Assembly: GCF_000378985.1 (NCBI RefSeq)
Contig: NZ_KB905370.1
Coordinates: 3,741,342-3,805,341 of the forward strand
Origin: Ensifer sp. BR816
GTDB taxonomy: Bacteria; Pseudomonadota; Alphaproteobacteria; Rhizobiales; Rhizobiaceae
Length of the DNA stretch: 64,000 nucleotides
Direction: 5' to 3'
Positions 1-64,000 of the stretch are shown one piece after another. The first letter of the stretch is position 1; each line of letters begins with the position of its first letter. The notes below the pieces were generated by a model. The model ran no database searches. It was not told the DNA's origin and saw only the letters and a program-made list of their open reading frames with translations. The position numbers were made by a program, and so were the translations under genes.

Positions 1-1
1 C

Positions 2-610
2 AAGGTCATGCGCATGCTCGCGGAAGTCGGCCTGGACGAAAGCTTCTATGAACGCTACCCGCGGCAATGCTCGGGCGGACAATTGCAGCGCGTCGTCATC
101 GGTCGGGCCCTGCTCCTCGAGCCGCGGTTCCTGATCTGCGACGAGCCGACATCCGCGCTCGACGCCTCGATGCGCACGCAGATCCTCAACCTTTTGACTG
201 ATCTGAAGCGGCGCCACGGCTTGACCATGCTGATGATTTCTCACGACCTGAGGGTGGTGCGCCACATCTGCGACCGCATCGCCGTGATGTATCTGGGCCG
301 GATCGTCGAGGTCGCCGACAGTGATGCGCTCTTCAGGACGCCGCGCCACCCCTATACGCGGGCGCTGATCGCCGCCTCCATGCTCGATCGGACTGGCCTC
401 TATTCGCCGGAGATCCAGTTGCGCGGCGACCTTCCGAGTCCGCTTAACCCGCCCCGCGGCTGTCGTTTCCACACCCGCTGCGCCCACGCACAGGCGAAGT
501 GCTCGCAGGCCGAGCCGGAATTCGAGTCGGCGAGCGAGAGCCATCAGGTGCGCTGCCACTTCTGGCGGGAGTTGCCGCCCGGGCAGACGGCAGAGGCGGG
601 CTCGCCATAG
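2..610 (+). CDS. Oligopeptide/dipeptide-type ABC transporter ATPase, C-terminal part
   Basis: The gene is cut by the window start; the frame is open from base 2 and 200 or more residues remain. It is the ATP-hydrolysing subunit of a DppF/OppF/NikE-like importer acting at the inner face of the cytoplasmic membrane. The ABC signature (SGGQLQR), Walker B with D-loop (ICDEPTSALD) and the switch histidine (ISHDL) are present. They are followed by the C-terminal oligo_HPY domain with its typical cysteines (FHTRCAHAQAKC). The Walker A segment lies outside the window. It precedes a family 5 solute-binding protein by 123 bp, so the two probably belong to one import system. The substrate (peptide, nickel or metal chelate) cannot be read from this piece. 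Confidence 0.9.
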   Translation, partial: KVMRMLAEVGLDESFYERYPRQCSGGQLQRVVIGRALLLEPRFLICDEPTSALDASMRTQILNLLTDLKRRHGLTMLMISHDLRVVRHICDRIAVMYLGRIVEVADSDALFRTPRHPYTRALIAASMLDRTGLYSPEIQLRGDLPSPLNPPRGCRFHTRCAHAQAKCSQAEPEFESASESHQVRCHFWRELPPGQTAEAGSP

Positions 611-733
611 AACAGGGGCGAAGAAACGAATGGGGGGTGAGCTGTCATCCCGAATGACAGCACATGGCCCTCGGGGTCGGATACCGGCTGGCAGGGTAGT
701 CGATACGAAACAAAACAGGAGGAGGAACAGAAG

Positions 734-2227
734 ATGAAGCGATACACAATGGCGGCAGTCTGCGTAACGGCTTTGGCTACAAGTGCCATGGCCCAGGAAG
801 GCAAAACGCTGACCTATGCCGATTTTCAGACGGTTCAGACCAATTGGCAGATGGCCAGCGACGATTCCTACCTTGGTAGCCGCGCCGGCTGTTTCGAGAC
901 GCTTGTGCGTCTCAATTGGCAATTGCAGCTCGAGCCGGGTCTCGCCACGTCGTGGAAACAGGTCGAACCGACCGTGTGGGAGTTCACGCTGCGCGATGGC
1001 GTCAAATTCCAGGACGGTGCGCCGCTGACCGCTGAAGCGGCGGCCGGCGCGCTCAACCATCTGCTGGCGGCAGAAATGCCGGCGCGGCCCTTCTCGCCCA
1101 AACTGATCAAGTCGGTGGAAGCGGTCGGGGAGAAGGTGGTCCGCATCACCACCCAGACCCCTTCGGTCCTGCTGCCGGCGCAACTCGCCGCGCCCAACAC
1201 CACCATCCTGTCGCCGGCCGCCTATCAGGGCGCGACGATCGACCCTGTCGGCCGTTGCACCGGTCCCTTCGAGATCGTCGAAGTCAAGCCGAAGGAATAT
1301 CTGAAATTCAAGCGCAATGACAATTACTGGGGCGGCAAGCCCGCGCTCGAGGGCGGCATGGTGGTTTTCATTCCCGATGCCAACACCCGCATGACCCAGG
1401 TTCGCAGCGGCGAGGCCGATATCGCACGGCTGATCCCGGCCCATGGCGTCAAGCAACTGGAAGGGGCGGAGGGGATCGACCTGATACAGCTTAAAACGCC
1501 GCGCGTGACCGAATTGCTGCTCAACAACAAGAAGGAACCGCTCAACGACGTCCGCGTCCGCCAGGCCATCCAGGCCGCAATCGACGGCGCGGGGATTGCC
1601 GCCAGCGTCTATGAAGGCACGGTGACGGCGGCGGCTTCGGCCTTCAAGCCTGACGATCCCTGGGCGCCGAAAGGCATCAAACCGATCTACGATCCGGCTC
1701 GTGCGAAGGCGCTGCTGGAGGAGGCCGGAATCCGGCCCGGACAATTGCAGCTTGAACTCCTGGCCTATACGGCAAGGACCGAACTGAAGGATGTCGGTGC
1801 CATCATCCAGGCGCAACTTGGCGAGATCGGCATCAAGGTCAATCTGCGCGTGGCCGAGTATACCGCGATCGAACCCCAGATGATCTCCGGCGACTATGAC
1901 ATGGCGCTGATGTCGCGTGGATATCTCACCGATATTGCCGATCCCTTCGGCTTTCTGACGGCAGACTATTCCTGCGGCGGCAGCTACAACATGTCGCATT
2001 ACTGCTCGGAAGACGTCGACGCACTAATCGAGAAGGCATCCTCGCTCATCGATCCGCAGGCGCGATACGAGATCTATGCGCAGCTTGCCAAGAAATTCTT
2101 CGATGAGGCGGTCACCATCTATCTGGTGAACGAGACGTCATTCGACGCCCGTAGCGAGCGGGTGAAGAACTACGACATGCATCCTTTGGTCTACTACCTC
2201 ATGACCAAGGATCTTTCCGTCGAATAA
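734..2227 (+). CDS. Family 5 periplasmic substrate-binding protein of an ABC importer
   Basis: This is a 497-residue extracytoplasmic binding protein (SBP_bac_5, DppA/OppA/NikA fold). It begins with a clear Sec signal peptide that ends near ATSAMAQ at about residue 21. A strong ribosome site (AGGAGGAGG) lies just upstream and supports the ATG at 734. Typical family 5 stretches are visible, such as LATSWKQVEPTVWEFTLRDG near residue 80 and the FKRNDNYWGGKP motif near residue 195. It follows the partial ABC ATPase and precedes an MFS permease. Family 5 proteins bind peptides, nickel complexes, opines or metallophores, and sequence inspection does not decide among these. The neighbouring MFS gene makes metal-chelate uptake worth considering. 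Confidence 0.9.
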   Translation: MKRYTMAAVCVTALATSAMAQEGKTLTYADFQTVQTNWQMASDDSYLGSRAGCFETLVRLNWQLQLEPGLATSWKQVEPTVWEFTLRDGVKFQDGAPLTAEAAAGALNHLLAAEMPARPFSPKLIKSVEAVGEKVVRITTQTPSVLLPAQLAAPNTTILSPAAYQGATIDPVGRCTGPFEIVEVKPKEYLKFKRNDNYWGGKPALEGGMVVFIPDANTRMTQVRSGEADIARLIPAHGVKQLEGAEGIDLIQLKTPRVTELLLNNKKEPLNDVRVRQAIQAAIDGAGIAASVYEGTVTAAASAFKPDDPWAPKGIKPIYDPARAKALLEEAGIRPGQLQLELLAYTARTELKDVGAIIQAQLGEIGIKVNLRVAEYTAIEPQMISGDYDMALMSRGYLTDIADPFGFLTADYSCGGSYNMSHYCSEDVDALIEKASSLIDPQARYEIYAQLAKKFFDEAVTIYLVNETSFDARSERVKNYDMHPLVYYLMTKDLSVE

Positions 2228-2325
2228 CTGTCATCTCGGGATCGCGCGGGCTTCTGTTCCGAGCGATCCCCCACCGACGCAATCTCTCCCCGCGCACTTC
2301 AGTCCATGCGTCGGCAGGCGCAGTT

Positions 2326-3594
2326 ATGCGCGTCGGAACGGCCAGATTCCAGAACCTGCAGGCGCGTCAGATGCTCAGTGTCCTCTCCAATCCGACCTTC
2401 CGTGCATTCTACCTGGCACAGGTCGCCTCGCTCGTCGGGGCGGGGCTGGCGACCGTCGCGCTCGGGCTCATGGCCTTCGAACTGGCCGGCAGTGCGGCCG
2501 GCGCTGTGCTCGGCACGGCGCTTGCCCTGAAGACGCTGACCACGGTCGGACTTTCTCCCTTCGTCACCGCCGGGCTTGAGCAGTTCTCCCGACGCAGCGT
2601 CCTGATCGGGCTCGAAATCGCCCGCGGGGCGGTGATGTTCCTCTTCCCATTCGTCACGGAAGTCTGGCAGGTCTACCTCCTGATCGTGCTGCTGCATTCG
2701 GTTTCCGCCGGTCTCGTGCCGAGCGTGCGGGCCACCATTCCCGACATCCTGCCCGACGAGAAGGATTACACCCGGGCACTAGTACTCACCCAGCTCTCCT
2801 ACGACATGGAGACGGTGGCGAGTCCCCTGCTCGCCCTTCTCCTCCTGAGCCTCGTCCCGCTCGAGGGGCTTTTCATCGTTGCTGTCGCAGGGTTTTTGGT
2901 TTCGGCGGCCTTGGTCGCGTCCGTGTCTCTCCCGGCGCAGAATCCCTCCGTCGGTCGCGGCGTGGGCGCGCGCGCGGTGAAAGGTCTTCGGATTTATCTC
3001 GGCACGCCGATGCTGCGATGTCTTCTCGCCCTCACCTTCTGCGCGGCTACCGCCAGCGCCATGGTGCTCGTCAACACGGTTGTAATCGTCCAGTCGGAAC
3101 TGGGCCTCGGGCCGAAAGCCACTGTCCTTGCAGTCGGTGTTTTCGGCGTTGGATCCATGTCGGCCGCCATGCTCATACCGAGGCTGCTCGACCGCTTTCC
3201 GGAACGTGTCGTGATGCTGGCGGGCGCGTGTCTCTGCTCGGGCGGCTTGGGGGCCGGTGCTGCGGTCACCGGCTATGCAACTGTGTTGCTGCTCTGGTTG
3301 GTCCTTGGGTCGGGTTATGCACTGATCCTCACGCCGGCCGGCCGATTAGTCGCGCGGGCGGCAGGCAGGTCGGACCGGTCCGTTCTCTTTGCCGCCCAGT
3401 TTGCACTGACCCATGCCTGCTGGTTCGTTGCCTATCTGACGGCCGGGATGGCGGGTGCGGCCGTCGGCATCGCATTCACCTTCGCAATTCTCGCCGCCAT
3501 GTCCGCGGCCGGGCTGCTCGTCGCCGCGCTCGTCTGGCCCGCCGATCATGCGGCCGTAGCGGCTGTCGTCAGCGACGATCGCCGCGAGCAATGA
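2326..3594 (+). CDS. Major facilitator superfamily transporter
   Basis: This is an integral membrane protein of up to 422 residues with about twelve hydrophobic segments. It resembles the NreB/enterobactin-exporter type of MFS permease, with an opening such as NPTFRAFYLAQVASLVGAGL. An internal ATG at 2371 (MLSVLSN) is a plausible alternative start, because the first 15 residues are hydrophilic and unlike the family. The gene lies 98 bp after the binding-protein gene on the same strand. ABC importer plus MFS exporter pairs are known from nickel and from opine-metallophore loci, but the role here is inference only. Metal or metallophore export is one option and drug efflux another. Confidence 0.82.
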   Translation: MRVGTARFQNLQARQMLSVLSNPTFRAFYLAQVASLVGAGLATVALGLMAFELAGSAAGAVLGTALALKTLTTVGLSPFVTAGLEQFSRRSVLIGLEIARGAVMFLFPFVTEVWQVYLLIVLLHSVSAGLVPSVRATIPDILPDEKDYTRALVLTQLSYDMETVASPLLALLLLSLVPLEGLFIVAVAGFLVSAALVASVSLPAQNPSVGRGVGARAVKGLRIYLGTPMLRCLLALTFCAATASAMVLVNTVVIVQSELGLGPKATVLAVGVFGVGSMSAAMLIPRLLDRFPERVVMLAGACLCSGGLGAGAAVTGYATVLLLWLVLGSGYALILTPAGRLVARAAGRSDRSVLFAAQFALTHACWFVAYLTAGMAGAAVGIAFTFAILAAMSAAGLLVAALVWPADHAAVAAVVSDDRREQ

Positions 3595-3810
3595 GGCGCC
3601 GTTTTGAACGCACTCTTCCCAAATGTTCGAAGTGAACGGGCTCACCCTTGAGGTCAAGGAAGGAGCGGCTGGATGCCCGCGCCGGCCACATGACGCCTCC
3701 GGTCACACGTAGCATCATCCCGACCGCGTACTCTGCCCTCTGACCACGGGGGGCAGGCGCGATTGTGGCCGGGAGCTACCAGAACGATATGCCAGGCTTC
3801 AGTGAGGTCC

Positions 3811-4005
3811 TCAGCGACGAAAAACGACCGATCCGCTCAAGCGCATTCCTTCCGGTCCTTCCGTGATGGCGGCACCATGGACCGGTTGGCAGTCCCGATC
3901 GCTACAGCACTGATAGGAATAATACCATCCCGACGGGGAGCTATGCGCCGACGCCTCCCTTCCAATGCAGACGGCAACGACGAAGCCGAAGTGCAGAAAC
4001 AGCAT
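3811..4005 (-). pseudogene. Short secreted Cys-pair protein, probably truncated
   Basis: The 64-residue reading frame starts with a signal peptide ending near REASAHS. It then shows the SGWYYSYQCCSDRDCQPV block typical of a family of small periplasmic proteins of unknown function found in rhizobial metal loci. Family members, as I remember them, continue with an IPYGD-type segment and a second Cys region. Here the frame stops soon after the first block, so the 3' half is missing or out of frame. A second, more complete but broken relative lies at 4890-5200. It could still be translated as a short peptide. The function is unknown. Confidence 0.5.
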
Positions 4006-4242
4006 ACGTGCGGGCGGTCTCGTGTGCGCATGGCGAATCCTCTTGTTCAGGGCCTCGGTAAAGACGCCTAGCTGCTACTCCGTTCAACCTCCCATCTGCT
4101 GACAGCTTGGAAAGTCGCGAACCGGGGGATGCCTTCCGCCGCCCCTCTCGACCTGGTCATAAGCAATGGCCAGCAGCAAACAACACCAGCGAAGATGGTG
4201 CGCCGCGCGCGCCAACATCGGCAAAGATTTTCGCACACCCCC

Positions 4243-4273
4243 TTGACCCCGCCATCGTTGGAAACTCGATTTT
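4243..4273 (+). promoter_or_regulatory. MerR/CueR-type promoter ahead of the copZ remnant
   Basis: A TTGACC -35 element at 4243-4248 is followed after a long 19-bp spacer by an AT-rich -10 (GATTTT). The spacer holds an imperfect CC...GG dyad (CCCCGCCATCGTTGGAAAC). A 19-bp spacer with a dyad is the hallmark of MerR-family (CueR) activated copper promoters. It lies about 30 bp before the copZ-like start. It is assigned by inspection, with no expression evidence. Confidence 0.5.
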
Positions 4274-4303
4274 GGGGCAAGTCAGATAAAAGGAGACTTC
4301 CAA

Positions 4304-4453
4304 ATGCACCATCCTAATATCCCCGACATGACCTGCGGGCACTGCGTCAGCGCGAGCGCCGGCGATATGGCCGCATTCTTGCGACGGCACGGTAAGCATC
4401 CGCTAGCGCGCCGCTGTCATCAGCCAGTCTGTCAGGGTCGTTCGCTTCGGTAG
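4304..4453 (+). pseudogene. CopZ-like copper chaperone, only the N-terminus remains
   Basis: After a good ribosome site (AAAAGGAGA), the frame encodes MHHPNIPDMTCGHCVSA. This is the beta-alpha start and Cu-binding loop (MTCxHC) of a heavy-metal-associated chaperone. After about 17 residues the sequence no longer looks like the family and runs to a stop at residue 50; intact CopZ proteins are about 65-70 residues long. The break coincides with the 3' end of the small gene on the other strand (4347-4565), so a deletion or rearrangement probably removed the rest. A peptide could still be made, but it would not fold as an HMA domain. Confidence 0.65.
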
Positions 4454-4565
4454 CCGCTTCCAATGCTCGCAACAGGTGTTCAGCCACAGCGAGTTCGCGC
4501 AGGCGACACGCCCGTTCGAACAGCACGAGGATGTCCTCCTCCAATTTGTGGCGAGGGTTCGTCAT
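4347..4565 (-). CDS. Small helical hypothetical protein behind a MerR-type promoter
   Basis: The protein has 72 residues starting at MTNPRHKLEED, is rich in Leu, Ala and Glu, and is predicted mostly alpha-helical (for example ERACRLRELAVAEHLL). I recognise no named domain, but similar short proteins are common in rhizobial copper loci. The start at 4565 was chosen because a MerR-type promoter (4585-4615) lies directly upstream. The last residues (ARMRPYRRRSR) overlap the copZ remnant and may be non-native read-through. It is probably a copper-responsive accessory gene. The function is unknown. Confidence 0.5.
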   Translation of the reverse strand: MTNPRHKLEEDILVLFERACRLRELAVAEHLLRALEAATEANDPDRLADDSGALADAYRAVARMRPYRRRSR

Positions 4566-4584
4566 AAGTAGTCTCCACCCGATA

Positions 4585-4615
4585 ATGCTAGGGCTTACAA
4601 CGGTGGCAAGGTCAA
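4585..4615 (-). promoter_or_regulatory. MerR/CueR-type promoter with 19-bp spacer
   Basis: Read on the minus strand, TTGACC is followed by exactly 19 bp (TTGCCACCGTTGTAAGCCC) and then TAGCAT. The long spacer with a partial dyad is diagnostic of promoters twisted open by MerR-family metal sensors. It drives the small gene at 4347-4565. The nearby cueR-like gene is broken, so another MerR-family protein would be needed for regulation. Confidence 0.6.
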
Positions 4616-4684
4616 GCCACATGATCATCGAGACAGAGTTAGCCGCCGGCGACAACGGGACTCAGAAGCAAGCCGTGCCCCTGT

Positions 4685-4830
4685 AGCCACGTCGCCGAGT
4701 TGGAGCGCAAGATTGCCGCTATCCAGGAAATGACCAGACGCTGAGGCATCTTCGCCAGCCACTGCCATGGCGATGATCGGCCGGACTGTCCAATCATTTA
4801 GGAAATCGCCAACAGGGGCGGAAACGAACG
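4685..4830 (+). pseudogene. CueR/HmrR copper regulator, C-terminal remnant with two nonsense codons
   Basis: One frame reads SHVAELERKIAAIQEMTRR, stop, then ASHCHGDDRPDCPII, stop, then EIANRG. This matches the dimerisation helix and the copper-binding loop (two Cys, C-x7-C, in a CHGDDRPDCP context) of CueR/HmrR proteins. In-frame TGA (4742) and TAG (4799) codons interrupt it, and the N-terminal DNA-binding half is absent. The gene is dead. It shows that the island once encoded its own MerR-type copper sensor, matching the two MerR-type promoters just upstream. Confidence 0.75.
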
Positions 4831-4889
4831 AAGCGACGTCAGCGCCGTGCTACTTCGCTGAAATGACCGGGTCGTCAAACCCCAATGCG

Positions 4890-5200
4890 TCAGGCCTTAT
4901 CAGGCGACGCGAAAAAGCAGTTTATATTGTCTTCCGTCGGATGATGGCGGATATGGTAATTGCGTCTCCAGACGGAAACTAGTTTCCGTAAGGAATGAAA
5001 AAACTGTGGGGTCTGGTTGCGAGGTAATGGTCGCCGGGCTGGAGGATAACCGAGAACCCTCGGCGGCCCTTGCTGACGTCCCAACGGGATCGCGTCACAG
5101 CCCGTCCGACATCTTTGCCCTTGCAGCAGGTCGGAGGATAGGTCCACCCACTGCTGGCATCGTGGGCGTCGCTCGGTACAACGAGGCCAATCGACATCAC
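4890..5200 (-). pseudogene. Secreted Cys-pair protein of unknown function, broken by nonsense and frameshift
   Basis: The first part encodes a signal-like start and SSGWTYPPTCCKGKD, then GFSVILQPGDHYL and HSFFIPYGN before a TAG. The continuation appears in another frame as HIRHHPTEDNINCFFASPDKA, which fits the C-terminal Cys segment of the same family. So at least one nonsense codon (near 4979) and one frameshift (near 4960) have destroyed it. It is a paralogue of the fragment at 3811-4005, and both flank the copZ/cueR remains. The family function is unknown; its location in copper loci is the only clue. Confidence 0.65.
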
Positions 5201-5340
5201 GGCGAAAGCTGATCACCGAAACTGAGAACGGTTTGAAAGTCATTCGAACGCCCCCTCAAGCGCAAACGATCCTACGCCGCCGACGGTCGGGAGCTAGTGT
5301 TAGTGATCCATCATGTAGAATTGCGCTATCCAAATAAGCA

Positions 5341-5541
5341 ATGGCCAAGAGGCGAGCAAAGATGGCAGATCAGTCCCCTTATCCTGGCATGCCGCGTTGG
5401 GTGAAAATCTCCGGGGTCGTTGCCGCTATGCTCGTACTGCTGGCGGCGATTGTCATCGCGTTTGACATCGGCGGTCCCCACGGGCCGGGCCGCCACATGT
5501 CTCCCGCAAGCGAAACGCCGTCCGCAAATGACCGCCCATGA
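5341..5541 (+). CDS. Small single-pass membrane protein
   Basis: The protein has 66 residues with one strong transmembrane segment (VVAAMLVLLAAIVIAFDIGG, about residues 26-45) and a short Pro/Ser-rich tail. The true start may be the ATG at 5362 (MADQSPYP). Its stop overlaps the start of the next membrane gene in an ATGA arrangement, which points to translational coupling. It is not a named family that I can identify. It is probably an accessory membrane component of the copper island. Confidence 0.55.
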   Translation: MAKRRAKMADQSPYPGMPRWVKISGVVAAMLVLLAAIVIAFDIGGPHGPGRHMSPASETPSANDRP

Positions 5542-6037
5542 CAATGCCTGCTGCCCTCCGCAAATTCACCCTCGTTCTTCATGTCATTTCATCGGTCAGT
5601 TCACTTGGTGCGGTGGCGTGTTTCCTGGCGCTCGGCCTAGTCGGGCTGGTCAGCACGGGAGGTGAGACGGCGCAAAGCCCGTATGTCGCGATGGACGCCA
5701 TCGCACGCCTCGTCATAGTCCCGTTGGTTTTCGCGTCGCTCCTTACGGGCCTCGTGCAGGCGCTCGGCACCACTTGGGGCCTGTTCCGACACTGCTGACC
5801 CTGCTGACCGCAGTCGTGCTGCTGCTACAGATGGATTTGATAAGCTACGTCGCGGGCGCGGCCGCGAAAGGCTTGGCGGAAGTCGATCTTCTCGGCATGA
5901 GGCGCTCGCTCGTCGTCCACGCCGCCGGTGGGATCTTCGTCTTGCTCATGACGACGGTGCTTTCGATCTACAAGCCGCGCGGTCTGACGCGATACGGTTG
6001 GCGAAAGCAGCAGAGCCAAATCCGGGAACGACCGTAG
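5538..6037 (+). pseudogene. Multi-pass membrane protein, frameshifted
   Basis: The first 86 residues (start TMPAALRKFTLVLHVISSV) give two or three membrane helices and stop at 5798 just after TTWGLFRH. The remainder continues in another frame from about 5774 (LLTAVVLLLQMDLISYVAG ... SLVVHAAGGIFVLLMTTVL, ending YKPRGLTRYGWRKQ). Joined, they form one protein of about 160 residues with four helices. The junction lacks several residues expected between WGLFRH and the next helix, so a small deletion rather than a base-call error is likely. The function is unknown. Coupling to the small gene upstream suggests a two-gene unit. Confidence 0.65.
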
Positions 6038-6063
6038 CGATACGAGTTGGTTCTGGCCTCCGG

Positions 6064-6621
6064 CTATTCGTTCTTCGTCCGAAACTTGGCGTGGCAGGAG
6101 GTACAGGTCTGCAGCATCAGGTGAAAGGCGTGCTCGGCGGGCATCGAAGCGACGTCTCGTGCGGCCTGCGGTTTCCTCGCAAGCGGACCGCCCATCATCG
6201 TATCGCCACCCTGCATGCGCATCTGAGGACTGAGGGCATCCGGATTGCGATCCGCCGCGGCTGAGAGCGCGGTAGCATAGCCGCCAAGGTCGGCGGCGAG
6301 CTTGTTGAACTGCTCGCGTTCGGCTTCGATGCTGGCGCTGGCTTTGGAACCCGGTGCGGTGACGGAGCCAGAAAAGAGGGACGACATACCTTCCCCCGAG
6401 TGAGACCCTATGGTTTCAGCGGCGGCCTTGAAAGCCTTCGCGTCATAGGCCGACGATCCCTTGAACATGGCATTGATGGTCTTGGCGGCCGCCGCCATTG
6501 CCTTCATACCCTGCTGCCTTTGGGAGACGTTGTCCGACTGCAGGCCTTGTGCCGCCGTCCCGGCTGCGCCTGCGCTCGCCAGCAGAATGAGACCGAACAT
6601 CTTCACCGCTGTTGGGCCCAT
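6064..6621 (-). CDS. Cytochrome c' family (class II c-type cytochrome)
   Basis: This is a 185-residue periplasmic haem protein with an N-terminal signal peptide (MFGLILLASAGAAGTAAQG). It has a four-helix-bundle composition, and the haem-binding CTSCH motif lies close to the C-terminus, which is the class II arrangement. A Met/Gly-rich stretch (MRMQGGDTMMGGPL) lies between helices. The start could be the first Met or Met8. It is divergent from copA, with 195 bp between the starts. In copper loci such proteins may act in periplasmic electron transfer or in NO or copper handling; the exact role is inferred. Confidence 0.8.
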   Translation of the reverse strand: MGPTAVKMFGLILLASAGAAGTAAQGLQSDNVSQRQQGMKAMAAAAKTINAMFKGSSAYDAKAFKAAAETIGSHSGEGMSSLFSGSVTAPGSKASASIEAEREQFNKLAADLGGYATALSAAADRNPDALSPQMRMQGGDTMMGGPLARKPQAARDVASMPAEHAFHLMLQTCTSCHAKFRTKNE

Positions 6622-6816
6622 TCAGAAACCCTTCCTAACACGTCGACTGTGTTGACCAGGATCAAGGTAACTGTTTCGACCCTCGCCGCAATGTGAGCCC
6701 CCAAGCCTCGAGCGAGATCGTCAGCGATATTGGCCATTTTGGGGCGTGGCATTGGCCCTGAAGCTTCCGGCTCTATCTTTGCTTGGTGAGCCGGTCCCGA
6801 CCTGGAGCTGTTGGCC

Positions 6817-9042
6817 ATGGATGAACACAAACACCAGCCTGATGGGCACGAACACCACCATCACCATCATCCCGCCACCGGGAATATCGCTGCAGAGTCC
6901 GCCCAGGCACCGCGCACGAAACAGCGCGAGGAGGTCATCTACACATGCCCGATGCACCCGCAGGTGCGGCAGATCGGCCCGGGCAACTGCCCGATCTGCG
7001 GTATGGCCCTCGAACCCGAAGTCGTGACCGCCGAAACGGGTCCCAGTCCGGAATTTGTCGACATGCGGCGGAGGTTCTGGATCGGACTGGCGCTCACCAT
7101 CCCGGTTCTGATCCTCGAGATGGGGGGCCATCTTGTTGATCTCCACATGCTGCTCAGTCCTCGGACCTCGAACTGGCTGCAGCTTGTCTTCGCGACGCCC
7201 GTTGTCCTCTGGGCGGGCGCTCCCTTCTTCGAACGGGCCTGGCAGTCCCTCGTCACCAGACACCTCAACATGTTTACCCTGATCGCCATGGGAACTGGTG
7301 CCGCCTGGATCTACAGCGTGGTCGCAACGCTCGCTCCCGGTCTGTTCCCAACGGCGCTCCGGTCCCCCGACGACTCCGTTCCGGTCTACTTCGAGGCGGC
7401 CGCCGTCATCACCGTGCTCGTCCTGCTCGGCCAGGTGCTTGAACTGCGTGCCCGCGAGCAGACTGGAGGTGCCATCCGGGCACTGCTGGACCTCGCGCCG
7501 AAGACCGCCCGACGCGTCCGCGGCGATGGCACCGACGAAGACGTGCCACTCGAGGCGGTCGCGGTCGGCGACCGGCTGCGCGTTCGCCCCGGCGAAAAGG
7601 TCCCGGTCGACGGCGTCCTCGTCGAGGGCCGCAGCTCCGTGGATGAATCGATGATCACCGGGGAGTCGATGCCCGTCACCAAGGAAACGGGTGCCAACCT
7701 GATTGGCGGCACCATGAACAAGACGGGCGGCTTCGTCATGGAGGCCGGAAAGGTCGGTCGCGACACCATGCTGTCTCAGATCGTCAGAATGGTCGCGGAG
7801 GCGCAGCGCTCACGCGCGCCCATTCAGCGGCTCGCGGACGATGTCTCCGGCTGGTTCGTCCCCGCCGTCATTCTCATCGCCGTCATCGCCTTCGCAACCT
7901 GGATGTCACTTGGACCGGAGCCGCGTTTTGCACATGCGCTTGTCAGCGCCGTCGCCGTGCTGATCATCGCCTGCCCCTGCGCTCTCGGCCTCGCCACTCC
8001 GATGTCGATCATGGTCGGCGTCGGACAGGGCGCGCGCCAGGGCGTGTTGATCAAGAACGCCGAGGCGCTTGAACGATTCGAAAAGGTCGACACGCTCGTC
8101 GTTGACAAGACGGGCACCCTGACGGAAGGCAGGCCGAAGGTCACGTCGATCGTCGCCAGCGACGGTCTCGCCGAGAACGGGCTGCTGCGGCTGGCCGCCA
8201 CCTTAGAGCGGTCGAGCGAGCACCCGCTCGCAACAGCAATCGTCGAGGCTGCCAGTGAACGCGGTGTGGCGCTCGGCGGGGCGCAAGACTTCGACACCCC
8301 GGTCGGCAAGGGCGTCACCGGCGTGGTGGACGGGCGAAGGCTCGTCATCGGGAGCCGCCGCATCATGACCGAGGAAGGCGTGGATCTAACCCCGCTCGCC
8401 GACAAGGCGGAGGCTCTTCGCGGTGAAGGCGCGACCGTCATCTTTGCCGCGGTCGATGGCCGCGTCGGTGGGCTATTCGCCATCTCCGACCCGATCAAGA
8501 AGACAACGCCCGCCGCGGTAGAGGCGCTGGTGAAGGACGGCATACGCGTCGTCATGCTCACCGGGGACAACAAGACGACCGCCGATGCCGTTGCACGGAA
8601 GCTCGGCATCACTGAGGTCGAAGCGGAAATCCTGCCGGAGCACAAGAGCGAGATCGTCACGCGCCTGCACGACGAAGGCCGCATCGTCGCCATGGCCGGC
8701 GACGGGGTGAACGACGCCCCTGCCCTGGCGGCCGCCGATGTCGGCATCGCCATGGGGACGGGAACCGACGTGGCGATCGAGAGCGCCGGCGTCACCCTGC
8801 TTAAGGGCGATCTGCAGGGCATCGTCCGGGCGCGTCAGTTGAGCCATGCGACGATGCGGAACATCCGGCAGAACCTGTTCTTCGCTTTCATCTACAACGC
8901 CGCCGGCGTGCCGGTCGCCGCCGGCGCCCTCTACCCCGCTTTCGGCCTCCTGCTCTCGCCGATTATAGCCGCCGCGGCGATGGCGCTCTCGTCGGTCAGC
9001 GTGATCGGCAATTCGCTCAGACTGAGGACTTTACAGAAATGA
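6817..9042 (+). CDS. copA: Cu(I)-exporting P1B-type ATPase CopA
   Basis: This is a copper efflux pump of about 741 residues in the inner membrane. It has a His-rich N-terminus and a heavy-metal-binding domain with the YTCPMHP ... [11 protein letters not shown] pattern in place of a classical HMA domain. Eight membrane helices carry the CPC motif ([11 protein letters not shown], about residue 385). The phosphorylation loop is DKTGTLTEG (about 430), with the SEHPLA nucleotide-binding motif and the hinge [10 protein letters not shown] (about 630). The helix 7 and 8 signatures (YN and [11 protein letters not shown]) mark the Cu+ subgroup. The ATG at 6817 is preferred over the upstream TTG because GGAG lies 10 bp before it. 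The gene is intact, unlike many neighbours, and is the central resistance gene of the island. Confidence 0.96.
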
Positions 9043-9052
9043 AACTGCGATC

Positions 9053-10218
9053 TCATGCGGCTGAGCGAATGGGCTCGAAACCGATGTCGAGAACGGCATT
9101 GAGCTGCCGGTCCATGAAGCCATGTGGAATGCTGCTCATAAGCAAATTGCGGAGCGGAACGACGAGCGGATTGCTCCATTGCGCCACTCGCGCATAAAGC
9201 CTAGATGCGGTCGCTATGCGGCGCGCACGATCGACCCGCCGCGCGTCATATTCGCTCAAGGCTCGCTGAACGGGAAGGCGTCCGAGCAACGCCGCAAGAA
9301 TGGCGGCATCCTCGATGGCGAGGCCGGCCCCCTGCCCGAGGTCCGGCGTTACCGCATGGGCTGCATCCCCCAGCAGCCCGACCTTGCCAGCGGTGAACGA
9401 GGACATTGGATCGAGATCGAGAATGTCGGTCCAGATCAACGCATCCGCAGGCGTGCGATTGAGCACCTCCGGGATCGGCTCATGGAAGTCCGCAAAGATG
9501 TCCTGGACACCCTCCAGATCGAGCTTCTCCAGGGTAGGATCATCTCTCCTTTCGGCGCCGCAACAGGCAAACCAGTAGACTCGCTCGCCTGGCAAGGCGG
9601 CGAGACCGAATCGCTTGCCCGCCCCCAACTCTCGGTAAGGCGAGCCCGATTCATGTCACCAGGCACGTACGGAGCGATTGCCCGCCAGCACGTGTAGCGG
9701 GCAAAATGCTCACGCGATTCCGGAAAGAGCGCCTTGCGCACGACAGAGTGAATGCCGTCGCCGGCGACGACGAAATTAGCTTCGACTGCTTCGCCGCTTG
9801 CGAAATCCAGTACGATACGATCGTCGGTCTCGCGTGCGCCGACGCACTCCATGCCCGTCCGGATCATCCTTTCAGGGAGTTTCGCAAGAAGCGCTTTGTG
9901 AAGGTCGCCTCGATGCAGCACGGCCATCGCCAGATGTCCGTAACGGCGCCCGAGTTCCTGGAAGTCGGTGGATTGCAGCACCCTTCCGCCCTGGTCCAGC
10001 AGCTCGAGCTGCTGGATCGGCTGCGCCGCGGCAGTGACCAGGTCATAGAGACCAAGCGTGCGGAGGCCCCTAAGCGCATTGGCGCTGAGACTAAGGCCCG
10101 CTCCAAGAGGTTCGAGCGCCTCGGCCTGTTCGTAAATTTCCGTATCCCATCCAATGAGACGTAGGCCCTGTGCCGCCGCTAATCCGGCAATACCCGCGCC
10201 AACGATCACTGCGCGCAT
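9053..10218 (-). pseudogene. FAD-dependent aromatic monooxygenase, single-base frameshift
   Basis: The N-terminal half (from 10218) has the FAD dinucleotide fold (AVIVGAGIAGLAAAQGL) and the DG motif (VVAGDGIHSVVR). The C-terminal half continues in another frame with GKVGLLGDAAHAVTPDLGQG, the second FAD motif. The frames meet at a run of five C (9622-9626 on the plus strand). One extra base there would give ...ESWGAGKRFGLAAL... and restore a protein of about 388 residues of the salicylate / 6-hydroxynicotinate monooxygenase family. It is either a real frameshift or a homopolymer error. The family hydroxylates aromatic substrates with NAD(P)H. The substrate and its link to the copper genes are unclear. 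Confidence 0.85.
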
Positions 10219-10233
10219 GCTGTGTCCTTTCTT

Positions 10234-10268
10234 CATCCGGTAGCGCAAGGTGTTCGCGCTACCGGATG
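10234..10268. terminator. Perfect 13-bp stem-loop between the Csp gene and the monooxygenase
   Basis: CATCCGGTAGCGC at 10234-10246 is repeated inverted at 10256-10268, with a 9-base loop. It lies between two leftward genes, just before the ribosome site of the monooxygenase, and has no clear T-run. It could be a weak terminator, an mRNA stabiliser or an attenuator. Confidence 0.55.
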
Positions 10269-10346
10269 CCTAGCGGTGCCGTCACGGCTTGGGGCGCAGC
10301 TCAGTTGTGGCCCAAGTCCGAATACCGCTCTCCTGTGCGATCCGAA

Positions 10347-10649
10347 CTAGGCCGCCATCTTGCCGCAGCTCTCGGCGCATCGGCGGCAGGTATCGACACA
10401 GCTCTGCATATCGCCGATCCGCTGGCAGTCCGCCGCGCACTCGGTGCAGATTTCGGCGCACTCTCGGCAGACGTGCTTGTGATATTCCGAGCCGATCAGC
10501 ATGAAATGCGCCGCCGCCCGGCAGATCTCAGCGCAAGCCGAGATCAACCTGAAGTGCCTCGGTTCGATATGCTCGCCGCCCAATTCCTGGTTCCAGGACA
10601 GGCACTCGGCGATGCAGGCTTTCATTTCCGGCGATTGACGATGATGCAT
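10347..10649 (-). CDS. Four-helix-bundle copper storage protein (DUF326/Csp-like)
   Basis: This 100-residue Cys-rich protein has Cys pairs spaced along helices (ACIAEC, CAEICR, CRECAEICTECAADC, CVDTCRRCAESC). This pattern is diagnostic of DUF326 and the Csp copper storage proteins, which line a four-helix bundle with thiolates and hold many Cu(I) ions. There is no signal peptide, so it is a cytosolic Csp3-like form. It lies 30 bp after the broken DUF305 gene on the same strand. It probably buffers cytosolic copper and complements CopA efflux. The gene appears intact. Confidence 0.9.
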   Translation of the reverse strand: MHHRQSPEMKACIAECLSWNQELGGEHIEPRHFRLISACAEICRAAAHFMLIGSEYHKHVCRECAEICTECAADCQRIGDMQSCVDTCRRCAESCGKMAA

Positions 10650-10679
10650 GGCAAACCTCCTTTCGAGAGACTGAAGGGC

Positions 10680-10906
10680 TCACTTCGCGTGTTCCTTGAC
10701 CCACTCGGGTCATCTCTTCGATTTCCTTCTTCTGGGCTGCGATGATCTTCTCGGCCATCGACTTCGCCTGCTGGTCGTCGCCATACTTCAACTCGACCTC
10801 GGACATGTTGATCGCCGCCGTGTGGTGGGCGATCATGCCGCAGACGAACGCTACGTCCGGATCCTTTGCCATCATGCATGACCGCGGTCCTGAGGATTCT
10901 GTTCAT
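10680..10906 (-). pseudogene. DUF305 protein, broken by two frameshifts
   Basis: The central frame reads AKDPDVAFVCGMIAHHTAAI, then KYGDDQQAKSMAEKII and KKEIEEMTR. This is the core of DUF305 proteins, secreted His/Met-rich four-helix proteins common in copper loci. The 5' end (MNRILRTAVMHDG) and the 3' end (WVKEHAK, recovered after removing one base near 10704) lie in other frames. No signal peptide is visible, so the gene is also 5'-truncated. It is non-functional as written. Confidence 0.7.
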
Positions 10907-11350
10907 TTCATTCTCCTGTCATCTCACGATAGAACTTGCTTGGGTGTCTGGTCAGGCAAGCCGAGGTTTGGGGGGAGGATAGAGCGCCCGCACCAGCAGG
11001 AACGGCTGCGCCAGGGCAAGCAGCGGCGGTGCGGTTCGTGAAGCCTCGTGCATGGTTTCGAATGCCGGCACCTGCAGGATCGGGCAGCAGTGAAGTTTTG
11101 GGCAGCAGGGTCCGGACCGGAGCGCCTTCTGGAAGCCGTCGTAATCCGACGCAGCTATTGATGGGCACTGGTGGTCCGCCTGGAAATTGGCGCCGCCGCA
11201 AGACCATGGAGATTGACCATGGCGAAGCATAGGACGGCTATCCGGATGAGCCGGGATATTGTTGTCAGGACGGGCATCGGGCCGGTTCCCTTTCGCCGGC
11301 CAAACCCGCCCTGTCGGCGAAAGTTCCCGTAGGGGCTGTGCGAAATAGGA
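10907..11350. other. Intergenic stretch with a possible coding remnant
   Basis: No intact gene is seen. On the minus strand, a frame at 10952-11230 ends with PCCPKLHCCPILQVP and PFLLVRALYPPPKPRLA. This looks like the C-terminus of small secreted Cys/Pro proteins of copper loci, but its start does not look like a signal peptide. I treat it as a possible remnant only. Confidence 0.35.
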
Positions 11351-11808
11351 TCAGAAGCCGATCGCCGCCTTCGTTCCGAGTGTTGCTGCCGCCAAGAGAA
11401 GATAGCGTCCCGTCTTTGCGACCGTCACCAGGATGAGAAAGGACCACAGCGGCTCCCGCAGCACTCCGGCAAGCACGGTCAAGGCATCGCCGAACAGCGG
11501 CATCCAGGAAAGAAGCAGCGACCAGCGGCCATAGCGTAGCGTCCATACCACGCGCTGGCCCTATCCAGGGATGACGGCTTAACCGGGAACCACGGCCGGT
11601 CGTGGAAGCGGTCGATGAAAAGTCCGAGAACCCAGTTGCAAACAGCGCCGAGGACATTTCCGACGCTTGCAACGGCGACAAGTCCAGCGATGGAGAACTC
11701 TCCGGACAGCAGAAGGCCCACGAGCACCGGTTCCGACTGAAACGGCAGCAAGGTTGCCGCGCCGAAGGCGACAACGAACAACCCAAGGTACGCGCATAAT
11801 TCCAGCAT
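11351..11808 (-). pseudogene. YqaA-family membrane protein broken by a 5-bp tandem duplication
   Basis: The N-terminal part (CAYLGLFVVAFGAATLLPFQ, VGNVLGAVCNWVLG, then SLDRASAWYGR) matches YqaA/DedA-like inner-membrane proteins. The rest (RYGRWSLLLSWMPLFGDALT, then TVAKTGRYLLLAAATLG) lies in another frame. At the junction the plus strand reads AGCGTAGCGT (11533-11542), a perfect tandem repeat of 5 bp. Removing one copy restores WYGRYGRWSLLL and a protein of about 150 residues. A five-base slip is a natural mutation and not a usual base-call error, so this is a true pseudogene. Confidence 0.85.
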
Positions 11809-12056
11809 CCGGCCGAGCTCAAGCTTGGTATTATTGGTTGGTCGGCGGAAGTACCGTCATCACCCCACCACCCAACGGCACCAAATCGCAATCTTGTCCA
11901 TTTCTTCGATTGACCTTACCACGATCGTAATCCTTAGAACTCAAATCTGCGGCGAGGTTAAGTTTATCGCTGTAGCAGTGCCACACTATCGACGCGAATC
12001 GCGTGTTGATACGAGCTGACGATTGACAACTTCGGAACCGATGGTAGTCCTCGGGC

Positions 12057-12437
12057 ATGGGTATGTTTCGAATCACATTGCAAAAGATGTTGGTTCTGCT
12101 CCGCTTGGCGATTGTCATGTCGCTGACGGTTTACTCATTGCCGGCCGCCTCTGCGGCCATGCATAGCACTTCGGCCAATCCTGAAGTCGCGCAGTCCGAC
12201 AGCCATCATCATGAGATGGGGAGCGGCGGACATACACACGGCGACCAGAAATCCTCCCCAGACGATGCGCAGAAGCTCGCGAAAACCGAGTGCTGCAAGG
12301 GATTCTGCGTCAGCATGGCGATTGTCGCGGCCGCCGAGCCTGTTGGTGGACCGCGGGTAGCCTCCTTCCGCGAGTTCATCGACGACGCCCGGACCACGGG
12401 CGAACTTCCGCCTCTGCACCGACCCCCGAACATCTGA
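12057..12437 (+). CDS. Secreted His/Cys-containing hypothetical protein, copper operon
   Basis: The protein has about 126 residues (Met at 12057 or 12063) and begins with a signal peptide ending near LPAASAAM. It has a His-rich patch (DSHHHEMGSGGHTHGD, about residues 48-63), a single CCKGFC cluster near residue 82, and a Pro-rich C-terminus. These are metal-binding features without a named domain; CopL-like periplasmic copper proteins have a similar look. It lies 95 bp before the small lipoprotein gene and probably leads the operon lipoprotein-TolC-MCO-cupredoxin-CusF. Confidence 0.7.
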   Translation: MGMFRITLQKMLVLLRLAIVMSLTVYSLPAASAAMHSTSANPEVAQSDSHHHEMGSGGHTHGDQKSSPDDAQKLAKTECCKGFCVSMAIVAAAEPVGGPRVASFREFIDDARTTGELPPLHRPPNI

Positions 12438-12532
12438 ATAGGACCTCACCCGTTCTTCTCACGGGTCTCAGGAGTGTTCGCGAGCGAGGTTGCTCTCGAG
12501 CCCCCACTCCAATTTCCTATTCGGATAAAACC

Positions 12533-12760
12533 ATGAAACCATTGTTCTTCGTGGTCGCATTGCCGCTTTTCGCAAGCGGATGCGCTACCACATTGCCTCC
12601 CGATGTCATTGCTTCAGGCGACCTCGCCACCTCCCAGGTCGGAGTCCGCCCTATCAGATATACGAGCCCGGTCTCGGGCTACACCCACCGTGTCCCGGTC
12701 GATCCCAAGCCGTGGCGCAATCAGAATGACGTGCAGGCTCCCGAAGGAGACGCGTCATGA
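12533..12760 (+). CDS. Small lipoprotein upstream of the TolC gene
   Basis: The protein has 75 residues and a classical lipobox (LFASGC, Cys at about residue 17) after a hydrophobic signal. A short periplasmic tail includes GVRPIRYTSPVSGYTHRVP. The stop overlaps the next start in ATGA, so translation is coupled to the TolC-like gene. Small lipoproteins like this are common beside CusC-type channels and multicopper oxidases in alphaproteobacterial copper loci. The function is unknown, possibly an assembly or copper-delivery partner. Confidence 0.75.
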   Translation: MKPLFFVVALPLFASGCATTLPPDVIASGDLATSQVGVRPIRYTSPVSGYTHRVPVDPKPWRNQNDVQAPEGDAS

Positions 12761-14220
12761 TCAGAGCCAAGATGAAACTCGCTGCGACGCTCGTCTTGCC
12801 GCTGGTACTCGGCGGTTGCGTTTCCACGACCGAGTACGCAGCGAAGGATGCCGGGTTTTCCTTGGTCAAGGGCAAGACCGCTGAGGCTGCGGGCAAGCAG
12901 ACGGTCTGGGTACAGAACCAGCAGCAGGCCCGCATCGTCTCCGACCGCGTGAAGACGCTGATGGCGAAGAAGACCATCGACGTCGAAACCGCCGTCCAGG
13001 TCGCTCTGCTCAACAACAAGGGGCTGCAGGCCGCCTATGCCGATCTTGGAGACTCGGCTGCCGACGCCTGGCAGTCGACAATGCTTGTCAATCCGACGGT
13101 CGCCATTGGCCTCAACGGTATCGGAGCGCCGGGGATCGAGGCATTCAGGTCCGTCGAGGGTGTGATTGCAAATAACATCCTGGCGCTCGCCACGCGCGAG
13201 CGCGATATCGCCATCGCCGACACCCGGTTCCGGCAGGCGCAGTTGAACGCCGCGCTGCGCACCCTGCAGCTCGCTGCAGACACGCGTCGCGCCTGGATCA
13301 ATGCCGTCGCCGCCTGGGAGACGGTCGGTCAGCTCAACCAGGCGCAGGCGGCGGCCGACGCCGCCTCGGAACTCGCCCAGAAGCTCGGCGAGACCGGAGC
13401 CATGACGAAGGGCTCCCAGGCTCGCGAGCACGTCTTCTACGCCGAGCTGGCAGGACAGTCTGCGAAGGTGCGGTTGGAGGCCCGGCTCGCCAAGGAAGAG
13501 CTGACGCGGTTGATGGGGGTCTGGGGCTCGGACATCGACTACCACGTGCCGAACCGCCTGCCGTCCCTGCCGAAAGGTCTGATGAAGCGCGGTCTGATCG
13601 AGGCGGAAGCGTTGCAACGCCGTGTCGATCTCCAGATGGCGAAACTTGACCTCGAAGCGACAGCCAAATCCTACAAGCTGACGGAAGCAACCCGTTACGT
13701 CACTGACCTCGAACTCCTGACCGGCTTCGAGACCGAAAGGGAAAAGGAAGACGGCAACGTCGAGACCGAGACGACAGGCATTGCCGAACTCGAATTCGTC
13801 ATTCCAATCTTCGACAGCGGCAGGGCCCGCATGCGCAAGGCGGAACTGGCTTACATGCGGTCGGCGAACCTGCTGGCGGAAAAGGCGGTCAACGTCCGCT
13901 CGGAGGCCCGCTCCGCCTACCAGGCTTACCGCGCCAACTACGATATCGCCCGGCACTACCGGAACAGCGTCGTGCCGCTGCGGACCAAGATCGAAGAGGA
14001 ATCCCTCCTCACCTACAACGCGATGATCACCAACACCTTCGAACTGCTCGCCGATAGCCGCGACAAGGTCAACTCGATCCTGCTTGCCGTCAACGCCAAG
14101 CGCGATTTTTGGCTGGCCGAGGCCAATCTCGCCCCCGCCATCTATGGCGGCGGCGCAGGAGCGGCTTCCGGCGAAACGGAAGTCGCGGCAGCCGCCGAGA
14201 GCGGCGGTGGCGGCCACTGA
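12757..14220 (+). CDS. TolC-family outer-membrane efflux lipoprotein
   Basis: This 487-residue protein has a signal peptide and lipobox (LPLVLGGC, Cys at about 21). It is followed by the long helical repeats of outer-membrane efflux channels, such as VQVALLNNKGLQAAYADLG near residue 75 and the second-repeat ELEFVIPIFDSGRARMRKAEL near residue 345. A Gly/Glu/Ala-rich tail ends the protein. It would form a trimeric tunnel for copper export, as CusC does. No RND pump or membrane-fusion protein is encoded nearby, so it must pair with components elsewhere or act with the oxidase that follows (14 bp gap). Confidence 0.9.
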   Translation: MIRAKMKLAATLVLPLVLGGCVSTTEYAAKDAGFSLVKGKTAEAAGKQTVWVQNQQQARIVSDRVKTLMAKKTIDVETAVQVALLNNKGLQAAYADLGDSAADAWQSTMLVNPTVAIGLNGIGAPGIEAFRSVEGVIANNILALATRERDIAIADTRFRQAQLNAALRTLQLAADTRRAWINAVAAWETVGQLNQAQAAADAASELAQKLGETGAMTKGSQAREHVFYAELAGQSAKVRLEARLAKEELTRLMGVWGSDIDYHVPNRLPSLPKGLMKRGLIEAEALQRRVDLQMAKLDLEATAKSYKLTEATRYVTDLELLTGFETEREKEDGNVETETTGIAELEFVIPIFDSGRARMRKAELAYMRSANLLAEKAVNVRSEARSAYQAYRANYDIARHYRNSVVPLRTKIEEESLLTYNAMITNTFELLADSRDKVNSILLAVNAKRDFWLAEANLAPAIYGGGAGAASGETEVAAAAESGGGGH

Positions 14221-14234
14221 GAAAGGAACAGACA

Positions 14235-15584
14235 ATGTTCAACAGAAGACAGTTATTAGGCGCGAGCGCTGCACTGGTGTCGACCGCCGCCTGGGCGAAG
14301 ACCTCCAACATGGGGCTTCCCGAGGCAGCCGTTATGGAGACGGCGGAGACTCAAGCCCCGGTCCGTCCAACCTCCGGCCCCGACTACAATCCCGTCGTCA
14401 CTCTTAACGGCTGGACGCTCCCCTACCGCATGAACAACGGCGTCAAGGAATTCCACCTCGTCGCCGAGCCGGTCGAGCGCGAGATGGCCGAAGGCATGAT
14501 TGCCTACCTCTGGGGCTACAACGGCCAGTCGCCGGGACCGACTATCGAGGCGGTCGAGGGCGACCGGGTGCGCATCTTCGTCACCAACAAGCTGCCCGAG
14601 CACACGACGATCCACTGGCATGGCATGATTCTGCCCTCCGGCATGGACGGCGTCGGCGGGCTGACGCAGCCGCACATCCCCGTCGGCAAGACCTTCGTCT
14701 ACGAGTTCGACCTCGTGAAGTCCGGCACCTTCATGTACCACCCGCATTCCGACGAAATGGTGCAGATGGCGATGGGGATGATGGGCTTCTTCGTCGTCCA
14801 TCCGAAGGACCCGAAGTTCATGCCCGTCGACCGGGACTTCGTCTTCCTGCTCAACGCCTACGACATCGACCCCGGTTCCTACGTGCCGAAGGTCATGGAA
14901 ATGACCGACTTCAACATGTGGTGCTGGAACAGCCGCGTATTTCCGGACATTAGCCCGCTCGTCGTCTCCAAGAACGACCGGGTGCGCGTCCGGGTCGGCA
15001 ATCTCACCATGACCAACCACCCGATCCACATGCATGGCTATGACTTCGAGGTCACCTGCACCGACGGCGGCTGGGTGCGGCCGGAAGCACGCTGGCCCGA
15101 GGTCAGCATCGACATCCCGGTCGGGGCGATGCGGGCATACGAGTTCGACGCCAAATATGTCGGCGACTGGGCGATCCATTGCCACAAGTCGCACCACACG
15201 ATGAACGCCATGGGGCACGATATCCCGACCTTCATCGGCGTCGACAAGTCGAAGGTCACAGAGAAGATCAAGAAGCTCCAGCCCGAATACATGCCGATGG
15301 GCACTAAAGGCATGGCCGACATGGGCGAAATGGAAATGGAAATTCCCGAGAACACAGTGCCGATGATGACCGGCTGGGGTCCACACGGCCCCATCGAGAT
15401 GGGCGGCATGTTCTCGGTCGTCAAGGTGCGCGAAGGCATCTCGACCGACGATTATACCGATCCCGGCTGGTACGAGAACCCGCCCGGCACCCAGGCCTGG
15501 GAATGGACGGGCGAGCTTCCCGATTGGACCAAGGCCAAGGACGCAAAGACCCAGATCACGCCGAAACGTTCGAAACACGGATGA
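14235..15584 (+). CDS. Periplasmic multicopper oxidase
   Basis: The protein has 449 residues and starts at MFNRRQLLGASAALV, a Tat-type signal with an RR pair. All four copper-ligand motifs are present: HWHG near residue 130, HPHSDEM near 172, HPIHMHGYDFEV near 265, and the last HCHKSHHTMNAMGH near 316 with the type 1 Cys, His and Met. A Met-rich segment (MADMGEMEMEI) near residue 365 resembles the copper-binding loops of CueO and PcoA. It probably oxidises Cu(I) to Cu(II) in the periplasm. It lies in the TolC-cupredoxin-CusF operon. Despite family similarity it is not the CopA ATPase. Confidence 0.93.
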   Translation: MFNRRQLLGASAALVSTAAWAKTSNMGLPEAAVMETAETQAPVRPTSGPDYNPVVTLNGWTLPYRMNNGVKEFHLVAEPVEREMAEGMIAYLWGYNGQSPGPTIEAVEGDRVRIFVTNKLPEHTTIHWHGMILPSGMDGVGGLTQPHIPVGKTFVYEFDLVKSGTFMYHPHSDEMVQMAMGMMGFFVVHPKDPKFMPVDRDFVFLLNAYDIDPGSYVPKVMEMTDFNMWCWNSRVFPDISPLVVSKNDRVRVRVGNLTMTNHPIHMHGYDFEVTCTDGGWVRPEARWPEVSIDIPVGAMRAYEFDAKYVGDWAIHCHKSHHTMNAMGHDIPTFIGVDKSKVTEKIKKLQPEYMPMGTKGMADMGEMEMEIPENTVPMMTGWGPHGPIEMGGMFSVVKVREGISTDDYTDPGWYENPPGTQAWEWTGELPDWTKAKDAKTQITPKRSKHG

Positions 15585-15623
15585 TGCCGCGTGCCGATGT
15601 TCAACCAACCAAAGGACTACACG

Positions 15624-16103
15624 ATGAAAGCTGCAACCTTCGGACTTCTCGTCGCCGCGCTCGCCACTCCGGCACTCGCTGGTGGTAATCACGCAGGCGG
15701 CCATGGCGAGGCCATGGCGGTCGGCGAACCCGGCAAGAAAACCAACGCCACCCAGACCATCCAGGTCACGATGAAGGAGAAGGAAGACGGCAAGATGATC
15801 TTCACGCCGTCGACCTTCAAGGTCCGCAAGGGCCAGACCGTCCGCTTCGCAATCAAGAACGCGGGCGAACTCGACCATGAGTTCGTGCTCGATCAGGAAG
15901 ACAAGATCATGGAGCACAAGGCGGTGATGGAGAAGTTCCCGGAGATGGAACATGACGATCCAAACGCCATCCGTCTCGCGGCCGGAAAGTCCGGCGAAAT
16001 CATCTGGAAGTTCACCAATGACGGCACGTTCAAGATCGCCTGCCTGGTGCCCGGCCACTACGACGCAGGCATGCACGGCGACATCACGGTTGCCAAGAAG
16101 TAA
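15624..16103 (+). CDS. Periplasmic cupredoxin
   Basis: The protein has 159 residues from the ATG at 15624 with a signal peptide (MKAATFGLLVAALATPALAG) and a His/Gly-rich linker. The cupredoxin fold ends with the type 1 copper loop CLVPGHYDAGMHG (Cys, His, Met ligands), and the earlier ligand His lies in ELDHEFVL. An upstream ATG at 15591 is less likely because it would put residues ahead of the signal. It is probably an electron or copper carrier for the multicopper oxidase encoded 39 bp upstream. Confidence 0.92.
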   Translation: MKAATFGLLVAALATPALAGGNHAGGHGEAMAVGEPGKKTNATQTIQVTMKEKEDGKMIFTPSTFKVRKGQTVRFAIKNAGELDHEFVLDQEDKIMEHKAVMEKFPEMEHDDPNAIRLAAGKSGEIIWKFTNDGTFKIACLVPGHYDAGMHGDITVAKK

Positions 16104-16122
16104 TCATCGAAAGGAGCCTCAT

Positions 16123-16407
16123 ATGAAAACGTTCGTCAAGCTCGCCCTCGCCTCCACCGTCGCCCTTGGCACCGCCTACGGCGCTCTCGCCGCCGAGTTC
16201 ACCAAGGCCACCGTCAAGAAGATCGACGCCAAAGCGAAGAAGGTGACGCTGATCCACGAAGAGCTGAAGTCTCTCGACATGCCCGCGATGACGATGGTGT
16301 TCCGCGTCCAGGACGACGCCATGCTGGAGAAGCTGAAGGAAGGCGCGAACATCGAATTCGTCGCCGAGCGCGTCAACGGCAAGCTGACCGTCACACAGGT
16401 CAAGTAG
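16123..16407 (+). CDS. CusF-like periplasmic copper chaperone
   Basis: This 94-residue secreted protein has a signal ending at GALAAEF. It has the CusF_Ec beta-barrel pattern, with KATVKKIDAKAKKVTLIHEE followed by LKSLDMPAMTMVFRV. The Met, His and aromatic residues of this stretch form the Cu(I)/Ag(I) site in CusF. A good ribosome site (AAAGGAG) precedes the ATG. It is the last gene of the operon and is followed at once by a strong terminator. It probably hands periplasmic copper to the TolC-linked export path or to the oxidase. Confidence 0.92.
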   Translation: MKTFVKLALASTVALGTAYGALAAEFTKATVKKIDAKAKKVTLIHEELKSLDMPAMTMVFRVQDDAMLEKLKEGANIEFVAERVNGKLTVTQVK

Positions 16408-16411
16408 TAGC

Positions 16412-16448
16412 GAACGGGACGCGGCCAGGATTGGGCCGCGTCCCGTTC
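16412..16448 (+). terminator. Strong stem-loop terminator after cusF
   Basis: GAACGGGACGCGGCC pairs with GGCCGCGTCCCGTTC across a short loop, giving a 15-bp GC-rich stem that starts 4 bp after the cusF stop. It closes the copper operon. There is only a weak T tract. Confidence 0.85.
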
Positions 16449-16519
16449 CATCCATCCGGCAGGGAGGAAGCGGGTGGCCAGGTCGTCAAACAACCCGATC
16501 TCAGTGCAAGCGGACAGAC

Positions 16520-17875
16520 ATGACGTCTTCACTTCATCCCCACTGGGATTTCGAGCGCGAAGTCCGCGCCATCCTCTTGCGGTTCGTTGCGTTCGCAATC
16601 CTGCTCGCTAACCTCATACTCGGCAGCAGAGAAGGTGCCGAGACCACGCAGCGTGTCGTTGTCATCAGCTATTTCGTCATCAGCGTCGCTTCCGTCGCGA
16701 CCGCACGTTTGCTGCCCGGACGCTCCTGGCTGAAGACCCTGTTCGTCGTCCTTGATGCCCTGCTCGTCACCTTAATCCTCTACGCGCATATTCTTGCTGG
16801 ACCGGTCACCGAGAACCATAACCTAACGACGACGAGCCTGGTGGTTGCCTTCATTGTGCTCACTCATGTGGGTCTGAAGCTCGACCGTCGTCTTGTGCTG
16901 GTGTTTTCCGGCATCGTCCTCACGGCCTGGGTGACTATGCTGGCGATCACGGCGGCCAGGCACCACACCGCCAGCGTCACGTCGCTGCTTGCGTCGTTCT
17001 TCAATGAGGATCTCGGCCTAACGGTCAGCTTCGGCTTCACCGCCTTTGCGATTTACCTGCTTGCGCGCGATCATGACCGAACGCGCAAGGAGGCCCTCAA
17101 GGCGAACCAGCGCCGGCACAATCTCTCGCGGTTCTTCTCCCCACTGATCGTCTCGGAACTGCAGGAAAGGGGGCAAGCTCTCGGCCTCGAGCGCCGCAAC
17201 GCAGCGATCATGTTTATCGATCTTCGCGATTTCACCAGCTTTGCTGAAACCGCCACTGCCCGCGAGCTGGCATTCGTGCTGGCTGAGTATCGTCAGCTCG
17301 TGTCTCAGACAATCTTTGACCACGGAGGAACCGTCGACAAGTTCATCGGCGACGGCGTCATGGCCGTGTTCGGGCAGCCGCGGCCCACGGAAGACGATGC
17401 GGACAGGGCACTCGCATGTGCGCTCGACCTGGTTGACGCTCTGAACGACTGGAGAAATCACGGCGTTCGGAATGGCTATCCCGCGCTCGATGCAGCGATT
17501 GGACTGCATTATGGCACCGTCGTCGGCGGTGTTCTGGACAGCGGCTGCCACAGCGAGTTCACCGTCATTGGCGACGCGGTGAACGTGGCCCAGCGCCTTG
17601 AAACCTTAGCGAAGTCGCTCGATGCGCCTCTCGTGATCTCATCCGAGCTGGTCGCCCGCCTGCGAAGCCCGGCTCCGGCCGCGGCATGGATTTCGCTGAA
17701 GGCAGCCCCCCTGCCGGGGCGGCGGCTCCCCATAGACGTGTGCTACCTGCTGCGAGAGAACGCTTCCGGAGGTGTCGAACGTGCGCCGGCCTACGAAACG
17801 GGCGTCTCGCAGACGGCTCTCCAGAGATCCGTCTTCCAGTCCTCTCCGCCTGCGCCGGATGTAGGTACCGTGTAG
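16520..17875 (+). CDS. Membrane-anchored class III adenylate/guanylate cyclase
   Basis: The protein has 451 residues. About six membrane helices fill residues 15-185, then a HAMP-free linker leads to the cyclase domain (about 225-400). Metal and catalytic motifs are present: MFIDLRDFTSFAE, DKFIGDGVMAVFG, AIGLHYGTVVGG and FTVIGDAVNVAQRLE. It should make cAMP from ATP; bacterial members rarely prefer GTP. It follows the copper terminator and has its own start. Its 3' end overlaps the convergent gene by 85 bp. Rhizobia carry many such cyclases, so a copper link is only positional. Confidence 0.9.
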   Translation: MTSSLHPHWDFEREVRAILLRFVAFAILLANLILGSREGAETTQRVVVISYFVISVASVATARLLPGRSWLKTLFVVLDALLVTLILYAHILAGPVTENHNLTTTSLVVAFIVLTHVGLKLDRRLVLVFSGIVLTAWVTMLAITAARHHTASVTSLLASFFNEDLGLTVSFGFTAFAIYLLARDHDRTRKEALKANQRRHNLSRFFSPLIVSELQERGQALGLERRNAAIMFIDLRDFTSFAETATARELAFVLAEYRQLVSQTIFDHGGTVDKFIGDGVMAVFGQPRPTEDDADRALACALDLVDALNDWRNHGVRNGYPALDAAIGLHYGTVVGGVLDSGCHSEFTVIGDAVNVAQRLETLAKSLDAPLVISSELVARLRSPAPAAAWISLKAAPLPGRRLPIDVCYLLRENASGGVERAPAYETGVSQTALQRSVFQSSPPAPDVGTV

Positions 17876-18165
17876 TCGACACCCCTGACCGACACTTTGG
17901 CCGGATCACCGCACTTGACCAGTGCCCGATGCTGTCCGGGATCGCTGTAGATCGCCCCGCTATGGGCGTCGGTCTGCGAAAGCGAGATGACCACGTCGTA
18001 GTCGTATCCGGGTCGTTCCGTCATCCTATTACTGACGAGCCCTAGGCTGACGACGGTGGCGTCGTCGAACTGCGCTTTATGGAAAACAACAGGCTCCTCG
18101 GCACCCGCGATCGGAGCGACAAACATCACAGCCGCAAGTGCGAATGCAAGCTCACGCATTCCCAC
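17791..18165 (-). CDS. Secreted hypothetical protein convergent with the cyclase
   Basis: The protein has 124 residues with a clear signal peptide (LAFALAAVMFVAPIAGAEE); the start could also be Met3 at 18159. Two Cys (VKCGDPA and AVCETPVS at the very end) may form a disulfide. The ordered middle contains SNRMTERPGYDYDVVISLSQ. I recognise no domain. The last 28 codons overlap the cyclase 3' end on the opposite strand, a rare layout that constrains both tails. It is probably periplasmic with unknown function. Confidence 0.65.
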   Translation of the reverse strand: MGMRELAFALAAVMFVAPIAGAEEPVVFHKAQFDDATVVSLGLVSNRMTERPGYDYDVVISLSQTDAHSGAIYSDPGQHRALVKCGDPAKVSVRGVDYTVPTSGAGGEDWKTDLWRAVCETPVS

Positions 18166-18346
18166 CTCCCATGGTTCATGCGCTGGACTGACTGTATCAC
18201 GACGAGACCTCGTCGGCGATCACCATTTCCGCGATCCCAGCGGAACTGATGCCGCCTGTCCCCCGTTCAAAAATCAGGATCAATATCAAAGCGTCTTCGT
18301 TTTCGTCCGCGGCTGAGTGCGAGAGACCGGAGACAGGTGAAGGAGC

Positions 18347-19062
18347 ATGCATGGACATGAGGTCAATCGCCGCTCGTTCTTGAAACTAGCTGCAACGGCG
18401 GTGGCGCTCGGGTTGACGGGCCACACAGCCGCCCTGGGCGAGCCGACAAACAACGGCCGTCTGCCGCGCGCTTCAGGCGCCGGCTCAATCCTGGCGGAGA
18501 TGTACGGGCAGAGGTCGACAGAATCTTATCCCGTACCGGCGGTTCCTTACCAAAAGATCGCTCCCCGTTTCACCGACAAGTCGTGGCCGACCCGACAGGC
18601 GAGCCGCCCGGCACGATCGTGGTCGATGTCGGGAGCCACTTCCTCTACCTCGTGCAGGTGAAGGGTCAGGCGATACGCTACGGCGTCGCCCTGGGCCGCG
18701 CCGGTTTCGAATGGTCGGGCCATGGTGTCGTGCAGTACAAGCGCAAATGGCCCCGCTGGATACCAGCCGATGAGATGATCGAGCGGGAGCCCAAGCTGAA
18801 AAAATACAGTCTGGAGCGCGGCGGAATGGAGCCCGGTCCCGACAATCCGCTCGGAGCCCGCGCTCTCTACATTTTCCAAAATGGCGAGGACACGCTCTAC
18901 CGCGTTCACGGATCGCCGGAATGGTGGACGATTGGCAAACATGTCTCGTCCGGCTGCGTCCGGATGATCAACCAGGATGTCATCGATCTCTATAACCGCG
19001 TTGCGGACGGAACCCCCATTCTTGTCACGGACCTGTCAAACGACAAGCCGGACCGATCCTAG
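18347..19062 (+). pseudogene. L,D-transpeptidase (YkuD), single-base frameshift
   Basis: The start has a Tat signal (RRSFLKLAATAVALGLTG). After VPYQKIAPRF at about 18570 the frame is lost. One added base near 18571 gives RFHRQVVADPTGEPPGTIVVD and joins the YkuD domain. That domain contains the catalytic HVSSGCVRM motif. The restored protein of about 238 residues would make 3-3 cross-links in peptidoglycan or attach outer-membrane proteins. It is either a real frameshift or a base-calling error. The catalytic part, from an internal ATG at 18583, could still be translated but would lack a signal. Confidence 0.85.
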
Positions 19063-19159
19063 AAAGTTGCGCACCCAAGCGGGGCTGGAGCCGGAAAGGC
19101 GCGCTCTGTACCGCCGGTTTACGGGTGCTGCACAGGTGCAGCGGCTTATGGTGCGCGGC

Positions 19160-19716
19160 TTATCCGATGCGAACGACGGTTTCCGAGGTGAACCCGAACG
19201 GGGGAATCGCAAGGTTCTCCGGTGCGGGCCCCTTCCGGACGCGCCCGGCAGTGTCATAGTGCGATCCGTGGCAAGGGCAGAATAGCCCGCGAAATCCCCC
19301 GCCTGTCCGAGAGGCACGCAGCCGAGGTGCGTGCACACTCCAACCATCACAATCCAGTTCTCCTTCCCCTCACCTGCAGAGCGGGCGAGATCGGTCGCCG
19401 GCTGCTCATCGCCAAGGTTGGCGTTCCGCGCCAAAGGATCCTTGAGATCATCAAGCGCAGTCGCTCGTGCTGCCTCGACTTCCTGCTGAGTGCGGTTGCG
19501 AATGAAGACTGGCCGGCCCCGCCATTTTACGGTTAGTGACATGCCTTCCACCAAGGACGATATGTCCACCTCGATAGAGGCCATTGCAAGCGTCGACGCA
19601 TCAGGGCGCATCTGGTCGATGAATGGCCAGGAGGCGGCCCCCACACCCACGGCCCCGGCCATGGCGGTCACCAGATAGAGAAAATCACGTTTGGTAGGCT
19701 CGGCTGTCTCGTTCAT
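19160..19716 (-). pseudogene. Rieske iron-sulfur subunit (PetA-like), single-base frameshift
   Basis: The protein opens with the bc1-type Tat/anchor region (TKRDFLYLVTAMAGAVGVGA) and a normal first cluster box, CTHLGC. The second box ([18 protein letters not shown]) and the tail [18 protein letters not shown] appear only after a shift near 19281, where one T seems to be missing from TATTTCTGC. The restored protein of about 185 residues would be a complete ubiquinol-cytochrome c reductase Rieske subunit. No cytochrome b or c1 gene is adjacent, so this is an orphan and probably a second copy. As written it lacks two of four cluster ligands. Confidence 0.88.
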
Positions 19717-20308
19717 CGCCAGAAACGCTGCATTTCCTGACGGCACTCGTCACCATCCAGGCGGTCATTGCCCGCAATATTCGGCAATCGATTTTATTCG
19801 GTATGGATAGGCAAGGAAAGGCGGGGGCACTCGCTCGCGATCGGCGGAAAATCTTGTGGGTTCCGCGAGCCGTCGTTCGATCTAACGCTGCGCTTCCTGA
19901 TTAGAGGGGGGATCAACTGAGGCTCGCAATGATTTTCGACCATGCATGCTGACCAATCTGACCCGCTGTAGAGTGGCGACTGGAATGGCAGCTTGTCCTG
20001 CAAAGCCGCGTCCAGGTTCTTCGCATTGGACTTCCGCTCACCACCCTGCTGCGATGGGATCTAGACCGGAAAGATCGACCCGAAGCGGCCGCTCGGCGAT
20101 AGCGCTGGCGGTGACCTTGCGACTTTGCCGGTCGAGACCGATCGATGATCTCGCCACCGTATATCTGTGCCCCCTAATGTTCAGCGGCCATAAGGCGATG
20201 GTTCCGGAATCCTCACCCACGAATAGGGCGACGACGAAACAGGGGAAGCTTAGAGCGGCCATCCCGCGCCTCGGCAAACCAGTACCGAAAGCACGGGATG
20301 ACTAAGTT
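19717..20308. other. Non-coding or eroded stretch with a repeated 24-mer
   Basis: No convincing gene is found in these 590 bp. The stretch holds one copy (20065-20088) of a 24-base sequence (core CCGGAAAGATCGACCC) that recurs at 32521-32544 beside the IS graveyard. It may be the scar of a former mobile element. Confidence 0.5.
20065..20088. repeat. 24-bp repeat, copy 1
   Basis: This copy matches 23 of 24 bases of 32521-32544 (core CCGGAAAGATCGACCC, then AAGCGG). The other copy abuts IS91 and IS21 remnants, so the repeat is probably a trace of a mobile element. Confidence 0.5.
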
Positions 20309-21850
20309 TCAGTTCACCAGTTCAAAATCACCTGGCTTCCATGTCTTGTCGAACCACGGTTCAAGCGGGCCATAAAGGCGAAGTAGCGAGTTCCAGCTCT
20401 TACCCGAGACTGTCTGCACCCAGTTCGTTTCGTGACCGGCAGGCGGTTTTGGAGCGAACCAAATCGTCACCGATCCGTCAGGGTTCTTCTGGATATCTTC
20501 CTGCGTGCTATCGATCCCAGCGAGCTTCTGATCGGTTTCCAGCATCGAGCGGGTCTGCCCGTCGTAGACCATGAACGACCAGAAGTTGGCCGCTGGGATC
20601 GGAGCGGGAAGCGTGATCTTGTACGTCTTGCCGCCGTCGAGATACTCCCCTTTGCTGTCACGGGCAGCATAGGCATAGGCTGAACCGGTGCCTGGCTTTG
20701 CGTCGGCCATGGCCGGTGTGATGCCCGTCGCGTAATAGTGGAACTGGGTCCGCGCATCGAGCATCCGTTCGCCATTGTCGAGGAAGGCATAGCTGCCGCC
20801 GACGAAGCTTGTCCCCCATTGCCGATCTGGATAGAACATCACTCGCTCGTCGCGAGGAGCGAACACAATGGCGCGGGCGGTTGCGTTGGCGACGGCGATT
20901 GCATCCGTGAGGATTGCCTTCATGCGTGCATCAGGAGCGAACGGCTGCCCCTTCTTAATGCCTATGGAAGCGAAGAGGCCAACGATTTCGGGGTCGAAGG
21001 CGTCACCTGGCTCATGCTGAACGACCTCGTTTATCTCCTCGTAGAAGCGGAAGCTGTTGGCGTGGATCGTGTTCAATTGCTTCCCAGAAACATTAACGAA
21101 GGCTTGCGTAGGCGGGCTTTGAGCGGCTGACAAAGGATAGATGCGTGCCTTCGCCTTGACACTTTTGGATGCAGCTGCAATGTCACCGTCCTTCACGAAG
21201 GCGCGATAGAAGATCAGGTTGCCGTAAGTGCTTGGCGTGGCAACATGATAGCCGCTCTTCGGCAGAGCGCCCGTATAGCCAGGAGGCACGAAAAGGTATT
21301 TCCCGCCTTCGCCCTTGTCGGGTCCCGTTAGTCCGACGTCGGTCACCCAGCGAAAGTAGGCATCGTCGACAGGCCCGAGCACGCCGGGGGGCACATCCAC
21401 GACGACCGGCCCCTCCTTGAGGTCGAGACACATAAACACATAAACCGTGGTGGAGTTGGGCGTGAGGAACAAGGATCGCGCGTCCATCAGGTCTTCCATT
21501 ATTCCGATGTGAGTGTTCCTCGTCACACCGGCTTGGCTCATTCCTTCGCACAATGCATAGACCGACGCGGCGGGAATTCCGGACAAGAAGGCCTCCACGC
21601 CTCGGGCGAAGTCTAGGTTGTCATAGACCTTCTGAACGGTTTCCTTGTCCGGCAAGCCGTCGAAAAACTTGAGCGTTCCGATCCGTGTCTCAACCGTATC
21701 CGGTGTCTTGATGTATGCGGGAACCTTTGCCGAATATTTCGGATCGAATTGCTCCTGTGCTACTGCAGGCAACGAAGCCAGAGCGGTCGTGAGAATGAGG
21801 CAGCCTGCAATCGCGCTGCAACCCCACGTCAAAATGGATCGTGTCGTCAT
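20309..21850 (-). CDS. Secreted DUF1254/DUF1214 protein
   Basis: The protein has 513 residues from the ATG at 21850 with a signal peptide (ILTTALASLPAVAQEQ). The N-terminal DUF1254 domain shows blocks such as FLSGIPAASVYALCEGM and LTPNSTTVYVFMCLDLKEGP. The C-terminal DUF1214 domain shows FWSFMVYDGQTRSMLETDQ and NPDGSVTIWFAPKPP. Such periplasmic proteins are widespread in proteobacteria. Their enzymatic role is not settled; some are linked to oxidative or sterol-like chemistry. It is transcribed alone, leftward, 101 bp beyond a small secreted gene. It is intact, in contrast to the copper island to its left. Confidence 0.9.
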   Translation of the reverse strand: MTTRSILTWGCSAIAGCLILTTALASLPAVAQEQFDPKYSAKVPAYIKTPDTVETRIGTLKFFDGLPDKETVQKVYDNLDFARGVEAFLSGIPAASVYALCEGMSQAGVTRNTHIGIMEDLMDARSLFLTPNSTTVYVFMCLDLKEGPVVVDVPPGVLGPVDDAYFRWVTDVGLTGPDKGEGGKYLFVPPGYTGALPKSGYHVATPSTYGNLIFYRAFVKDGDIAAASKSVKAKARIYPLSAAQSPPTQAFVNVSGKQLNTIHANSFRFYEEINEVVQHEPGDAFDPEIVGLFASIGIKKGQPFAPDARMKAILTDAIAVANATARAIVFAPRDERVMFYPDRQWGTSFVGGSYAFLDNGERMLDARTQFHYYATGITPAMADAKPGTGSAYAYAARDSKGEYLDGGKTYKITLPAPIPAANFWSFMVYDGQTRSMLETDQKLAGIDSTQEDIQKNPDGSVTIWFAPKPPAGHETNWVQTVSGKSWNSLLRLYGPLEPWFDKTWKPGDFELVN

Positions 21851-21951
21851 TGAACTTACCTCTATGCCCGTCAGACCGGGCCCTTGTCTCATTGACCCTG
21901 TGTTCACCGTTTCGATTTACCTGCCGAGATGAGCGGCGTTCGCCGGAGACG

Positions 21952-22287
21952 TCAGTCCACGTAGACGACGACGTAGCGGCCCCCATAGGGCTGGTAGTAG
22001 GTTCCTCCGCACTGCCATAAGACTGTGCCGCTAATGCTCGTCCTCACGCAGGCGGCAGGCAGGGCCGCGACATAGATCGCCGAACGCCGTATCGTCCGGC
22101 GTGTAGTGCGCCTCGCGACGCCTGCGACGCTGGCCGGGGTCAGCGGGCGTCCGACGCGCGCCTGGGCCTCGCCGATGAAGACCCCCTCGCGGCCCGGCTG
22201 CCCTGCAGTCCAAGCGTCGACCGTCACGAGGGCGGCGATGATGGCCGCAGCCGAGATGTATCTCAGGGACGTCCGTTTCATGCTCAT
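21952..22287 (-). CDS. Small secreted protein coupled to DUF2092
   Basis: The protein has 111 residues with a hydrophobic signal (YISAAAIIAALVTVDAWTAG). It has a basic middle (VARRTTRRTIRRSAIYVA) and a Tyr/Gly-rich end containing LWQCGGTYYQPYGGRYVVVY. The start overlaps the DUF2092 stop in ATGA, so the two are translationally coupled. Similar short proteins with a CGGxYYxPYGGRYVVVYV ending are typical partners of DUF2092/DUF1254 genes in rhizobia. It is probably exported or surface-linked. The function is unknown. Confidence 0.75.
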   Translation of the reverse strand: MSMKRTSLRYISAAAIIAALVTVDAWTAGQPGREGVFIGEAQARVGRPLTPASVAGVARRTTRRTIRRSAIYVAALPAACVRTSISGTVLWQCGGTYYQPYGGRYVVVYVD

Positions 22288-23096
22288 TGCTGTGCCTCCA
22301 GGATCAGGTCGCCGACGGCATCGGCATGGACCGCGTCCACCTTCTTTGCGTCGGCCGGCGGCTTGAACGAGAACGTCTTCGAATCGACGCCGCCTGTGTC
22401 CCAATTGCGGAACCGCAGCGTGTATTGTGGCGAACCGGTCACCCATTTCGTGGTGATCACGTATTTCAAGGGAAGGTTCTGCTCGCCCTTGCTGATCCAG
22501 AGCTGCCAGTCCACGTCATTGTTCCGGAACGCCAGATGATCGCATAGCACGCCGCCCACGAAGGCGGTGCCGACCAGCGATCCCGAAACCACGCCTTCCG
22601 TCAGCACGGCATAAGGATCGGCGGACAGGAAGTCGGCCCCGGCAGCGTCGAGCCCGGTGGCAGCCCGAAACTCGACCACCGCTTCGTCGATCGAGGGTCC
22701 TGGACTGTCGATCTGGGCGTAGACGTTCAGCCGCTTGCCGTAGAGGGAAACGACCTTGCCATCGAAGCTGGCCTCGATATCCGCATACGGGCCCTGCCGC
22801 GTCATGCGGAACCCTGCAGGCCGGGACACCACGATCCTGCCCGACGCGCTGTACTGGATTTTTTGCCCGTCCCTCAGCACGACCTCGTGGTCGGTATCGT
22901 ATTCGACGTCGAACTCCTTCAGCGCCTGCAACTGATCGGTCATGGCACGCAGGACGGAATCCGCGTCCGGGTCGATTGTGCTTTGGGCCCGGGACGGCGC
23001 ATTCGACAGCGCGACGGCAATTGCGGCGACCGCCAGTCCCGCCGCTCGACGCCTGGTCCCGGAAACGAGGTTGGCATCCACGTTCTGTTGCTTCAT
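22284..23096 (-). CDS. Secreted DUF2092 protein
   Basis: This is a 270-residue exported protein with a signal peptide ending near SNAPSRAQS. It fits DUF2092, a LolA/RseB-like half-barrel family, with strands such as EYDTDHEVVLRDGQKIQYS, then DAAGADFLSADPYAVLTEG and GVLCDHLAFRNNDVDWQLWI. Related folds bind lipids or lipoproteins in the periplasm. The role of this family is not known. It is the first gene of a two-gene unit with the small secreted gene and lies 65 bp from the 99-residue gene upstream. Confidence 0.88.
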   Translation of the reverse strand: MKQQNVDANLVSGTRRRAAGLAVAAIAVALSNAPSRAQSTIDPDADSVLRAMTDQLQALKEFDVEYDTDHEVVLRDGQKIQYSASGRIVVSRPAGFRMTRQGPYADIEASFDGKVVSLYGKRLNVYAQIDSPGPSIDEAVVEFRAATGLDAAGADFLSADPYAVLTEGVVSGSLVGTAFVGGVLCDHLAFRNNDVDWQLWISKGEQNLPLKYVITTKWVTGSPQYTLRFRNWDTGGVDSKTFSFKPPADAKKVDAVHADAVGDLILEAQQ

Positions 23097-23161
23097 GTCA
23101 CTCTCTCTCAGCTAGTGCGATGCCCGGATGCATCGCCAACGACTTGATCGGACGGTTCGCT

Positions 23162-23461
23162 TCAGTCGGGGTTCCCCGAGCCGGGCCTCCATCCTCCTTG
23201 CTCTACAAGGGCGTCGCCGATTTCGGCGACCAGGCAATCGATAAGCTCCTGCCATTCGCGCTGCCGTTCTTCACTCAACTCCCTGGCGGATTGCGGAAGC
23301 CGAGCGAGCGCATGCTCGGCCTCCGCGAGCTCACAGCACAGGTCACAGAAATCCTCGCTCGTTCTCATCAGACGGCGGACCGTGAATTCGGCCTGCGGGA
23401 AGCGGCCTGCCGCCGCCGAAAATGCCTGCCCCTTGCCCGTCAGGTCGTTGATCTTGGTCAT
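23162..23461 (-). CDS. Small coiled-coil hypothetical protein
   Basis: This is a 99-residue acidic helical protein with a Cys-containing segment (SEDFCDLCCELAEAEHALA) and a second helix (ELSEERQREWQELIDCLVAE). There is no signal peptide and no named domain. It reads in the same direction as the DUF2092 unit. It might be a small cytosolic regulator, but that is a guess. The base composition is like its neighbours. Confidence 0.5.
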   Translation of the reverse strand: MTKINDLTGKGQAFSAAAGRFPQAEFTVRRLMRTSEDFCDLCCELAEAEHALARLPQSARELSEERQREWQELIDCLVAEIGDALVEQGGWRPGSGNPD

Positions 23462-23738
23462 TCGCCGCTCCCATAAGCAGGCAGCCTATGCGGAGTTCCG
23501 GTATGTGCGTAGGTGAAGGGCTGTAACTTACGTGATCAACTGTGGCGGCCGGGCTGCCGAGAGGCGGTCGCGCGGTGCTTCCCTACGTTGCCGTCGCCAT
23601 ATGTCGCACAGCAGTCGATCAACGGTTGTTGCTGTTGCGTTTTACACGCTTGACGTATAGCTAAGCTATGCTACTGGATGCTGCTTCCGGTCGTAGGGAA
23701 CGGCTGGCGCAATCCTCGCTTTCACGCACGGGGGTACC

Positions 23739-25964
23739 GTGATTCACGCTGCAGAATCGGAAGCGGAGAAACCGCAGTCCACCGACGCCAGGTGTCTGGC
23801 CCAGCTCTCCCGCATCCGGCAGAGCGCCGAGTTCGACGCGACCGACCGCGAACACCGTTTTCTGCAGTATGTCGTCGAGGAGACCCTCGCCGGGCGCGGC
23901 GGCCGGATAAAGGCCTACTCCGTTGCCGTGGAAGTGTTCGGCCGGGACAGCACGTTCGATCCGCAGAACGATCCGATCGTGCGCATCGCCGCGAGCCACC
24001 TTCGTCGTTCCCTCGAGCGATACTACCTGACGGCCGGGAAATCCGATCCTGTCGTCATCGGCATTCCCAAGGGCGGTTATGTCCCCACCTTCTCGGAACG
24101 AGGCTCGCCGGAAGACGCTGATGCGACGGACAGTGCGACGCCGCCAATGCAGGCTCCGGCTCCAGGACGCAGGAATGCTTCGGCCGCTTCCGCGCTTCCG
24201 CCTCCGGGTCCTGACGACGTTCGCGTCCAGCTCGAGCGGATAGTTTCGAGCAAGGAATTTCACGGTGGCGGGCGAGGAGCCGCGCTCCTGCGCTATATCG
24301 TCGAGGAGACGCTTGTCGGCCGCGCCGAGCGGATCAAGGGCTACTCGATCGCGATCGAGGTCTTCAAGCGGGATGAGAGCTTCACGCAGGACGACCCGGT
24401 CGTGCGGATCGAGGCGGCCAGGTTGCGGCGGGCGCTCGAGCGTTACTACCTGGTGGCAGGGCAGAACGATCCGCTGCGAATAGAGGTTCCCAAAGGCGGG
24501 TATGGGCCGACGTTCAGATGGAACAATCCCGTGCCTGCCGAACCGGACAGGGCGGCGGCTCCGGATTCGTCCGAGCCCGCGACCCGTCGAAGGCGGCGGT
24601 ACGGGGCATTGCTAGTCGCAGGCGTCTTAGCGGTCGCGACCGCGATCCTCGGCTACTCGACGATCGGTCGGCCGGGATCGCCTTCCGCTTTACGAGTAGA
24701 CACTGTTCGGGTGCCCGATGGTCCCACGCTCGTGATCGCGCCCTTCGCCAATCTAGGAGAGGGGCCGAATGCTGAACTCTATACAGATGGCGTGACGGAA
24801 GAACTCCTGACCGCTCTTCCACGCTTCAAGGAGATAAAGGTATTCGGTCGCGAGACGTCGAAATCGCTGCCGCCGGACGTGGACGTCTCGCAGGTCCGGG
24901 ATGAGCTGGGCGCGCGGTATCTGCTCGCGGGCGGCGTGCGGACATCGGGCAGCCGCATCCGGGTGACCGCGCGGCTCCTCGATGCCTCCGACGGTGCGAT
25001 CCTGTGGTCGGAGGACTATGACAACGATCTGCGGTCGCGCGATCTGGTCGCAATCCAGTCCGATGTCGCGAGCAAAGTCGCGACGGCGGTTGCGCAGCCG
25101 TACGGCATCATTGCCCAGGCCGATGCCGCCAATCCGCCGCCGGACGATCTTGGTGCTTACAGGTGCACGCTGAGGTTCTACGATTACCGCGCAGAGCTGA
25201 GCGTCGAACGTCACGCCGAGGTCAGGGCATGTCTCGAAAGCGCCGTCGCCCGGTATCCGACTTATGCGACCGCCTGGGCGATGCTGTCCATCGTCTACCT
25301 CGATGAGGAGCGATTCAGTTTCAATCCGAAGTCAGGCGCTCCGACTGCCATGGAACGGGCGCTCCGAGCGGCGCGGAGAGGAATTCAGCTCGATCCCGGC
25401 AACACCCGCGGCCGTCAGGCGCTGATGACTGCATTGTTCTTCAACGGCCAGTATACCGAGGCGATGCGCACCGGAGAGCAGGCTCTCGTCATGAACCCCA
25501 ACGACACCGAGCTCTTGGGTGAATTTGCGACCCGGCTGGCGATGGGCGGACAATGGCACCGCGGCGCGGAGCTTCTGGACCGGGCAATCGCGCTCAATCC
25601 GGGCGGAGGGGGGTACTATCACGGAACCCGCGCCCTTGCGGCCTACATGCTTGGAGACTACCCGGCGGCGGCCGCCGGAATCAAACAGGCCGACCTCCAG
25701 AAGTTCCCGCTTTTCCATGCCGTGGCCGCGGTCATCTATGCGGAGGCTGGGATGCCCGCTGAGGCCCGGCGAGCGGGCGAGACGTTCATGCGGATGCGCC
25801 CGGACTTTATTCTCAACATTCAGGCTGAACTCACGACGAGAAATTACACGCCGAAGGACCAGTTGCGCCTGGTTTCAGGGCTTCGAAAGGCGGGACTGCC
25901 GATACCCGGGGGCGTTGAGGCCGCTATCGCGCGTGCGGCTGCGGCCGATGCGCGGCCGCACTAG
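23739..25964 (+). CDS. Membrane one-component regulator-like protein: two tandem wHTH-like domains, TolB-like domain and TPRs
   Basis: The protein has 741 residues and begins at a GTG. Residues 12-120 and 155-265 are two copies of one domain. Each ends in a winged-helix-like pattern: EVFGRDSTFDPQNDPIVRI, ASHLRRSLERYY and IGIPKGGYVPTF in copy 1, and EVFKRDESFTQDDPVVRIEA, RRALERYY and IEVPKGGYGPTF in copy 2. This resembles OmpR/CadC DNA-binding domains. A membrane helix (LLVAGVLAVATAILGY, near 295) precedes a FlgO/TolB-N-like domain (VIAPFANLGEGPNAELYTDG) and TPR-like repeats to the end. Such proteins are often labelled adenylate cyclases, but no cyclase domain is present. A sensory or regulatory role is likely. 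The duplicated head is unusual. Confidence 0.8.
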   Translation: MIHAAESEAEKPQSTDARCLAQLSRIRQSAEFDATDREHRFLQYVVEETLAGRGGRIKAYSVAVEVFGRDSTFDPQNDPIVRIAASHLRRSLERYYLTAGKSDPVVIGIPKGGYVPTFSERGSPEDADATDSATPPMQAPAPGRRNASAASALPPPGPDDVRVQLERIVSSKEFHGGGRGAALLRYIVEETLVGRAERIKGYSIAIEVFKRDESFTQDDPVVRIEAARLRRALERYYLVAGQNDPLRIEVPKGGYGPTFRWNNPVPAEPDRAAAPDSSEPATRRRRRYGALLVAGVLAVATAILGYSTIGRPGSPSALRVDTVRVPDGPTLVIAPFANLGEGPNAELYTDGVTEELLTALPRFKEIKVFGRETSKSLPPDVDVSQVRDELGARYLLAGGVRTSGSRIRVTARLLDASDGAILWSEDYDNDLRSRDLVAIQSDVASKVATAVAQPYGIIAQADAANPPPDDLGAYRCTLRFYDYRAELSVERHAEVRACLESAVARYPTYATAWAMLSIVYLDEERFSFNPKSGAPTAMERALRAARRGIQLDPGNTRGRQALMTALFFNGQYTEAMRTGEQALVMNPNDTELLGEFATRLAMGGQWHRGAELLDRAIALNPGGGGYYHGTRALAAYMLGDYPAAAAGIKQADLQKFPLFHAVAAVIYAEAGMPAEARRAGETFMRMRPDFILNIQAELTTRNYTPKDQLRLVSGLRKAGLPIPGGVEAAIARAAAADARPH

Positions 25965-26103
25965 AAACGCGTGTCCCGCGATAACTATCCGTAACTTCCC
26001 TGATGCTACGGGCGTGCCGCCCTGTCTTCGCCTAGACTTCGTGCATCGGCCGTGGTGCAGAAACGACCGGAGGACACCGCGTCTCGCGTAACGCACTCTT
26101 AAC

Positions 26104-27429
26104 ATGGGGATACCAGTGAGTAGCAAAAACCGTCGCACGACGCAGTCGAGCCTCTTGCGGCGTCTTCAGAGCATTGTGGTCTGCGGGACGCTGCTGGTCG
26201 TGGCGGGATGCGGGGGCCACCCGAAAGGGGTGCTGACGCCTGTGGCGGACACGTCTCCCGAATCAAGCCGGGTGAACATGCTGATCACGACGACCCGCGA
26301 CCGCTCGGCGATACCTGGAGAGATGTTTACCGGGGAACGTGCCTTCAGCCCGGCCTTTGCCGACATGACTGTTTCCATTCCACCCCAGAGCGCCCGCAAG
26401 ACGGGAGAGGTCGCCTGGCCGAAGCGGCTCCCGTCCAATCCTGCGACCGACTTCGCGACCTTGAAGGCCGAGGAGATAGACGTGACCGCCGCCAAGAAGT
26501 GGCTGAGCGCAAGCGTCCGGAAGAGCCCGGACCGGAGCGTCTTCGTGTTCATCCATGGGTTCAACAACCGCTTCGAGGATTCCGTCTACCGCTTCGCACA
26601 GATCGTGCACGATTCCGAAGTCCGTAGCGCTCCCGTTCTGGTCACCTGGCCCTCGCGAGGAAGCCTGCTCGCCTACGGATATGACCGCGAGAGCACCAAC
26701 TACACGCGCAACGCGCTGGAGAACCTCTTTCAGTACCTCTACCGCGACCCGGAAGTAAAAGAGGTCTCGATCCTGGCCCACTCGATGGGAAACTGGCTCG
26801 CTCTGGAATCGCTGCGCCAGATGGCCATCCGCAACGGCGGACTGCCTTCGAAATTCAAAAACGTCATGTTGGCGGCTCCCGATGTTGACGTAGACGTCTT
26901 TCGCCAGCAGATCGTCGACATGGGCAAGCAGCACCCGCGGTTCACCCTCTTCGTCTCCCGTGACGACCGCGCCCTGGCAGTCTCGCGTCGCGTGTGGGGC
27001 GACGTCTCCCGGCTCGGAGCCATCGATCCCGAGCAGGCCCCGTACAAGAGGGAGCTAGAGGACAACAAGATCACAGTCATCGACCTGACCAAGATCAAGG
27101 CGGGCGACAGCCTCAACCACGGCAAGTTCGCGGAATCACCGGAGATCGTCCGGTTGATCGGTTCGCGCATCTCGGAGGGGCAGACGCTGACCGACAGCAG
27201 GGTCGGCCTCGGGGACCATATCCTCGTGGCCACGACCGGTACGGCCGCCGCGGTTGGCAATGCCGCGGGGCTGGTGCTTGCCGCGCCGGCTGCGGTGGTG
27301 GATCAGCACTCCCGCGACAATTACGCGGAACATTTGAACAGCCTGGCAAGTACCCGGACCCGCTCGCTGCCAACAGCGCCGGACGACTGCGGCACGGTGC
27401 ACCCCGCGCCTCGGGAGTGCGGGCGCTGA
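26104..27429 (+). CDS. DUF900 alpha/beta-hydrolase lipoprotein
   Basis: This 441-residue protein starts with a long basic region and a lipobox-like hydrophobic segment (LLVVAGCGGH, Cys at about 37). The hydrolase domain shows FVFIHGFNNRFEDSVYRFAQ near residue 145 and the nucleophile elbow ILAHSMGNWLALESL near residue 222. Both are typical of the DUF900 branch of alpha/beta hydrolases. The stop overlaps the start of the MscS gene (TGATG), so the two are coupled. It is probably an envelope esterase or lipase. Its partner role with a mechanosensitive channel is unexplained. Confidence 0.88.
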   Translation: MGIPVSSKNRRTTQSSLLRRLQSIVVCGTLLVVAGCGGHPKGVLTPVADTSPESSRVNMLITTTRDRSAIPGEMFTGERAFSPAFADMTVSIPPQSARKTGEVAWPKRLPSNPATDFATLKAEEIDVTAAKKWLSASVRKSPDRSVFVFIHGFNNRFEDSVYRFAQIVHDSEVRSAPVLVTWPSRGSLLAYGYDRESTNYTRNALENLFQYLYRDPEVKEVSILAHSMGNWLALESLRQMAIRNGGLPSKFKNVMLAAPDVDVDVFRQQIVDMGKQHPRFTLFVSRDDRALAVSRRVWGDVSRLGAIDPEQAPYKRELEDNKITVIDLTKIKAGDSLNHGKFAESPEIVRLIGSRISEGQTLTDSRVGLGDHILVATTGTAAAVGNAAGLVLAAPAAVVDQHSRDNYAEHLNSLASTRTRSLPTAPDDCGTVHPAPRECGR

Positions 27430-29432
27430 TGGTTTGGTCTGGACTCCCTCGTCGACACCTCCTGCGGGCCGCAGCCGCGTGCATGAACCTTGTTCCGAAG
27501 CTCGCATTCGCGCAGGCTGCCGCAGCTTCAAGCGTTTCGATCTCAGATACGATGCTGGACTGGGAGGCGACCGTCCGCGGCCGGCTCTGGGCGCTGGTAG
27601 ATGCGATCCCGCGCATCCCAAGCGAGGTTGCTCGGGCGGCTTCGATCGCATCGACGGAAATCAACTCGGGCCGCCCCGGCAAGGCTTTGTTCCTCGTACT
27701 CTGCCTGATCGTGGTTGGATATCTCGCCGAGCACGTTGTGCGGCGCTTGCTCTCCGAAGGCAGGAAAGGAGAGCCGCCTGCCGACTCGCAACCCCCTGCT
27801 CCGCTCCACCAACGGCTGCTTTCCGAACTGCCACCGCTCCTCGTGTTCACGTTCGCGAGTCTCGGTCTCTTCCTGGTTTTCGGCTGGCCGCCCCTGTTGA
27901 AGAAGGCTGTTCTTACCTTTCTCGCCGCTTTCATCGTCTGGCGCATCGTCATGACGCTCGCCCTGGTGATCGCGGCAAGTGATGCCGTGGGCCGCGCCGA
28001 GCGGGCTTTCGATCCGAAAAATCGTACGCGCGTCTCGTTCTGGAACCGGCGCGTCGGGGCCTTCGCAGCCATTCTCCTGTTCGGGTGGGCGTTCGTCAGC
28101 CTGATGTCGGAGCTCGAGTTCTCTCCGGAAGTCCGTCGAACCGTCGCCTACCTGTTCGGTCTCGGCCTGCTCGCTGTCGGCATCGAAATCGTATGGAGGG
28201 AGTCGGCCGACGGGTCCGTTTCTCGACGCAAAGCGTCCCTGCTCACTTTCTATCTGGTTGCTCTGTGGTTGGCTTGGATCGCTGGCATGACCGGAGTGCT
28301 GTGGGTCGGGATTTATGCGCTGCTCCTGCCAAGAGTCCTCGCGGCGACCGGTCGGCTCAGCGAAGCCTGCGCAACGGGAATCGCCGAAGGCGGCTGGGGG
28401 ACCACTTTGGCAAGGGTCCTGATCGGCCGTGGTGCACGCGCGTTGGTCATCGCCGTGGCGGTTGCCTGGCTGTTGGCAGTCTCCCGCTTCAACCTGAGTT
28501 CTCTGACACAGGATTCTCTTGCCGACCGCATCGTCTCTGGCGTCTTCAACGCGGTGATCGTCCTGCTGTTGGCAGACCTGATCTGGCATCTGTCAAAGGG
28601 CTATATCGATCACCGTCTGATGCTGGCGGAGCGGACACAGTCCCCGGACTCCGCGGAGCTGGCCCGGCTCGGCCGGCTGAGGACGCTTCTGCCGATCTTC
28701 CGCAATGCCCTTGCCGTTCTGATCCTCGTCGTTGCGGGACTCTCCGTCCTGGCCGAGCTGGGAGTGCAGATCGGGCCGCTCATCGCCGGTGCCGGCATCT
28801 TCGGCGTTGCCATCGGCTTCGGTTCGCAGACACTGGTCAAAGACATACTGAGTGGCGTCTTCTACATGCTCGACGACGCGTTCCGCATAGGCGAATACAT
28901 CCAGAGCGGCAGCTATCAGGGCACGGTCGAATCCTTCAGTCTCCGCTCCGTGCGCCTCAGACACCACCGCGGGCCGATCTACACCGTCCCTTTCGGCGTA
29001 CTGGGAGCGGTGCAGAACATGAGCCGGGATTGGGTCATGGAGAAATGGACCATCAACATCACCTACGACTCGGATGTCGAAACGGCGCGCAAGCTTATCA
29101 AGAAGATCGGCCTGGAGCTTGCCCAGGATCCGGAGTTCGCGGCCAGCACCTTGGAGCCGTTGAAGATGCAAGGCGTCGACAGTTTCGGCGAGTTTGCCGT
29201 CGTGCTGAAGCTCAAGCTGATGACGCTGCCCGGTGCACAGTTCGCCATCAAGCGGAAGGCGTTGGTGATGATCAAGAAAGCATTCGAGGAAAATGGAATC
29301 CGCATTGCCGTCCCGACGGTCGAGGTCTCAGGCAATGCGGACAACAGCGCCGCGATCGCACAGGAGGTCACCCGCAAACGAAGGGCGGTCAAATTGGCTC
29401 CATCGGCGGCCAGTGAACCCAACCACTCTTAA
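27429..29432 (+). CDS. Large MscS-family mechanosensitive channel
   Basis: The 667-residue protein starts at the ATG that overlaps the previous stop. A signal or first helix (LLRAAAACMNLVPKLAFAQA) precedes a periplasmic segment and about ten membrane helices. The MscS pore helix and beta domain lie at about residues 450-540 (GAGIFGVAIGFGSQTLVKDI, then YQGTVESFSLRSVRLRHHRG). The C-terminal cytoplasmic vestibule follows. The large N-terminal membrane extension puts it in the MscK/YbdG-like group and not with minimal MscS. It should release solutes on hypo-osmotic shock. It lies between the DUF900 lipoprotein and an outer-membrane barrel, which suggests an envelope-stress cassette. Confidence 0.92.
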   Translation: MVWSGLPRRHLLRAAAACMNLVPKLAFAQAAAASSVSISDTMLDWEATVRGRLWALVDAIPRIPSEVARAASIASTEINSGRPGKALFLVLCLIVVGYLAEHVVRRLLSEGRKGEPPADSQPPAPLHQRLLSELPPLLVFTFASLGLFLVFGWPPLLKKAVLTFLAAFIVWRIVMTLALVIAASDAVGRAERAFDPKNRTRVSFWNRRVGAFAAILLFGWAFVSLMSELEFSPEVRRTVAYLFGLGLLAVGIEIVWRESADGSVSRRKASLLTFYLVALWLAWIAGMTGVLWVGIYALLLPRVLAATGRLSEACATGIAEGGWGTTLARVLIGRGARALVIAVAVAWLLAVSRFNLSSLTQDSLADRIVSGVFNAVIVLLLADLIWHLSKGYIDHRLMLAERTQSPDSAELARLGRLRTLLPIFRNALAVLILVVAGLSVLAELGVQIGPLIAGAGIFGVAIGFGSQTLVKDILSGVFYMLDDAFRIGEYIQSGSYQGTVESFSLRSVRLRHHRGPIYTVPFGVLGAVQNMSRDWVMEKWTINITYDSDVETARKLIKKIGLELAQDPEFAASTLEPLKMQGVDSFGEFAVVLKLKLMTLPGAQFAIKRKALVMIKKAFEENGIRIAVPTVEVSGNADNSAAIAQEVTRKRRAVKLAPSAASEPNHS

Positions 29433-29476
29433 ATGGTTGGCGGCCAGAATCAGTGTTGACGGTGAAGGAGAAGTCG

Positions 29477-30277
29477 ATGGAGATTGCGGAGAAATGTCTG
29501 AAGTTTGGGTTCTCGCTGGCCCTGGCGGCACTGGGTTCTACCTGGGTGCACGCCGCCGACGTCTCGCCTCTCCTGATCCCGGCCCCTCAGCCTGCCGAAA
29601 CGCAGGATGGCTGGACCTTCTCGGTCGCTCCGTACTTCTGGATGGCCGGCCTATCGGGCGATACCTCCCAGTTCGGGCTTCCCACCGTGGACATCGACGC
29701 CGATTTCGGCGACATCCTGGGAAATCTCGATTTCGCGTTCATGGCGGCCGGCGAAGCGCGATATGACCGGTTCAGCATCATCGGCGACGTCATCTACACA
29801 AAGCTGTCCGCAAACGGCGAGACCCCTCTTGGAATACTCGCGACTGACGTCGACGTGACGTCGAAGAGCTTTTCGGGCTTGCTGGGCGTGGGCTACGCGC
29901 TCCTCGATGGCCCGGATGGACTTCTCGACATTGTGGGCGGCGTGAAGGTGTGGTCGGTCGAAACGACGCTCTCCTTCAACGGTGGCATGCTGGGTGGCGT
30001 CGAGCGAAGCGACAGCGCCACATGGCTCGATGGCATGGCCGGCTTGCGCGGGAAGTATTCCTTCACGCCGGAGGTCTACCTGACAGGCTGGGGACTGGTC
30101 GGCGGCGGCGGTGCCGACCTCGACTGGGATGTCGCGGTGGGCGTTGGCTACGATTTCAACGACAGGATTTCGGCCATTGCCGGATATCGAGCACTCGGGG
30201 TTGATTACAGCGACGACGGCTTCCAGTTCGATGCCGTGCAGCAAGGGCCGATCCTCGGGCTCGCGGTTAAGTTCTAG
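29477..30277 (+). CDS. Outer-membrane beta-barrel protein
   Basis: The 266-residue protein starts at the ATG at 29477, which has AAGGAGA at a good distance; an upstream frame from 29453 is possible. The signal peptide ends near STWVHAADV. The remainder is alternating beta strands with Gly/aromatic pairs, such as WTFSVAPYFWMAGLSGDTSQ, and ends in a terminal aromatic, LGLAVKF, as in OmpA/OmpW-like porins. It lies 44 bp after the MscS gene on the same strand. It is similar to uncharacterised outer-membrane proteins of rhizobia. The substrate or role is unknown. Confidence 0.88.
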   Translation: MEIAEKCLKFGFSLALAALGSTWVHAADVSPLLIPAPQPAETQDGWTFSVAPYFWMAGLSGDTSQFGLPTVDIDADFGDILGNLDFAFMAAGEARYDRFSIIGDVIYTKLSANGETPLGILATDVDVTSKSFSGLLGVGYALLDGPDGLLDIVGGVKVWSVETTLSFNGGMLGGVERSDSATWLDGMAGLRGKYSFTPEVYLTGWGLVGGGGADLDWDVAVGVGYDFNDRISAIAGYRALGVDYSDDGFQFDAVQQGPILGLAVKF

Positions 30278-30777
30278 CCCGGCGATCAAGGGCGCTCCGC
30301 GGGACCGAGACAATTCAGCGTAAATGTCCCATGGCGCTAAATTGCGGTGTCCCGGCAAGCTGCTTAGGCAGACAAGAGAATGATCGCTTGCGGCTACGAA
30401 TGCAGACCTCGGTGGATGGACTGCCGAACTTCGGCTGTCCTGAAGGTTTTTCGATGCGGGCCGCAGCGCGACGTTTGCCGCTGGCGTTGGGCGGCCCGCG
30501 TTGACAAACCTTGGAAGGAGGAAGCCGCGGAGGCTGGGTGGGACCTATGGGGAAAGCGCGGGGCCGCGGGCGTCTGTTGTGGACTTCGGCGCTGACGACA
30601 AAAGCAAAAGGGCCGACCTGAGGGTGTGGAATGCGATGATCGGAAGCGGGTTTGACGGTCTCGGCCCTGTCGAGTTTGACGATTTTGCGGTGCTCAGTGT
30701 TATTGGGCGCAAAGCGATCCGATCGCCGAATGCAGGGTGTTTTCGGGTCGGCTTTGGCCAATGTGATGGGTGTCTTG
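30278..30777. other. Spacer with no intact gene at the edge of the IS remnants
   Basis: No convincing gene, signal peptide or RNA is seen in these 500 bp. Low-complexity frames exist on both strands but lack coding character. The stretch leads into the IS91 transposase remnant and may contain further eroded transposon ends. Confidence 0.5.
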
Positions 30778-31190
30778 TCATGCGGCTTGCTTTCTCGGTG
30801 GCGCCCGGGCTCTGGGTTTCTGACCGCGTCGGAAGATCTCGATGATGCGCATCGGGCCGCCGCAGTCGGGGCATCGCTCTCTCAGAGTGAGCGGGATCGT
30901 CGCAGCGCTTGGCGGATCATCTTGTTTGGCCGTTTCCGCTCCGAGCAGAGCGCGGATCTTTGCGACCTTGGTCCTGCGGCCCGCACTGGCGAGCAGGCCG
31001 TAATGGCGGATGCGGTGGAAACCGTCGGGCAGCACATGGAGCAGGAAGCGGCGGATGAACTCGTCGGTGGCCAGCCGCATGACCTTCTGCCGGTCGCCAG
31101 ATTTGATCCGGTAGTCCTTCCAGCGGAAGGCGACCGCCTCGGCATTGGCGCTGATCAGGCGGCTGTTGGAGATGGCGACGCGGTGGGTTG
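30778..31190 (-). pseudogene. IS91-family transposase, C-terminal fragment
   Basis: The frame reads HRVAISNSRLISANAEAVAF, then WKDYRIKSGDRQKVMRLATD, then EFIRRFLLHVLPDGFHRIRHYG, and ends with a CPDCGGPM zinc-ribbon-like tail. This is the C-terminal third of an IS91 Y2 rolling-circle transposase. The catalytic N-terminal part is missing and is replaced by an IS110 fragment. The associated site-specific integrase lies further upstream on the same strand, as in rhizobial IS91 elements that carry both genes. Inactive. Confidence 0.85.
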
Positions 31191-31194
31191 TCTA

Positions 31195-31439
31195 ATCGCA
31201 TTCCAATCGTCAAGGAGGTTTATGCATTCGGCGACCTTGCCAGGTTGCGGGTAGAACCACGTCGACAGCGGCCCCGTCTCGAATATGACACGTTTGGCGT
31301 TCGGGGCGTGCTTGCGGATCACCTGCGCCAACACCTTTGGATCCGACGCGCGCTTCCCCCGCCAGATCCGCTTCCCGTCCTCTCGGATCGAGATCGCAGT
31401 GTCTTTCAATGAAACGTCGAGCCCGATATACTGGTCCAT
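31195..31439 (-). pseudogene. IS110-family transposase, N-terminal fragment
   Basis: From the ATG at 31439 the protein opens with MDQYIGLDVSLKDTAISI, the DEDD-transposase N-terminus with its first catalytic Asp, then RVIFETGPLSTWFY with the conserved Glu. After this, at roughly residue 65, the family similarity ends and the frame runs into IS91 sequence. About 80 percent of the protein is gone. It is wedged between the two IS91-type pieces, so it likely inserted there and was then deleted. Confidence 0.8.
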
Positions 31440-31562
31440 GGTTGCCTCCTTTCGATGTTTGGGCCCGGTTCCAATCGTGAGCCCGTATTTCCATCTTATC
31501 GGGGGCAACCAACCCAGCCAGCATCATCTTGCAAAAAATTGCCGGGGGCAGTCGCACCGCGA

Positions 31563-32366
31563 TTACCCCATGTGTAGCGGGCGGTGCTGCTCAGCTTGGC
31601 ATGACCGAGCAGATACCTGGATCACCCGCACGTCGGTGTTCGCCTCCAGCAGATGCGTGGCGAAGCTGTGGCGCAGGGTATGCAGCGTCGCGGGCTTGGC
31701 GATGCCCGCCATGTGCTTGGCCGCGGTGAAGGCCCGGTTGAGCTGGCGCGGCGAGATCGGATTGATCTTCGGCTTGCCGGGAAACAGCCATCCCCGCGGA
31801 CGCGCCTCCCGCCAGTAATCGCGCAGCAGATCCAGCAAGCCCGGCGACAGCATGGCCTTGCGATCCTTGCCGCCCTTGCCTTCTTCGACGTGGATCAACA
31901 TGCGCTCGCTGTCGATGTCAGTGACCTTGAGGTGGCACACCTCCGAAGCCCGCAGCCCGGCGCCATAGCTGATGCTGAGCGCTGCACGATACGTCAGCCC
32001 GGGCCCGGGAGCCGCGGCCAGCAGGTCGGCGACCTCCTCGACGCTCAAGACGACCGGCAGCTTCTGCGGCTTGCGTTGGAACTGCATGTACCGCTTCATC
32101 TCCTCGCGCCCGCAGGTGATCCCGAAAAAGAACCTGAGCGCGATGATCCGGACATTGAATGTCGAGGGCGTTACCCCGGCATTGGTCATGTGTAGCTGAT
32201 AGGCCCGCAACTCCTCCGGCGTCGCCGTGTCGGGTGAGCGCCCCAGAAAGGCCGCGAAATCCTTGATCGCCCGGATGTGGGCTTGCTGCGCCTTGTCGCC
32301 CATCCCGCGGATGCGCATATCCTCGATCATCCGCTCACGCAGCCGGGTGGTCTTCTCCTCTGTCAT
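31563..32366 (-). pseudogene. Tyrosine recombinase of an IS91-type element, 3'-frameshifted and truncated
   Basis: From the ATG at 32366 there is an intact core-binding domain and most of the catalytic domain: the Arg in SISYGAGLRASEVCHLKVTD, the Lys region EEGKGGKDRKAML, and HTLRHSFATHLLEANTDVRV with HxxR. Just after RVIQV one extra T shifts the frame. LLGHAKLSSTARYT, with the nucleophile Tyr, can be read only after correction, and sequence homology stops there. Such XerC-like integrases accompany IS91 transposases in rhizobia. Recombinase activity is unlikely as written. Confidence 0.88.
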
Positions 32367-32520
32367 GGGACCCTCCTGTCCATCAGATTGAGAAGCCTCA
32401 ATCGTCAGGCCAGGAACCCGAGACACAAAGAACCGCCGTCGATCAGGAAACCCACCGCCTGCCACAAGCGCCCTTGCCGCGCGAGCGGCTTAGTCCATCC
32501 ACCCGACGCCGACGAATCGA

Positions 32521-32544
32521 ACCGGAAAGATCGACCCTAAGCGG
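32521..32544. repeat. 24-bp repeat, copy 2
   Basis: This is the second copy of the sequence at 20065-20088, with one mismatch. It sits between the integrase gene and the IstB remnant, which supports a mobile-element origin. Confidence 0.5.
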
Positions 32545-32546
32545 AA

Positions 32547-32774
32547 CTACGTTTGCGTTGGGGAGGATGTCTCGTTGATTTGCACGAAGCGGACAATACA
32601 GCCACTCCGTCTCATCAATTGACGTAGCCGGTAGCTCGAACCCTCAATCTGCAGGACGGCGTGATGCAACAGCCTGCCAAACAGTGCGGTATTGAGACGG
32701 GGTCGCCACATTCGGCAAAGCCGGCGGTTGGAAGTCAGCATCATGGCCCCGCGTTCATAGCCGAGTTTGTAATT
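32547..32774 (-). pseudogene. IstB (IS21 helper ATPase), C-terminal remnant
   Basis: The frame reads DNYKLGYERGAMMLTSNRR and then FGRLLHHAVLQIEGSSYRLR. These are the sensor and C-terminal segments of IstB, the AAA+ helper of IS21 transposition. The section between them is degenerate (CRMWRPRLNTAL in place of the usual acidic EWG.VFGD type stretch), which points to an internal frameshift. The ATPase motifs are absent. Inactive. Confidence 0.75.
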
Positions 32775-32984
32775 GTCTGTACCCCCAGCGACAGAAGCCT
32801 CCCATGGAGGTGGACTTGCTCAGCCGTATAGGTGGACCAGTTCCCCGCGCGCCCCTGCGAAGTCACTAGCGTACACTCCATGGGCGGACTGTAGATTGGC
32901 CGGACTTGCCGTCGCCACGTTAATCGCCAATCCATCTGTTGGCGGGCTCCCGCCGACGAGAACAATGATGCAATGCTTTCGGTT

Positions 32985-33194
32985 TTACGACGAGGTCGAT
33001 ATGAGTGGTACTTGGACGCCTTGGATTGAAGTCTTCAAACCCTTCGGCGCCTTCAACGGATTCCGAAGTGCATCGGCCAAGCATTCCCGCATGTAGTCGT
33101 CGATCGGAGTAGACCGCCGCTTGACCGTGTCCACATGCATCATCATGTGTTGTGCTGGTTTTCCGACGTTCGCTGTTAATGTAATCGTTGCCAT
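32985..33194 (-). CDS. Small hypothetical protein (uncertain)
   Basis: A 69-residue frame starts MATITLTANVGKPAQHMMMH and continues with RRSTPIDDYMRECLADALRN. It has reasonable amino-acid composition but no named domain and only a weak ribosome site. It sits alone between IS remnants and a glycosyltransferase. It may be a real small gene or chance coding, so confidence is low. Confidence 0.3.
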   Translation of the reverse strand: MATITLTANVGKPAQHMMMHVDTVKRRSTPIDDYMRECLADALRNPLKAPKGLKTSIQGVQVPLISTSS

Positions 33195-33540
33195 GCCGTT
33201 TTTTTGCCGACTTCCACGTTCACATCGATGAGCTTCTCCTGGGGTAAGTTGTCGCTGAATCAACGGGGCTGGGCGAATTGAGGCTCCGGCTGCGTCGGAC
33301 TTCTTAAAGCGGCGTCTATCACCGAGGGAGTAAGGCGATTGCGGCGAGAGCCCTTCTGAACGGGAACGGAATAAGATGACTTGGACATGTGTTTGCAACA
33401 TCATCGCACAGCATTCCCTCTCTCGTCCGCTCGGGACTGCCGAGCTCGCCGCCGCACCTTGAACCACTAAGTCGATCGGAGTCGTGCAGTAACATCCGGT
33501 CGCATTTTTCCTGCCAGAGCATCACATGCTGGAGCCCCTT
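33195..33540. other. Upstream region of the glycosyltransferase, no gene seen
   Basis: No convincing coding or RNA feature is visible in about 345 bp. The stretch presumably holds the promoter of the glycosyltransferase gene, whose ribosome site GGAG lies at 33531-33534. Confidence 0.4.
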
Positions 33541-34545
33541 ATGACCGCAGCCGCGCCGACAGCCGTTTGCATTATCATCGCGGCAAAGAATGCCGCCGAC
33601 ACGATCGCCAGAGCGATCACCTCTGCACTTGCCGAGCCCGAAGCCTCTGAAGTCGTCGTCGTCGATGACGGTTCAACCGATGAAACCGCGGCGGTTGCGA
33701 GCGCCGCCGATGATGGGACCGGGAGGCTGACTGTCGTTCGCTTCGAAGCAAACCACGGGCCGTCTGCGGCTCGCAATCACGCAATTTCGATCTCGGAATC
33801 CCCCCTTCTTGCGCTACTGGACGCGGACGATTTCTTCCTTCCAGGCCGGCTGCGGCAACTGCTTTCGGAGGACGGTTGGGACTTGATCGCGGACAACATT
33901 GCCTTCATCGATGGGGAGCGAGCGGCGACCGCGGCTGCAAAGGTCAAGCAGTTCACGCCGAGCTCACGGCTCATCGATCTTGCCGGTTTTGTGGAAGGGA
34001 ACATCTCGCGGCGCGGCGCCCGCCGCGGTGAAATCGGCTTCCTGAAACCGATTATGCGACGCGCCTTCCTCGATGAGCATGGGCTTCGTTACGATGAGAC
34101 GCTGCGCCTCGGCGAAGACTACAATCTTTACGCCCGGGCGCTCGCAAAGGGCGCGCGCTACAAGATCATCAAAAGCTGCGGATACGCTGCCCTCGTGCGC
34201 GGCAATTCCCTGAGCGGCAGGCACCGCACGATCGACTTGAAGTGTCTCTACGAAGCCGACCGGGCAATGCTTGCTGAAGCCCGGCTAGGCGCCGCCGCCG
34301 AGACTGCGTTGCGCCGGCACGAACGCCATGTTCGAGACCGTTACGAGTTGCGGCATTTTCTCGACCTCAAAAACCAGGACGGCTTTAGAAGCGCCATCGG
34401 CTACGCCTTGAAGCATCCCGGCGCCCTTCCGGCGATCGTCAGCGGTATCCTTGCAGACAAATCCGAGCGCTTGCGGCGCCCGCGGTCACCGGCCCCGGTG
34501 GCCCTCGGCGGCACTGGAGAGATTCGCTACCTGCTGCAAGAATAG
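33541..34545 (+). CDS. Family 2 glycosyltransferase (ExoU/ExoW-like)
   Basis: The 334-residue protein starts at the ATG at 33541, with GGAG six bases upstream; an in-frame ATG at 33526 is weaker. It is a GT-A fold inverting transferase with AVCIIIAAKNAADTIARAI at the N-terminus and the nucleotide-sugar DxD region LALLDADDFF near residue 95. An acidic LRLGEDYNLYARALAKGARY motif lies near residue 190. The opening resembles succinoglycan glucosyltransferases of Sinorhizobium, but no exo genes are adjacent. A role in exopolysaccharide or surface glycan synthesis is likely. The donor and acceptor sugars are not known. Confidence 0.85.
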   Translation: MTAAAPTAVCIIIAAKNAADTIARAITSALAEPEASEVVVVDDGSTDETAAVASAADDGTGRLTVVRFEANHGPSAARNHAISISESPLLALLDADDFFLPGRLRQLLSEDGWDLIADNIAFIDGERAATAAAKVKQFTPSSRLIDLAGFVEGNISRRGARRGEIGFLKPIMRRAFLDEHGLRYDETLRLGEDYNLYARALAKGARYKIIKSCGYAALVRGNSLSGRHRTIDLKCLYEADRAMLAEARLGAAAETALRRHERHVRDRYELRHFLDLKNQDGFRSAIGYALKHPGALPAIVSGILADKSERLRRPRSPAPVALGGTGEIRYLLQE

Positions 34546-34721
34546 ATACATGTGAAACACAGAATTCGTCTCTCGGTCCCGCGTCGCGATCAAAATTGCC
34601 GCATGCCAGTATGGTGACGCGATTGGGGGAAACGATTGCTGTCGTCGACGTGTACGGAAATCATCGCAATGATAGCATGCGTTGCGTTCACCCACCGGGA
34701 TGCCCCAGTCGAGGCTGTCAA

Positions 34722-35687
34722 CTATCCTGCGGCCAGCTTCTTCTCCCGCGCCGCCCTCAGCCGTGCAAAGTCGTCGCCGGCATGGTGCGACGAGCGGGTC
34801 AGCGGGCTCGACGCGACCATCAGGAAGCCCTTGGTATAGGCGACCGTCTCGTAGGACTTGAACTCCTCGGGGGTGACGAACTTCTCGACCTTGTGATGCT
34901 TGCGGGTCGGCTGCAGATACTGGCCGATCGTCAGGAAGTCGACGTCGGCGGTGCGCAGGTCGTCCATCAGTTGCAGCACCTCGTTCCGCTCCTCGCCGAG
35001 GCCGACCATGATGCCGGACTTCGTGAACATCGTCGGATCGAGTTCCTTCACCCGCTGCAGGAGACGGATCGAATGGAAGTAGCGCGCGCCCGGGCGCACC
35101 GTGAGATAGTTGCCTGGCACGGTCTCGAGGTTGTGGTTGAAGACGTCGGGCTTGGCGGCGACCACCCGCTCCAGCGCGCCTGGCTTCTTGAGGAAGTCCG
35201 GGGTCAGGATTTCGATCGTCGTCGTCGGAGACGCGTCGCGGATCGCGAAGATCACCTTCTCGAAATGCTCGGCGCCGCCGTCCTCGAGGTCGTCACGGTC
35301 GACCGAGGTGATGACGACGTGGCTGAGGCCCATCTGCTTGACCGCCTTGGCGACGTTGGCGGGCTCGTCCAGGTCGAGGGCGTTCGGCCTACCGGTCGCC
35401 ACGTTGCAGAAGGCGCAGGCACGCGTGCAGATCTCCCCCATGATCATGAAGGTGGCGTGCTTCTTGTCCCAGCATTCGCCGATGTTCGGGCAGCCGGCCT
35501 CCTCGCAGACGGTGACGAGCTTGTTGCTCTTCACGATCGAGCGGGTCTCCTGGTAACCCTTCGAGGTCGGCGCCTTCACGCGGATCCAGTCCGGCTTGCG
35601 CAGCACTTCCGTGTCCGGCCGGTGCGCCTTTTCCGGATGGCGGATGCGCTGCGCCCGATCCGAGACCGCGTCGAAAACCGTTACCAT
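34722..35687 (-). CDS. lipA: Lipoyl synthase LipA
   Basis: The 321-residue radical-SAM enzyme inserts two sulfurs into octanoyl groups on E2 and GcvH proteins. The auxiliary cluster motif ([12 protein letters not shown], about residues 62-73) and the radical [13 protein letters not shown] (about 88-97) are both intact, and the C-terminal [10 protein letters not shown] is normal. The start [11 protein letters not shown] at 35687 fits the family length; the upstream frame is extra. It stands alone between the glycosyltransferase and the bhc genes. In rhizobia lipA usually sits beside pyruvate dehydrogenase genes, so this may be an extra copy. The lipoylated AcoC-type E2 at 61992-63110 is one possible client. 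Confidence 0.96.
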
Positions 35688-35801
35688 GTTTCTTCCTTCG
35701 TCGTATCGAGAATGCGGCGAAAGCCCCCCGCTTAAGACACGGAGACCCTCCACTACTGTCCCGACCGAACAGCTCTGGCCTTCAGAATGCGACGCAATGG
35801 C

Positions 35802-36767
35802 CTAAAAATCCACCTCGATCGCTGCCCCTTTCGATAGCGCGAGTTCGACAGCGGCTGAAGCCACCGCCAGGTCCTGGAGACCGACCCCCGTTCCGTCGAA
35901 CAATGTGATCTCTTCTGATGACGAACGGCCCTTGTGGCGACCGGTGATGACCGCACCGATCTCGACGATGTCGTCCTTGCTGATCAGCCCCTTATCAATC
36001 GCGTGCTGGCATTCACCGATCGTGACCGCCTGACCGACTTCATCGGTGAACACCGTTGCCGCAGCGACGAGTTCGGGATCCACCTCCTGCTTGCCTTTTG
36101 TGTCCGTGCCCATACAGGCGAGATGTGTGCCGGGGCGAACCTGAGAGGCCTTGAGGATCGGGGCAAACGACGAGGTGATCGAAATGATCACATCCGATTC
36201 CGCACCCAGACGATCGAGGTCGACGGTTTCGAAAGGAAGCTCCAGTTCGCGCGCGATTCTTTCGAGACGGCTGAGCATCTCGGGGTGCAGATTCCACGCG
36301 AGGACCTTCTCGAACGGCCTCTGCTCCACCGCAGCGCGCAACTGGTACGTCGACTGATGGCCCGCGCCGATCATGCCGAGCACCTTCGCGTCGTTACGGG
36401 CAAGATACTTGATCGAGACAGCCGAGGCTGCCGCCGTCCGAAGCGCCGTCAGCAGATTGCCGCCAACAACGGCGCGGCACCCGCCGGTATCAGCGTCAAA
36501 CAGGAAAACGGTCGACTGGTGGTTCGCCAGCCCCTTCTCAACATTGTTCGGCCAGAAACCACCGGATTTCAGGCCGAGGGCCAGACTGTCGCGGTCGAAC
36601 CCCGATTTGAAACCATAGAGCGCGTCCGCGTGTCCGATTGCTTCGCGAATAACAGGGAAATTGTAGGCCGACCTTTCAGCCATGGAGGCGAAGACCCCCT
36701 CGACCGCCAAGAGGCAATCAGCGGGGGTAATCAGCCCGGCGATCTGATTTTCCGGTACGATAATCAT
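35802..36767 (-). CDS. bhcD: Iminosuccinate reductase BhcD
   Basis: The 321-residue protein belongs to the ornithine cyclodeaminase / mu-crystallin family and starts at MIIVPENQIAG. The NAD-binding GMIGAGHQST lies at about residues 131-140, and the active-site Lys region is LYGFKSGFDRD. In the beta-hydroxyaspartate cycle, BhcD reduces iminosuccinate to L-aspartate with NADH, regenerating the amino donor for BhcA. Its position as the last gene of a bhcA-bhcB-bhcC-bhcD array decides the assignment over a lysine or ornithine cyclodeaminase. It lies 48 bp after bhcC. It acts in the cytosol. Confidence 0.92.
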   Translation of the reverse strand: MIIVPENQIAGLITPADCLLAVEGVFASMAERSAYNFPVIREAIGHADALYGFKSGFDRDSLALGLKSGGFWPNNVEKGLANHQSTVFLFDADTGGCRAVVGGNLLTALRTAAASAVSIKYLARNDAKVLGMIGAGHQSTYQLRAAVEQRPFEKVLAWNLHPEMLSRLERIARELELPFETVDLDRLGAESDVIISITSSFAPILKASQVRPGTHLACMGTDTKGKQEVDPELVAAATVFTDEVGQAVTIGECQHAIDKGLISKDDIVEIGAVITGRHKGRSSSEEITLFDGTGVGLQDLAVASAAVELALSKGAAIEVDF

Positions 36768-36815
36768 TGCGAACTTCCGATTCCTGCGACGTGGGGGCAA
36801 TGCCCTCTTTGGCGA

Positions 36816-37979
36816 TCAGTAGGCCTTACCACGGGCCGAGACCGGCCACAGCGTTTCAACCCGGCCGTTGCGCACGCCCACATACCAATCGTGAACATTG
36901 CAGGTCGGATCGCAGTGGCCAGGAACCAAACGAAGTTTTTCATTGATCTTGAGCACGCCGTTCGGATCCTCGATGACGCCGTGCTCATCCGTGCATTTCA
37001 CGTACTTGACGTCCGTGCGGCCATAGACGAAGGGTAGTCCGGAATCGACCGACTGGGACTTCAATCCGGCGTCGCAAATTGCCTTGTCGGACTTCGCGTG
37101 GCTCATCACGCTGGTGAGAATGAAGAGCGCATTTTCCCATTCGCCTTGATCGATCCTGTTGCCACCTTGATCGCGGATGCGACCGTAATCAGCATCCATG
37201 AACGCGTAGCTGCCGCACTGCAGTTCGTTGTACACGCCGGAATTGCTCTCGAAATAGTAGCTGCCGGTGCCGCCGCCGCTCACCAGTTCGGGCTCAAGAC
37301 CCTCGACCTTCAAGGCAGCGACCGCATCTTTCACCTGGGCAATCGCGATGTCGAGCTTGGCCTTGCGATCTTCGTAATTGTCGATGTGCTGCATGGCGCC
37401 CTGGTAGGCCTGAATGCCAGCGAACTTGAGACCCGCAGCACCGTCGATAGCTTTGGCAAGTGCCACAACAGCGGCGGCGGTGGTCACGCCGCACCGGCCG
37501 GCACCGCAATCGATTTCGACGAAGCATTCGAGCGTTGTGCCGTGTTTCTGCGCCGCTGCGGACAGTTCTGCGACGTTGGCCAAATCGTCGACGCAAACGA
37601 TGATGCGTGCGTCCCCCGTGGCGAGGCGTGCTAGACGTTCGATTTTCAGCGGTTCCCGGACCTGGTTCGAAACCAGCACGTCCTTTATCCCGCCGCGCGC
37701 GAAGACCTCTGCCTCCGACACCTTCTGGCAGCACACACCGATCGCGCCACCAAGTTCCTGCTGGAGATGCAGAACATCGACCGACTTGTGCATCTTGCCG
37801 TGCGCCCTGTGGCGCATGTTGTGCGCCTTGGCATAGTCGCCCATCTTGCGGATGTTGCGTTCGAGGGCATCGAGATCGAGGATCAGGCACGGCGTCTGGA
37901 TTTCATTGACGCTCATTCCGGGAAGAGCCGGTACATCGTAGCCGACTTCCATGCCTGCGAGCTTCGTTTCCATGTTCAT
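36816..37979 (-). CDS. bhcC: Beta-hydroxyaspartate aldolase BhcC
   Basis: The 387-residue fold-type III PLP enzyme is of the D-threonine aldolase family. The PLP lysine is Lys62 in RAHGKMHKS, and the C-terminal metal-site segment is PGHCDPTCNVHDW. It condenses glycine with glyoxylate to (2R,3S)-beta-hydroxyaspartate, the carbon-carbon bond-forming step of the cycle. The family requires a divalent metal such as Mg2+ or Mn2+. It lies 15 bp after bhcB and is part of the four-gene leftward operon. D-threo-3-hydroxyaspartate or D-threonine aldolase activity would be the alternative if the context were ignored. Confidence 0.95.
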   Translation of the reverse strand: MNMETKLAGMEVGYDVPALPGMSVNEIQTPCLILDLDALERNIRKMGDYAKAHNMRHRAHGKMHKSVDVLHLQQELGGAIGVCCQKVSEAEVFARGGIKDVLVSNQVREPLKIERLARLATGDARIIVCVDDLANVAELSAAAQKHGTTLECFVEIDCGAGRCGVTTAAAVVALAKAIDGAAGLKFAGIQAYQGAMQHIDNYEDRKAKLDIAIAQVKDAVAALKVEGLEPELVSGGGTGSYYFESNSGVYNELQCGSYAFMDADYGRIRDQGGNRIDQGEWENALFILTSVMSHAKSDKAICDAGLKSQSVDSGLPFVYGRTDVKYVKCTDEHGVIEDPNGVLKINEKLRLVPGHCDPTCNVHDWYVGVRNGRVETLWPVSARGKAY

Positions 37980-37994
37980 CTCTCTTTCTCTCCC

Positions 37995-38948
37995 CTATTG
38001 CCAAGGCAACTTGTCAAGGTCGACATTGCCGCCGGTGATGATCACGCCGATACGCTTGCCGGCAAACAGATCCTTGTTCTTCAAAATGGTCGCGAGCGGC
38101 ACGGCGCTGGAAGGCTCCATGATGATCTTCATTCGCTTCCAGATAAGCTTCATCGCGTCGACGATCTCTGCCTCCGAGGCCGTCAGGATGTCGGTGACGT
38201 GGCTCCTGACGAAGTGCCACGTCAGATCCTTGAGAGGCACTTTCAGGCCGTCAGCCACGGTAACTGGTGCGTCGTCGGCAATGATGTGCCCTGCCTTGAA
38301 GCTCCGGTATGCATCATCTGCCTGCTCCGGCTCGGCCGCGTAGATCTTGATGTGCGGCGCCAGGTTCGACAGCGTGAGGCAGGTTCCCGAAACCATGCCG
38401 CCGCCGCCGATGGGAGCGATCACCGCATCGAGACCCGCGACCTGTTCGATCAGCTCCTTCGAGCAGGTTGCCTGACCGGCGATGACGCGCGCATCGTTAT
38501 AGGGATGCACGAATTCCGCGCCGGTCGCGGCGACGACTTCGGCAAAGACAGCTTCCCGGGAGGATGTTGACGGCTCACACTCGACAACCTTGGCACCGTA
38601 ACCGCGGACAGCATCTTTCTTCGCTTGCGGCGCGGTACGGGGCATGACGACGGTGCAAGGTATTCCGCGCCGTCCCGCCGCATAGGCCAAACAGGTCCCA
38701 TGATTGCCCGAGGAATGGGTGGCAACGCCCTTCGCCGCCTGCTCATCACTTAGCCCGAAAACGGCGTTTGATGCGCCACGGGCCTTGAAGGCGCCCGCCT
38801 TCTGAAGATTTTCGCACTTGAAGAAAAGCTCCGCCCCGGCAAGGGAGTTGATGCAACGCGAGGTGAGAACCGGGGTGCGATGAATGTGCGGCTTGATGCG
38901 CGCATGCGCTTCATCCACGTCGAAAAGCGTCGGGATATACATCGTCAT
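37995..38948 (-). CDS. bhcB: Beta-hydroxyaspartate dehydratase BhcB
   Basis: The 317-residue fold-type II PLP enzyme is of the serine racemase / threonine dehydratase group. The PLP lysine is Lys55 in KAGAFKARGAS, the phosphate-binding glycine loop is IGGGGMVSG, and a C-terminal IITGGNVDLDKLPW ends the protein. It removes water from beta-hydroxyaspartate to give iminosuccinate. The typical GSFK context is changed to GAFK. It is separated from bhcA by only 6 bp. It resembles the second dehydratase in the window (56211-57230), but that one is in a different operon. Confidence 0.95.
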   Translation of the reverse strand: MTMYIPTLFDVDEAHARIKPHIHRTPVLTSRCINSLAGAELFFKCENLQKAGAFKARGASNAVFGLSDEQAAKGVATHSSGNHGTCLAYAAGRRGIPCTVVMPRTAPQAKKDAVRGYGAKVVECEPSTSSREAVFAEVVAATGAEFVHPYNDARVIAGQATCSKELIEQVAGLDAVIAPIGGGGMVSGTCLTLSNLAPHIKIYAAEPEQADDAYRSFKAGHIIADDAPVTVADGLKVPLKDLTWHFVRSHVTDILTASEAEIVDAMKLIWKRMKIIMEPSSAVPLATILKNKDLFAGKRIGVIITGGNVDLDKLPWQ

Positions 38949-38954
38949 GGCCTC

Positions 38955-40145
38955 TCAGGCGGCTCCCCGGTCCCCTGAAACCTGGTTTTTGCGGTAGTAT
39001 TCCTGGGCGGCGGCAACCCCAGAACCGAGCTTGATGCCAAGACCAAGATCCGCCATGACCATCTCCGCCGTCGCGATGCCCGAAAGGGCCATCACGTCCG
39101 TCAGGCTGCCGAGATGCCCGATGCGGAACACCTTGCCGGCGACCTCTCCCAGCCCAACACCGAAGGCCACGTCATATTTCTTCGCCGCGTGGGTAACGAC
39201 GGATGTAGCGTCGAAGCCGTCAGGGGTTCGAATTGCGCTGACAGTGTCCGAGTAAAGGTCCTCGCTGCTCGCGCAGAGCTCCAGACCCCAGGCACGCACG
39301 GCCGCACGGATTCCCGCTGCTATGCGGTTGTGGCGCGCGAATACGTTCTCAAGGCCTTCCGCCAGCAGCATCTCCGTTGAGACCTTCAGGCCGTTCAGCA
39401 GCCCGACGGCGGGGGTATAGGGGTAGGCGTTGTTCTCATAGCTCTTCGACATATCGCGAACGTCGAAGAAAGTGCGCGGCAGCTTGGCCGTTTCGAGCGC
39501 CGCCAAGGCCTTGGGAGAGAATGCGGTGATTGCTAGCCCGGCAGGTAGCATAAAGCCTTTCTGCGAGCCGGTCACAGCAACGTCGACGCCCCAATCGTCC
39601 ATGCGAAACTCCATTGAAGCAATGGAGCTGACACCGTCGACGAACAGCATGGCCGGGTGGCGAGCTGAATCGAGGGCGTGCCGAACCGCGGCGATATCCG
39701 ACTTGACCCCCGTTGCGGTCTCGTTATGCGTGACCAAGACGGCCTTGATCTGGTGCGCCTTGTCGGCGGTCAGCATTTCCTCATACCGATCGACCGGGGC
39801 GCCGCTGCCCCACGGCGTTTCGATAACACTAACGTCGAGGCCATGCCTCTTGCACATGTCGATCCAGCGATGGCTGAACATTCCATAGCGAGCCACGAGA
39901 ACGCGGTCACCGGGACTGAGGGTGTTTGTGATCGCCGTCTCCCATCCGCCGGTGCCCGTTGCAGGGAAAACGAAAATCGAAGCAGCTTCGGACTTCACGA
40001 CCTTTTTTACGCCTGCGAGGGCAGGACGCAAAATCTCTCCAAACAAGGGCGAGCGATGGTCGATGGTCGGCATATCCGACGCCTTGCGCAGCACCTCCGG
40101 CAGATTGGTCGGACCTGGAATGAAGACCGGGTTTTGCAGGTACAT
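38955..40145 (-). CDS. bhcA: Aspartate-glyoxylate aminotransferase BhcA
   Basis: The 396-residue class V aminotransferase starts at MYLQNPVFIPGPTNLPEVL. The PLP lysine is Lys196 in VAVTGSQKGFML, with the conserved Asp in MLFVDGVSSIAS before it. It transfers the amino group of L-aspartate to glyoxylate, giving oxaloacetate and glycine. This opens the cycle and also releases its product. It is the first gene of the operon, divergent from bhcR across 197 bp. Alanine-glyoxylate or serine-glyoxylate transaminases are the nearest relatives. The full bhc context supports this call. Confidence 0.95.
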   Translation of the reverse strand: MYLQNPVFIPGPTNLPEVLRKASDMPTIDHRSPLFGEILRPALAGVKKVVKSEAASIFVFPATGTGGWETAITNTLSPGDRVLVARYGMFSHRWIDMCKRHGLDVSVIETPWGSGAPVDRYEEMLTADKAHQIKAVLVTHNETATGVKSDIAAVRHALDSARHPAMLFVDGVSSIASMEFRMDDWGVDVAVTGSQKGFMLPAGLAITAFSPKALAALETAKLPRTFFDVRDMSKSYENNAYPYTPAVGLLNGLKVSTEMLLAEGLENVFARHNRIAAGIRAAVRAWGLELCASSEDLYSDTVSAIRTPDGFDATSVVTHAAKKYDVAFGVGLGEVAGKVFRIGHLGSLTDVMALSGIATAEMVMADLGLGIKLGSGVAAAQEYYRKNQVSGDRGAA

Positions 40146-40342
40146 GGGGGGCGTCCTCCTCAAGCTGGAAATATTGATAACACGCCGTTCCGACGCGGTA
40201 AATTTTTTTGAAAGTATTTTTCAAAACGCCATACATTCAATCTTTATCGGTTGAAATCAGCATGTTATAATTTTTCATTATGCGGATTGATTTTTCATAT
40301 CTGGCATTCAAATATTGGATCACTTGGCGGAGGTGAAAAGCA
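40146..40342. promoter_or_regulatory. Divergent bhcA-bhcR control region with an IclR-type palindrome
   Basis: The region is AT-rich compared with its surroundings. At 40206-40226 there is a perfect inverted repeat, TTTTGAAA, 5 bp, TTTCAAAA. Two direct TTTTTCAT repeats lie at 40271-40278 and 40291-40298, exactly 20 bp apart and thus on one DNA face. These are good candidate sites for the IclR-family regulator BhcR, which responds to glyoxylate in Paracoccus. A GGAGG ribosome site precedes bhcR. Confidence 0.6.
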
Positions 40343-41152
40343 ATGCAGCCAGCAAAGCGGCGAAGAGGTCGCCCGAAAGGGTTCAATGCCCCCGAGTCCC
40401 CGAGCGTCATCCAGTCTCTCGACCGCGCCTTGGACGTGCTGGAGGCTCTGGCCTCGCCCGAGGGACTGACGTTGTCGGAACTTGCCGCCCATCTCAGCCA
40501 ATCGGCCGCCACGATGCATCGGGTACTCTCGACGTTGGAACGTCGTGAATTCGTCGAGATCAGCCCCGACCGGCAGGTCTGGCATATCGGCCCCGAGGCC
40601 TATCGGCTCGGCTCCGCGTTTCTTCGTCGTACCAACGTTGTGGAACGCAGCCGCCCAATCATGCGGGAGCTGATGCTGGAGACGGGAGAGACCTCGAACC
40701 TTGGCATCGAGAAGGACGGCAATGTCCTCTTCATCAGCCAGGTCGAAACTCACGAATCGATCAGGGCATTCTTCCCGCCAGGGACACTGTCTCCCCTGCA
40801 TGCCTCGGGAATAGGAAAGGCGTTGCTCAGCACATATGACGACAGCCGTCTCGCTTCACTTTTCAAGAAGACCACCTTGGAGCGGTTCACTGCGAATACC
40901 GTTCGGTCGATCGTTCAATTGGAAGAAGAACTGCGCGTCACGAAAGACCGAGGCTATGCGTTGGATGACGAGGAGCGAACCAAGGGGATGCGTTGTGTTG
41001 CAGCCCCGATCTTGAATGTGCACGGCGAAGCGGTGGCCGGCATTTCCGTTTCAGGCCCAACGCATAGAATGCCGGACAGGCAAGTGCAACAAATCGGCGA
41101 ACGAGTAAGGAATGCCGCGAAGATGGTGTCGCGGCGTTTAGGAGCGCCATAG
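40343..41152 (+). CDS. bhcR: IclR-family regulator BhcR
   Basis: The 269-residue protein starts with a basic tail (MQPAKRRRGRPKG). A winged helix follows (LTLSELAAHLSQSAATMHRV, about residues 48-67), then an IclR effector domain (GLRRTNVV-like entry, ISQVETHESIRAFFPPGTLS, GIGKALLSTYDD and the C-terminal ISVSGPTHRMP). In Paracoccus denitrificans, BhcR controls the bhc genes and binds glyoxylate. The identical divergent arrangement here gives the name. It ends 9 bp before the convergent glcF stop, so glycolate oxidation genes flank it on the other side. Confidence 0.92.
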   Translation: MQPAKRRRGRPKGFNAPESPSVIQSLDRALDVLEALASPEGLTLSELAAHLSQSAATMHRVLSTLERREFVEISPDRQVWHIGPEAYRLGSAFLRRTNVVERSRPIMRELMLETGETSNLGIEKDGNVLFISQVETHESIRAFFPPGTLSPLHASGIGKALLSTYDDSRLASLFKKTTLERFTANTVRSIVQLEEELRVTKDRGYALDDEERTKGMRCVAAPILNVHGEAVAGISVSGPTHRMPDRQVQQIGERVRNAAKMVSRRLGAP

Positions 41153-41161
41153 CCGGAAACC

Positions 41162-42493
41162 TCAACACCTACATGCTGGCAATTCCCGCATTTTCACGGC
41201 AACGGAATTGGCGATGCTACGGGGTTTCGGTCCACCTGTGGCCCAGTCGAGCAATTCGACAGTGTGAACAAGAGGTATTTCGGTCGCGGAGCCGATCTGC
41301 ATCATGCAGCCGATGTTGCCGGCACTGATCACCTGAGGGCGAGTGGCTTCGATCGTCGCTACTTTACGAATTCTGAGTTCAGACGATATTGCCGGCTGCA
41401 TCAGATTATACGTCCCAGCAGATCCACAGCAGATATGGCTGTCACGCGGCTCCACGACTTCGAAGCCTGCCGCCCGAAGCAACTCTTTCGGGGCGGAGCG
41501 GATCTGCTGGCCATGCTGCAGCGAACAAGCAGCATGATAGGCCACGCGTAGCGGCTCGGCGTGGAATGGGTCGTTCAAGCCGAGGTTGGCCATGATTTCC
41601 GTTACGTCTTTGGCGAGAGCGGCGACGCGAGATGCATCGTCGGCGATCGCATGGTTTCGCAACAGATGGGCATAGTCCTTTACCGTCGTCCCGCAACCCG
41701 ACGTGTTTATGACCACGGCATCCAGACCTTCGCCGTCGAGTTCGTGGACAATCGCACGGACGTTCGCCGCGGCCATTGTATGACTTTCTTCGACCTTGCC
41801 CATGTGATGCGTCAGGGCACCACAGCAGCCCATGCCCTTCGGGATTACGACCTCACAGCCATGGCGCCGTAGCAGCCTGATCGTGGCATCGTTGATATCC
41901 GTGTTCAGGGCGCGCTGCGCACAACCAATGAGCAGGGCAACACGCTTGCGACGCGCGCCGATCGCCGAAAAGCTTTGTGGTCTGTCATTCTCGCTGGCCG
42001 GCGGAATATGATCGGGCGCCATCTCCAACATGGCCCTCAGGCGAGCGTCGGGGAGAAATTTCCTGAAGGGGCGGGCGAGTCTTGCACCGATCAGCGCCAG
42101 CCGAAACCGGCCGGGATGCGGCAGAATTTTTGCCAAAAGCCAACGGAGAGCTCTCTCTTCCCACCGGCGTTTGTAGGTCTTCTCGATATACTCGCGCGCA
42201 TGATCGATCAAATGCATGTAATTCACACCCGAGGGGCAGGTCGTCATGCAGCTCAGACAACTAAGGCAGCGGTCGATATGCATTACCGTTCGCTCGTCAG
42301 GGACCTTGTTGTTTTCCAACATGTCCTTGATCAGATAGATGCGACCGCGCGGGCTATCGAGCTCGTCGCCAAGCACCTTGTATGTCGGGCACGTCGCTGT
42401 GCAGAAGCCGCAGTGGACGCAAGACCGCAGAATCTCGTTCGAACGTCTCGTGGCGGGATCGGCGAGCTGTGTGTCGGTGAAGTTTGTCTGCAT
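41162..42493 (-). CDS. glcF: Glycolate oxidase iron-sulfur subunit GlcF
   Basis: The 443-residue membrane-associated Fe-S subunit has two 4Fe-4S motifs, CVHCGFCTATCPTY (about residues 25-38) and CLSCLSCMTTCPSG (about 76-89). Two C-terminal CCG domains follow (GMGCCGALTHHMG and ICCGSAGTYNLM). It passes electrons from GlcD/GlcE to the quinone pool. It is the last gene of glcD-glcE-glcF and lies one base after glcE. The complex oxidises glycolate to glyoxylate, feeding the bhc operon directly beyond bhcR. Confidence 0.96.
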   Translation of the reverse strand: MQTNFTDTQLADPATRRSNEILRSCVHCGFCTATCPTYKVLGDELDSPRGRIYLIKDMLENNKVPDERTVMHIDRCLSCLSCMTTCPSGVNYMHLIDHAREYIEKTYKRRWEERALRWLLAKILPHPGRFRLALIGARLARPFRKFLPDARLRAMLEMAPDHIPPASENDRPQSFSAIGARRKRVALLIGCAQRALNTDINDATIRLLRRHGCEVVIPKGMGCCGALTHHMGKVEESHTMAAANVRAIVHELDGEGLDAVVINTSGCGTTVKDYAHLLRNHAIADDASRVAALAKDVTEIMANLGLNDPFHAEPLRVAYHAACSLQHGQQIRSAPKELLRAAGFEVVEPRDSHICCGSAGTYNLMQPAISSELRIRKVATIEATRPQVISAGNIGCMMQIGSATEIPLVHTVELLDWATGGPKPRSIANSVAVKMRELPACRC

Positions 42494-42494
42494 C

Positions 42495-43652
42495 TCATTT
42501 ACCCATCAATCCGGGATTGAGAATTCCGGCGGGATCAAAAGTCCGGCGCAAGGCAGCTGAGAGCCGAGCTACAGAGGCTCCTTCGGCGGGAAAACCCTCA
42601 CTGTTCGGCAGCGTGCCACGGCGCAGCAGCGCAGCTTGCCCCACACCGGCTGCGTGACGGACCGCAGAGCCATTGGCGTTACTCTCAAACCAAATCAATC
42701 CGCCACCCCAGTCCAGCGACACGTCCCCGCCGAGCGCATGCAAACGGGCCACAACCGCTGGAGCTTCGCTCGGCTTAACCAGAATCCGCCAAAGCGGTAC
42801 GCTCGACCCCGCGAAATGGTGCAGATCGCGCAATCCACGCCAAAGCGCACGGCTGGCAGGTTCACCCAATATGTCGATCTCTCGATCGCGGAAGAGTGCG
42901 GACAACCTTTCGCGACGATAGTCGACCTGCGGGGAAAGCCCCTCGACCCTGAGCCAGACAGTGCCGGACCGAAAAGCGGCGCCGGACACCTCGAAGGGAG
43001 TGGCGAGTGCCGCCGCAAAGATTTCTGTTGCCTCCTTCACGGAAGTGCCATGAAAGGCCAGCGTCTGTTGGCTTTCCGCGGCAGGCAACGTTTTCAGCGC
43101 GACCTCGGTCAACACGCCAAGAGTTCCGTGGGAGCCGCAGAGCAGTTTGCCGAGGTCCAGCCCAGTGACGTTCTTCATCACCCGGCCACCATTCCTGATG
43201 ATCCGCCCTCTGCCATCGACGAACCGCACGCCAAGGAGATGATCCCTACAAGCACCCGCATGTATTCGGCGGGGGCCAGAGATGTTGGCCGAAACCATGC
43301 CACCAACTGTGGGAGCCCCCTTGGTGCCAAGTACCGCCCTATGGTCCATCGGTTCGAATGCGAACGCTTGGCCCTCGGCGGCAAGTGTTGCCTCAATTTC
43401 CTCGATAGGCGTTCCTGCGCGCGCAATCAGCGTCAGCGCGCCGGGCTCATAGGTCACGATACCGCTAAGGCGTCGCGAGGTAAGGGTCTGAGCAGCCGCG
43501 ATGGCCTCCGATCGGATACGAGTGCTCCCGCCGACGACCCGCAGGGGTGCGGCCCGCGCATAGCTTTCGGCGATCATACCAGCCACCTCCGCCTCGCTGG
43601 GCGGCGAAAACCCTGTCGCCGCGTGATCGCTGCTGTTCGTTATCATGGGCAT
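42495..43652 (-). CDS. glcE: Glycolate oxidase FAD-binding subunit GlcE
   Basis: The protein has about 385 residues (start at 43652, or 43646 at the next Met). The PCMH-type FAD domain shows LRVVGGSTRIRSEA, then GTKGAPTVGGMVSANISGPR, DHLLGVRFVDGRGRIIRNGG and GTLGVLTEVALKTLP. It is the shorter flavin subunit that works with GlcD and GlcF. It overlaps glcD by 10 bp, which indicates translational coupling. The C-terminal Arg/Pro-Asn region (FDPAGILNPGLMG) is normal. Confidence 0.95.
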   Translation of the reverse strand: MPMITNSSDHAATGFSPPSEAEVAGMIAESYARAAPLRVVGGSTRIRSEAIAAAQTLTSRRLSGIVTYEPGALTLIARAGTPIEEIEATLAAEGQAFAFEPMDHRAVLGTKGAPTVGGMVSANISGPRRIHAGACRDHLLGVRFVDGRGRIIRNGGRVMKNVTGLDLGKLLCGSHGTLGVLTEVALKTLPAAESQQTLAFHGTSVKEATEIFAAALATPFEVSGAAFRSGTVWLRVEGLSPQVDYRRERLSALFRDREIDILGEPASRALWRGLRDLHHFAGSSVPLWRILVKPSEAPAVVARLHALGGDVSLDWGGGLIWFESNANGSAVRHAAGVGQAALLRRGTLPNSEGFPAEGASVARLSAALRRTFDPAGILNPGLMGK

Positions 43653-45100
43653 CTCGCTGCCGCATCACGATGTGGCTGACTGACTTCGAGTGGGAAGACC
43701 TTGGCTGGGTTGAGCAACCAGGCGGGATCGAAGACGCTCTTGATTTCCATCTGAATCGCCAGGTCATCGGCCGTATATTGTTTCGTCATGAGGTCGCGCT
43801 TCTCGATTCCGACCCCATGCTCGCCGGTCAGGCAGCCTCCTGCGTCGACACAAAGCCGAAGAATGTCGGCGCCGAATTCTTCGGCTCGCTCGAGCTCGCC
43901 GGGCGCGTTCGCGTTGAACAGGATCAGCGGGTGCATGTTGCCATCGCCTGCGTGGAAAACATTGGCGACCTCCAACCCATACGCTTTCGACAGCTCGCCG
44001 ATGCGCTTGAGCGTGTGGGGGAGCTTCGATACCGGCACGGTCCCATCGAGACACAGGTAATCGCCGAGCCGGCCCATCGCCCCGAATGCCGATTTGCGCC
44101 CCTTCCAGATCGCCAAGCTTTCCTCGGCGGTTCGGCTGGCACGGAACTCCACCGGATTCAGCTCCTCGGCGATCAGACGGATACGCTCGATTTGATGGTC
44201 GATTTCCGCCTCGGAGCCTTCCACCTCGACAATCAGCACGGCTGCGCAATTCGGATAGCCCGCCTTGACGAAGGCCTCGACCGCACGCAGGCAAACGTCG
44301 TCCATATATTCGATCGCGACGGGCAGCAGGCCCGATCGGATAATGCGTCCTACGCACTCACCAGCCGTTTCGGCGCTGTCGAAGCCGATCAGTACCGGCC
44401 GTGCGCCTTCAGGCTTCGGCACGATCCGGAGCGTTGCTTCGGTAACAATGGCGAGCTGGCCCTCCGATCCACAGATCAAACCGACGAGGTCAAGGCCCGA
44501 CACACCCAGGAGTGGGCCGCCAAGCTCGACGATATCGCCCGTGGCCATGACGATTCGGACACCCATCAGATTGTTCGTGGTAACACCATATTTAAGACAG
44601 TGCGCACCGCCGGAATTCATCGCAATGTTGCCGGCAATCGTGCAAGCAAGCTGAGAGGAGGGATCAGGCGCGTAGAAGAAGCCCTCGACTTCCAGTTCGG
44701 CGCTGACGGCGAGGTTCGTTACACCCGTCTGCACACGAATGAAGCGGTTGGCGGTGTCGACCTCGAGTATTTCGCGCAAACGCATGGTGCCGATGACGAC
44801 GCTGTCCGCGGTCGGCAAAGCGCCGCCAGCAAGCGATGTCCCTGCTCCACGGGGCACGACGGGTACACGCAACTCATGGCAGACGCGCATGGCGGTTGCC
44901 ACTTCCTCGGTTGTGCGCGGCAGCACAACTGCAAGAGGCGGACAGCGATACGCGGTCAGCGCGTCGCATTCATAGGCCCGTGTTTCCTCCGGGCTCGAGA
45001 TGACAGTCCCTGCCGGCAGCGCAGCCTCAAGCGCCGCGATGATTTGGGGTGCTCTCGCAAGGACGCCGGCATCCGGTTCAGGCATGGCTATGGTTGACAT
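43643..45100 (-). CDS. glcD: Glycolate oxidase catalytic FAD subunit GlcD
   Basis: The 485-residue flavoprotein starts at MSTIAMPEPDAG. FAD motifs include VVPRGAGTSLAGGALPTADS and NIAMNSGGAHCLKYGVTTNN. The C-terminal catalytic EHGVGIEKRDLMTKQY and the FDPAWLLNPAKVFP ending are typical of GlcD/D-lactate dehydrogenases. It oxidises glycolate (or D-lactate) to the 2-oxo acid. It is the first gene of glcDEF. The putative promoter is in the 166 bp between it and the biotin carboxylase operon end. D-lactate as a substrate cannot be excluded, but the bhc neighbourhood argues for glycolate. Confidence 0.95.
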   Translation of the reverse strand: MSTIAMPEPDAGVLARAPQIIAALEAALPAGTVISSPEETRAYECDALTAYRCPPLAVVLPRTTEEVATAMRVCHELRVPVVPRGAGTSLAGGALPTADSVVIGTMRLREILEVDTANRFIRVQTGVTNLAVSAELEVEGFFYAPDPSSQLACTIAGNIAMNSGGAHCLKYGVTTNNLMGVRIVMATGDIVELGGPLLGVSGLDLVGLICGSEGQLAIVTEATLRIVPKPEGARPVLIGFDSAETAGECVGRIIRSGLLPVAIEYMDDVCLRAVEAFVKAGYPNCAAVLIVEVEGSEAEIDHQIERIRLIAEELNPVEFRASRTAEESLAIWKGRKSAFGAMGRLGDYLCLDGTVPVSKLPHTLKRIGELSKAYGLEVANVFHAGDGNMHPLILFNANAPGELERAEEFGADILRLCVDAGGCLTGEHGVGIEKRDLMTKQYTADDLAIQMEIKSVFDPAWLLNPAKVFPLEVSQPHRDAAARCP

Positions 45101-45266
45101 GAGAGATACTCTTCGTGATCGAAACGGTAAGCGAGGAGGTCGACGACCCTCGCCTGCTCGCCTGAACGCGCCATCGCAGTGATGCGAGCACCACCAAGCT
45201 GGCACCTCTGGACGGGCGATCGGGTCATCGGAGCTCGGGGTTTGCCATGTGACGAAACCGTGTGGC

Positions 45267-46973
45267 TCAGCCAACCGTGGCCAGTTCTGCGCCGAGGCTG
45301 ACGACCGCGCCCGCTTCGGTCTTAATGCGGATCCGACCCGCCTTCGGTGCAAGTATGCGAGTTTCCATCTTCATCGCTTCGATAACGGCGACAGCGTCGC
45401 CTTCCGCGACTTCCGCTCCGTCATCGACCAACCATTGCTGCAACGTGCCAGGAATCGGAGCGGTCACGCCGCCGTCGCTTACTGACGTAGCCTGTTGCAC
45501 GAGCTGCGGGGCGCCCAGACCGGAAAATAGGGCTGCGGGCAGGCCGATGGCGTGCCGCTTCCCATCGATCTCGACGAAGCTGCGTATCAGCCCACTTCCT
45601 GCCGGATCGACGCGGGGTGAAGGCTCCAAGCCGCGGAACTCCGTCTCGATCCAGTTGGTGAAGACGCCGAAGCCGTCCTCGCCGGTGAAATCGCGCTCAT
45701 CAAGCACCGCTCGGTGGAAAGGCAGCACGGAGGCGACCCCTTCGATGCGGAATTCGGCTAGCGCCCTCCGAGCCCGGATAAGCGCTTCCTCGCGGGTGGC
45801 GCCCGTGACGATCAGCTTTGCCATCATGGAATCGTAGAAGCCGGGGATCTCCGATCCAGTCTCGACGCCGGCATCAATGCGCACGCCAGGCCCTGCAGGG
45901 GCGCGGAAGCGGGTGATGAGGCCCGGAGTGGGCAGGAAGCCTCGCCCAGGATCCTCGGCATTAATGCGGAACTCGAAGGCATGGCCGCGCGGCTCAGGCG
46001 TCTCTGTGACAGAGAGCGGCAGGCCGTCAGCGATACGCAATTGCTCGATGACGATGTCGACGCCAGTCGTCTCTTCGGTCACCGGGTGCTCGACCTGAAG
46101 CCGCGTATTCACCTCGAGGAACGAGATTACCCCATTCTGCGAAAGCAGAAACTCCACGGTCCCTGCCCCAGTATAGCCGGCTTCCGTGCAGATGGCGCGG
46201 GCGGCGTCGTGAATGCGCGCACGCTGGTCGGCGGTGATGAAGGGAGCCGGAGCCTCTTCCACGAGCTTCTGGTTGCGCCGCTGCAGCGAGCAGTCGCGCG
46301 TACCGAGGACGACCGTGTTGCCGTGGCTGTCGGCAATGACCTGCGCCTCGATATGCCGGGGCCGGTCGAGGAACTGCTCCGCATAGCATTCACCGCGGCC
46401 AAAGGCTTCCTTCGCCTCGCGCACGGCTGAATCGAACAGTTCACCGACCTCGTCCAGCCGCCGTGCGACCTTCATGCCGCGGCCCCCGCCCCCAAAAGCA
46501 GCCTTTATGGCAAGCGGCAGGCCGGCTTGCTTGGCGAAGTCGACCGCCTCGGCAGCCGAAGCGAGCGGACCGTCCGAACCTTTGACGAGAGGCGCCCCGA
46601 CCTTGGCCGCAATGCGCCGCGCCTCGACCTTGTCTCCGAGCGCTGTTATGACCTCGGGGGCGGGACCGACCCAGGTAAGGCCCGCGTCGATCACCGCTTG
46701 TGCGAATTCGGTGCGTTCCGACAGGAAGCCATAACCGGGATGGACGGCGTCGGCGTCGGCCCGGCGGGCGATATCGAGGATCTTTTCGATGTTGAGATAA
46801 GTCTCCGCCGGGCGACCGGGACCGAGGCCGTAGGCCTCGTCGGCAATCTCGGCATGGAGTGATGCCGCATCGGCATCCGCATAAATGGCGACCGAGGCGA
46901 CGCCATAATCGCGCGCAGCCCGGGCGATGCGGATGGCGATTTCACCGCGATTGGCGATGAGCAGCTTTTTCAT
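45267..46973 (-). CDS. Biotin carboxylase fused to a biotin carrier domain, pxp-linked
   Basis: The 568-residue protein starts at [17 protein letters not shown]. The biotin carboxylase domain has the ATP-grasp glycine loop [14 protein letters not shown] and the catalytic [17 protein letters not shown] segment ([14 protein letters not shown]). A C-terminal carrier domain has the biotin site EAMKMET at Lys535. It overlaps the pxpB-pxpC fusion by 4 bp (ATGA). There is no acetyl-CoA, propionyl-CoA or pyruvate carboxyltransferase gene nearby. The KipI/KipA-like fusion may act as the carboxyltransferase, as it does in urea carboxylase. Annotation as acetyl-CoA carboxylase would be misleading; the real substrate is unknown. 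Confidence 0.9.
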
Positions 46974-48568
46974 CGGTCGGTATCCTTCATATGCGGATCG
47001 AAGGCGGCGATCGAATTGAAACGGATGCGCGCGCCGATTGGGATCTGGCCGGCCAGATCGAGGTGATGGGCTGCAACCACGCCGATCACCGGATAGCCGC
47101 CGGTCAGCGGGTGGTCGGCAAGGAAGAGCACTGGCTGGCCGCTGTGTGGCACCTGTATCGAGCCGAGCGCCGTGCCTTCGGAGGGAAGCTCCGCCGCGTC
47201 GCGTCGTTCGAGCGGTGCGGCCCCGGAGAGGCGCACGCCGACGCGGCTCGATTCGGCAGTGACCTCCCACTCCTGCGAGAGAAAGGTTTGCACGCCTTCG
47301 TCCGTGAACCAGTCGGTTCGCGGGCCGAGCACCACGTCAAGAGACACGGTCTCGCCCGCGCGCGGCAGGTGGTCCGGTTCGGGCCGGTGGGGGTCGACGG
47401 CGCCGGCCGGTCCGCTCGCCGGAACGAGGACATCGCCCGTAGCAATCGGCGGTGGCCCGATCTTCGCCAGCGTGTCGATCGAGGCCGATTCGAGGACAGT
47501 CTCGACAGCGAAGCCGCCGCGGAGCGCCAGATAGCTGCGCATCCCTTCGCTCGGCACGCCGAGCGTCAACTCGTCGCCGGCGTCGAGCGCAAACGGATGA
47601 GCAAACGGGGCGGAGACTGCGCGGCCGCCCGGCGTGCGAATTTCCAGCGGGCACGGCGCGCCCGTTAACGCCAGCGTCACGGGCCGGTCGGCCCTGACTG
47701 CGAAGCCCCCGAAAGTGATCTCGATCGCCGCGGTATCGCTCGGATTGCCGACACAGAGATTTGCGTTGCGAAGTGCGGCGCGATCGAGCGCGCCGGACCT
47801 CGAGACGCCCTGATCTGCCCGACCGGGACGGCCGAGGTCCTGGTAAAGCGCCGGTCGGTCGGCGCGGATAACGCGCAAGCCCCCTCCCGGCGCCGCGACG
47901 TCCGCCTGCCGTTCGGGCACGGAGGCCGGCACCAGGGTGCCCTTGGCCATATCGCGAAAGCGCACGCGATCGCCAGGGGCAAGCAGCGCCGCCCGGGGGC
48001 GGGCTGTATCCCACATGCAAAGCGGTGTTGTGCCGAGAAGCTGCCAACCGCCTGGGCTGTCAGTTGGATAAATGCCACCGAACGTGCCGGCTATCGCCAC
48101 GGAACCGGCCGGAATTCGCACCCGGGGGGTCTTGCGGCGCGGCACGTCGAACGCGGGATCATCGCAGGTCATGTAGGCGAAACCCGGTGCGAAGCCGGTG
48201 AAGGCTACGGTGTAGGTCGCGTCGGTGTGGCGGCGGATGAGTTCTTCCACCGGCCAGCCGAGAAATTCGGCAATGTCGCCCAAATCCTCACCGTCATAGG
48301 TCACTGGAATATCGAACGTCTCGCCCTGCCGCACACTCCGCATCGAAAGATCGATCCGCGCAACGAATGCGGCGATCGCGGAGCGGTCGGTGACGAGCGG
48401 GTCGAAGCGGATCATCACGGTGCGTGCGGCCGGAACGAACTCCTTCACCCCATCCGGCCGGGTGGCCAACAAACTATCGAGTAACGTCAGCGTCGTTTCC
48501 AGGTCGTCCAATTCGACCAGAAGAGCATCAGCGCCGGCGGGCAGAAACCGTAGGCAGCGGTCAGGCAT
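46970..48568 (-). CDS. Fused 5-oxoprolinase subunits B and C (KipI-KipA type)
   Basis: The 532-residue protein starts at [20 protein letters not shown]. Residues 1-215 are PxpB/KipI (AHS1), with [20 protein letters not shown] and [20 protein letters not shown]. Residues 235-532 are PxpC/KipA (AHS2), with [19 protein letters not shown] and [18 protein letters not shown]. Most bacteria encode these as separate genes that form 5-oxoprolinase with PxpA, opening 5-oxo-L-proline to glutamate with ATP. The same two domains form the carboxyltransferase of urea carboxylase. It overlaps pxpA by 8 bp and the biotin carboxylase by 4 bp. Confidence 0.92.
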
Positions 48569-49346
48569 TAGCCAAATCCCGGATCGAGCCAGCAAAGGGC
48601 TTCAGCTCGACGCCGCTTGCGATGAGTCTGTCGCGCACCGCCCGGGCGAGTGCAACGGCGGAGGGCGTGTCACCGTGGATGCAAATGGATTGCGCTTCGA
48701 GGACCATGTCGGTGCCGTCGATCGCGGTGATCCGATGCTCGCTGACCATGCGGAGCATCCGCGTCGCGACGACCTCAGCGTCGTGGATGACCGCGCCCGG
48801 CAGCCGGCGACTGACAAGGCTGCCGTCGCCGTTGTAGGCGCGATCGGCGAAGGCCTCGCACACGACCGTCAACCCAGCCGCGCGGGCTTGCTCGACAATC
48901 GGGGCACCCGCGAGCGCCATGAGTATCAGCGAGGGATCGACCGCCTTGATCCCGGCAATCACGTCGTCCGCTTGGCGCATATCGTTGGCGATAGTATTAT
49001 AAAGCGCTCCGTGCGGCTTGACGTAGCGAACTTCGGTGCCGGCGGCCTTCGCGAGGCCCTGCAGCGCGCCGATTTGGTAGATCGTATCGCCTACGAGCTC
49101 GGCGCTCGAGGGGTCCATGTTGCGCCGGCCGAAGCCGACCAGGTCTCGATAGCCGATATGGGCGCCAACCGAGACGCCGCGTCGCGCGGCCTCACGTAAA
49201 ACCGTAAGGATGCCCGCCGGATCGCCTGCATGAAAGCCGCAGGCAATGTTGGCGCTGGTGACAATGCCGAGCATCGAGGCATCGTCACCCATCGGCCAGG
49301 GGCCGAAACTTTCGCCGAGATCGCTATTGAGATCGATGCTTGCCAT
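48561..49346 (-). CDS. pxpA: 5-oxoprolinase subunit A (LamB/YcsF family)
   Basis: This is a 261-residue cytosolic protein with the family opening [52 protein letters not shown] and [12 protein letters not shown]. These match the metal-binding and ATP-linked fold of PxpA. It is the first gene of the pxpA / pxpBC / biotin carboxylase operon. The unit would use 5-oxoproline or a related lactam, including spontaneous pyroglutamate from glutamine or glutamate. Upstream lie 179 bp to the sugar ABC ATPase; promoter not assigned. Confidence 0.93.
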
Positions 49347-49525
49347 ATCACAGCCTGTTTCGAGTGGTTTCTTGATGCGGTTAAGACCTTAGCTCACGAA
49401 CGCTGAAGACCTGCCGATGGAAGGTTTCGTGGACCTTGCACAGGTCAGATCTTTGTTTTTCGTGGCACCGGTCCCAGTCGATGCACACCAGTCGCTTCAG
49501 CGGGTCTCTGCCGCCACCGTGGTGG

Positions 49526-51064
49526 TCATTGTGCTGCAAGCTCCATGATCTTTACCTGATCGGCTTCCGCGCGATCCAAAATGCCGGACAAACGCCCCTG
49601 ACGTATAGTCATGACACGGTCGCTCATCCCGAGGATCTCGGGCATCTCCGAGGAGATCATGATCACCGCCAGGCCTTCGCCGGCAAGATTAGAGATCATG
49701 CGGTGGATTTCCGCCTTAGCGCCGACGTCGATACCCCGGGTAGGCTCGTCAAGTATGAGGATGCGCGGCTTCGTCAACAGCCAGCGGGCGATGAGTACCT
49801 TCTGCTGATTGCCTCCGGAGAGATTCAGGATCAACTCCTCCATGTTTGGGGTTTTGACCCTCAGCGCGCTTGTCATAGCATCACAGTCGCGGGACAGCCG
49901 TGTTTGATCGACGAAGCCGCGCCGGACATAGCCGCTGCGCAGCGCCGCCATCTGCATGTTTTCCTGGATGTTGAGAAGCAGAAAACAGCCGGACTCCTTG
50001 CGTTCTTCGGTGAGGAAGGCCATGCCATGTTCCATGGCGACAGCAGGCGAATCCACAACCACCTTCTTGCCACCAATCTCGATAGTACCCGAGGTCGCCG
50101 GGGTGACGCCAAAGATCGTCTCGGCTATATTGGAACGCCCCGCACCAACCAGGCCCGCGATGCCGAGGATCTCGCCGGCTCGTAAGTCGAAGGAAATGCC
50201 CTCGAAGAGGCCGGCCAGTCCGAGATTGCTCACTCTCAGGACGACGTCGCCAATCGGGGCGGGTGTCTTCGGAAACATCTGCGAGAGCTCGCGACCAACC
50301 ATCATTCGAATAACGTCGTCGCGGGTGACCTCGTTGGCGGCTCTGGTCGCGATGTGCTTGCCGTCACGAAAGACCGAGACCTCATCGGCAATTTCGAAAA
50401 GCTCGTTCATCTTATGCGTTATGTAGATGATCCCCTTTCCGGCTTCCCTGAGTGTTCGGATGATCCGGAAAAGGTGCTCCACCTCACGCTCGGTCAGAGT
50501 CGAGGTAGGCTCGTCCATGATCAGGACGTCTGATTCATAGGAAACCGCTTTCGCGATCTCGACCATTTGTCGGCTGGCGACGGAGAGCTTACCGACTTGT
50601 TCGTCCGGGTCTATATCGATCCCGAGGCGGTCGAAGAGTTCCAGCGTGCGGCGGCGCAACTCGTCGTGGTCGATAAAGCCAAATCGGTTCTTCGGCTCGC
50701 GGCGAATCCATACGTTTTCCGAGACCGTCATCGGCGCCATGAGGTTGAGCTCTTGGTGGATCATGGCGATTCCGTTGTCGAGCGCGTCGAGCGGGCTGTT
50801 CAGCCGGATCGATTGGCCGCGCCACTTAAATTCCCCGGCATCCGGCGTGTAGATCCCGGCAATGATCTTCATCAATGTCGACTTGCCGGCACCGTTCTCG
50901 CCCATGAGCGCATGCACGCTGCCGCGGCGAACCCGGAATGAGACATTGTCGAGCGCAACGACCCCCGCAAATTCCTTGCGGACGTTTTCGACCTCCAAGA
51001 GATACTCGGAGTTAGGCAGCGCACCCGTTTCGCGAACGACCTTGATTGTAGATGGTGACAGCAT
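49526..51064 (-). CDS. Ribose/sugar-type ABC importer ATPase with two ABC domains (orphan)
   Basis: The 512-residue RbsA/XylG/MglA-like protein has Walker [10 protein letters not shown] and a degenerate signature region near SVASRQMVE in the first ABC domain, with Walker [12 protein letters not shown]. The second ABC domain has the usual altered Walker A (GLVGAGRSN), the signature NLSGGNQQK and Walker [12 protein letters not shown]. It would power uptake of a pentose, hexose or polyol. No permease or binding-protein gene is next to it, only two LacI regulators upstream, so the importer is incomplete here. Confidence 0.92.
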
Positions 51065-51235
51065 GCTGTTAGCCTTTCACGCTCCGCCCTTCGGCGTAGG
51101 ACCTGATAGAATTGATGCGCCGCAACTTTGAAACTCGCCCGAGACCGTATTGGCGATCTCATTCATTTTCTTCTTTTCCCCGCTGCACTTTGGTGTCCGG
51201 CAAGTGCTGTTGCTCCGGCCCTCTTTGCTGCTCCT

Positions 51236-52222
51236 CTAAGCAGACTGCCGGATCGTCAGTGAAAACGGCAGGATGACGGTTCGGTTGTGATCGTTCGTGG
51301 CGGGCGTTTCGTTGATCAGCTCCGCAATCGCAGGGCCGAAATCGAACGCCGGAACCTTGACGGTCGTGAGCCAAGGAGCAAGCCACCCGTTCACGCGATT
51401 GTCGTCGAACCCGAAGATGATCAGCTCTTCGGGAATCCGCATGTTCCTCTCCATGGCGGCCCGATAAACACCGTAGGCGATCATGTCGTTGGCGCAGAAG
51501 ACTGTGTATCGACGGCTGCGGTCAGCCAGAAGAAGCGAACCTTGCTGGTAGCCGGCCTCCATCGTGAAAGCGCACTCGAACCGGAGGACTTGGCGCATCT
51601 CGCCGACACCGGCGAGAAAGCCTTCAAGGCGCCGACTGCTTCCCGGATAATGTCGTGGCCCGTGGATTGCCACGCAGTTCTCGTAGCCATGCTCGATGAA
51701 ATAGCGTCCGACCGCGAAGCCGGCAGCGAAGTTATCAATCCCGACATAGGGAGCGACAATGCCGGGCGCGGGCCGGCGATTCACGAATATGAGGTTGTTT
51801 TGCCGCTCGGCCATCTCGCGCAATCGCGGTGTATCCATTGCGCCCTGTAGAACGATCGCTCGCGCACGCAGGCCCTGCGCATCTGCGAGCAGGCCGTCCT
51901 GCTTCTCAGCGTTTTCAGCCGTGTTTGCGAGCACCAATGAAAGTCCAATGCCTTTGAGCGCATTCTCAACCGACGCTGCGACATCGGCGGTAAAGAGGTT
52001 GGTGGCATCGGGCACCAGCATCATCACGACCCGGCTGCTCGCCAGTCGGAGCGAGCGACCGATCTCCGAGGGCGTGTAACCGAGCTCCTCTGCGGCACTG
52101 CGTACACTCTCAATTGTCTCGGGAGCAATCGCGCTCGTCTTGCCTGTGAAGAACCGCGAAACCGTGGCGGTGGAAACCCCGGAAAGGCGTGCTACATCGC
52201 GGATGGTCGGCGGCTTGGCCAT
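51236..52222 (-). CDS. LacI-family regulator, copy 1
   Basis: The 328-residue protein starts at MAKPPTIRDVARLSGVSTAT. The helix-turn-helix fills residues 5-25, the hinge is YTPSEIGRSLRLA, and a periplasmic-binding-protein-type sensor domain runs to the end. It is about 80 percent identical by eye to copy 2 (52512-53498), with equal length and no gaps noticed. It should repress nearby sugar genes until an inducer binds. Upstream at 52386-52431 lie two operator-like sites, so autoregulation is likely. Frames upstream of 52222 are not family-like. Confidence 0.92.
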   Translation of the reverse strand: MAKPPTIRDVARLSGVSTATVSRFFTGKTSAIAPETIESVRSAAEELGYTPSEIGRSLRLASSRVVMMLVPDATNLFTADVAASVENALKGIGLSLVLANTAENAEKQDGLLADAQGLRARAIVLQGAMDTPRLREMAERQNNLIFVNRRPAPGIVAPYVGIDNFAAGFAVGRYFIEHGYENCVAIHGPRHYPGSSRRLEGFLAGVGEMRQVLRFECAFTMEAGYQQGSLLLADRSRRYTVFCANDMIAYGVYRAAMERNMRIPEELIIFGFDDNRVNGWLAPWLTTVKVPAFDFGPAIAELINETPATNDHNRTVILPFSLTIRQSA

Positions 52223-52385
52223 TTCATTTTGTCCAGATGTTTCGAGGAGGTCCGCGTTCGCCCCACTTGGATTGCAAGTGCTCTTGGTTCCATGATTGAA
52301 GGGGCCCTGCCACTCGGCGAAAGCCCACCTTTCAAGCGCTCTGCCACTCGCGTCCAAACGTGCATGAATTTTTCAATTTCCGTAA

Positions 52386-52431
52386 TGTAAACGTGTACAC
52401 TATGCAAAATGCCGATGTCAACGATTACATG
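52386..52431. promoter_or_regulatory. LacI-type tandem operators ahead of copy 1
   Basis: TGTAAACGTGTACA (52386-52399) is a near-perfect palindrome around the CG centre typical of LacI-family sites. ATGTCAACGATTACATG (52415-52431) is the second box and occurs identically at 53601-53617. The two centres are about 30 bp apart, near three helical turns. Confidence 0.65.
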
Positions 52432-52511
52432 AGGGGATTTGTTTATCCCGGAAAGGAAGGCCCGGCTTTGGCAGCAAGTGCGCTCGCTCGTTTGCGAGTC
52501 CCTGCCCTTGT

Positions 52512-53498
52512 CTAAGCAGACTTTCTGATCGTCAGCGTAAACGGAAGAATAACGTTCCTATTGGGATCGTCGGAGGCGATCGGCTCATGAATGAGTTTGG
52601 CGATGGCAGGCCCGAAATCGAACGCCGGAACCTTCACGGTGGAGAGCCAAGGCGCCAGCCACTCGTTCAACCGATTGTCGTCGAAGCCGAAGATCACCAG
52701 ATCGTCGGGCACGCGCATGCTCTTCTCCATGGCGGCGCGATAAACCCCATAGGCAATCATGTCGTTGCCGCAAAATACCGCATATCTACGGGTGTGATCA
52801 GCCAGCAGCAACTGACCTTGGCGGTAACCCGCCTCCATGGTGTATGCGCTCTCAAACTGAAAAACAGGGCGCTCCTGCCCGAGACCGGCAAGGAAGCCAT
52901 CAAGCCGCTCAGTGCTGCCGGAGTAATGGCGCGGTCCGTGAATTGCAACGCAGTTCTCATACCCGCGCTCCACGAAATAGCGGCCGACCGCGCGACCCGC
53001 CGCGAAGTTGTCGATGCCCACGTAGGGAGCGATGATTCCCGGCGCCGGGCGACGATTGACAAAAATAAAGTTGTTCTGCCGCGAAGCCATGTCACGCAGG
53101 CGCGGCGTATCTATTGCACCTTGCAGCACAATCGCGCGCGCCCGCAGACCTTGTGCGTCGGAGAGTAGCCGGTCCTGCTGTTCCGCATTTTCGGAAGCGT
53201 TCGCCAGCACCATAGAGAGGCCGAAATCTTTCAGCGCCTGTTCGACTGACGCCGCAACATCCGCAGTAAAGGGATTCGTTGCATCGGGGACCAACATCAC
53301 GACCACACGGCTGCGAGCCAGGCGGAGCGAGCGCCCAATCTCTGATGGCGTATACCCAAGAGCCTCGGCGGCGTTACGCACACTCTCGATGGTTTCAGGT
53401 GAAATCGCATCAGTCTTCCCGGTAAAGTATCGAGACACTGTGGCGGTCGATACACCCGACAGGCGTGCCACGTCGTGGACAGTCGGCGGCTTGCTCAT
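52512..53498 (-). CDS. LacI-family regulator, copy 2
   Basis: The 328-residue protein starts at MSKPPTVHDVARLSGVSTAT with the same hinge (YTPSEIGRSLRLA) and a sensor domain containing PGIIAPYVGIDNFAAGRAVG. The DNA-recognition helix is nearly the same as in copy 1 (VSTATVSRYFTGK versus VSTATVSRFFTGK), so both probably bind the same operators. Differences concentrate in the sensor domain, which suggests a change in inducer or activity after duplication. An operator copy lies at 53601-53617, about 103 bp upstream. Confidence 0.92.
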   Translation of the reverse strand: MSKPPTVHDVARLSGVSTATVSRYFTGKTDAISPETIESVRNAAEALGYTPSEIGRSLRLARSRVVVMLVPDATNPFTADVAASVEQALKDFGLSMVLANASENAEQQDRLLSDAQGLRARAIVLQGAIDTPRLRDMASRQNNFIFVNRRPAPGIIAPYVGIDNFAAGRAVGRYFVERGYENCVAIHGPRHYSGSTERLDGFLAGLGQERPVFQFESAYTMEAGYRQGQLLLADHTRRYAVFCGNDMIAYGVYRAAMEKSMRVPDDLVIFGFDDNRLNEWLAPWLSTVKVPAFDFGPAIAKLIHEPIASDDPNRNVILPFTLTIRKSA

Positions 53499-53885
53499 CT
53501 AAACTCGCTCAATCCAAAGAGAAAAACGTCGCCGGGGCTGCGTTCGAAGCCCATGCAGTGCTGTACACACGGCGTGGCATTTGATCAACTAGAATGACCA
53601 ATGTCAACGATTACATGCCTGAGCGCGGCTCGCAGGTCCCATCCGAAAGGCGGTCTGCCTCTGAAAAATGGGACTCATCAGGTGAGAACGAAACAAGGTC
53701 CATCATCGTCATTGTTCACAACCAGCGCGACCAGGGCGTGTTAGGCTTCCGGTTTGTCCAATCGAGGACATGAAACGCCTCTTAAGCGATACAGCCGACG
53801 CCGATGACAGCATATCCGACCACTGCGCTTGAATGCCCATCAGCGTTGCAGTCCGCGAGCCGATTGGCATTGCTTTTGAGGCCAT
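53499..53885. promoter_or_regulatory. Upstream region of LacI copy 2 with one operator
   Basis: The stretch contains the ATGTCAACGATTACATG box at 53601-53617 and a half-site TGTACAC near 53563. No gene is recognised in the remaining bases up to the end of the dehydrogenase gene. Confidence 0.55.
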
Positions 53886-54866
53886 TTACATTGCGTAGAA
53901 TGCGGGACGTGCTTCAATCGTTAGCTGTGCTGTGGCGTTCGCTCCGAGTGCCGCGACGATCTGTTCTGCCAGAGACCTGGTGACATATCCGTCCCACGCG
54001 CCAGCCCCGTGACTGGACTCACCCGTTCTTACAGATCTTACCCAAGCATTCATCTGGCTTGTGTAGGCATTTCGGAAGCGTGGCACCCAATTTTCTGGAT
54101 AAGTTGAGCCGTGATGACCAGCGACATTCCTGACAGTGGCGGTTGGGAGGGCGGTCTCGATAGTTCCATCACGGCCGACGAGCTGCGAATGCACATGATA
54201 ACCGTAGCCGCAGTTCATGAAGATCTCGGTTGAAACGATCTCGTTCTGGTCGGTCTGCATTGTGATCATCAGCGGGTCACCACCCGGCCCGGAATAAACC
54301 CGCGCCGACACCATCTCCGAGCCGAGCAGCCACCTACTCATGTCGATCTCGTGGACAAAGGCATTCGTCACCGACATCGGTCCGCTGAACCATGCAGGCA
54401 CGACGGGATTGCGATGGACGTTGTGCAGGATGACCGGCTTTCCAATTTCCCCTGCTTCACGCAGCCGTTTCATCTCTACATAGGGCGCATCGAAGCGCCG
54501 CATGTAGCCAACTTGAACCAGTCGCCGCCCTTTGGCGACCTCTGCCTCGACAACTTGAAGCGCCTCGGCCTCGGTGAGTGCAAGGGGCTTTTCGCACAGC
54601 ACTGGCTTACCCACTTCGATGCAAGCCAGCACGAGGCTGCCGTGCATCGCATCCGGCGCGGCGATCACAATCGCTTCGACGTGATCCGAGTTGATCAGCT
54701 CGAGCGGATCAGTGAACACCCTACGTCCTCCGGCTGCGGCACGGGCACGGTCTTCGTCAGCATCGCAAACGGCCGAAAGCTGCGCCCCGCTGGTCTCCTC
54801 GCGAAGAATGCGGGAATGTTCCGAGCCCATCACCCCGGTTCCAATTACACCTACCGCGACGCTCAT
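53886..54866 (-). CDS. Gfo/Idh/MocA-family dehydrogenase (inositol-dehydrogenase-like)
   Basis: The 326-residue NAD(P)-dependent oxidoreductase has a Rossmann opening (VGVIGTGVMGSEHSRIL), the conserved VLCEKPLALTEAEA (EKP at about 93-95), and the active-site segment NAFVHEIDMSRWLL with the catalytic His/Asp pair. It likely oxidises inositol, a sugar or a sugar derivative. The operator shared with the LacI genes (55060-55106) lies about 194 bp upstream, which ties it to the same regulon. It is transcribed away from the LysR gene. Confidence 0.9.
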   Translation of the reverse strand: MSVAVGVIGTGVMGSEHSRILREETSGAQLSAVCDADEDRARAAAGGRRVFTDPLELINSDHVEAIVIAAPDAMHGSLVLACIEVGKPVLCEKPLALTEAEALQVVEAEVAKGRRLVQVGYMRRFDAPYVEMKRLREAGEIGKPVILHNVHRNPVVPAWFSGPMSVTNAFVHEIDMSRWLLGSEMVSARVYSGPGGDPLMITMQTDQNEIVSTEIFMNCGYGYHVHSQLVGRDGTIETALPTATVRNVAGHHGSTYPENWVPRFRNAYTSQMNAWVRSVRTGESSHGAGAWDGYVTRSLAEQIVAALGANATAQLTIEARPAFYAM

Positions 54867-55214
54867 TGCCCACCTACCCGAATGAATAGAGGGTTAAGGC
54901 AGCAGAGTTTTCGATGTTTGTTGTCATCCCTTACCTCTCCCTTCCTGGCCGCAGTCCCTGCGGGTGACATGCTAGCGCGAAGGTTCCCCTTCACCACCGG
55001 CGGGCAGTTTCTGAAGCCAACTTGTGAACCCACACAGGGTTTGACGGCCGCCTTGCGAATGTTAACGTATACAAACCGCGATTTTTGTCTATGTCAACGA
55101 TAACATCCAGTTTACGGTGGAAGTAGAGCATGCGCGGCGGCGATTGGATCCCAAGCCCTTTAGAAGTTCGGGCGCGCCGCGGATGGGTATCGATGGAGAT
55201 TATGGGGACCTAGA
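54867..55214. promoter_or_regulatory. Divergent control region between the dehydrogenase and the LysR gene
   Basis: This 348-bp intergenic region contains the third operator pair: TGTTAACGTATACA (55060-55073) and ATGTCAACGATAACAT (55091-55106). Their spacing, 31 bp, matches the pair at 52386-52431. It may control both divergent genes. No coding sequence is seen. Confidence 0.6.
55060..55106. promoter_or_regulatory. LacI-type tandem operators, third site
   Basis: Two CG-centred boxes, TGTTAACGTATACA and ATGTCAACGATAACAT, have starts 31 bp apart and match the arrangement upstream of LacI copy 1. The second box differs from the other copies at one base of the core and at the final G. Confidence 0.65.
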
Positions 55215-56108
55215 ATGTTCAGCCTAAGAAGCCTGGAAGTTTTTTATTGGGCAGGACGCCTGCGCAGCTTCTCCAAGGCAGCAGAGAAGCTCAACACCAC
55301 GCAGCCGACAATCTCACAGCGGATTGGGGCGATGGAGGAACTAGTCGGCGAACCTCTGTTCGATCGAATGGCGAAGCCCATAGCTCTGACAAGGGTTGGG
55401 CGAACCCTATTCGGCCATGCAGAATTGCTTCTGCGGCAGGTCGTTGCCATGGAGCGCGATCTTGAACTCAATAGGCACCTGCACTGCAGGATACGCCTTG
55501 GGGTCTCGGAAACTATTGTTCAAACGTGGCTTTCGCGATTTCTCGAACAGGCCTCGCGCCGCTTTCCAAACATAGACTTCGACATGACGGTGGACGTCAC
55601 CCCGTCAATGCTCGTTGCCCTGCAAAACGGCGAAATCGACATCGCACTGATGTTGGGACCCGCAGTCCTCGAAGGTTTCACCTGTGTAAAACTCAAGGAC
55701 TACCCTCTGCGGTTCTATGCGATCCCCGGGCTCGTCACGGGCGAACCGCTCACATATCAGAAAGCTCCGACCGTCCCCATTTTGACCTATCCTCGTAATA
55801 CCTACCCATTTGACTATCTCCGGGAGCTGATATTTGAAAAAAGCGGTCAACCCCCTCGAATCTTCGCAAACTCATCGATCTCGACAATCGAGAAACTGGC
55901 GCTCGACGGCATAGGCGTTGCACTTGTTGCAGAAGGCACTCTCGGTGCGGCAAAGGACGGCAACATTCTTCAGCCTGTCCCAAGCGAAATAGACCTCCCC
56001 CCCTTGAGGTTCTACGCGTTCTACCCGTTAGGCTTCGGCAGCGAAATGCTTGAGGAACTTGCGGCGATTGCGCAGCGCGTTGCCAGTGAGGACTCCCACG
56101 CGCAATGA
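55215..56108 (+). CDS. LysR-family regulator
   Basis: The 297-residue protein opens with a typical LysR winged helix (SLRSLEVFYWAGRLRSFSKA, then AEKLNTTQPTISQRIGAMEE). The substrate-binding domain follows (CRIRLGVSETIVQTWLSRFL). It lies 102 bp before the PLP dehydratase in the same direction and is the likely local activator of the dehydratase-DUF4392-RidA genes. The inducer is unknown; an amino acid such as a hydroxyaspartate or D-glutamate would fit the neighbours. Confidence 0.92.
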   Translation: MFSLRSLEVFYWAGRLRSFSKAAEKLNTTQPTISQRIGAMEELVGEPLFDRMAKPIALTRVGRTLFGHAELLLRQVVAMERDLELNRHLHCRIRLGVSETIVQTWLSRFLEQASRRFPNIDFDMTVDVTPSMLVALQNGEIDIALMLGPAVLEGFTCVKLKDYPLRFYAIPGLVTGEPLTYQKAPTVPILTYPRNTYPFDYLRELIFEKSGQPPRIFANSSISTIEKLALDGIGVALVAEGTLGAAKDGNILQPVPSEIDLPPLRFYAFYPLGFGSEMLEELAAIAQRVASEDSHAQ

Positions 56109-56210
56109 GGACGCATTACATCTCCTTATGCCGATCGATCAGGGATTATAATTTTACTTTAAGTCATCGCTGAGCTTGTCTTGGAGCATATACCGTCTTT
56201 GGAGCTCCAG

Positions 56211-57230
56211 GTGACAGTTCAACCTCCACTCGACCATTTCGAACCGACTGCAGATTCAATCCAAGCGGCGCGGGATCGTATTGGGAAATATGCGGTGCGT
56301 ACGCCGATCCTAGAGAGTCAGGAGCTGAACCGGCTGGTTGGAGGACGTGTGCTCATCAAGCCGGAGAACCTGCAACGTTCCGGCTCCTTCAAGCTTCGCG
56401 GCGCCCTGAACAGGGCCTTGCAGCTCAACGCGGCGCAGCGTGATTGCGGCATTGTGACGTGGTCGTCAGGCAATCACGGATTGGCAATCTCGTTTGTAGC
56501 CAGAGAACTTGGGATTCGAGCCACTGTTTTGATGCCTTACGACGCTCCCAAGACGAAGGTGGAGGGTGTGCGGCAAAACGGCGCGAGCGTCCGGCTCTAC
56601 GACAAAACCAAGGAAGATCGTGAAGAGATCGGCGCGCAAATCGCGGCTGAGAGCGGAGCTGTCATCGTGCCGCCCTATGACGATCCGTACGTCATTACCG
56701 GTCAGGCGACCCTCGGTGCGGAAATCGCCCACCAAGCTGCTGAAATAGGTGTCTCGCTTGATGTTGCGCTGTTTTCGTGTTCCGGCGGAGGGCTTGTTTC
56801 AGGCGCTGCTTGCGGAGTTCACACTCTCATGCCGCGGGCGGCAATCTATAGCGTTGAAGCCGCAGGTTTCGACGGGATGGCGCTTTCGCTTGCCGCCGGT
56901 GAGCCGCGAAAAGCGCCCGCGCTTGCCACATCGATCTGTGACGCTCTGCTGGTCCCTGCTCCGGGCAAATTGACGTTCCCGATATGTCGAAAGCATCTCG
57001 CCGGCGGGCTGTCTGTCGACGACGACGAGGTGAAGGAGGCTATCCGCTTCGCCTATCGTGACCTGAAACTCGTGGTCGAACCCGGCGGGGCGGTAGCATT
57101 GGCCGCGCTGTTGGCCGGCAAGTTGGAAATCACGGGAAAAATCGCCGCGATACTGGTCAGCGGCGGCAACGTCGATTCTGACAAGTTCGCCAACTACCTC
57201 ACCACCGTATCGGAACCTGAACATGCTTGA
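56211..57230 (+). CDS. PLP-dependent threonine/hydroxyaspartate-type dehydratase
   Basis: The protein has 339 residues from a GTG at 56211 (GGAG seven bases upstream); a TTG at 56181 is weaker. This fold-type II enzyme has the PLP lysine in RSGSFKLRGALNRA (about residue 61), the phosphate loop CSGGGLVSGAACG and SSGNHGLAISFVA. It belongs to the serine/threonine dehydratase - hydroxyaspartate ammonia-lyase - EutB group. It overlaps the DUF4392 gene by 8 bp. It probably deaminates or racemises a hydroxy amino acid. It is distinct from BhcB and not its duplicate. Confidence 0.88.
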   Translation: MTVQPPLDHFEPTADSIQAARDRIGKYAVRTPILESQELNRLVGGRVLIKPENLQRSGSFKLRGALNRALQLNAAQRDCGIVTWSSGNHGLAISFVARELGIRATVLMPYDAPKTKVEGVRQNGASVRLYDKTKEDREEIGAQIAAESGAVIVPPYDDPYVITGQATLGAEIAHQAAEIGVSLDVALFSCSGGGLVSGAACGVHTLMPRAAIYSVEAAGFDGMALSLAAGEPRKAPALATSICDALLVPAPGKLTFPICRKHLAGGLSVDDDEVKEAIRFAYRDLKLVVEPGGAVALAALLAGKLEITGKIAAILVSGGNVDSDKFANYLTTVSEPEHA

Positions 57231-58290
57231 TCTGCAAAGTGCAAAGGGCGAGAGAATCGCCCGGACTATCGAGAATTTTATGACGCTCGATCTCACAGGC
57301 CTCGGGCTGATCGGCAAGATTTATGAGGCGCTTCAAAGCCGCCAGCCCGGCCCGGCTTGCATGACGGCCGCCAAACTGATTTGCGACCGGGTGCGCGACC
57401 ATGGCGGTCCGATTGTCATTGCCACAGGCTTTCCCGAGGGGGCCGGCGTCCCTGAGACCGATGGCCCCGTGGGTGCAGCGCTCATGGCGCGTGCATTCTT
57501 CCTGGGGCTGGGTGTTGAAACGATCATCCTGACGGACAACGACTGGGTTGAAATGACGACCGGGACTTGCCGGGGAGCCGGCCTCTCTCCCCTTCCCTTC
57601 CCCGAATCTGGCGTAATCCAGTCGGTCGAGTTCATCCGACCGGTCTACATTCGCAGCGTGCCAAAGGACGATGCAGGCTGCCGGCAGATTACGGACTCTC
57701 TGCTCGATGTAACCAGACCGTCCCTGGTCATCTCGATTGAGCGCCCAGGAAGAAATGACCGTGGCGTCTATCATGGTCTCGGTGGACGGCCTCTCGACGG
57801 TCTTGTCGCCGATCTCGATCAATTTTTCCTTCGCGCGAAATCCAAAGGCGTTCCGTTCGTTGCTATCGGCGATGGAGGAAATGAGTTGGGGATGGGCGTG
57901 ATCGCAGAAGAACTCAAGGTCTTTTCACCGAAGGCCAAGGATAGTGGCCATCCGGGACGTGGAGGTGTGGCGGCGGCAACGGCAGCCGACCACCTGATCG
58001 TTTCGAACGTCTCCAACTGGGGTGCTACCGGGCTTATCGCTGCCCTTTCGGCACTACTTGAGAAACCCTCGATCTTCCACGACGGCGAGTTGGAGCGCCG
58101 GTGCATAGAACAATGCGTTTCCTTCGGTGGTGTCGACGGCATGTTCATGGGGCCGGAACCGGCAGTGGATGGCATTTCCGCTACCGAGTGGGCAGGGCTT
58201 GTGACCACGTTGCGCAACACGCTTGAGCGCCTCGCCGGCAGGGTCGTTGGCTGGAAAGGCGATAGCGGCGATTGGCGCCAACTGAAGTGA
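57223..58290 (+). CDS. DUF4392 protein, D-glutamate cyclase C-terminal half
   Basis: The 355-residue cytosolic protein has conserved blocks IVIATGFPEGAGVPETDGP, SIERPGRNDRGVYHGLGG, FVAIGDGGNELGMGV and VSNWGATGLIAALS. This is the DUF4392 domain that forms the C-terminal half of the eukaryotic D-glutamate cyclase DGLUCY, which turns D-glutamate into 5-oxo-D-proline. The other half (DUF1445) is encoded at 59880-60704 on the opposite strand. It is coupled to the PLP dehydratase (8-bp overlap). Whether the bacterial protein alone is catalytic is unknown. Confidence 0.88.
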   Translation: MLDLQSAKGERIARTIENFMTLDLTGLGLIGKIYEALQSRQPGPACMTAAKLICDRVRDHGGPIVIATGFPEGAGVPETDGPVGAALMARAFFLGLGVETIILTDNDWVEMTTGTCRGAGLSPLPFPESGVIQSVEFIRPVYIRSVPKDDAGCRQITDSLLDVTRPSLVISIERPGRNDRGVYHGLGGRPLDGLVADLDQFFLRAKSKGVPFVAIGDGGNELGMGVIAEELKVFSPKAKDSGHPGRGGVAAATAADHLIVSNVSNWGATGLIAALSALLEKPSIFHDGELERRCIEQCVSFGGVDGMFMGPEPAVDGISATEWAGLVTTLRNTLERLAGRVVGWKGDSGDWRQLK

Positions 58291-58298
58291 GAACAGGG

Positions 58299-58688
58299 AT
58301 GGGGATGGGGATCGTTGATGCGCGCTTGACCAGCCTCGGTCTGGAGCTTCCCGAAGAAAATCCTCCTCAAGGGAACTATGTTCCCTTTGTCCAATCGGGT
58401 GCTCTGGTCCTCGTCGCCGGCCAGGGCCCTCGCAAGGGTGGTCAGCTGATCTACAAGGGCGTTATTGGCGATAATTTGACCCTCGCGGATGGCCAGGCAG
58501 CCGCCCGCCTTTGCGCATTGAATATATTGGGACAGTTGCGCTCCGCCTGCAGCGGTGACCTTGATCGGGCCGTACGGCTCGTCCGGGTCGCGGGGCTTGT
58601 CCGTTGCACAAAGCTCTGCCCCGAGGCACGAATGGCGGCCGTGTCTATGCTGAAACAGCTAGGTCAGCGAATGCGTCACGGTGGCTAG
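58299..58688 (+). CDS. RidA-family protein with a replaced C-terminus
   Basis: The frame has about 129 residues (Met at 58299 or 58305). It matches the long RidA/YjgF subfamily up to residue 105 (NYVPFVQSGALVLVAGQGPR, then AAARLCALNILGQLRSACSG and VRLVRVAGLVRC). After that the usual tail with the active-site Arg/Glu region is absent and is replaced by KLCPEARMAAVSMLKQLGQR. A normal member has about 150 residues. RidA proteins hydrolyse reactive enamines/imines made by PLP dehydratases, so the placement after one is logical. This copy is probably damaged. Confidence 0.75.
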   Translation: MGMGIVDARLTSLGLELPEENPPQGNYVPFVQSGALVLVAGQGPRKGGQLIYKGVIGDNLTLADGQAAARLCALNILGQLRSACSGDLDRAVRLVRVAGLVRCTKLCPEARMAAVSMLKQLGQRMRHGG

Positions 58689-59017
58689 TTCTCTCCTTCG
58701 CATCGGAGGAGGTCAAGCCGGTTTAGTCTTCCTCATACCCATGGAAATCTGGATGGTGTTGGAACGCCCGTCGCAACGGCGTTGGTTCCGCGGAACCAAC
58801 GCTGCAAGCGGCAAGAACAGCCTTCAAGGCGATTGGGCGATAGTGCACCGAGAGATCGGGAGCTTTCTGATGGCCTTTATCCATGTTGGAAGTCATCCGA
58901 CAGTCCTTTAATCTGGCAATTCCGGTAAATGCTGCTCTCGCCCACCGATATCTTGGCCGTCCGGCCGGACGGGGCCGTATTCGCATTCGCGATCCAAGCC
59001 GATGAAGGTATCCAGGC
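58689..59017. other. Eroded region with a 24-bp perfect palindrome
   Basis: No intact gene is seen. The first codons on the plus strand (SSLLRIGGGQAGL) look like the FAD-binding start of a reductase that then breaks off. A perfect 24-bp palindrome occupies 58779-58802 (central GGTTCCGCGGAACC). The stretch separates two convergent operons. Confidence 0.55.
58779..58802. repeat. Perfect 24-bp palindrome
   Basis: Both arms match without a loop around TTCCGCGGAA. It is located between convergent operons, so it might be a bidirectional terminator stem, a protein-binding site or a recombination scar. No T-run flanks it. Confidence 0.7.
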
Positions 59018-59311
59018 TTAAGAGATGTGCCTGTACTTATTGAGCGTGACCGACTGGATCCACTGGCCGGCTTTTGCGCCGAATGCCTTCATTGATTCCG
59101 TATTGTTGTGCAGGTCGAGCGACTGCTCATCGTCCCAGATCTCATAAAAGAGGAATTCTCCGGGGCGATCGAGCGAAACGTGCAGATCGTATTGGACGAA
59201 GCCTGGCTCCGTGCGTGCGATGGAAACCAGTTCCATCAACCCGTCTCTAAGGAGGTCCTCTTTTCCTTGATGCGCGATGACCACTGCGACAACTACAAGC
59301 TTTTCCTTCAT
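59018..59311 (-). CDS. YgiN/ABM-type putative quinol monooxygenase
   Basis: The 97-residue dimeric alpha-beta barrel protein starts at MKEKLVVVAVVIAH. The family pattern is TEPGFVQYDLHVSLDRPGEF, then FYEIWDDEQSLDLHNNT. These small enzymes oxidise quinols or act as antibiotic-biosynthesis monooxygenases; many only bind small aromatic compounds. It is the last gene of the leftward seven-gene group, 42 bp after OsmC. A Met six codons further upstream is an alternative start. Confidence 0.88.
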   Translation of the reverse strand: MKEKLVVVAVVIAHQGKEDLLRDGLMELVSIARTEPGFVQYDLHVSLDRPGEFLFYEIWDDEQSLDLHNNTESMKAFGAKAGQWIQSVTLNKYRHIS

Positions 59312-59353
59312 GTATCGCCTCTCCTTCACAGATTTTCGTTGGTTGATCGCATG

Positions 59354-59821
59354 TCAAGCATCAGCTAGCTGTGGTTCCAACTCGATGGATACTTTCGACC
59401 TAATTGAATTTGCAATGAAGCAGCCTTTGTGCGCGCGGTGATGCAACCGAGCCAGAGCGTCGCGATCGGGTTGCTTTTCAGAACTGAAGGAGACTCTGGG
59501 CCGAAGCGTGATCGACGATACCCAGTGGAAACCCACAGGGCTTTTGGCGACCGTGCCGACGGCTTCGTCGACATAAGTGCTGACCGTATACCCGCTTCCT
59601 TCGCAAATCGCCAGGAAGTACAGCATGTGGCAACTTGCGAGCGCAGAAACGAGCAACTGTTCTGGATCGGCCATTTCGCTGTTGCCTAAGTAATCCGGGG
59701 CTGCCGAGACAGGGATAGTTACCTGAGGGCTGATGATTGACTTATGGTCGCGGCTGTATGTACCGGGTTGTTTGGTATGCTCAGTCGCGCTCCATTCAAC
59801 GCGCACGATGTGTTCAGACAT
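59354..59821 (-). CDS. OsmC/Ohr-family peroxide reductase
   Basis: The 155-residue protein starts at MSEHIVRVEWSATEH. It has the first redox Cys in VSALASCHMLYFLAI and the second in HHRAHKGCFIANSI. The OsmC fold is apparent, with the GYTVSTYVDEAVGT strand region between. It reduces organic hydroperoxides with lipoylated or thiol donors. That is of interest because an AcoC-type lipoyl E2 is encoded upstream in the same direction, and Ohr/OsmC enzymes in other bacteria are recycled by lipoylated proteins. Start chosen by family length. Confidence 0.9.
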   Translation of the reverse strand: MSEHIVRVEWSATEHTKQPGTYSRDHKSIISPQVTIPVSAAPDYLGNSEMADPEQLLVSALASCHMLYFLAICEGSGYTVSTYVDEAVGTVAKSPVGFHWVSSITLRPRVSFSSEKQPDRDALARLHHRAHKGCFIANSIRSKVSIELEPQLADA

Positions 59822-59879
59822 TGGTAGCTCTCCAGTTGATGCCGTGAACGGCGGGCACGTCTCGGCGCCCAACTTCGGT

Positions 59880-60704
59880 TCAGTTTCTCCGGGTCTCTTT
59901 GCCGGGCGTAACCGCAAGATCCGCTGGCAAATCGGTAACGAGCATAAATCCCGGCTCATGTGTGATCGCGAGGTCCAGTTTCGCCTCCTGAAGTGCGAGC
60001 TGCGGCGTTACCCCACAAGCCCAGAAGCCGAGTATGTCACCCGGTTCGATAACCGGCGGATCGCCGTAATCTGGCCTGATGATGTCTTTGATGCCAATGT
60101 CGGCGGGATCGCCTATGTGAACTGGGGCGCCATGGGCAAGCGGATAGCGGTCCGACAAGATGATGGCCTGGATGGCATCGGCCGGCCGAAATGCCCGCAT
60201 CGACACCACCATCGATCCGGCAAAGGGCCCCGCAGGGTTGGTAGGGAGATTCGTCGCGTACATCGCAACGTTGCGATTGGCACTGATGTGACGGATATCG
60301 ATCCCAGCGCGAAGGATCGCGCTCTCAAACGAGAATGAGCAACCAAGCGCGAACGTGACGAGATCGTCACGCCAGATGTCCGAAAGGTTGGCTATTGTCT
60401 CCGTATGCTCGCCCGACCGATAGACTCGATATCGAGCCACGTCTGTGCGAATGTCAATCGAGCCTAATTCAGGCAAGCCCGGATCGCCCGGCTTGCCAAT
60501 GCCGAGGAGCGGGCAACTTTTGGCATTGCGCTCGCAAAATAGGCGGAAGTCGGATGCATGCCGCTCAGGCAAAATCACCAGATTGGCTTGCATGAACCCT
60601 TCGGCAAACCCGGTGGTTGGGACGCGAAGGCTCCCTTCGCGGATCATCTGTCGAACTTCAGAAGCCGACATGGATGCCTTTGCTGCAACTGATTCCGTTG
60701 ACAT
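59880..60704 (-). CDS. DUF1445 protein, D-glutamate cyclase N-terminal half / putative hydro-lyase
   Basis: The 274-residue protein starts at MSTESVAAKASMSASEVR. Conserved DUF1445 blocks are present: GFAEGFMQANLVILPERHAS, LVTFALGCSFSFESAIL, GSMVVSMRAFRPADAIQAI, HGAPVHIGDPADIGI, and WACGVTPQLALQEAK with ITHEPGFMLVTDL. In animals this domain is fused to DUF4392 in the D-glutamate cyclase DGLUCY. Here the halves are separate genes in convergent operons, 1.6 kb apart. In bacteria it is often labelled a hydro-lyase. Cyclisation of D-glutamate to 5-oxo-D-proline is the best-supported activity of the family. Confidence 0.9.
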   Translation of the reverse strand: MSTESVAAKASMSASEVRQMIREGSLRVPTTGFAEGFMQANLVILPERHASDFRLFCERNAKSCPLLGIGKPGDPGLPELGSIDIRTDVARYRVYRSGEHTETIANLSDIWRDDLVTFALGCSFSFESAILRAGIDIRHISANRNVAMYATNLPTNPAGPFAGSMVVSMRAFRPADAIQAIILSDRYPLAHGAPVHIGDPADIGIKDIIRPDYGDPPVIEPGDILGFWACGVTPQLALQEAKLDLAITHEPGFMLVTDLPADLAVTPGKETRRN

Positions 60705-60737
60705 GCGACCCTCATAGGCAGTGAAAGAAGGATAGGG

Positions 60738-61160
60738 CTAGTGCTGCTGCAGCGCTGACACCATCACCTCTGCAATCGCTACGTCGGCATCCACCGGTCC
60801 CCCCGACGCGCCAACCCCCCCGATGACGGTCTTGCCGTCGTGGACCGGCAATCCGCCGCCGAAGACGACAAAGGGCCTGCGCCCGCCGAGCGCATCAAGC
60901 CCATAGAGCGCTGCGCCCGGCTGCACGATTTCGAGCCAGCTCCCGGAAGGCGAGCGCAGGGCCAGAGCGGTATATGCCTTGCCTTGAGCGATCTCGACTG
61001 TGGAAAGCGCGGCGTCGTCGACGCGCAAGAACGCCATCAGGTTGCCGCCGGCATCCACGATTGCGAGAGAAGAAGGCTCACCAAGCTGCCGTGCTTTCGC
61101 CGCGCCGACCTCAATGGCTTTGAGCGCCGATTCATGCGTAATCATCTTCGCCATTTTCAT
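60738..61160 (-). CDS. GlcG/HbpS-family haem-binding-like protein
   Basis: The 140-residue protein has the DUF336 pattern: ITHESALKAIEVGAAKARQ, SSLAIVDAGGNLMAFLRVDD, AQGKAYTALALRSPSG and IGGVGASGGPVDADVAIAE. Members include GlcG of glycolate loci and the haem-binding HbpS; some act as small cofactor-binding or redox proteins. It lies between DUF1445 and an SDR in the same transcription unit. The exact role is unknown. The presence of a separate glcDEF operon in this window makes a glycolate link possible, but the two are 15 kb apart. Confidence 0.88.
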   Translation of the reverse strand: MKMAKMITHESALKAIEVGAAKARQLGEPSSLAIVDAGGNLMAFLRVDDAALSTVEIAQGKAYTALALRSPSGSWLEIVQPGAALYGLDALGGRRPFVVFGGGLPVHDGKTVIGGVGASGGPVDADVAIAEVMVSALQQH

Positions 61161-61175
61161 GCCCTCGCCGTTGCC

Positions 61176-61931
61176 TTAGTTGTAGATTCCGCCGTCGACA
61201 TTGATCGACTGAGCTGTGACGTACGAAGCCTCATCCGAGGCGAGATAGACGAACAACGGCGCGACCTCTTGCGGTGTGGCCTGTCGTCCAAGCGGGATGA
61301 CCGTCGGAACCAGGGCTTCCTGCTTGTCTCTGCCACCGATGTAGTCGATGGCCGGCTGGTTGAACGGGGTATCAATCCAACCCGGGCAGACAGCGTTTAC
61401 ACGGATTCCGTCGCGAGCCAGTTCGAGGGCGAGCGTTGTCGTCAACCCAATGACTGCGGCTTTCGATGCCGAATAGGCTAGCAACCCCGGCGCGCCACGC
61501 TTGCCGGCAAGCGACGACATCATCACGATCGAAGACTTGGCAGCAGCACGGAGGTGTTTGACGGACTCGCGCGCAAAAATGAAATTGGCCCGGACGTTGA
61601 TCGTGAAAACCTTGTCCCAGTTGCTGGTACTAAAATCTTCCACTTTGCCCGAGAGTTGGACGCCTGCATTCAGGCACAGCGTGTCCAACCCTTTCATCCA
61701 GGCGACCGATTGAGCGATCGCGTCCTTGATTTCGTCTTCCTGCGAGATATCCGCTTTGAAAAAGCGGACTCGCTCGCCAAAACGCTTCTCGACTTCGGCA
61801 CCCTTGGCTGCATCGATGTCGACCACAGAAACTGTTGCACCTTCGGCCACGAATGCCTCAAGTATGGCAAGACCGATATTCGCCACGCCTCCGGTCAAGA
61901 GAACGCGCTTGCCTGACAATCGTCCGGACAT
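61176..61931 (-). CDS. Short-chain dehydrogenase/reductase
   Basis: The 251-residue classical SDR has the cofactor loop LLTGGVANIGLAILEA, an acidic Asp after the second strand (VVDIDAAKG) that favours NAD(H), LNAGVQ, and the catalytic Ser-Tyr-Lys set with IVMMSSLAGKRG and LAYSASKAAVIGL. It ends in SINVDGGIYN. The substrate is likely a hydroxy acid or alcohol. It sits 60 bp after the AcoC-type gene and 15 bp before the GlcG-like gene, so it should be co-transcribed. Confidence 0.9.
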   Translation of the reverse strand: MSGRLSGKRVLLTGGVANIGLAILEAFVAEGATVSVVDIDAAKGAEVEKRFGERVRFFKADISQEDEIKDAIAQSVAWMKGLDTLCLNAGVQLSGKVEDFSTSNWDKVFTINVRANFIFARESVKHLRAAAKSSIVMMSSLAGKRGAPGLLAYSASKAAVIGLTTTLALELARDGIRVNAVCPGWIDTPFNQPAIDYIGGRDKQEALVPTVIPLGRQATPQEVAPLFVYLASDEASYVTAQSINVDGGIYN

Positions 61932-61991
61932 GGATTTGCTCCCAATTAGAACCAGTTCATTTCACACTTCGGGCATCGGTAAAGCGCGTGC

Positions 61992-63110
61992 TCATCCGCG
62001 CTGGATGTTTTCGAGGATGGCTTCGTTGGCGGCGGACGATGCCTCCATCTGCGGCATGTGGCCGACCGCCGGGATGACGCGCAGCCGAACATTTTCGGGC
62101 AGGTCGGCCGCCTGCGGGAGCGGGACGATCTCGTCCCGTTCGCCCCACAGGAGCGTCACCGGGCAGGTCAGTTCCCGAAGCTGGCCGGCGATCGACTGCA
62201 ACTGGCCATTGTCGTCGGCGATCGTGTCGGCGATCGCCGACAGCGCCTCCGGCACGCCCTCGAGCCGCTTGAAGCGAAGCGTTCCCTCGACCATGTCGCT
62301 GGTGATCTTCGACGGATCGGCAAACAGCCGCTCCAATACGCCGAGCAGCGGCCGGCGGCGTTCCACCGCAACGAAGTCGACGAGGAAATCCCGGCTCATC
62401 TGCTTGCTCAGCCCGATCGGGGCGATCAGCGTCAGCGAACCGACGCGCGAGGACCGCTTGGCGGCGATCGCCGCAGCGACAGCGCCGCCAAACGAGTGCG
62501 CCACCAGATGGATCCTGCCGGGCGCAACGGCTTCGACCGCCGCGTCGACGGCAGCGACGATCTTCGGGAAGACATCCTCGCCCGCGATCGGCGACGAGGC
62601 GCCGTGTCCGGGCAGATCGACCGCAACCACCCGCATGTTTTCGGCGAGCGCCGACTGGTTGAACAGCCAGGTCGAGAGATCGCCGCCAAAGCCGTGCAGC
62701 AGCACGGCGGTCTCGTCACTCTCCGGTCCCGCTTCGAGGACGTTGATCACACCACCATCCACAGCGATCGTCCGTGGCGCCGACGCGCCGCCTTCGCCTT
62801 CCTCACCCGCACCAAGCCGGTCCGCATAGCTTGCGATGAAGGCGTCGATCTCTTCCGACGTCGCCGCCGCGTCGGCGATCACGCCGGCGAGCGCACCGAC
62901 CGGCGCCGTCGTTCCCTCGCCAAGGACGATGCGCCTCAGCGTTCCGGTCGCGGCGGCTTCCACGACATTGGTGACCTTGGTGGTTTCGATCTCGAGGATT
63001 TCCTGACCGCGAGTGACATGTCCGCCCTCGCCGACCATCCACTGGGTGATCTTGCCCTCGGTCATCGTCATTCCCCATTTGGGAACGGTGACTGCCTCGA
63101 TTGACGACAT
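61992..63110 (-). CDS. acoC: Acetoin-dehydrogenase-type E2 (lipoyl domain plus alpha/beta hydrolase)
   Basis: The 372-residue protein has an N-terminal lipoyl domain with the lipoyl Lys45 in EIETTKVTNVVEAA. This is followed by an alpha/beta-hydrolase domain with the nucleophile Ser in LVAHSFGGAVAAAIA and the His in AVGHMPQM. This architecture is characteristic of AcoC, whose hydrolase-fold domain replaces the usual catalytic E2 core. The start MSSIEAVTVPKWGMTM at 63110 fits the family. It lies 5 bp after acoB. Acetoin cleavage to acetaldehyde and acetyl-CoA is the expected reaction, but a related 2-oxo substrate is possible. Confidence 0.93.
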   Translation of the reverse strand: MSSIEAVTVPKWGMTMTEGKITQWMVGEGGHVTRGQEILEIETTKVTNVVEAAATGTLRRIVLGEGTTAPVGALAGVIADAAATSEEIDAFIASYADRLGAGEEGEGGASAPRTIAVDGGVINVLEAGPESDETAVLLHGFGGDLSTWLFNQSALAENMRVVAVDLPGHGASSPIAGEDVFPKIVAAVDAAVEAVAPGRIHLVAHSFGGAVAAAIAAKRSSRVGSLTLIAPIGLSKQMSRDFLVDFVAVERRRPLLGVLERLFADPSKITSDMVEGTLRFKRLEGVPEALSAIADTIADDNGQLQSIAGQLRELTCPVTLLWGERDEIVPLPQAADLPENVRLRVIPAVGHMPQMEASSAANEAILENIQRG

Positions 63111-63115
63111 CGTGT

Positions 63116-64000
63116 CTACCTCTTGATGATGGAGGTCGCTGCCTTCACCACGGCATCGGCCGAGGGAATATAGGCGTCCTCGAGATTGGGGGCGTAGGGA
63201 ACCGGGGAATGCGGCGCCGTCACCAGCTTGATCGGCGCCTTCAGCGCATCGAAGCACTTGTCGGCCAAGAGTGCCGAGATATCGGCAGCCACGCCGCAGC
63301 GCGGATTGGCTTCGTCGACGATGACGACACGGCCGATCGTCTCGGTGAACTCGAGCAGCGTGTCCTCGTCGAGCGGCGAGGTGGTACGCGGGTCGATGAT
63401 ACAGGCGGAGATGCCCTCGGCCGCCAGCTTGCGGGCGGCCTCTTCGGCGACCTGGACCATGCGGCCGATAGCGACGATCAGCACGTCCTTGCCGTCGCGC
63501 GCCACCCGCGCCTCACCGAAGGGGATCGTGTAGGCGCCGTCCGGCACCTCTCCCACCGTGTCGTAGAGCATCTTGTGCTCGAGGAAGATCACCGGATCGT
63601 CGTCGCGGATCGCCTGCAGCAGCAGCCCCTTGGCGTCATAGGGGGTCGACGGGATGACCACCTTGAGGCCGGGAATGTGGGTGAAGATCGGATAGAGCGC
63701 CTGGGTGTGCTGCGACCCGGAGCGGCTGCCGGCGCCATAGGTGGCGCGAACGACGAGCGGGGTCTTGGCGCGGCCGCCGAACATGTAGCGGAACTTCGCC
63801 GCCTGGTTCATGATCTGGTCGAGGCAGACGCCGGCGAAGTCAACGAACATGATTTCCGCGATCGGCCGCAGGCCGGTGAGCGCCGCCCCCGCCGCTGCGC
63901 CGATAAAGGCCGCCTCGCTGATCGGCGTGTCGCGAATGCGCTCCGGCCCGAAGGCGTCCAGCAGCCCGCGGGTGACGCCGAACGGACCACCCCAGGCATC
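63116..64000 (-). CDS. acoB: Acetoin-dehydrogenase-type E1 beta subunit, 5' end outside the window
   Basis: The gene is cut by the window end; at least 294 residues are present. Transketolase-like pyrimidine and C-terminal domains are seen: DTPISEAAFIGAAAGAALTG, then PLVVRATYGAGSRSGSQHTQ, RMVQVAEEAARKLAAEG and PRTTSPLDEDTLLEF. This is the E1 beta signature of AcoB and the closely related PDH/BCDH beta subunits. The gap to the acoC start is only 5 bp. The acoA gene is expected just beyond the window. The name depends on the AcoC-type partner. Confidence 0.92.
   Translation of the reverse strand, partial: DAWGGPFGVTRGLLDAFGPERIRDTPISEAAFIGAAAGAALTGLRPIAEIMFVDFAGVCLDQIMNQAAKFRYMFGGRAKTPLVVRATYGAGSRSGSQHTQALYPIFTHIPGLKVVIPSTPYDAKGLLLQAIRDDDPVIFLEHKMLYDTVGEVPDGAYTIPFGEARVARDGKDVLIVAIGRMVQVAEEAARKLAAEGISACIIDPRTTSPLDEDTLLEFTETIGRVVIVDEANPRCGVAADISALLADKCFDALKAPIKLVTAPHSPVPYAPNLEDAYIPSADAVVKAATSIIKR

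Follow-up and report, generated by a model that had tools for sequence, protein, structure and literature searches.

Results

A Pfam search of the window, the whole 64-kb stretch of Ensifer sp. BR816 DNA analysed here, confirmed the preliminary description in placing genes for DUF4392 and DUF1445, the two domain families of D-glutamate cyclase, in separate, convergent units on opposite strands with 1.6 kb between them (Table 1). The host genome has one gene for each family and two pxpA genes. For the DUF1445 protein the NCBIfam model PRK05463 gives 374 bits, above its cut-off of 324. The six putative metal ligands of the DUF4392 protein (E78, D80, E173, D217, E221 and D316) are all kept as acids relative to TON_0340, the DUF4392 protein of solved structure, as read from its printed alignment, and are invariant among 23 sequences.

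Table 1. Features of the cluster in the window, in order of position.
Feature	Position	Strand	Evidence
Beta-hydroxyaspartate cycle BhcD, BhcC, BhcB, BhcA (-), BhcR (+)	35802..41152	- / +	All five over NCBIfam cut-offs
GlcD, GlcE, GlcF glycolate oxidase subunits	41162..45352	-	GlcF over cut-off; GlcE, GlcD below
Biotin carboxylase with biotinyl domain	45267..46973	-	Profile match; listed ORF opens earlier, at 47270
Fused PxpB-PxpC-like protein, divergent	46970..48595	-	PF02682 + PF02626
PxpA-like protein	48561..49346	-	PF03746; NF003814 subfamily, 374.6 of 226 bits
Ribose-type ABC transporter ATPase (RbsA)	49526..51064	-	Two ABC_tran stretches
LacI-family regulators (two)	51236..53498	-	Profile match
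Gfo/Idh/MocA oxidoreductase (Gfo1)	53886..54866	-	Pfam
LysR regulator of DUF4392 unit	55215..56108	+	Pfam HTH_1, LysR_substrate
PLP fold-type II enzyme (PALP), dehydratase or racemase family	56181..57230	+	Pfam PALP; best PDB match 1v71
DUF4392 protein, D-glutamate-cyclase C-terminal type	57223..58290	+	PF14336, E 1e-71
Rid-family (YjgF/Rid) protein	58272..58688	+	PF14588
OsmC-family protein	59354..59959	-	PF02566 at residues 95-195; ORF overlaps DUF1445
DUF1445 protein, putative hydro-lyase / D-glutamate-cyclase N-terminal type	59880..60704	-	PF07286, E 7e-58; PDB matches 3db9, 2pif
HbpS-like protein	60738..61160	-	PF03928
SDR oxidoreductase	61176..61931	-	PF13561
AcoC-type E2, lipoyl + alpha/beta-hydrolase domains	61992..63257	-	PRK14875, 432 of 307 bits
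AcoB, E1 beta, partial as listed	63116..63850	-	Profile match; remainder in locus L019

The association of DUF4392 with a PLP-type PALP, a Rid protein and a LysR regulator is likewise borne out by Pfam, with the qualification that Rid may be C-terminally truncated, since its frame matches the 154-residue Rid of S. americanum CCGM7 over residues 1-102 and diverges thereafter. The PALP start given earlier, 56211, is an in-frame GTG within the ORF listed here. The best NCBIfam model for PALP is threo-3-hydroxyaspartate ammonia-lyase, at 292.9 of 452 bits and thus under the cut-off, and a LysR gene occupies the equivalent position in 14 of 24 related loci (≥30% identity). DUF1445 does sit in an acoB/acoC-linked unit, surrounded on the minus strand by OsmC, HbpS, SDR, AcoC and AcoB; the true start of the OsmC protein is probably closer to the middle of its ORF. 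Beyond AcoB, locus L019 continues with AcoA, RbsC, RbsB, a sugar-isomerase-family protein and a second Gfo protein (Gfo2), whose nearest family is levoglucosan dehydrogenase (NF052479; 558.7 of 650 bits, full length, under the cut-off) and which aligns to PDB 6a3f over residues 37-423 with 470.6 bits. Two AcoABC sets serving two separate cleavages were considered and put aside; the copies are 98-100% identical. No tRNA was found in the 64-kb window, and therefore no island attachment site was placed.

A complete pxpA/pxpBC set had been reported 8-11 kb away. Genes for PxpA, a fused PxpBC and biotin carboxylase do lie 8-12 kb from the DUF pair, but they make up a divergent paralogous set, fused and accompanied by a biotin carboxylase of its own; elsewhere in the host genome is a second set, in which PxpB, PxpC, PxpA and biotin carboxylase are encoded separately. 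The PxpB domain falls under the TIGR00370 cut-off (122.5 of 145.55 bits), which two other Pxp sets pass (181.4 and 157.4); the PxpC domain scores 181.8 bits against NF045499 vs 288.3 and 295.3 in the same two sets, all three below the cut-off of 500, and the PxpA-like protein is under the cut-offs of the PxpA equivalog models. The glcDEF and bhcRABCD genes (35802-45352), absent from the preliminary description, are members of the same cluster, with bits over cut-off of 755.5/650 for BhcA, 602.7/550 for BhcB, 763.3/690 for BhcC, 588/500 for BhcD and 411.1/350 for BhcR.

The DUF4392-DUF1445-Pxp pairing is conserved in one DUF4392 clade. In 15 of 15 close plasmid orthologs pxpA lies within 34 kb of DUF4392, and the distant genome G1187 carries a single block of LysR-PALP-DUF4392-DUF1445-ABC transporter-PxpB-PxpC, the transporter being of amino-acid type. 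The link is also kept in Gemmobacter, Aureimonas, Gluconobacter and Komagataeibacter, the last with the order PALP-DUF4392-Rid-PxpB-PxpC-PxpA-biotin carboxylase, so the neighbourhood pairing proposed earlier does extend to relatives. In Rhizobium, Agrobacterium, Gemmobacter and Aureimonas the gene order is shuffled, and DUF4392, DUF1445 and Pxp are still accompanied by Gfo2, the isomerase, RbsABC, AcoABC and bhc/glc. The stretch examined in Gluconobacter, Komagataeibacter and Rhodobacteraceae holds PALP-DUF4392-Rid with MFS or TRAP genes and without sugar genes, and in Cereibacter and one further genome of the Rhodobacteraceae the module has TRAP genes next to it. DUF1445 is next to pxpA in genomes G138 and G029, DUF4392 lies between BhcC and BhcA in Mesorhizobium Root102, bhc genes adjoin the DUF4392 module in Agrobacterium, and several loci have DUF4392 without PALP and Rid. 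The C2-unit genes found with DUF4392 are of two kinds: rhizobia and Agrobacterium have bhc together with either glcDEF or an alpha-hydroxyacid oxidase, and one genome, Pseudomonas mosselii, has gcl-hyi-glxR with glcDEF.

This co-occurrence does not extend to other DUF4392 subfamilies. Sixteen loci around DUF4392 genes were compared, L065 representing the close clade and the other 15 forming the comparison set; in the latter (7 to 20 kb each; E 1e-12, 45% coverage) matches to PxpA, PxpBC, DUF1445, PALP and Rid were found in 0 of 15, a comparison that weak homologs would escape, in which L054 and L057 gave no match even to the DUF4392 query at these thresholds and L060 was, by its length, the same record as L017. 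A general linkage of DUF4392 to Pxp and DUF1445 was rejected on this result. Genome G070, with a DUF4392 of another subfamily, has pxpA 25 kb away on the same contig, beyond the stretch compared. Among 16 genomes with any DUF4392, DUF1445 occurs somewhere in 10 and pxpA somewhere in eight. Close DUF4392 homologs (E 1e-60 or better) are present in 2/398 genomes of the phylum and 3/397 of the order, the host's own genome being counted in both.

The cluster is also present on plasmid pRme41a of S. meliloti Rm41, at about 159-209 kb of NC_018682. Rm41 catabolises calystegines whilst Rm1021 does not, and the trait has been attributed to pRme41a (PMC3556828). For plasmids, the 1021 replicons pSymA and pSymB, both in the searched collection, are absent among the listed matches, namely 15 close-DUF4392 records and the eight records with most of the Pxp-transporter stretch. 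The attribution does not single out this cluster, because pRme41a carries several other catabolic loci (three sugar ABC loci, D-amino-acid genes, a protocatechuate route and a HyuA/HyuB oxoprolinase locus). We found no gene-level evidence tying the cluster to calystegine, and no paper in the open-licence literature naming the calystegine catabolic genes of pRme41a.

Discussion

We tentatively propose, at somewhat less than an even chance, that the cluster is a plasmid-type catabolic island for a sugar-like, polyhydroxylated nitrogen bicycle, most likely calystegines (nortropane alkaloids of plants), which would be converted to a C5 lactam and a C2 unit. The substrate and every reaction are our reading of what was observed, namely gene content, conservation and the metal site. 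Following import by the ribose-type ABC transporter, the ring triol would be oxidised by Gfo2 and the ring opened by the sugar-isomerase-family protein, with the AcoABC complex then carrying out an acyloin C-C cleavage. The products would be a five-carbon lactam, leading to 5-oxo-D-proline, and a two-carbon unit (glycolaldehyde/glycolate), which GlcDEF and the beta-hydroxyaspartate cycle could take to oxaloacetate. The lactam would be opened by the divergent biotin-dependent Pxp set; DUF4392, as a metal enzyme of D-glutamate-cyclase type, would interconvert 5-oxo-D-proline and D-glutamate with DUF1445; and, where present, PALP, as racemase or dehydratase, and Rid would remove the D-amino or hydroxyamino acid.

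Levoglucosan and calystegine B share a [3.2.1] bicyclic triol, and the kinship of Gfo2 to levoglucosan dehydrogenase favours this reading, as do the presence of the cluster on the plasmid credited with calystegine use, the two unrelated kinds of C2 genes that accompany DUF4392, the single DUF4392-DUF1445-Pxp block of G1187 and the retention of the six metal ligands. On the other side, Gfo2 is under its family cut-off and could act on an anhydrosugar, and the gcl-glc neighbourhood is an uncontrolled observation from a single Pseudomonas genome. We hold with more reserve the fuller statement that these are the calystegine genes, that the alkaloid is attacked like an anhydrosugar to yield glycolate/glyoxylate and 5-oxo-D-proline, and that bacterial DUF4392 and DUF1445 are the D-glutamate/5-oxo-D-proline enzymes of alkaloid breakdown. 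Rhizopine and opines, suggested by the MocA-family and isomerase genes, were put aside as substrates; they leave the glyoxylate genes and the levoglucosan-dehydrogenase likeness unexplained.

A plain module for exogenous D-glutamate or 5-oxo-D-proline, made up of LysR-PALP-DUF4392-Rid, DUF1445 and Pxp, accounts for the core nearly as well: the DUF pair would interconvert lactam and acid, PALP racemise and Pxp open the lactam, with the sugar and C2 genes being separate pathways on the same accessory DNA. The PALP-DUF4392-Rid core has a use without calystegine, because Gluconobacter, Komagataeibacter and Rhodobacteraceae keep it without sugar genes in the stretch examined. Such a module fits the G1187 block with its amino-acid-type transporter, the Komagataeibacter gene order and the position of DUF1445 next to pxpA in G138 and G029, as well as in the pxp operon of B. 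subtilis, whose single DUF1445 gene is presumably ycsI. It also fits the formation of 5-oxo-D-proline from D-glutamate by the mouse fusion protein (PMC5339696) and the adjoining TRAP genes, pyroglutamate-binding DctP-type proteins being known (PMC12344293). What it leaves unexplained is why DUF4392, DUF1445 and Pxp keep the sugar, Aco and bhc/glc genes as companions from Rhizobium to Aureimonas; moreover the genome has two Pxp sets, of which that in the window is the divergent paralog, and making 5-oxoproline from D-glutamate only to open it again would spend ATP for little gain. We consider this explanation rather unlikely.

The best model for PALP is threo-3-hydroxyaspartate ammonia-lyase in four of four lineages (291-320 of 452 bits), albeit under the cut-off in each, and PALP is 37% identical to BhcB. 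Together with the bhc neighbours of DUF4392 in Mesorhizobium Root102 and Agrobacterium, this would suit a role for PALP-DUF4392-Rid in processing isomers of a beta-hydroxy amino acid, 3-hydroxyaspartate or 3-hydroxyglutamate, PALP dehydrating it, Rid hydrolysing the imine and DUF4392 preparing or repairing the substrate, with a secondary tie to 5-oxoproline. However, several DUF4392 loci lack PALP and Rid, the stretch examined in P. mosselii, G1187 and Komagataeibacter gave no match to bhc, and we know of no DUF4392 reaction on beta-hydroxy amino acids, so that this seems improbable. Least probable to us is that the RbsABC-Gfo2-isomerase part serves levoglucosan or another anhydrosugar, the nitrogen genes being unrelated neighbours. 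The full-length likeness of Gfo2 to levoglucosan dehydrogenase and to 6a3f speaks for it, and known levoglucosan loci likewise carry LacI, sugar ABC and isomerase-family genes (PMC7676230; PMC10066097), but Gfo2 misses the cut-off of 650, and in distant genera Gfo2 and the isomerase retain Pxp, DUF1445 and DUF4392 as neighbours, although conversion of levoglucosan to glucose needs none of them.

The interpretation offered in the preliminary description is therefore partly supported. Its proposal that 5-oxoproline is made from D-glutamate lacks support as stated: the catabolic cluster extends well beyond the DUF pair, and 5-oxoproline is thus more probably formed on the way from a larger substrate than made from D-glutamate. 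Calystegines come from plants, and their use as nutrients by a root bacterium is a trait that has been attributed in print to one plasmid (PMC3556828). If our calystegine proposal is true, it would provide a gene-level pathway, testable by deletions in Rm41, identify what two widespread DUF families common to bacteria and animals do in nature, and tie an exotic substrate to the beta-hydroxyaspartate cycle. Should the substrate prove to be another one, both families would still be open to direct functional tests through the conserved DUF4392-DUF1445-Pxp linkage.

The combination of genes was first described as matching no known pathway; parts of it are in print. Animal D-glutamate cyclase (9030617O03Rik/C14orf159; PMC5339696, PMC5132392) shares both domain families with the window, where the six DUF4392 metal ligands are kept, and is a single fused polypeptide for which sequential function was proposed (PMC5132392), and a preprint tables the human protein among those with split microbial homologs (PMC11580864); here two separate genes, for putative counterparts, lie in convergent units among Pxp and catabolic genes. 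TON_0340 of Thermococcus was published as a weak Mn-dependent phosphatase, with its role left open in that account (PMC5132392), whereas no phosphorylated-substrate theme was seen in the present neighbourhood. The pxp operon of B. subtilis shares PxpA, PxpB-like and PxpC-like domains and includes ycsI (PMC10448178), presumably the counterpart of the nearby DUF1445 gene, but here PxpB and PxpC are fused, a biotin carboxylase with a biotinyl domain follows and the PxpB domain is under its cut-off. The LgdA/LgdB levoglucosan pathway (PMC7676230; PMC10066097) has counterparts here in the LgdA-like Gfo2, the isomerase-family protein, LacI and the sugar ABC transporter; in this cluster Gfo2 scores under the cut-off of that family and has lactam, D-glutamate-type and C2 genes for neighbours. 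The beta-hydroxyaspartate cycle, with BhcA-D and BhcR all over their cut-offs and glcDEF beside them, is here embedded among Pxp, DUF and sugar-transport genes in a larger cluster, and that cluster is carried by the same plasmid, pRme41a, as calystegine catabolism in Rm41 (PMC3556828).

Results

DUF1445 and DUF4392, the N- and C-terminal halves of animal D-glutamate cyclase, are encoded here by separate genes with 1.59 kb between their ends, and each has a single match in the whole host genome. The preliminary description had placed this split cyclase near 5-oxoprolinase (Pxp) genes, and every gene it named was confirmed in the window (see table). The open reading frames for a PLP fold-type II enzyme (PALP), DUF4392 and Rid have overlapping ends, whilst the minus-strand unit carrying DUF1445 runs on to SDR, AcoC and AcoB, the last two of acetoin-dehydrogenase type.

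Positions of genes and gene sets in the window
Feature	Position	Strand	Remarks
Phage-type integrase	31563-32465		Left of bhc genes
Radical-SAM protein, lipoyl-synthase kind	34722-35753		Left of bhc genes
Complete beta-hydroxyaspartate cycle (BhcA-D, BhcR) and glcDEF	35802-45352		Same cluster as DUF4392, DUF1445 and Pxp
PxpA, fused PxpBC, biotin carboxylase with biotinyl domain	45267-49346	-	About 8-12 kb from DUF4392
LysR	55215-56108	+	DUF4392 unit
PALP	56181-57230	+	DUF4392 unit
DUF4392	57223-58290	+	DUF4392 unit
Rid	58272-58688	+	DUF4392 unit
DUF1445	59880-60704	-	Flanked by OsmC and HbpS

GlcD, GlcE and GlcF of glycolate oxidase directly adjoin the Pxp set, followed by BhcR and BhcA–BhcD; all five Bhc proteins and GlcF score above their NCBIfam cut-offs, GlcE and GlcD below. 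A search of the window for tRNA genes found none. This minus-strand unit (DUF1445 to AcoB) extends past the right edge of the window through AcoA, a permease, a periplasmic binding protein, a protein of the sugar-isomerase family and Gfo2, a Gfo/Idh protein whose nearest family is levoglucosan dehydrogenase; two more genes of the Gfo/Idh type come next, along with another AcoABC set. The two AcoABC copies (334–3518 and 10667–13791 of L019, the stretch right of the window) are about 7 kb apart and 98–100% identical in protein sequence.

Fifteen PLSDB records, many closely related and hence not independent, hold a DUF4392 ortholog more than 80% identical; a pxpA relative (70.6–98.1% identical) lies 8–34 kb from DUF4392 in all fifteen, and DUF1445 within 34 kb in at least eleven, among the matches listed. 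Scanning one genome per species gave 24 DUF4392 loci, most cut by contig ends, with Rid at 17, PALP at 16, LysR at 14, DUF1445 at 9, PxpA at 6, AcoB at 4 and BhcC at 3. Where both 10-kb flanks were complete (nine loci, three from Gluconobacter), PALP was present in 8/9, DUF1445 in 6/9 and PxpA in 3/9. Downstream of DUF4392 in Gemmobacter the order is PxpA–DUF1445–PxpBC–biotin carboxylase, and Komagataeibacter has PALP–DUF4392–Rid–PxpB–PxpC–PxpA–biotin carboxylase. In G1187, a genome from the same order as the host and a different family, LysR, PALP, DUF4392, DUF1445, a branched-chain-type ABC transporter, PxpB and PxpC are all co-directional, and no match to Rid, PxpA or biotin carboxylase occurs in the block or about 17 kb beyond it. 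By contrast, none of 15 control loci from other DUF4392 subfamilies (25–36% identical in the 13 that matched) had PxpA, DUF1445, PALP or Rid; one control genome, G070, has pxpA 25 kb from DUF4392. The pairing is thus kept within this clade, contrary to the outcome named beforehand as refuting it, but the proposed linkage cannot be extended to DUF4392 at large.

Other arrangements were also seen. A Sinorhizobium sojae plasmid (L017:11935-15373) carries a tandem pair of other DUF4392 genes adjoining an amino acid ABC transporter and an aldehyde dehydrogenase, and similar two-gene arrangements occur in other genomes. At two Rhodobacteraceae loci (L028:1461-8272 and L030:7947-14663), LysR–PALP–DUF4392–Rid is followed by DctP and DctM of a TRAP transporter.

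About 47 kb of a Rhizobium sophoriradicis plasmid contain LacI, DUF4392, Gfo2, isomerase, binding protein, permease, AcoABC, SDR, HbpS, OsmC and DUF1445, together with a second AcoABC, a second Gfo2–isomerase–RbsBAC (a ribose-type ABC transporter), PxpA, PxpBC, biotin carboxylase, lipA, GlcDEF and BhcRABCD. Agrobacterium CFBP7129 has most of these parts in a differing order, with an alpha-hydroxyacid oxidase adjoining the bhc genes; GlcDEF was not found in the stretches examined. We take the DUF, Pxp, glc, bhc, aco and Gfo2–isomerase–transporter genes as a single functional cluster.

Discussion

The interpretation first given to these genes, that they could make and open 5-oxoproline, is borne out in part by the clade-level linkage of DUF4392, DUF1445 and Pxp, but is too narrow for a larger cluster with glc, bhc, aco and Gfo2, and a plain D-glutamate/5-oxoproline module seems to us rather unlikely. 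For the PxpB domain of the window set, the score of 122.5 falls short of the 145.55 cut-off, which is exceeded by PxpB of the host's second Pxp set (181.4) and of Komagataeibacter (157.4); for PxpC the window set scores 181.8 versus 288.3 and 295.3. The second host set is 34–47% identical to that of the window, for which a substituted pyrrolidinone is no less plausible a substrate than 5-oxoproline. A related PxpA–PxpBC–biotin carboxylase set on a plasmid of S. meliloti AK83 (L070:9980-17671) has a different context, with DUF1989 and a gene of the aspartoacylase family as neighbours, which points to a different lactam or amide as its substrate.

The best model for PALP is threo-3-hydroxyaspartate ammonia-lyase, with a score below cut-off. 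Among solved structures the S. pombe protein 1v71 is its best match, ahead of serine racemases. It has the SSGNH motif, and may act as a dehydratase or a racemase. Several DUF4392 copies have no adjoining PALP or Rid match. The window Rid frame is short, tracking that of S. americanum CCGM7 over 102 of 154 residues before diverging, and in S. americanum CFNEI 73 and CFNEI 156 the Rid match is divided over two frames. Rid may be dispensable here. That PALP–DUF4392–Rid serves a hydroxyamino acid is improbable, and an anhydrosugar as substrate, as the family of Gfo2 might suggest, slightly more so.

The reading we tentatively prefer, at rather less than an even chance, is a catabolic island for calystegines. 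In PMC3556828, calystegine catabolism by S. meliloti Rm41, a difference from Rm1021, is ascribed to the plasmid pRme41a (NC_018682). The cluster lies at about 159–209 kb of this plasmid, which also carries other catabolic loci. Levoglucosan is 6,8-dioxabicyclo[3.2.1]octane-2,3,4-triol and calystegine B2 is 8-azabicyclo[3.2.1]octane-1,2,3,4-tetrol. The levoglucosan pathway, as outlined in PMC7676230, proceeds by oxidation at C3, after which an isomerase-family enzyme opens the ring. Applied to calystegine, this scheme would open the C1 aminoketal to an alpha-hydroxyketone suited to AcoABC-type cleavage; C1, C7, C6, C5 and C4 would yield a five-membered lactam bearing a carboxyl-level substituent, with C2–C3 released as a C2 unit. 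With a 5R configuration of the calystegine, the lactam would be 5-oxo-D-proline. We infer this entire route by analogy; release of a C2 unit would account for GlcDEF and the beta-hydroxyaspartate cycle. Speculatively, 6-hydroxyl calystegines would give 3-hydroxyglutamate, a possible reason for a dehydratase and Rid.

In Pseudomonas mosselii, a single genome considered with no control for neighbour frequency, the DUF4392 unit lies between aco–DUF1445 genes and gcl–hyi–glxR–glcDEF (L041:12607-21067), which may provide another route for the same C2 product. DUF1445 was about 0.4 kb from pxpA in two of ten DUF1445-holding genomes (G138 and G029). The DUF1445 gene of B. subtilis is presumably ycsI. 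PMC10448178 places ycsI inside the B. subtilis pxp operon.
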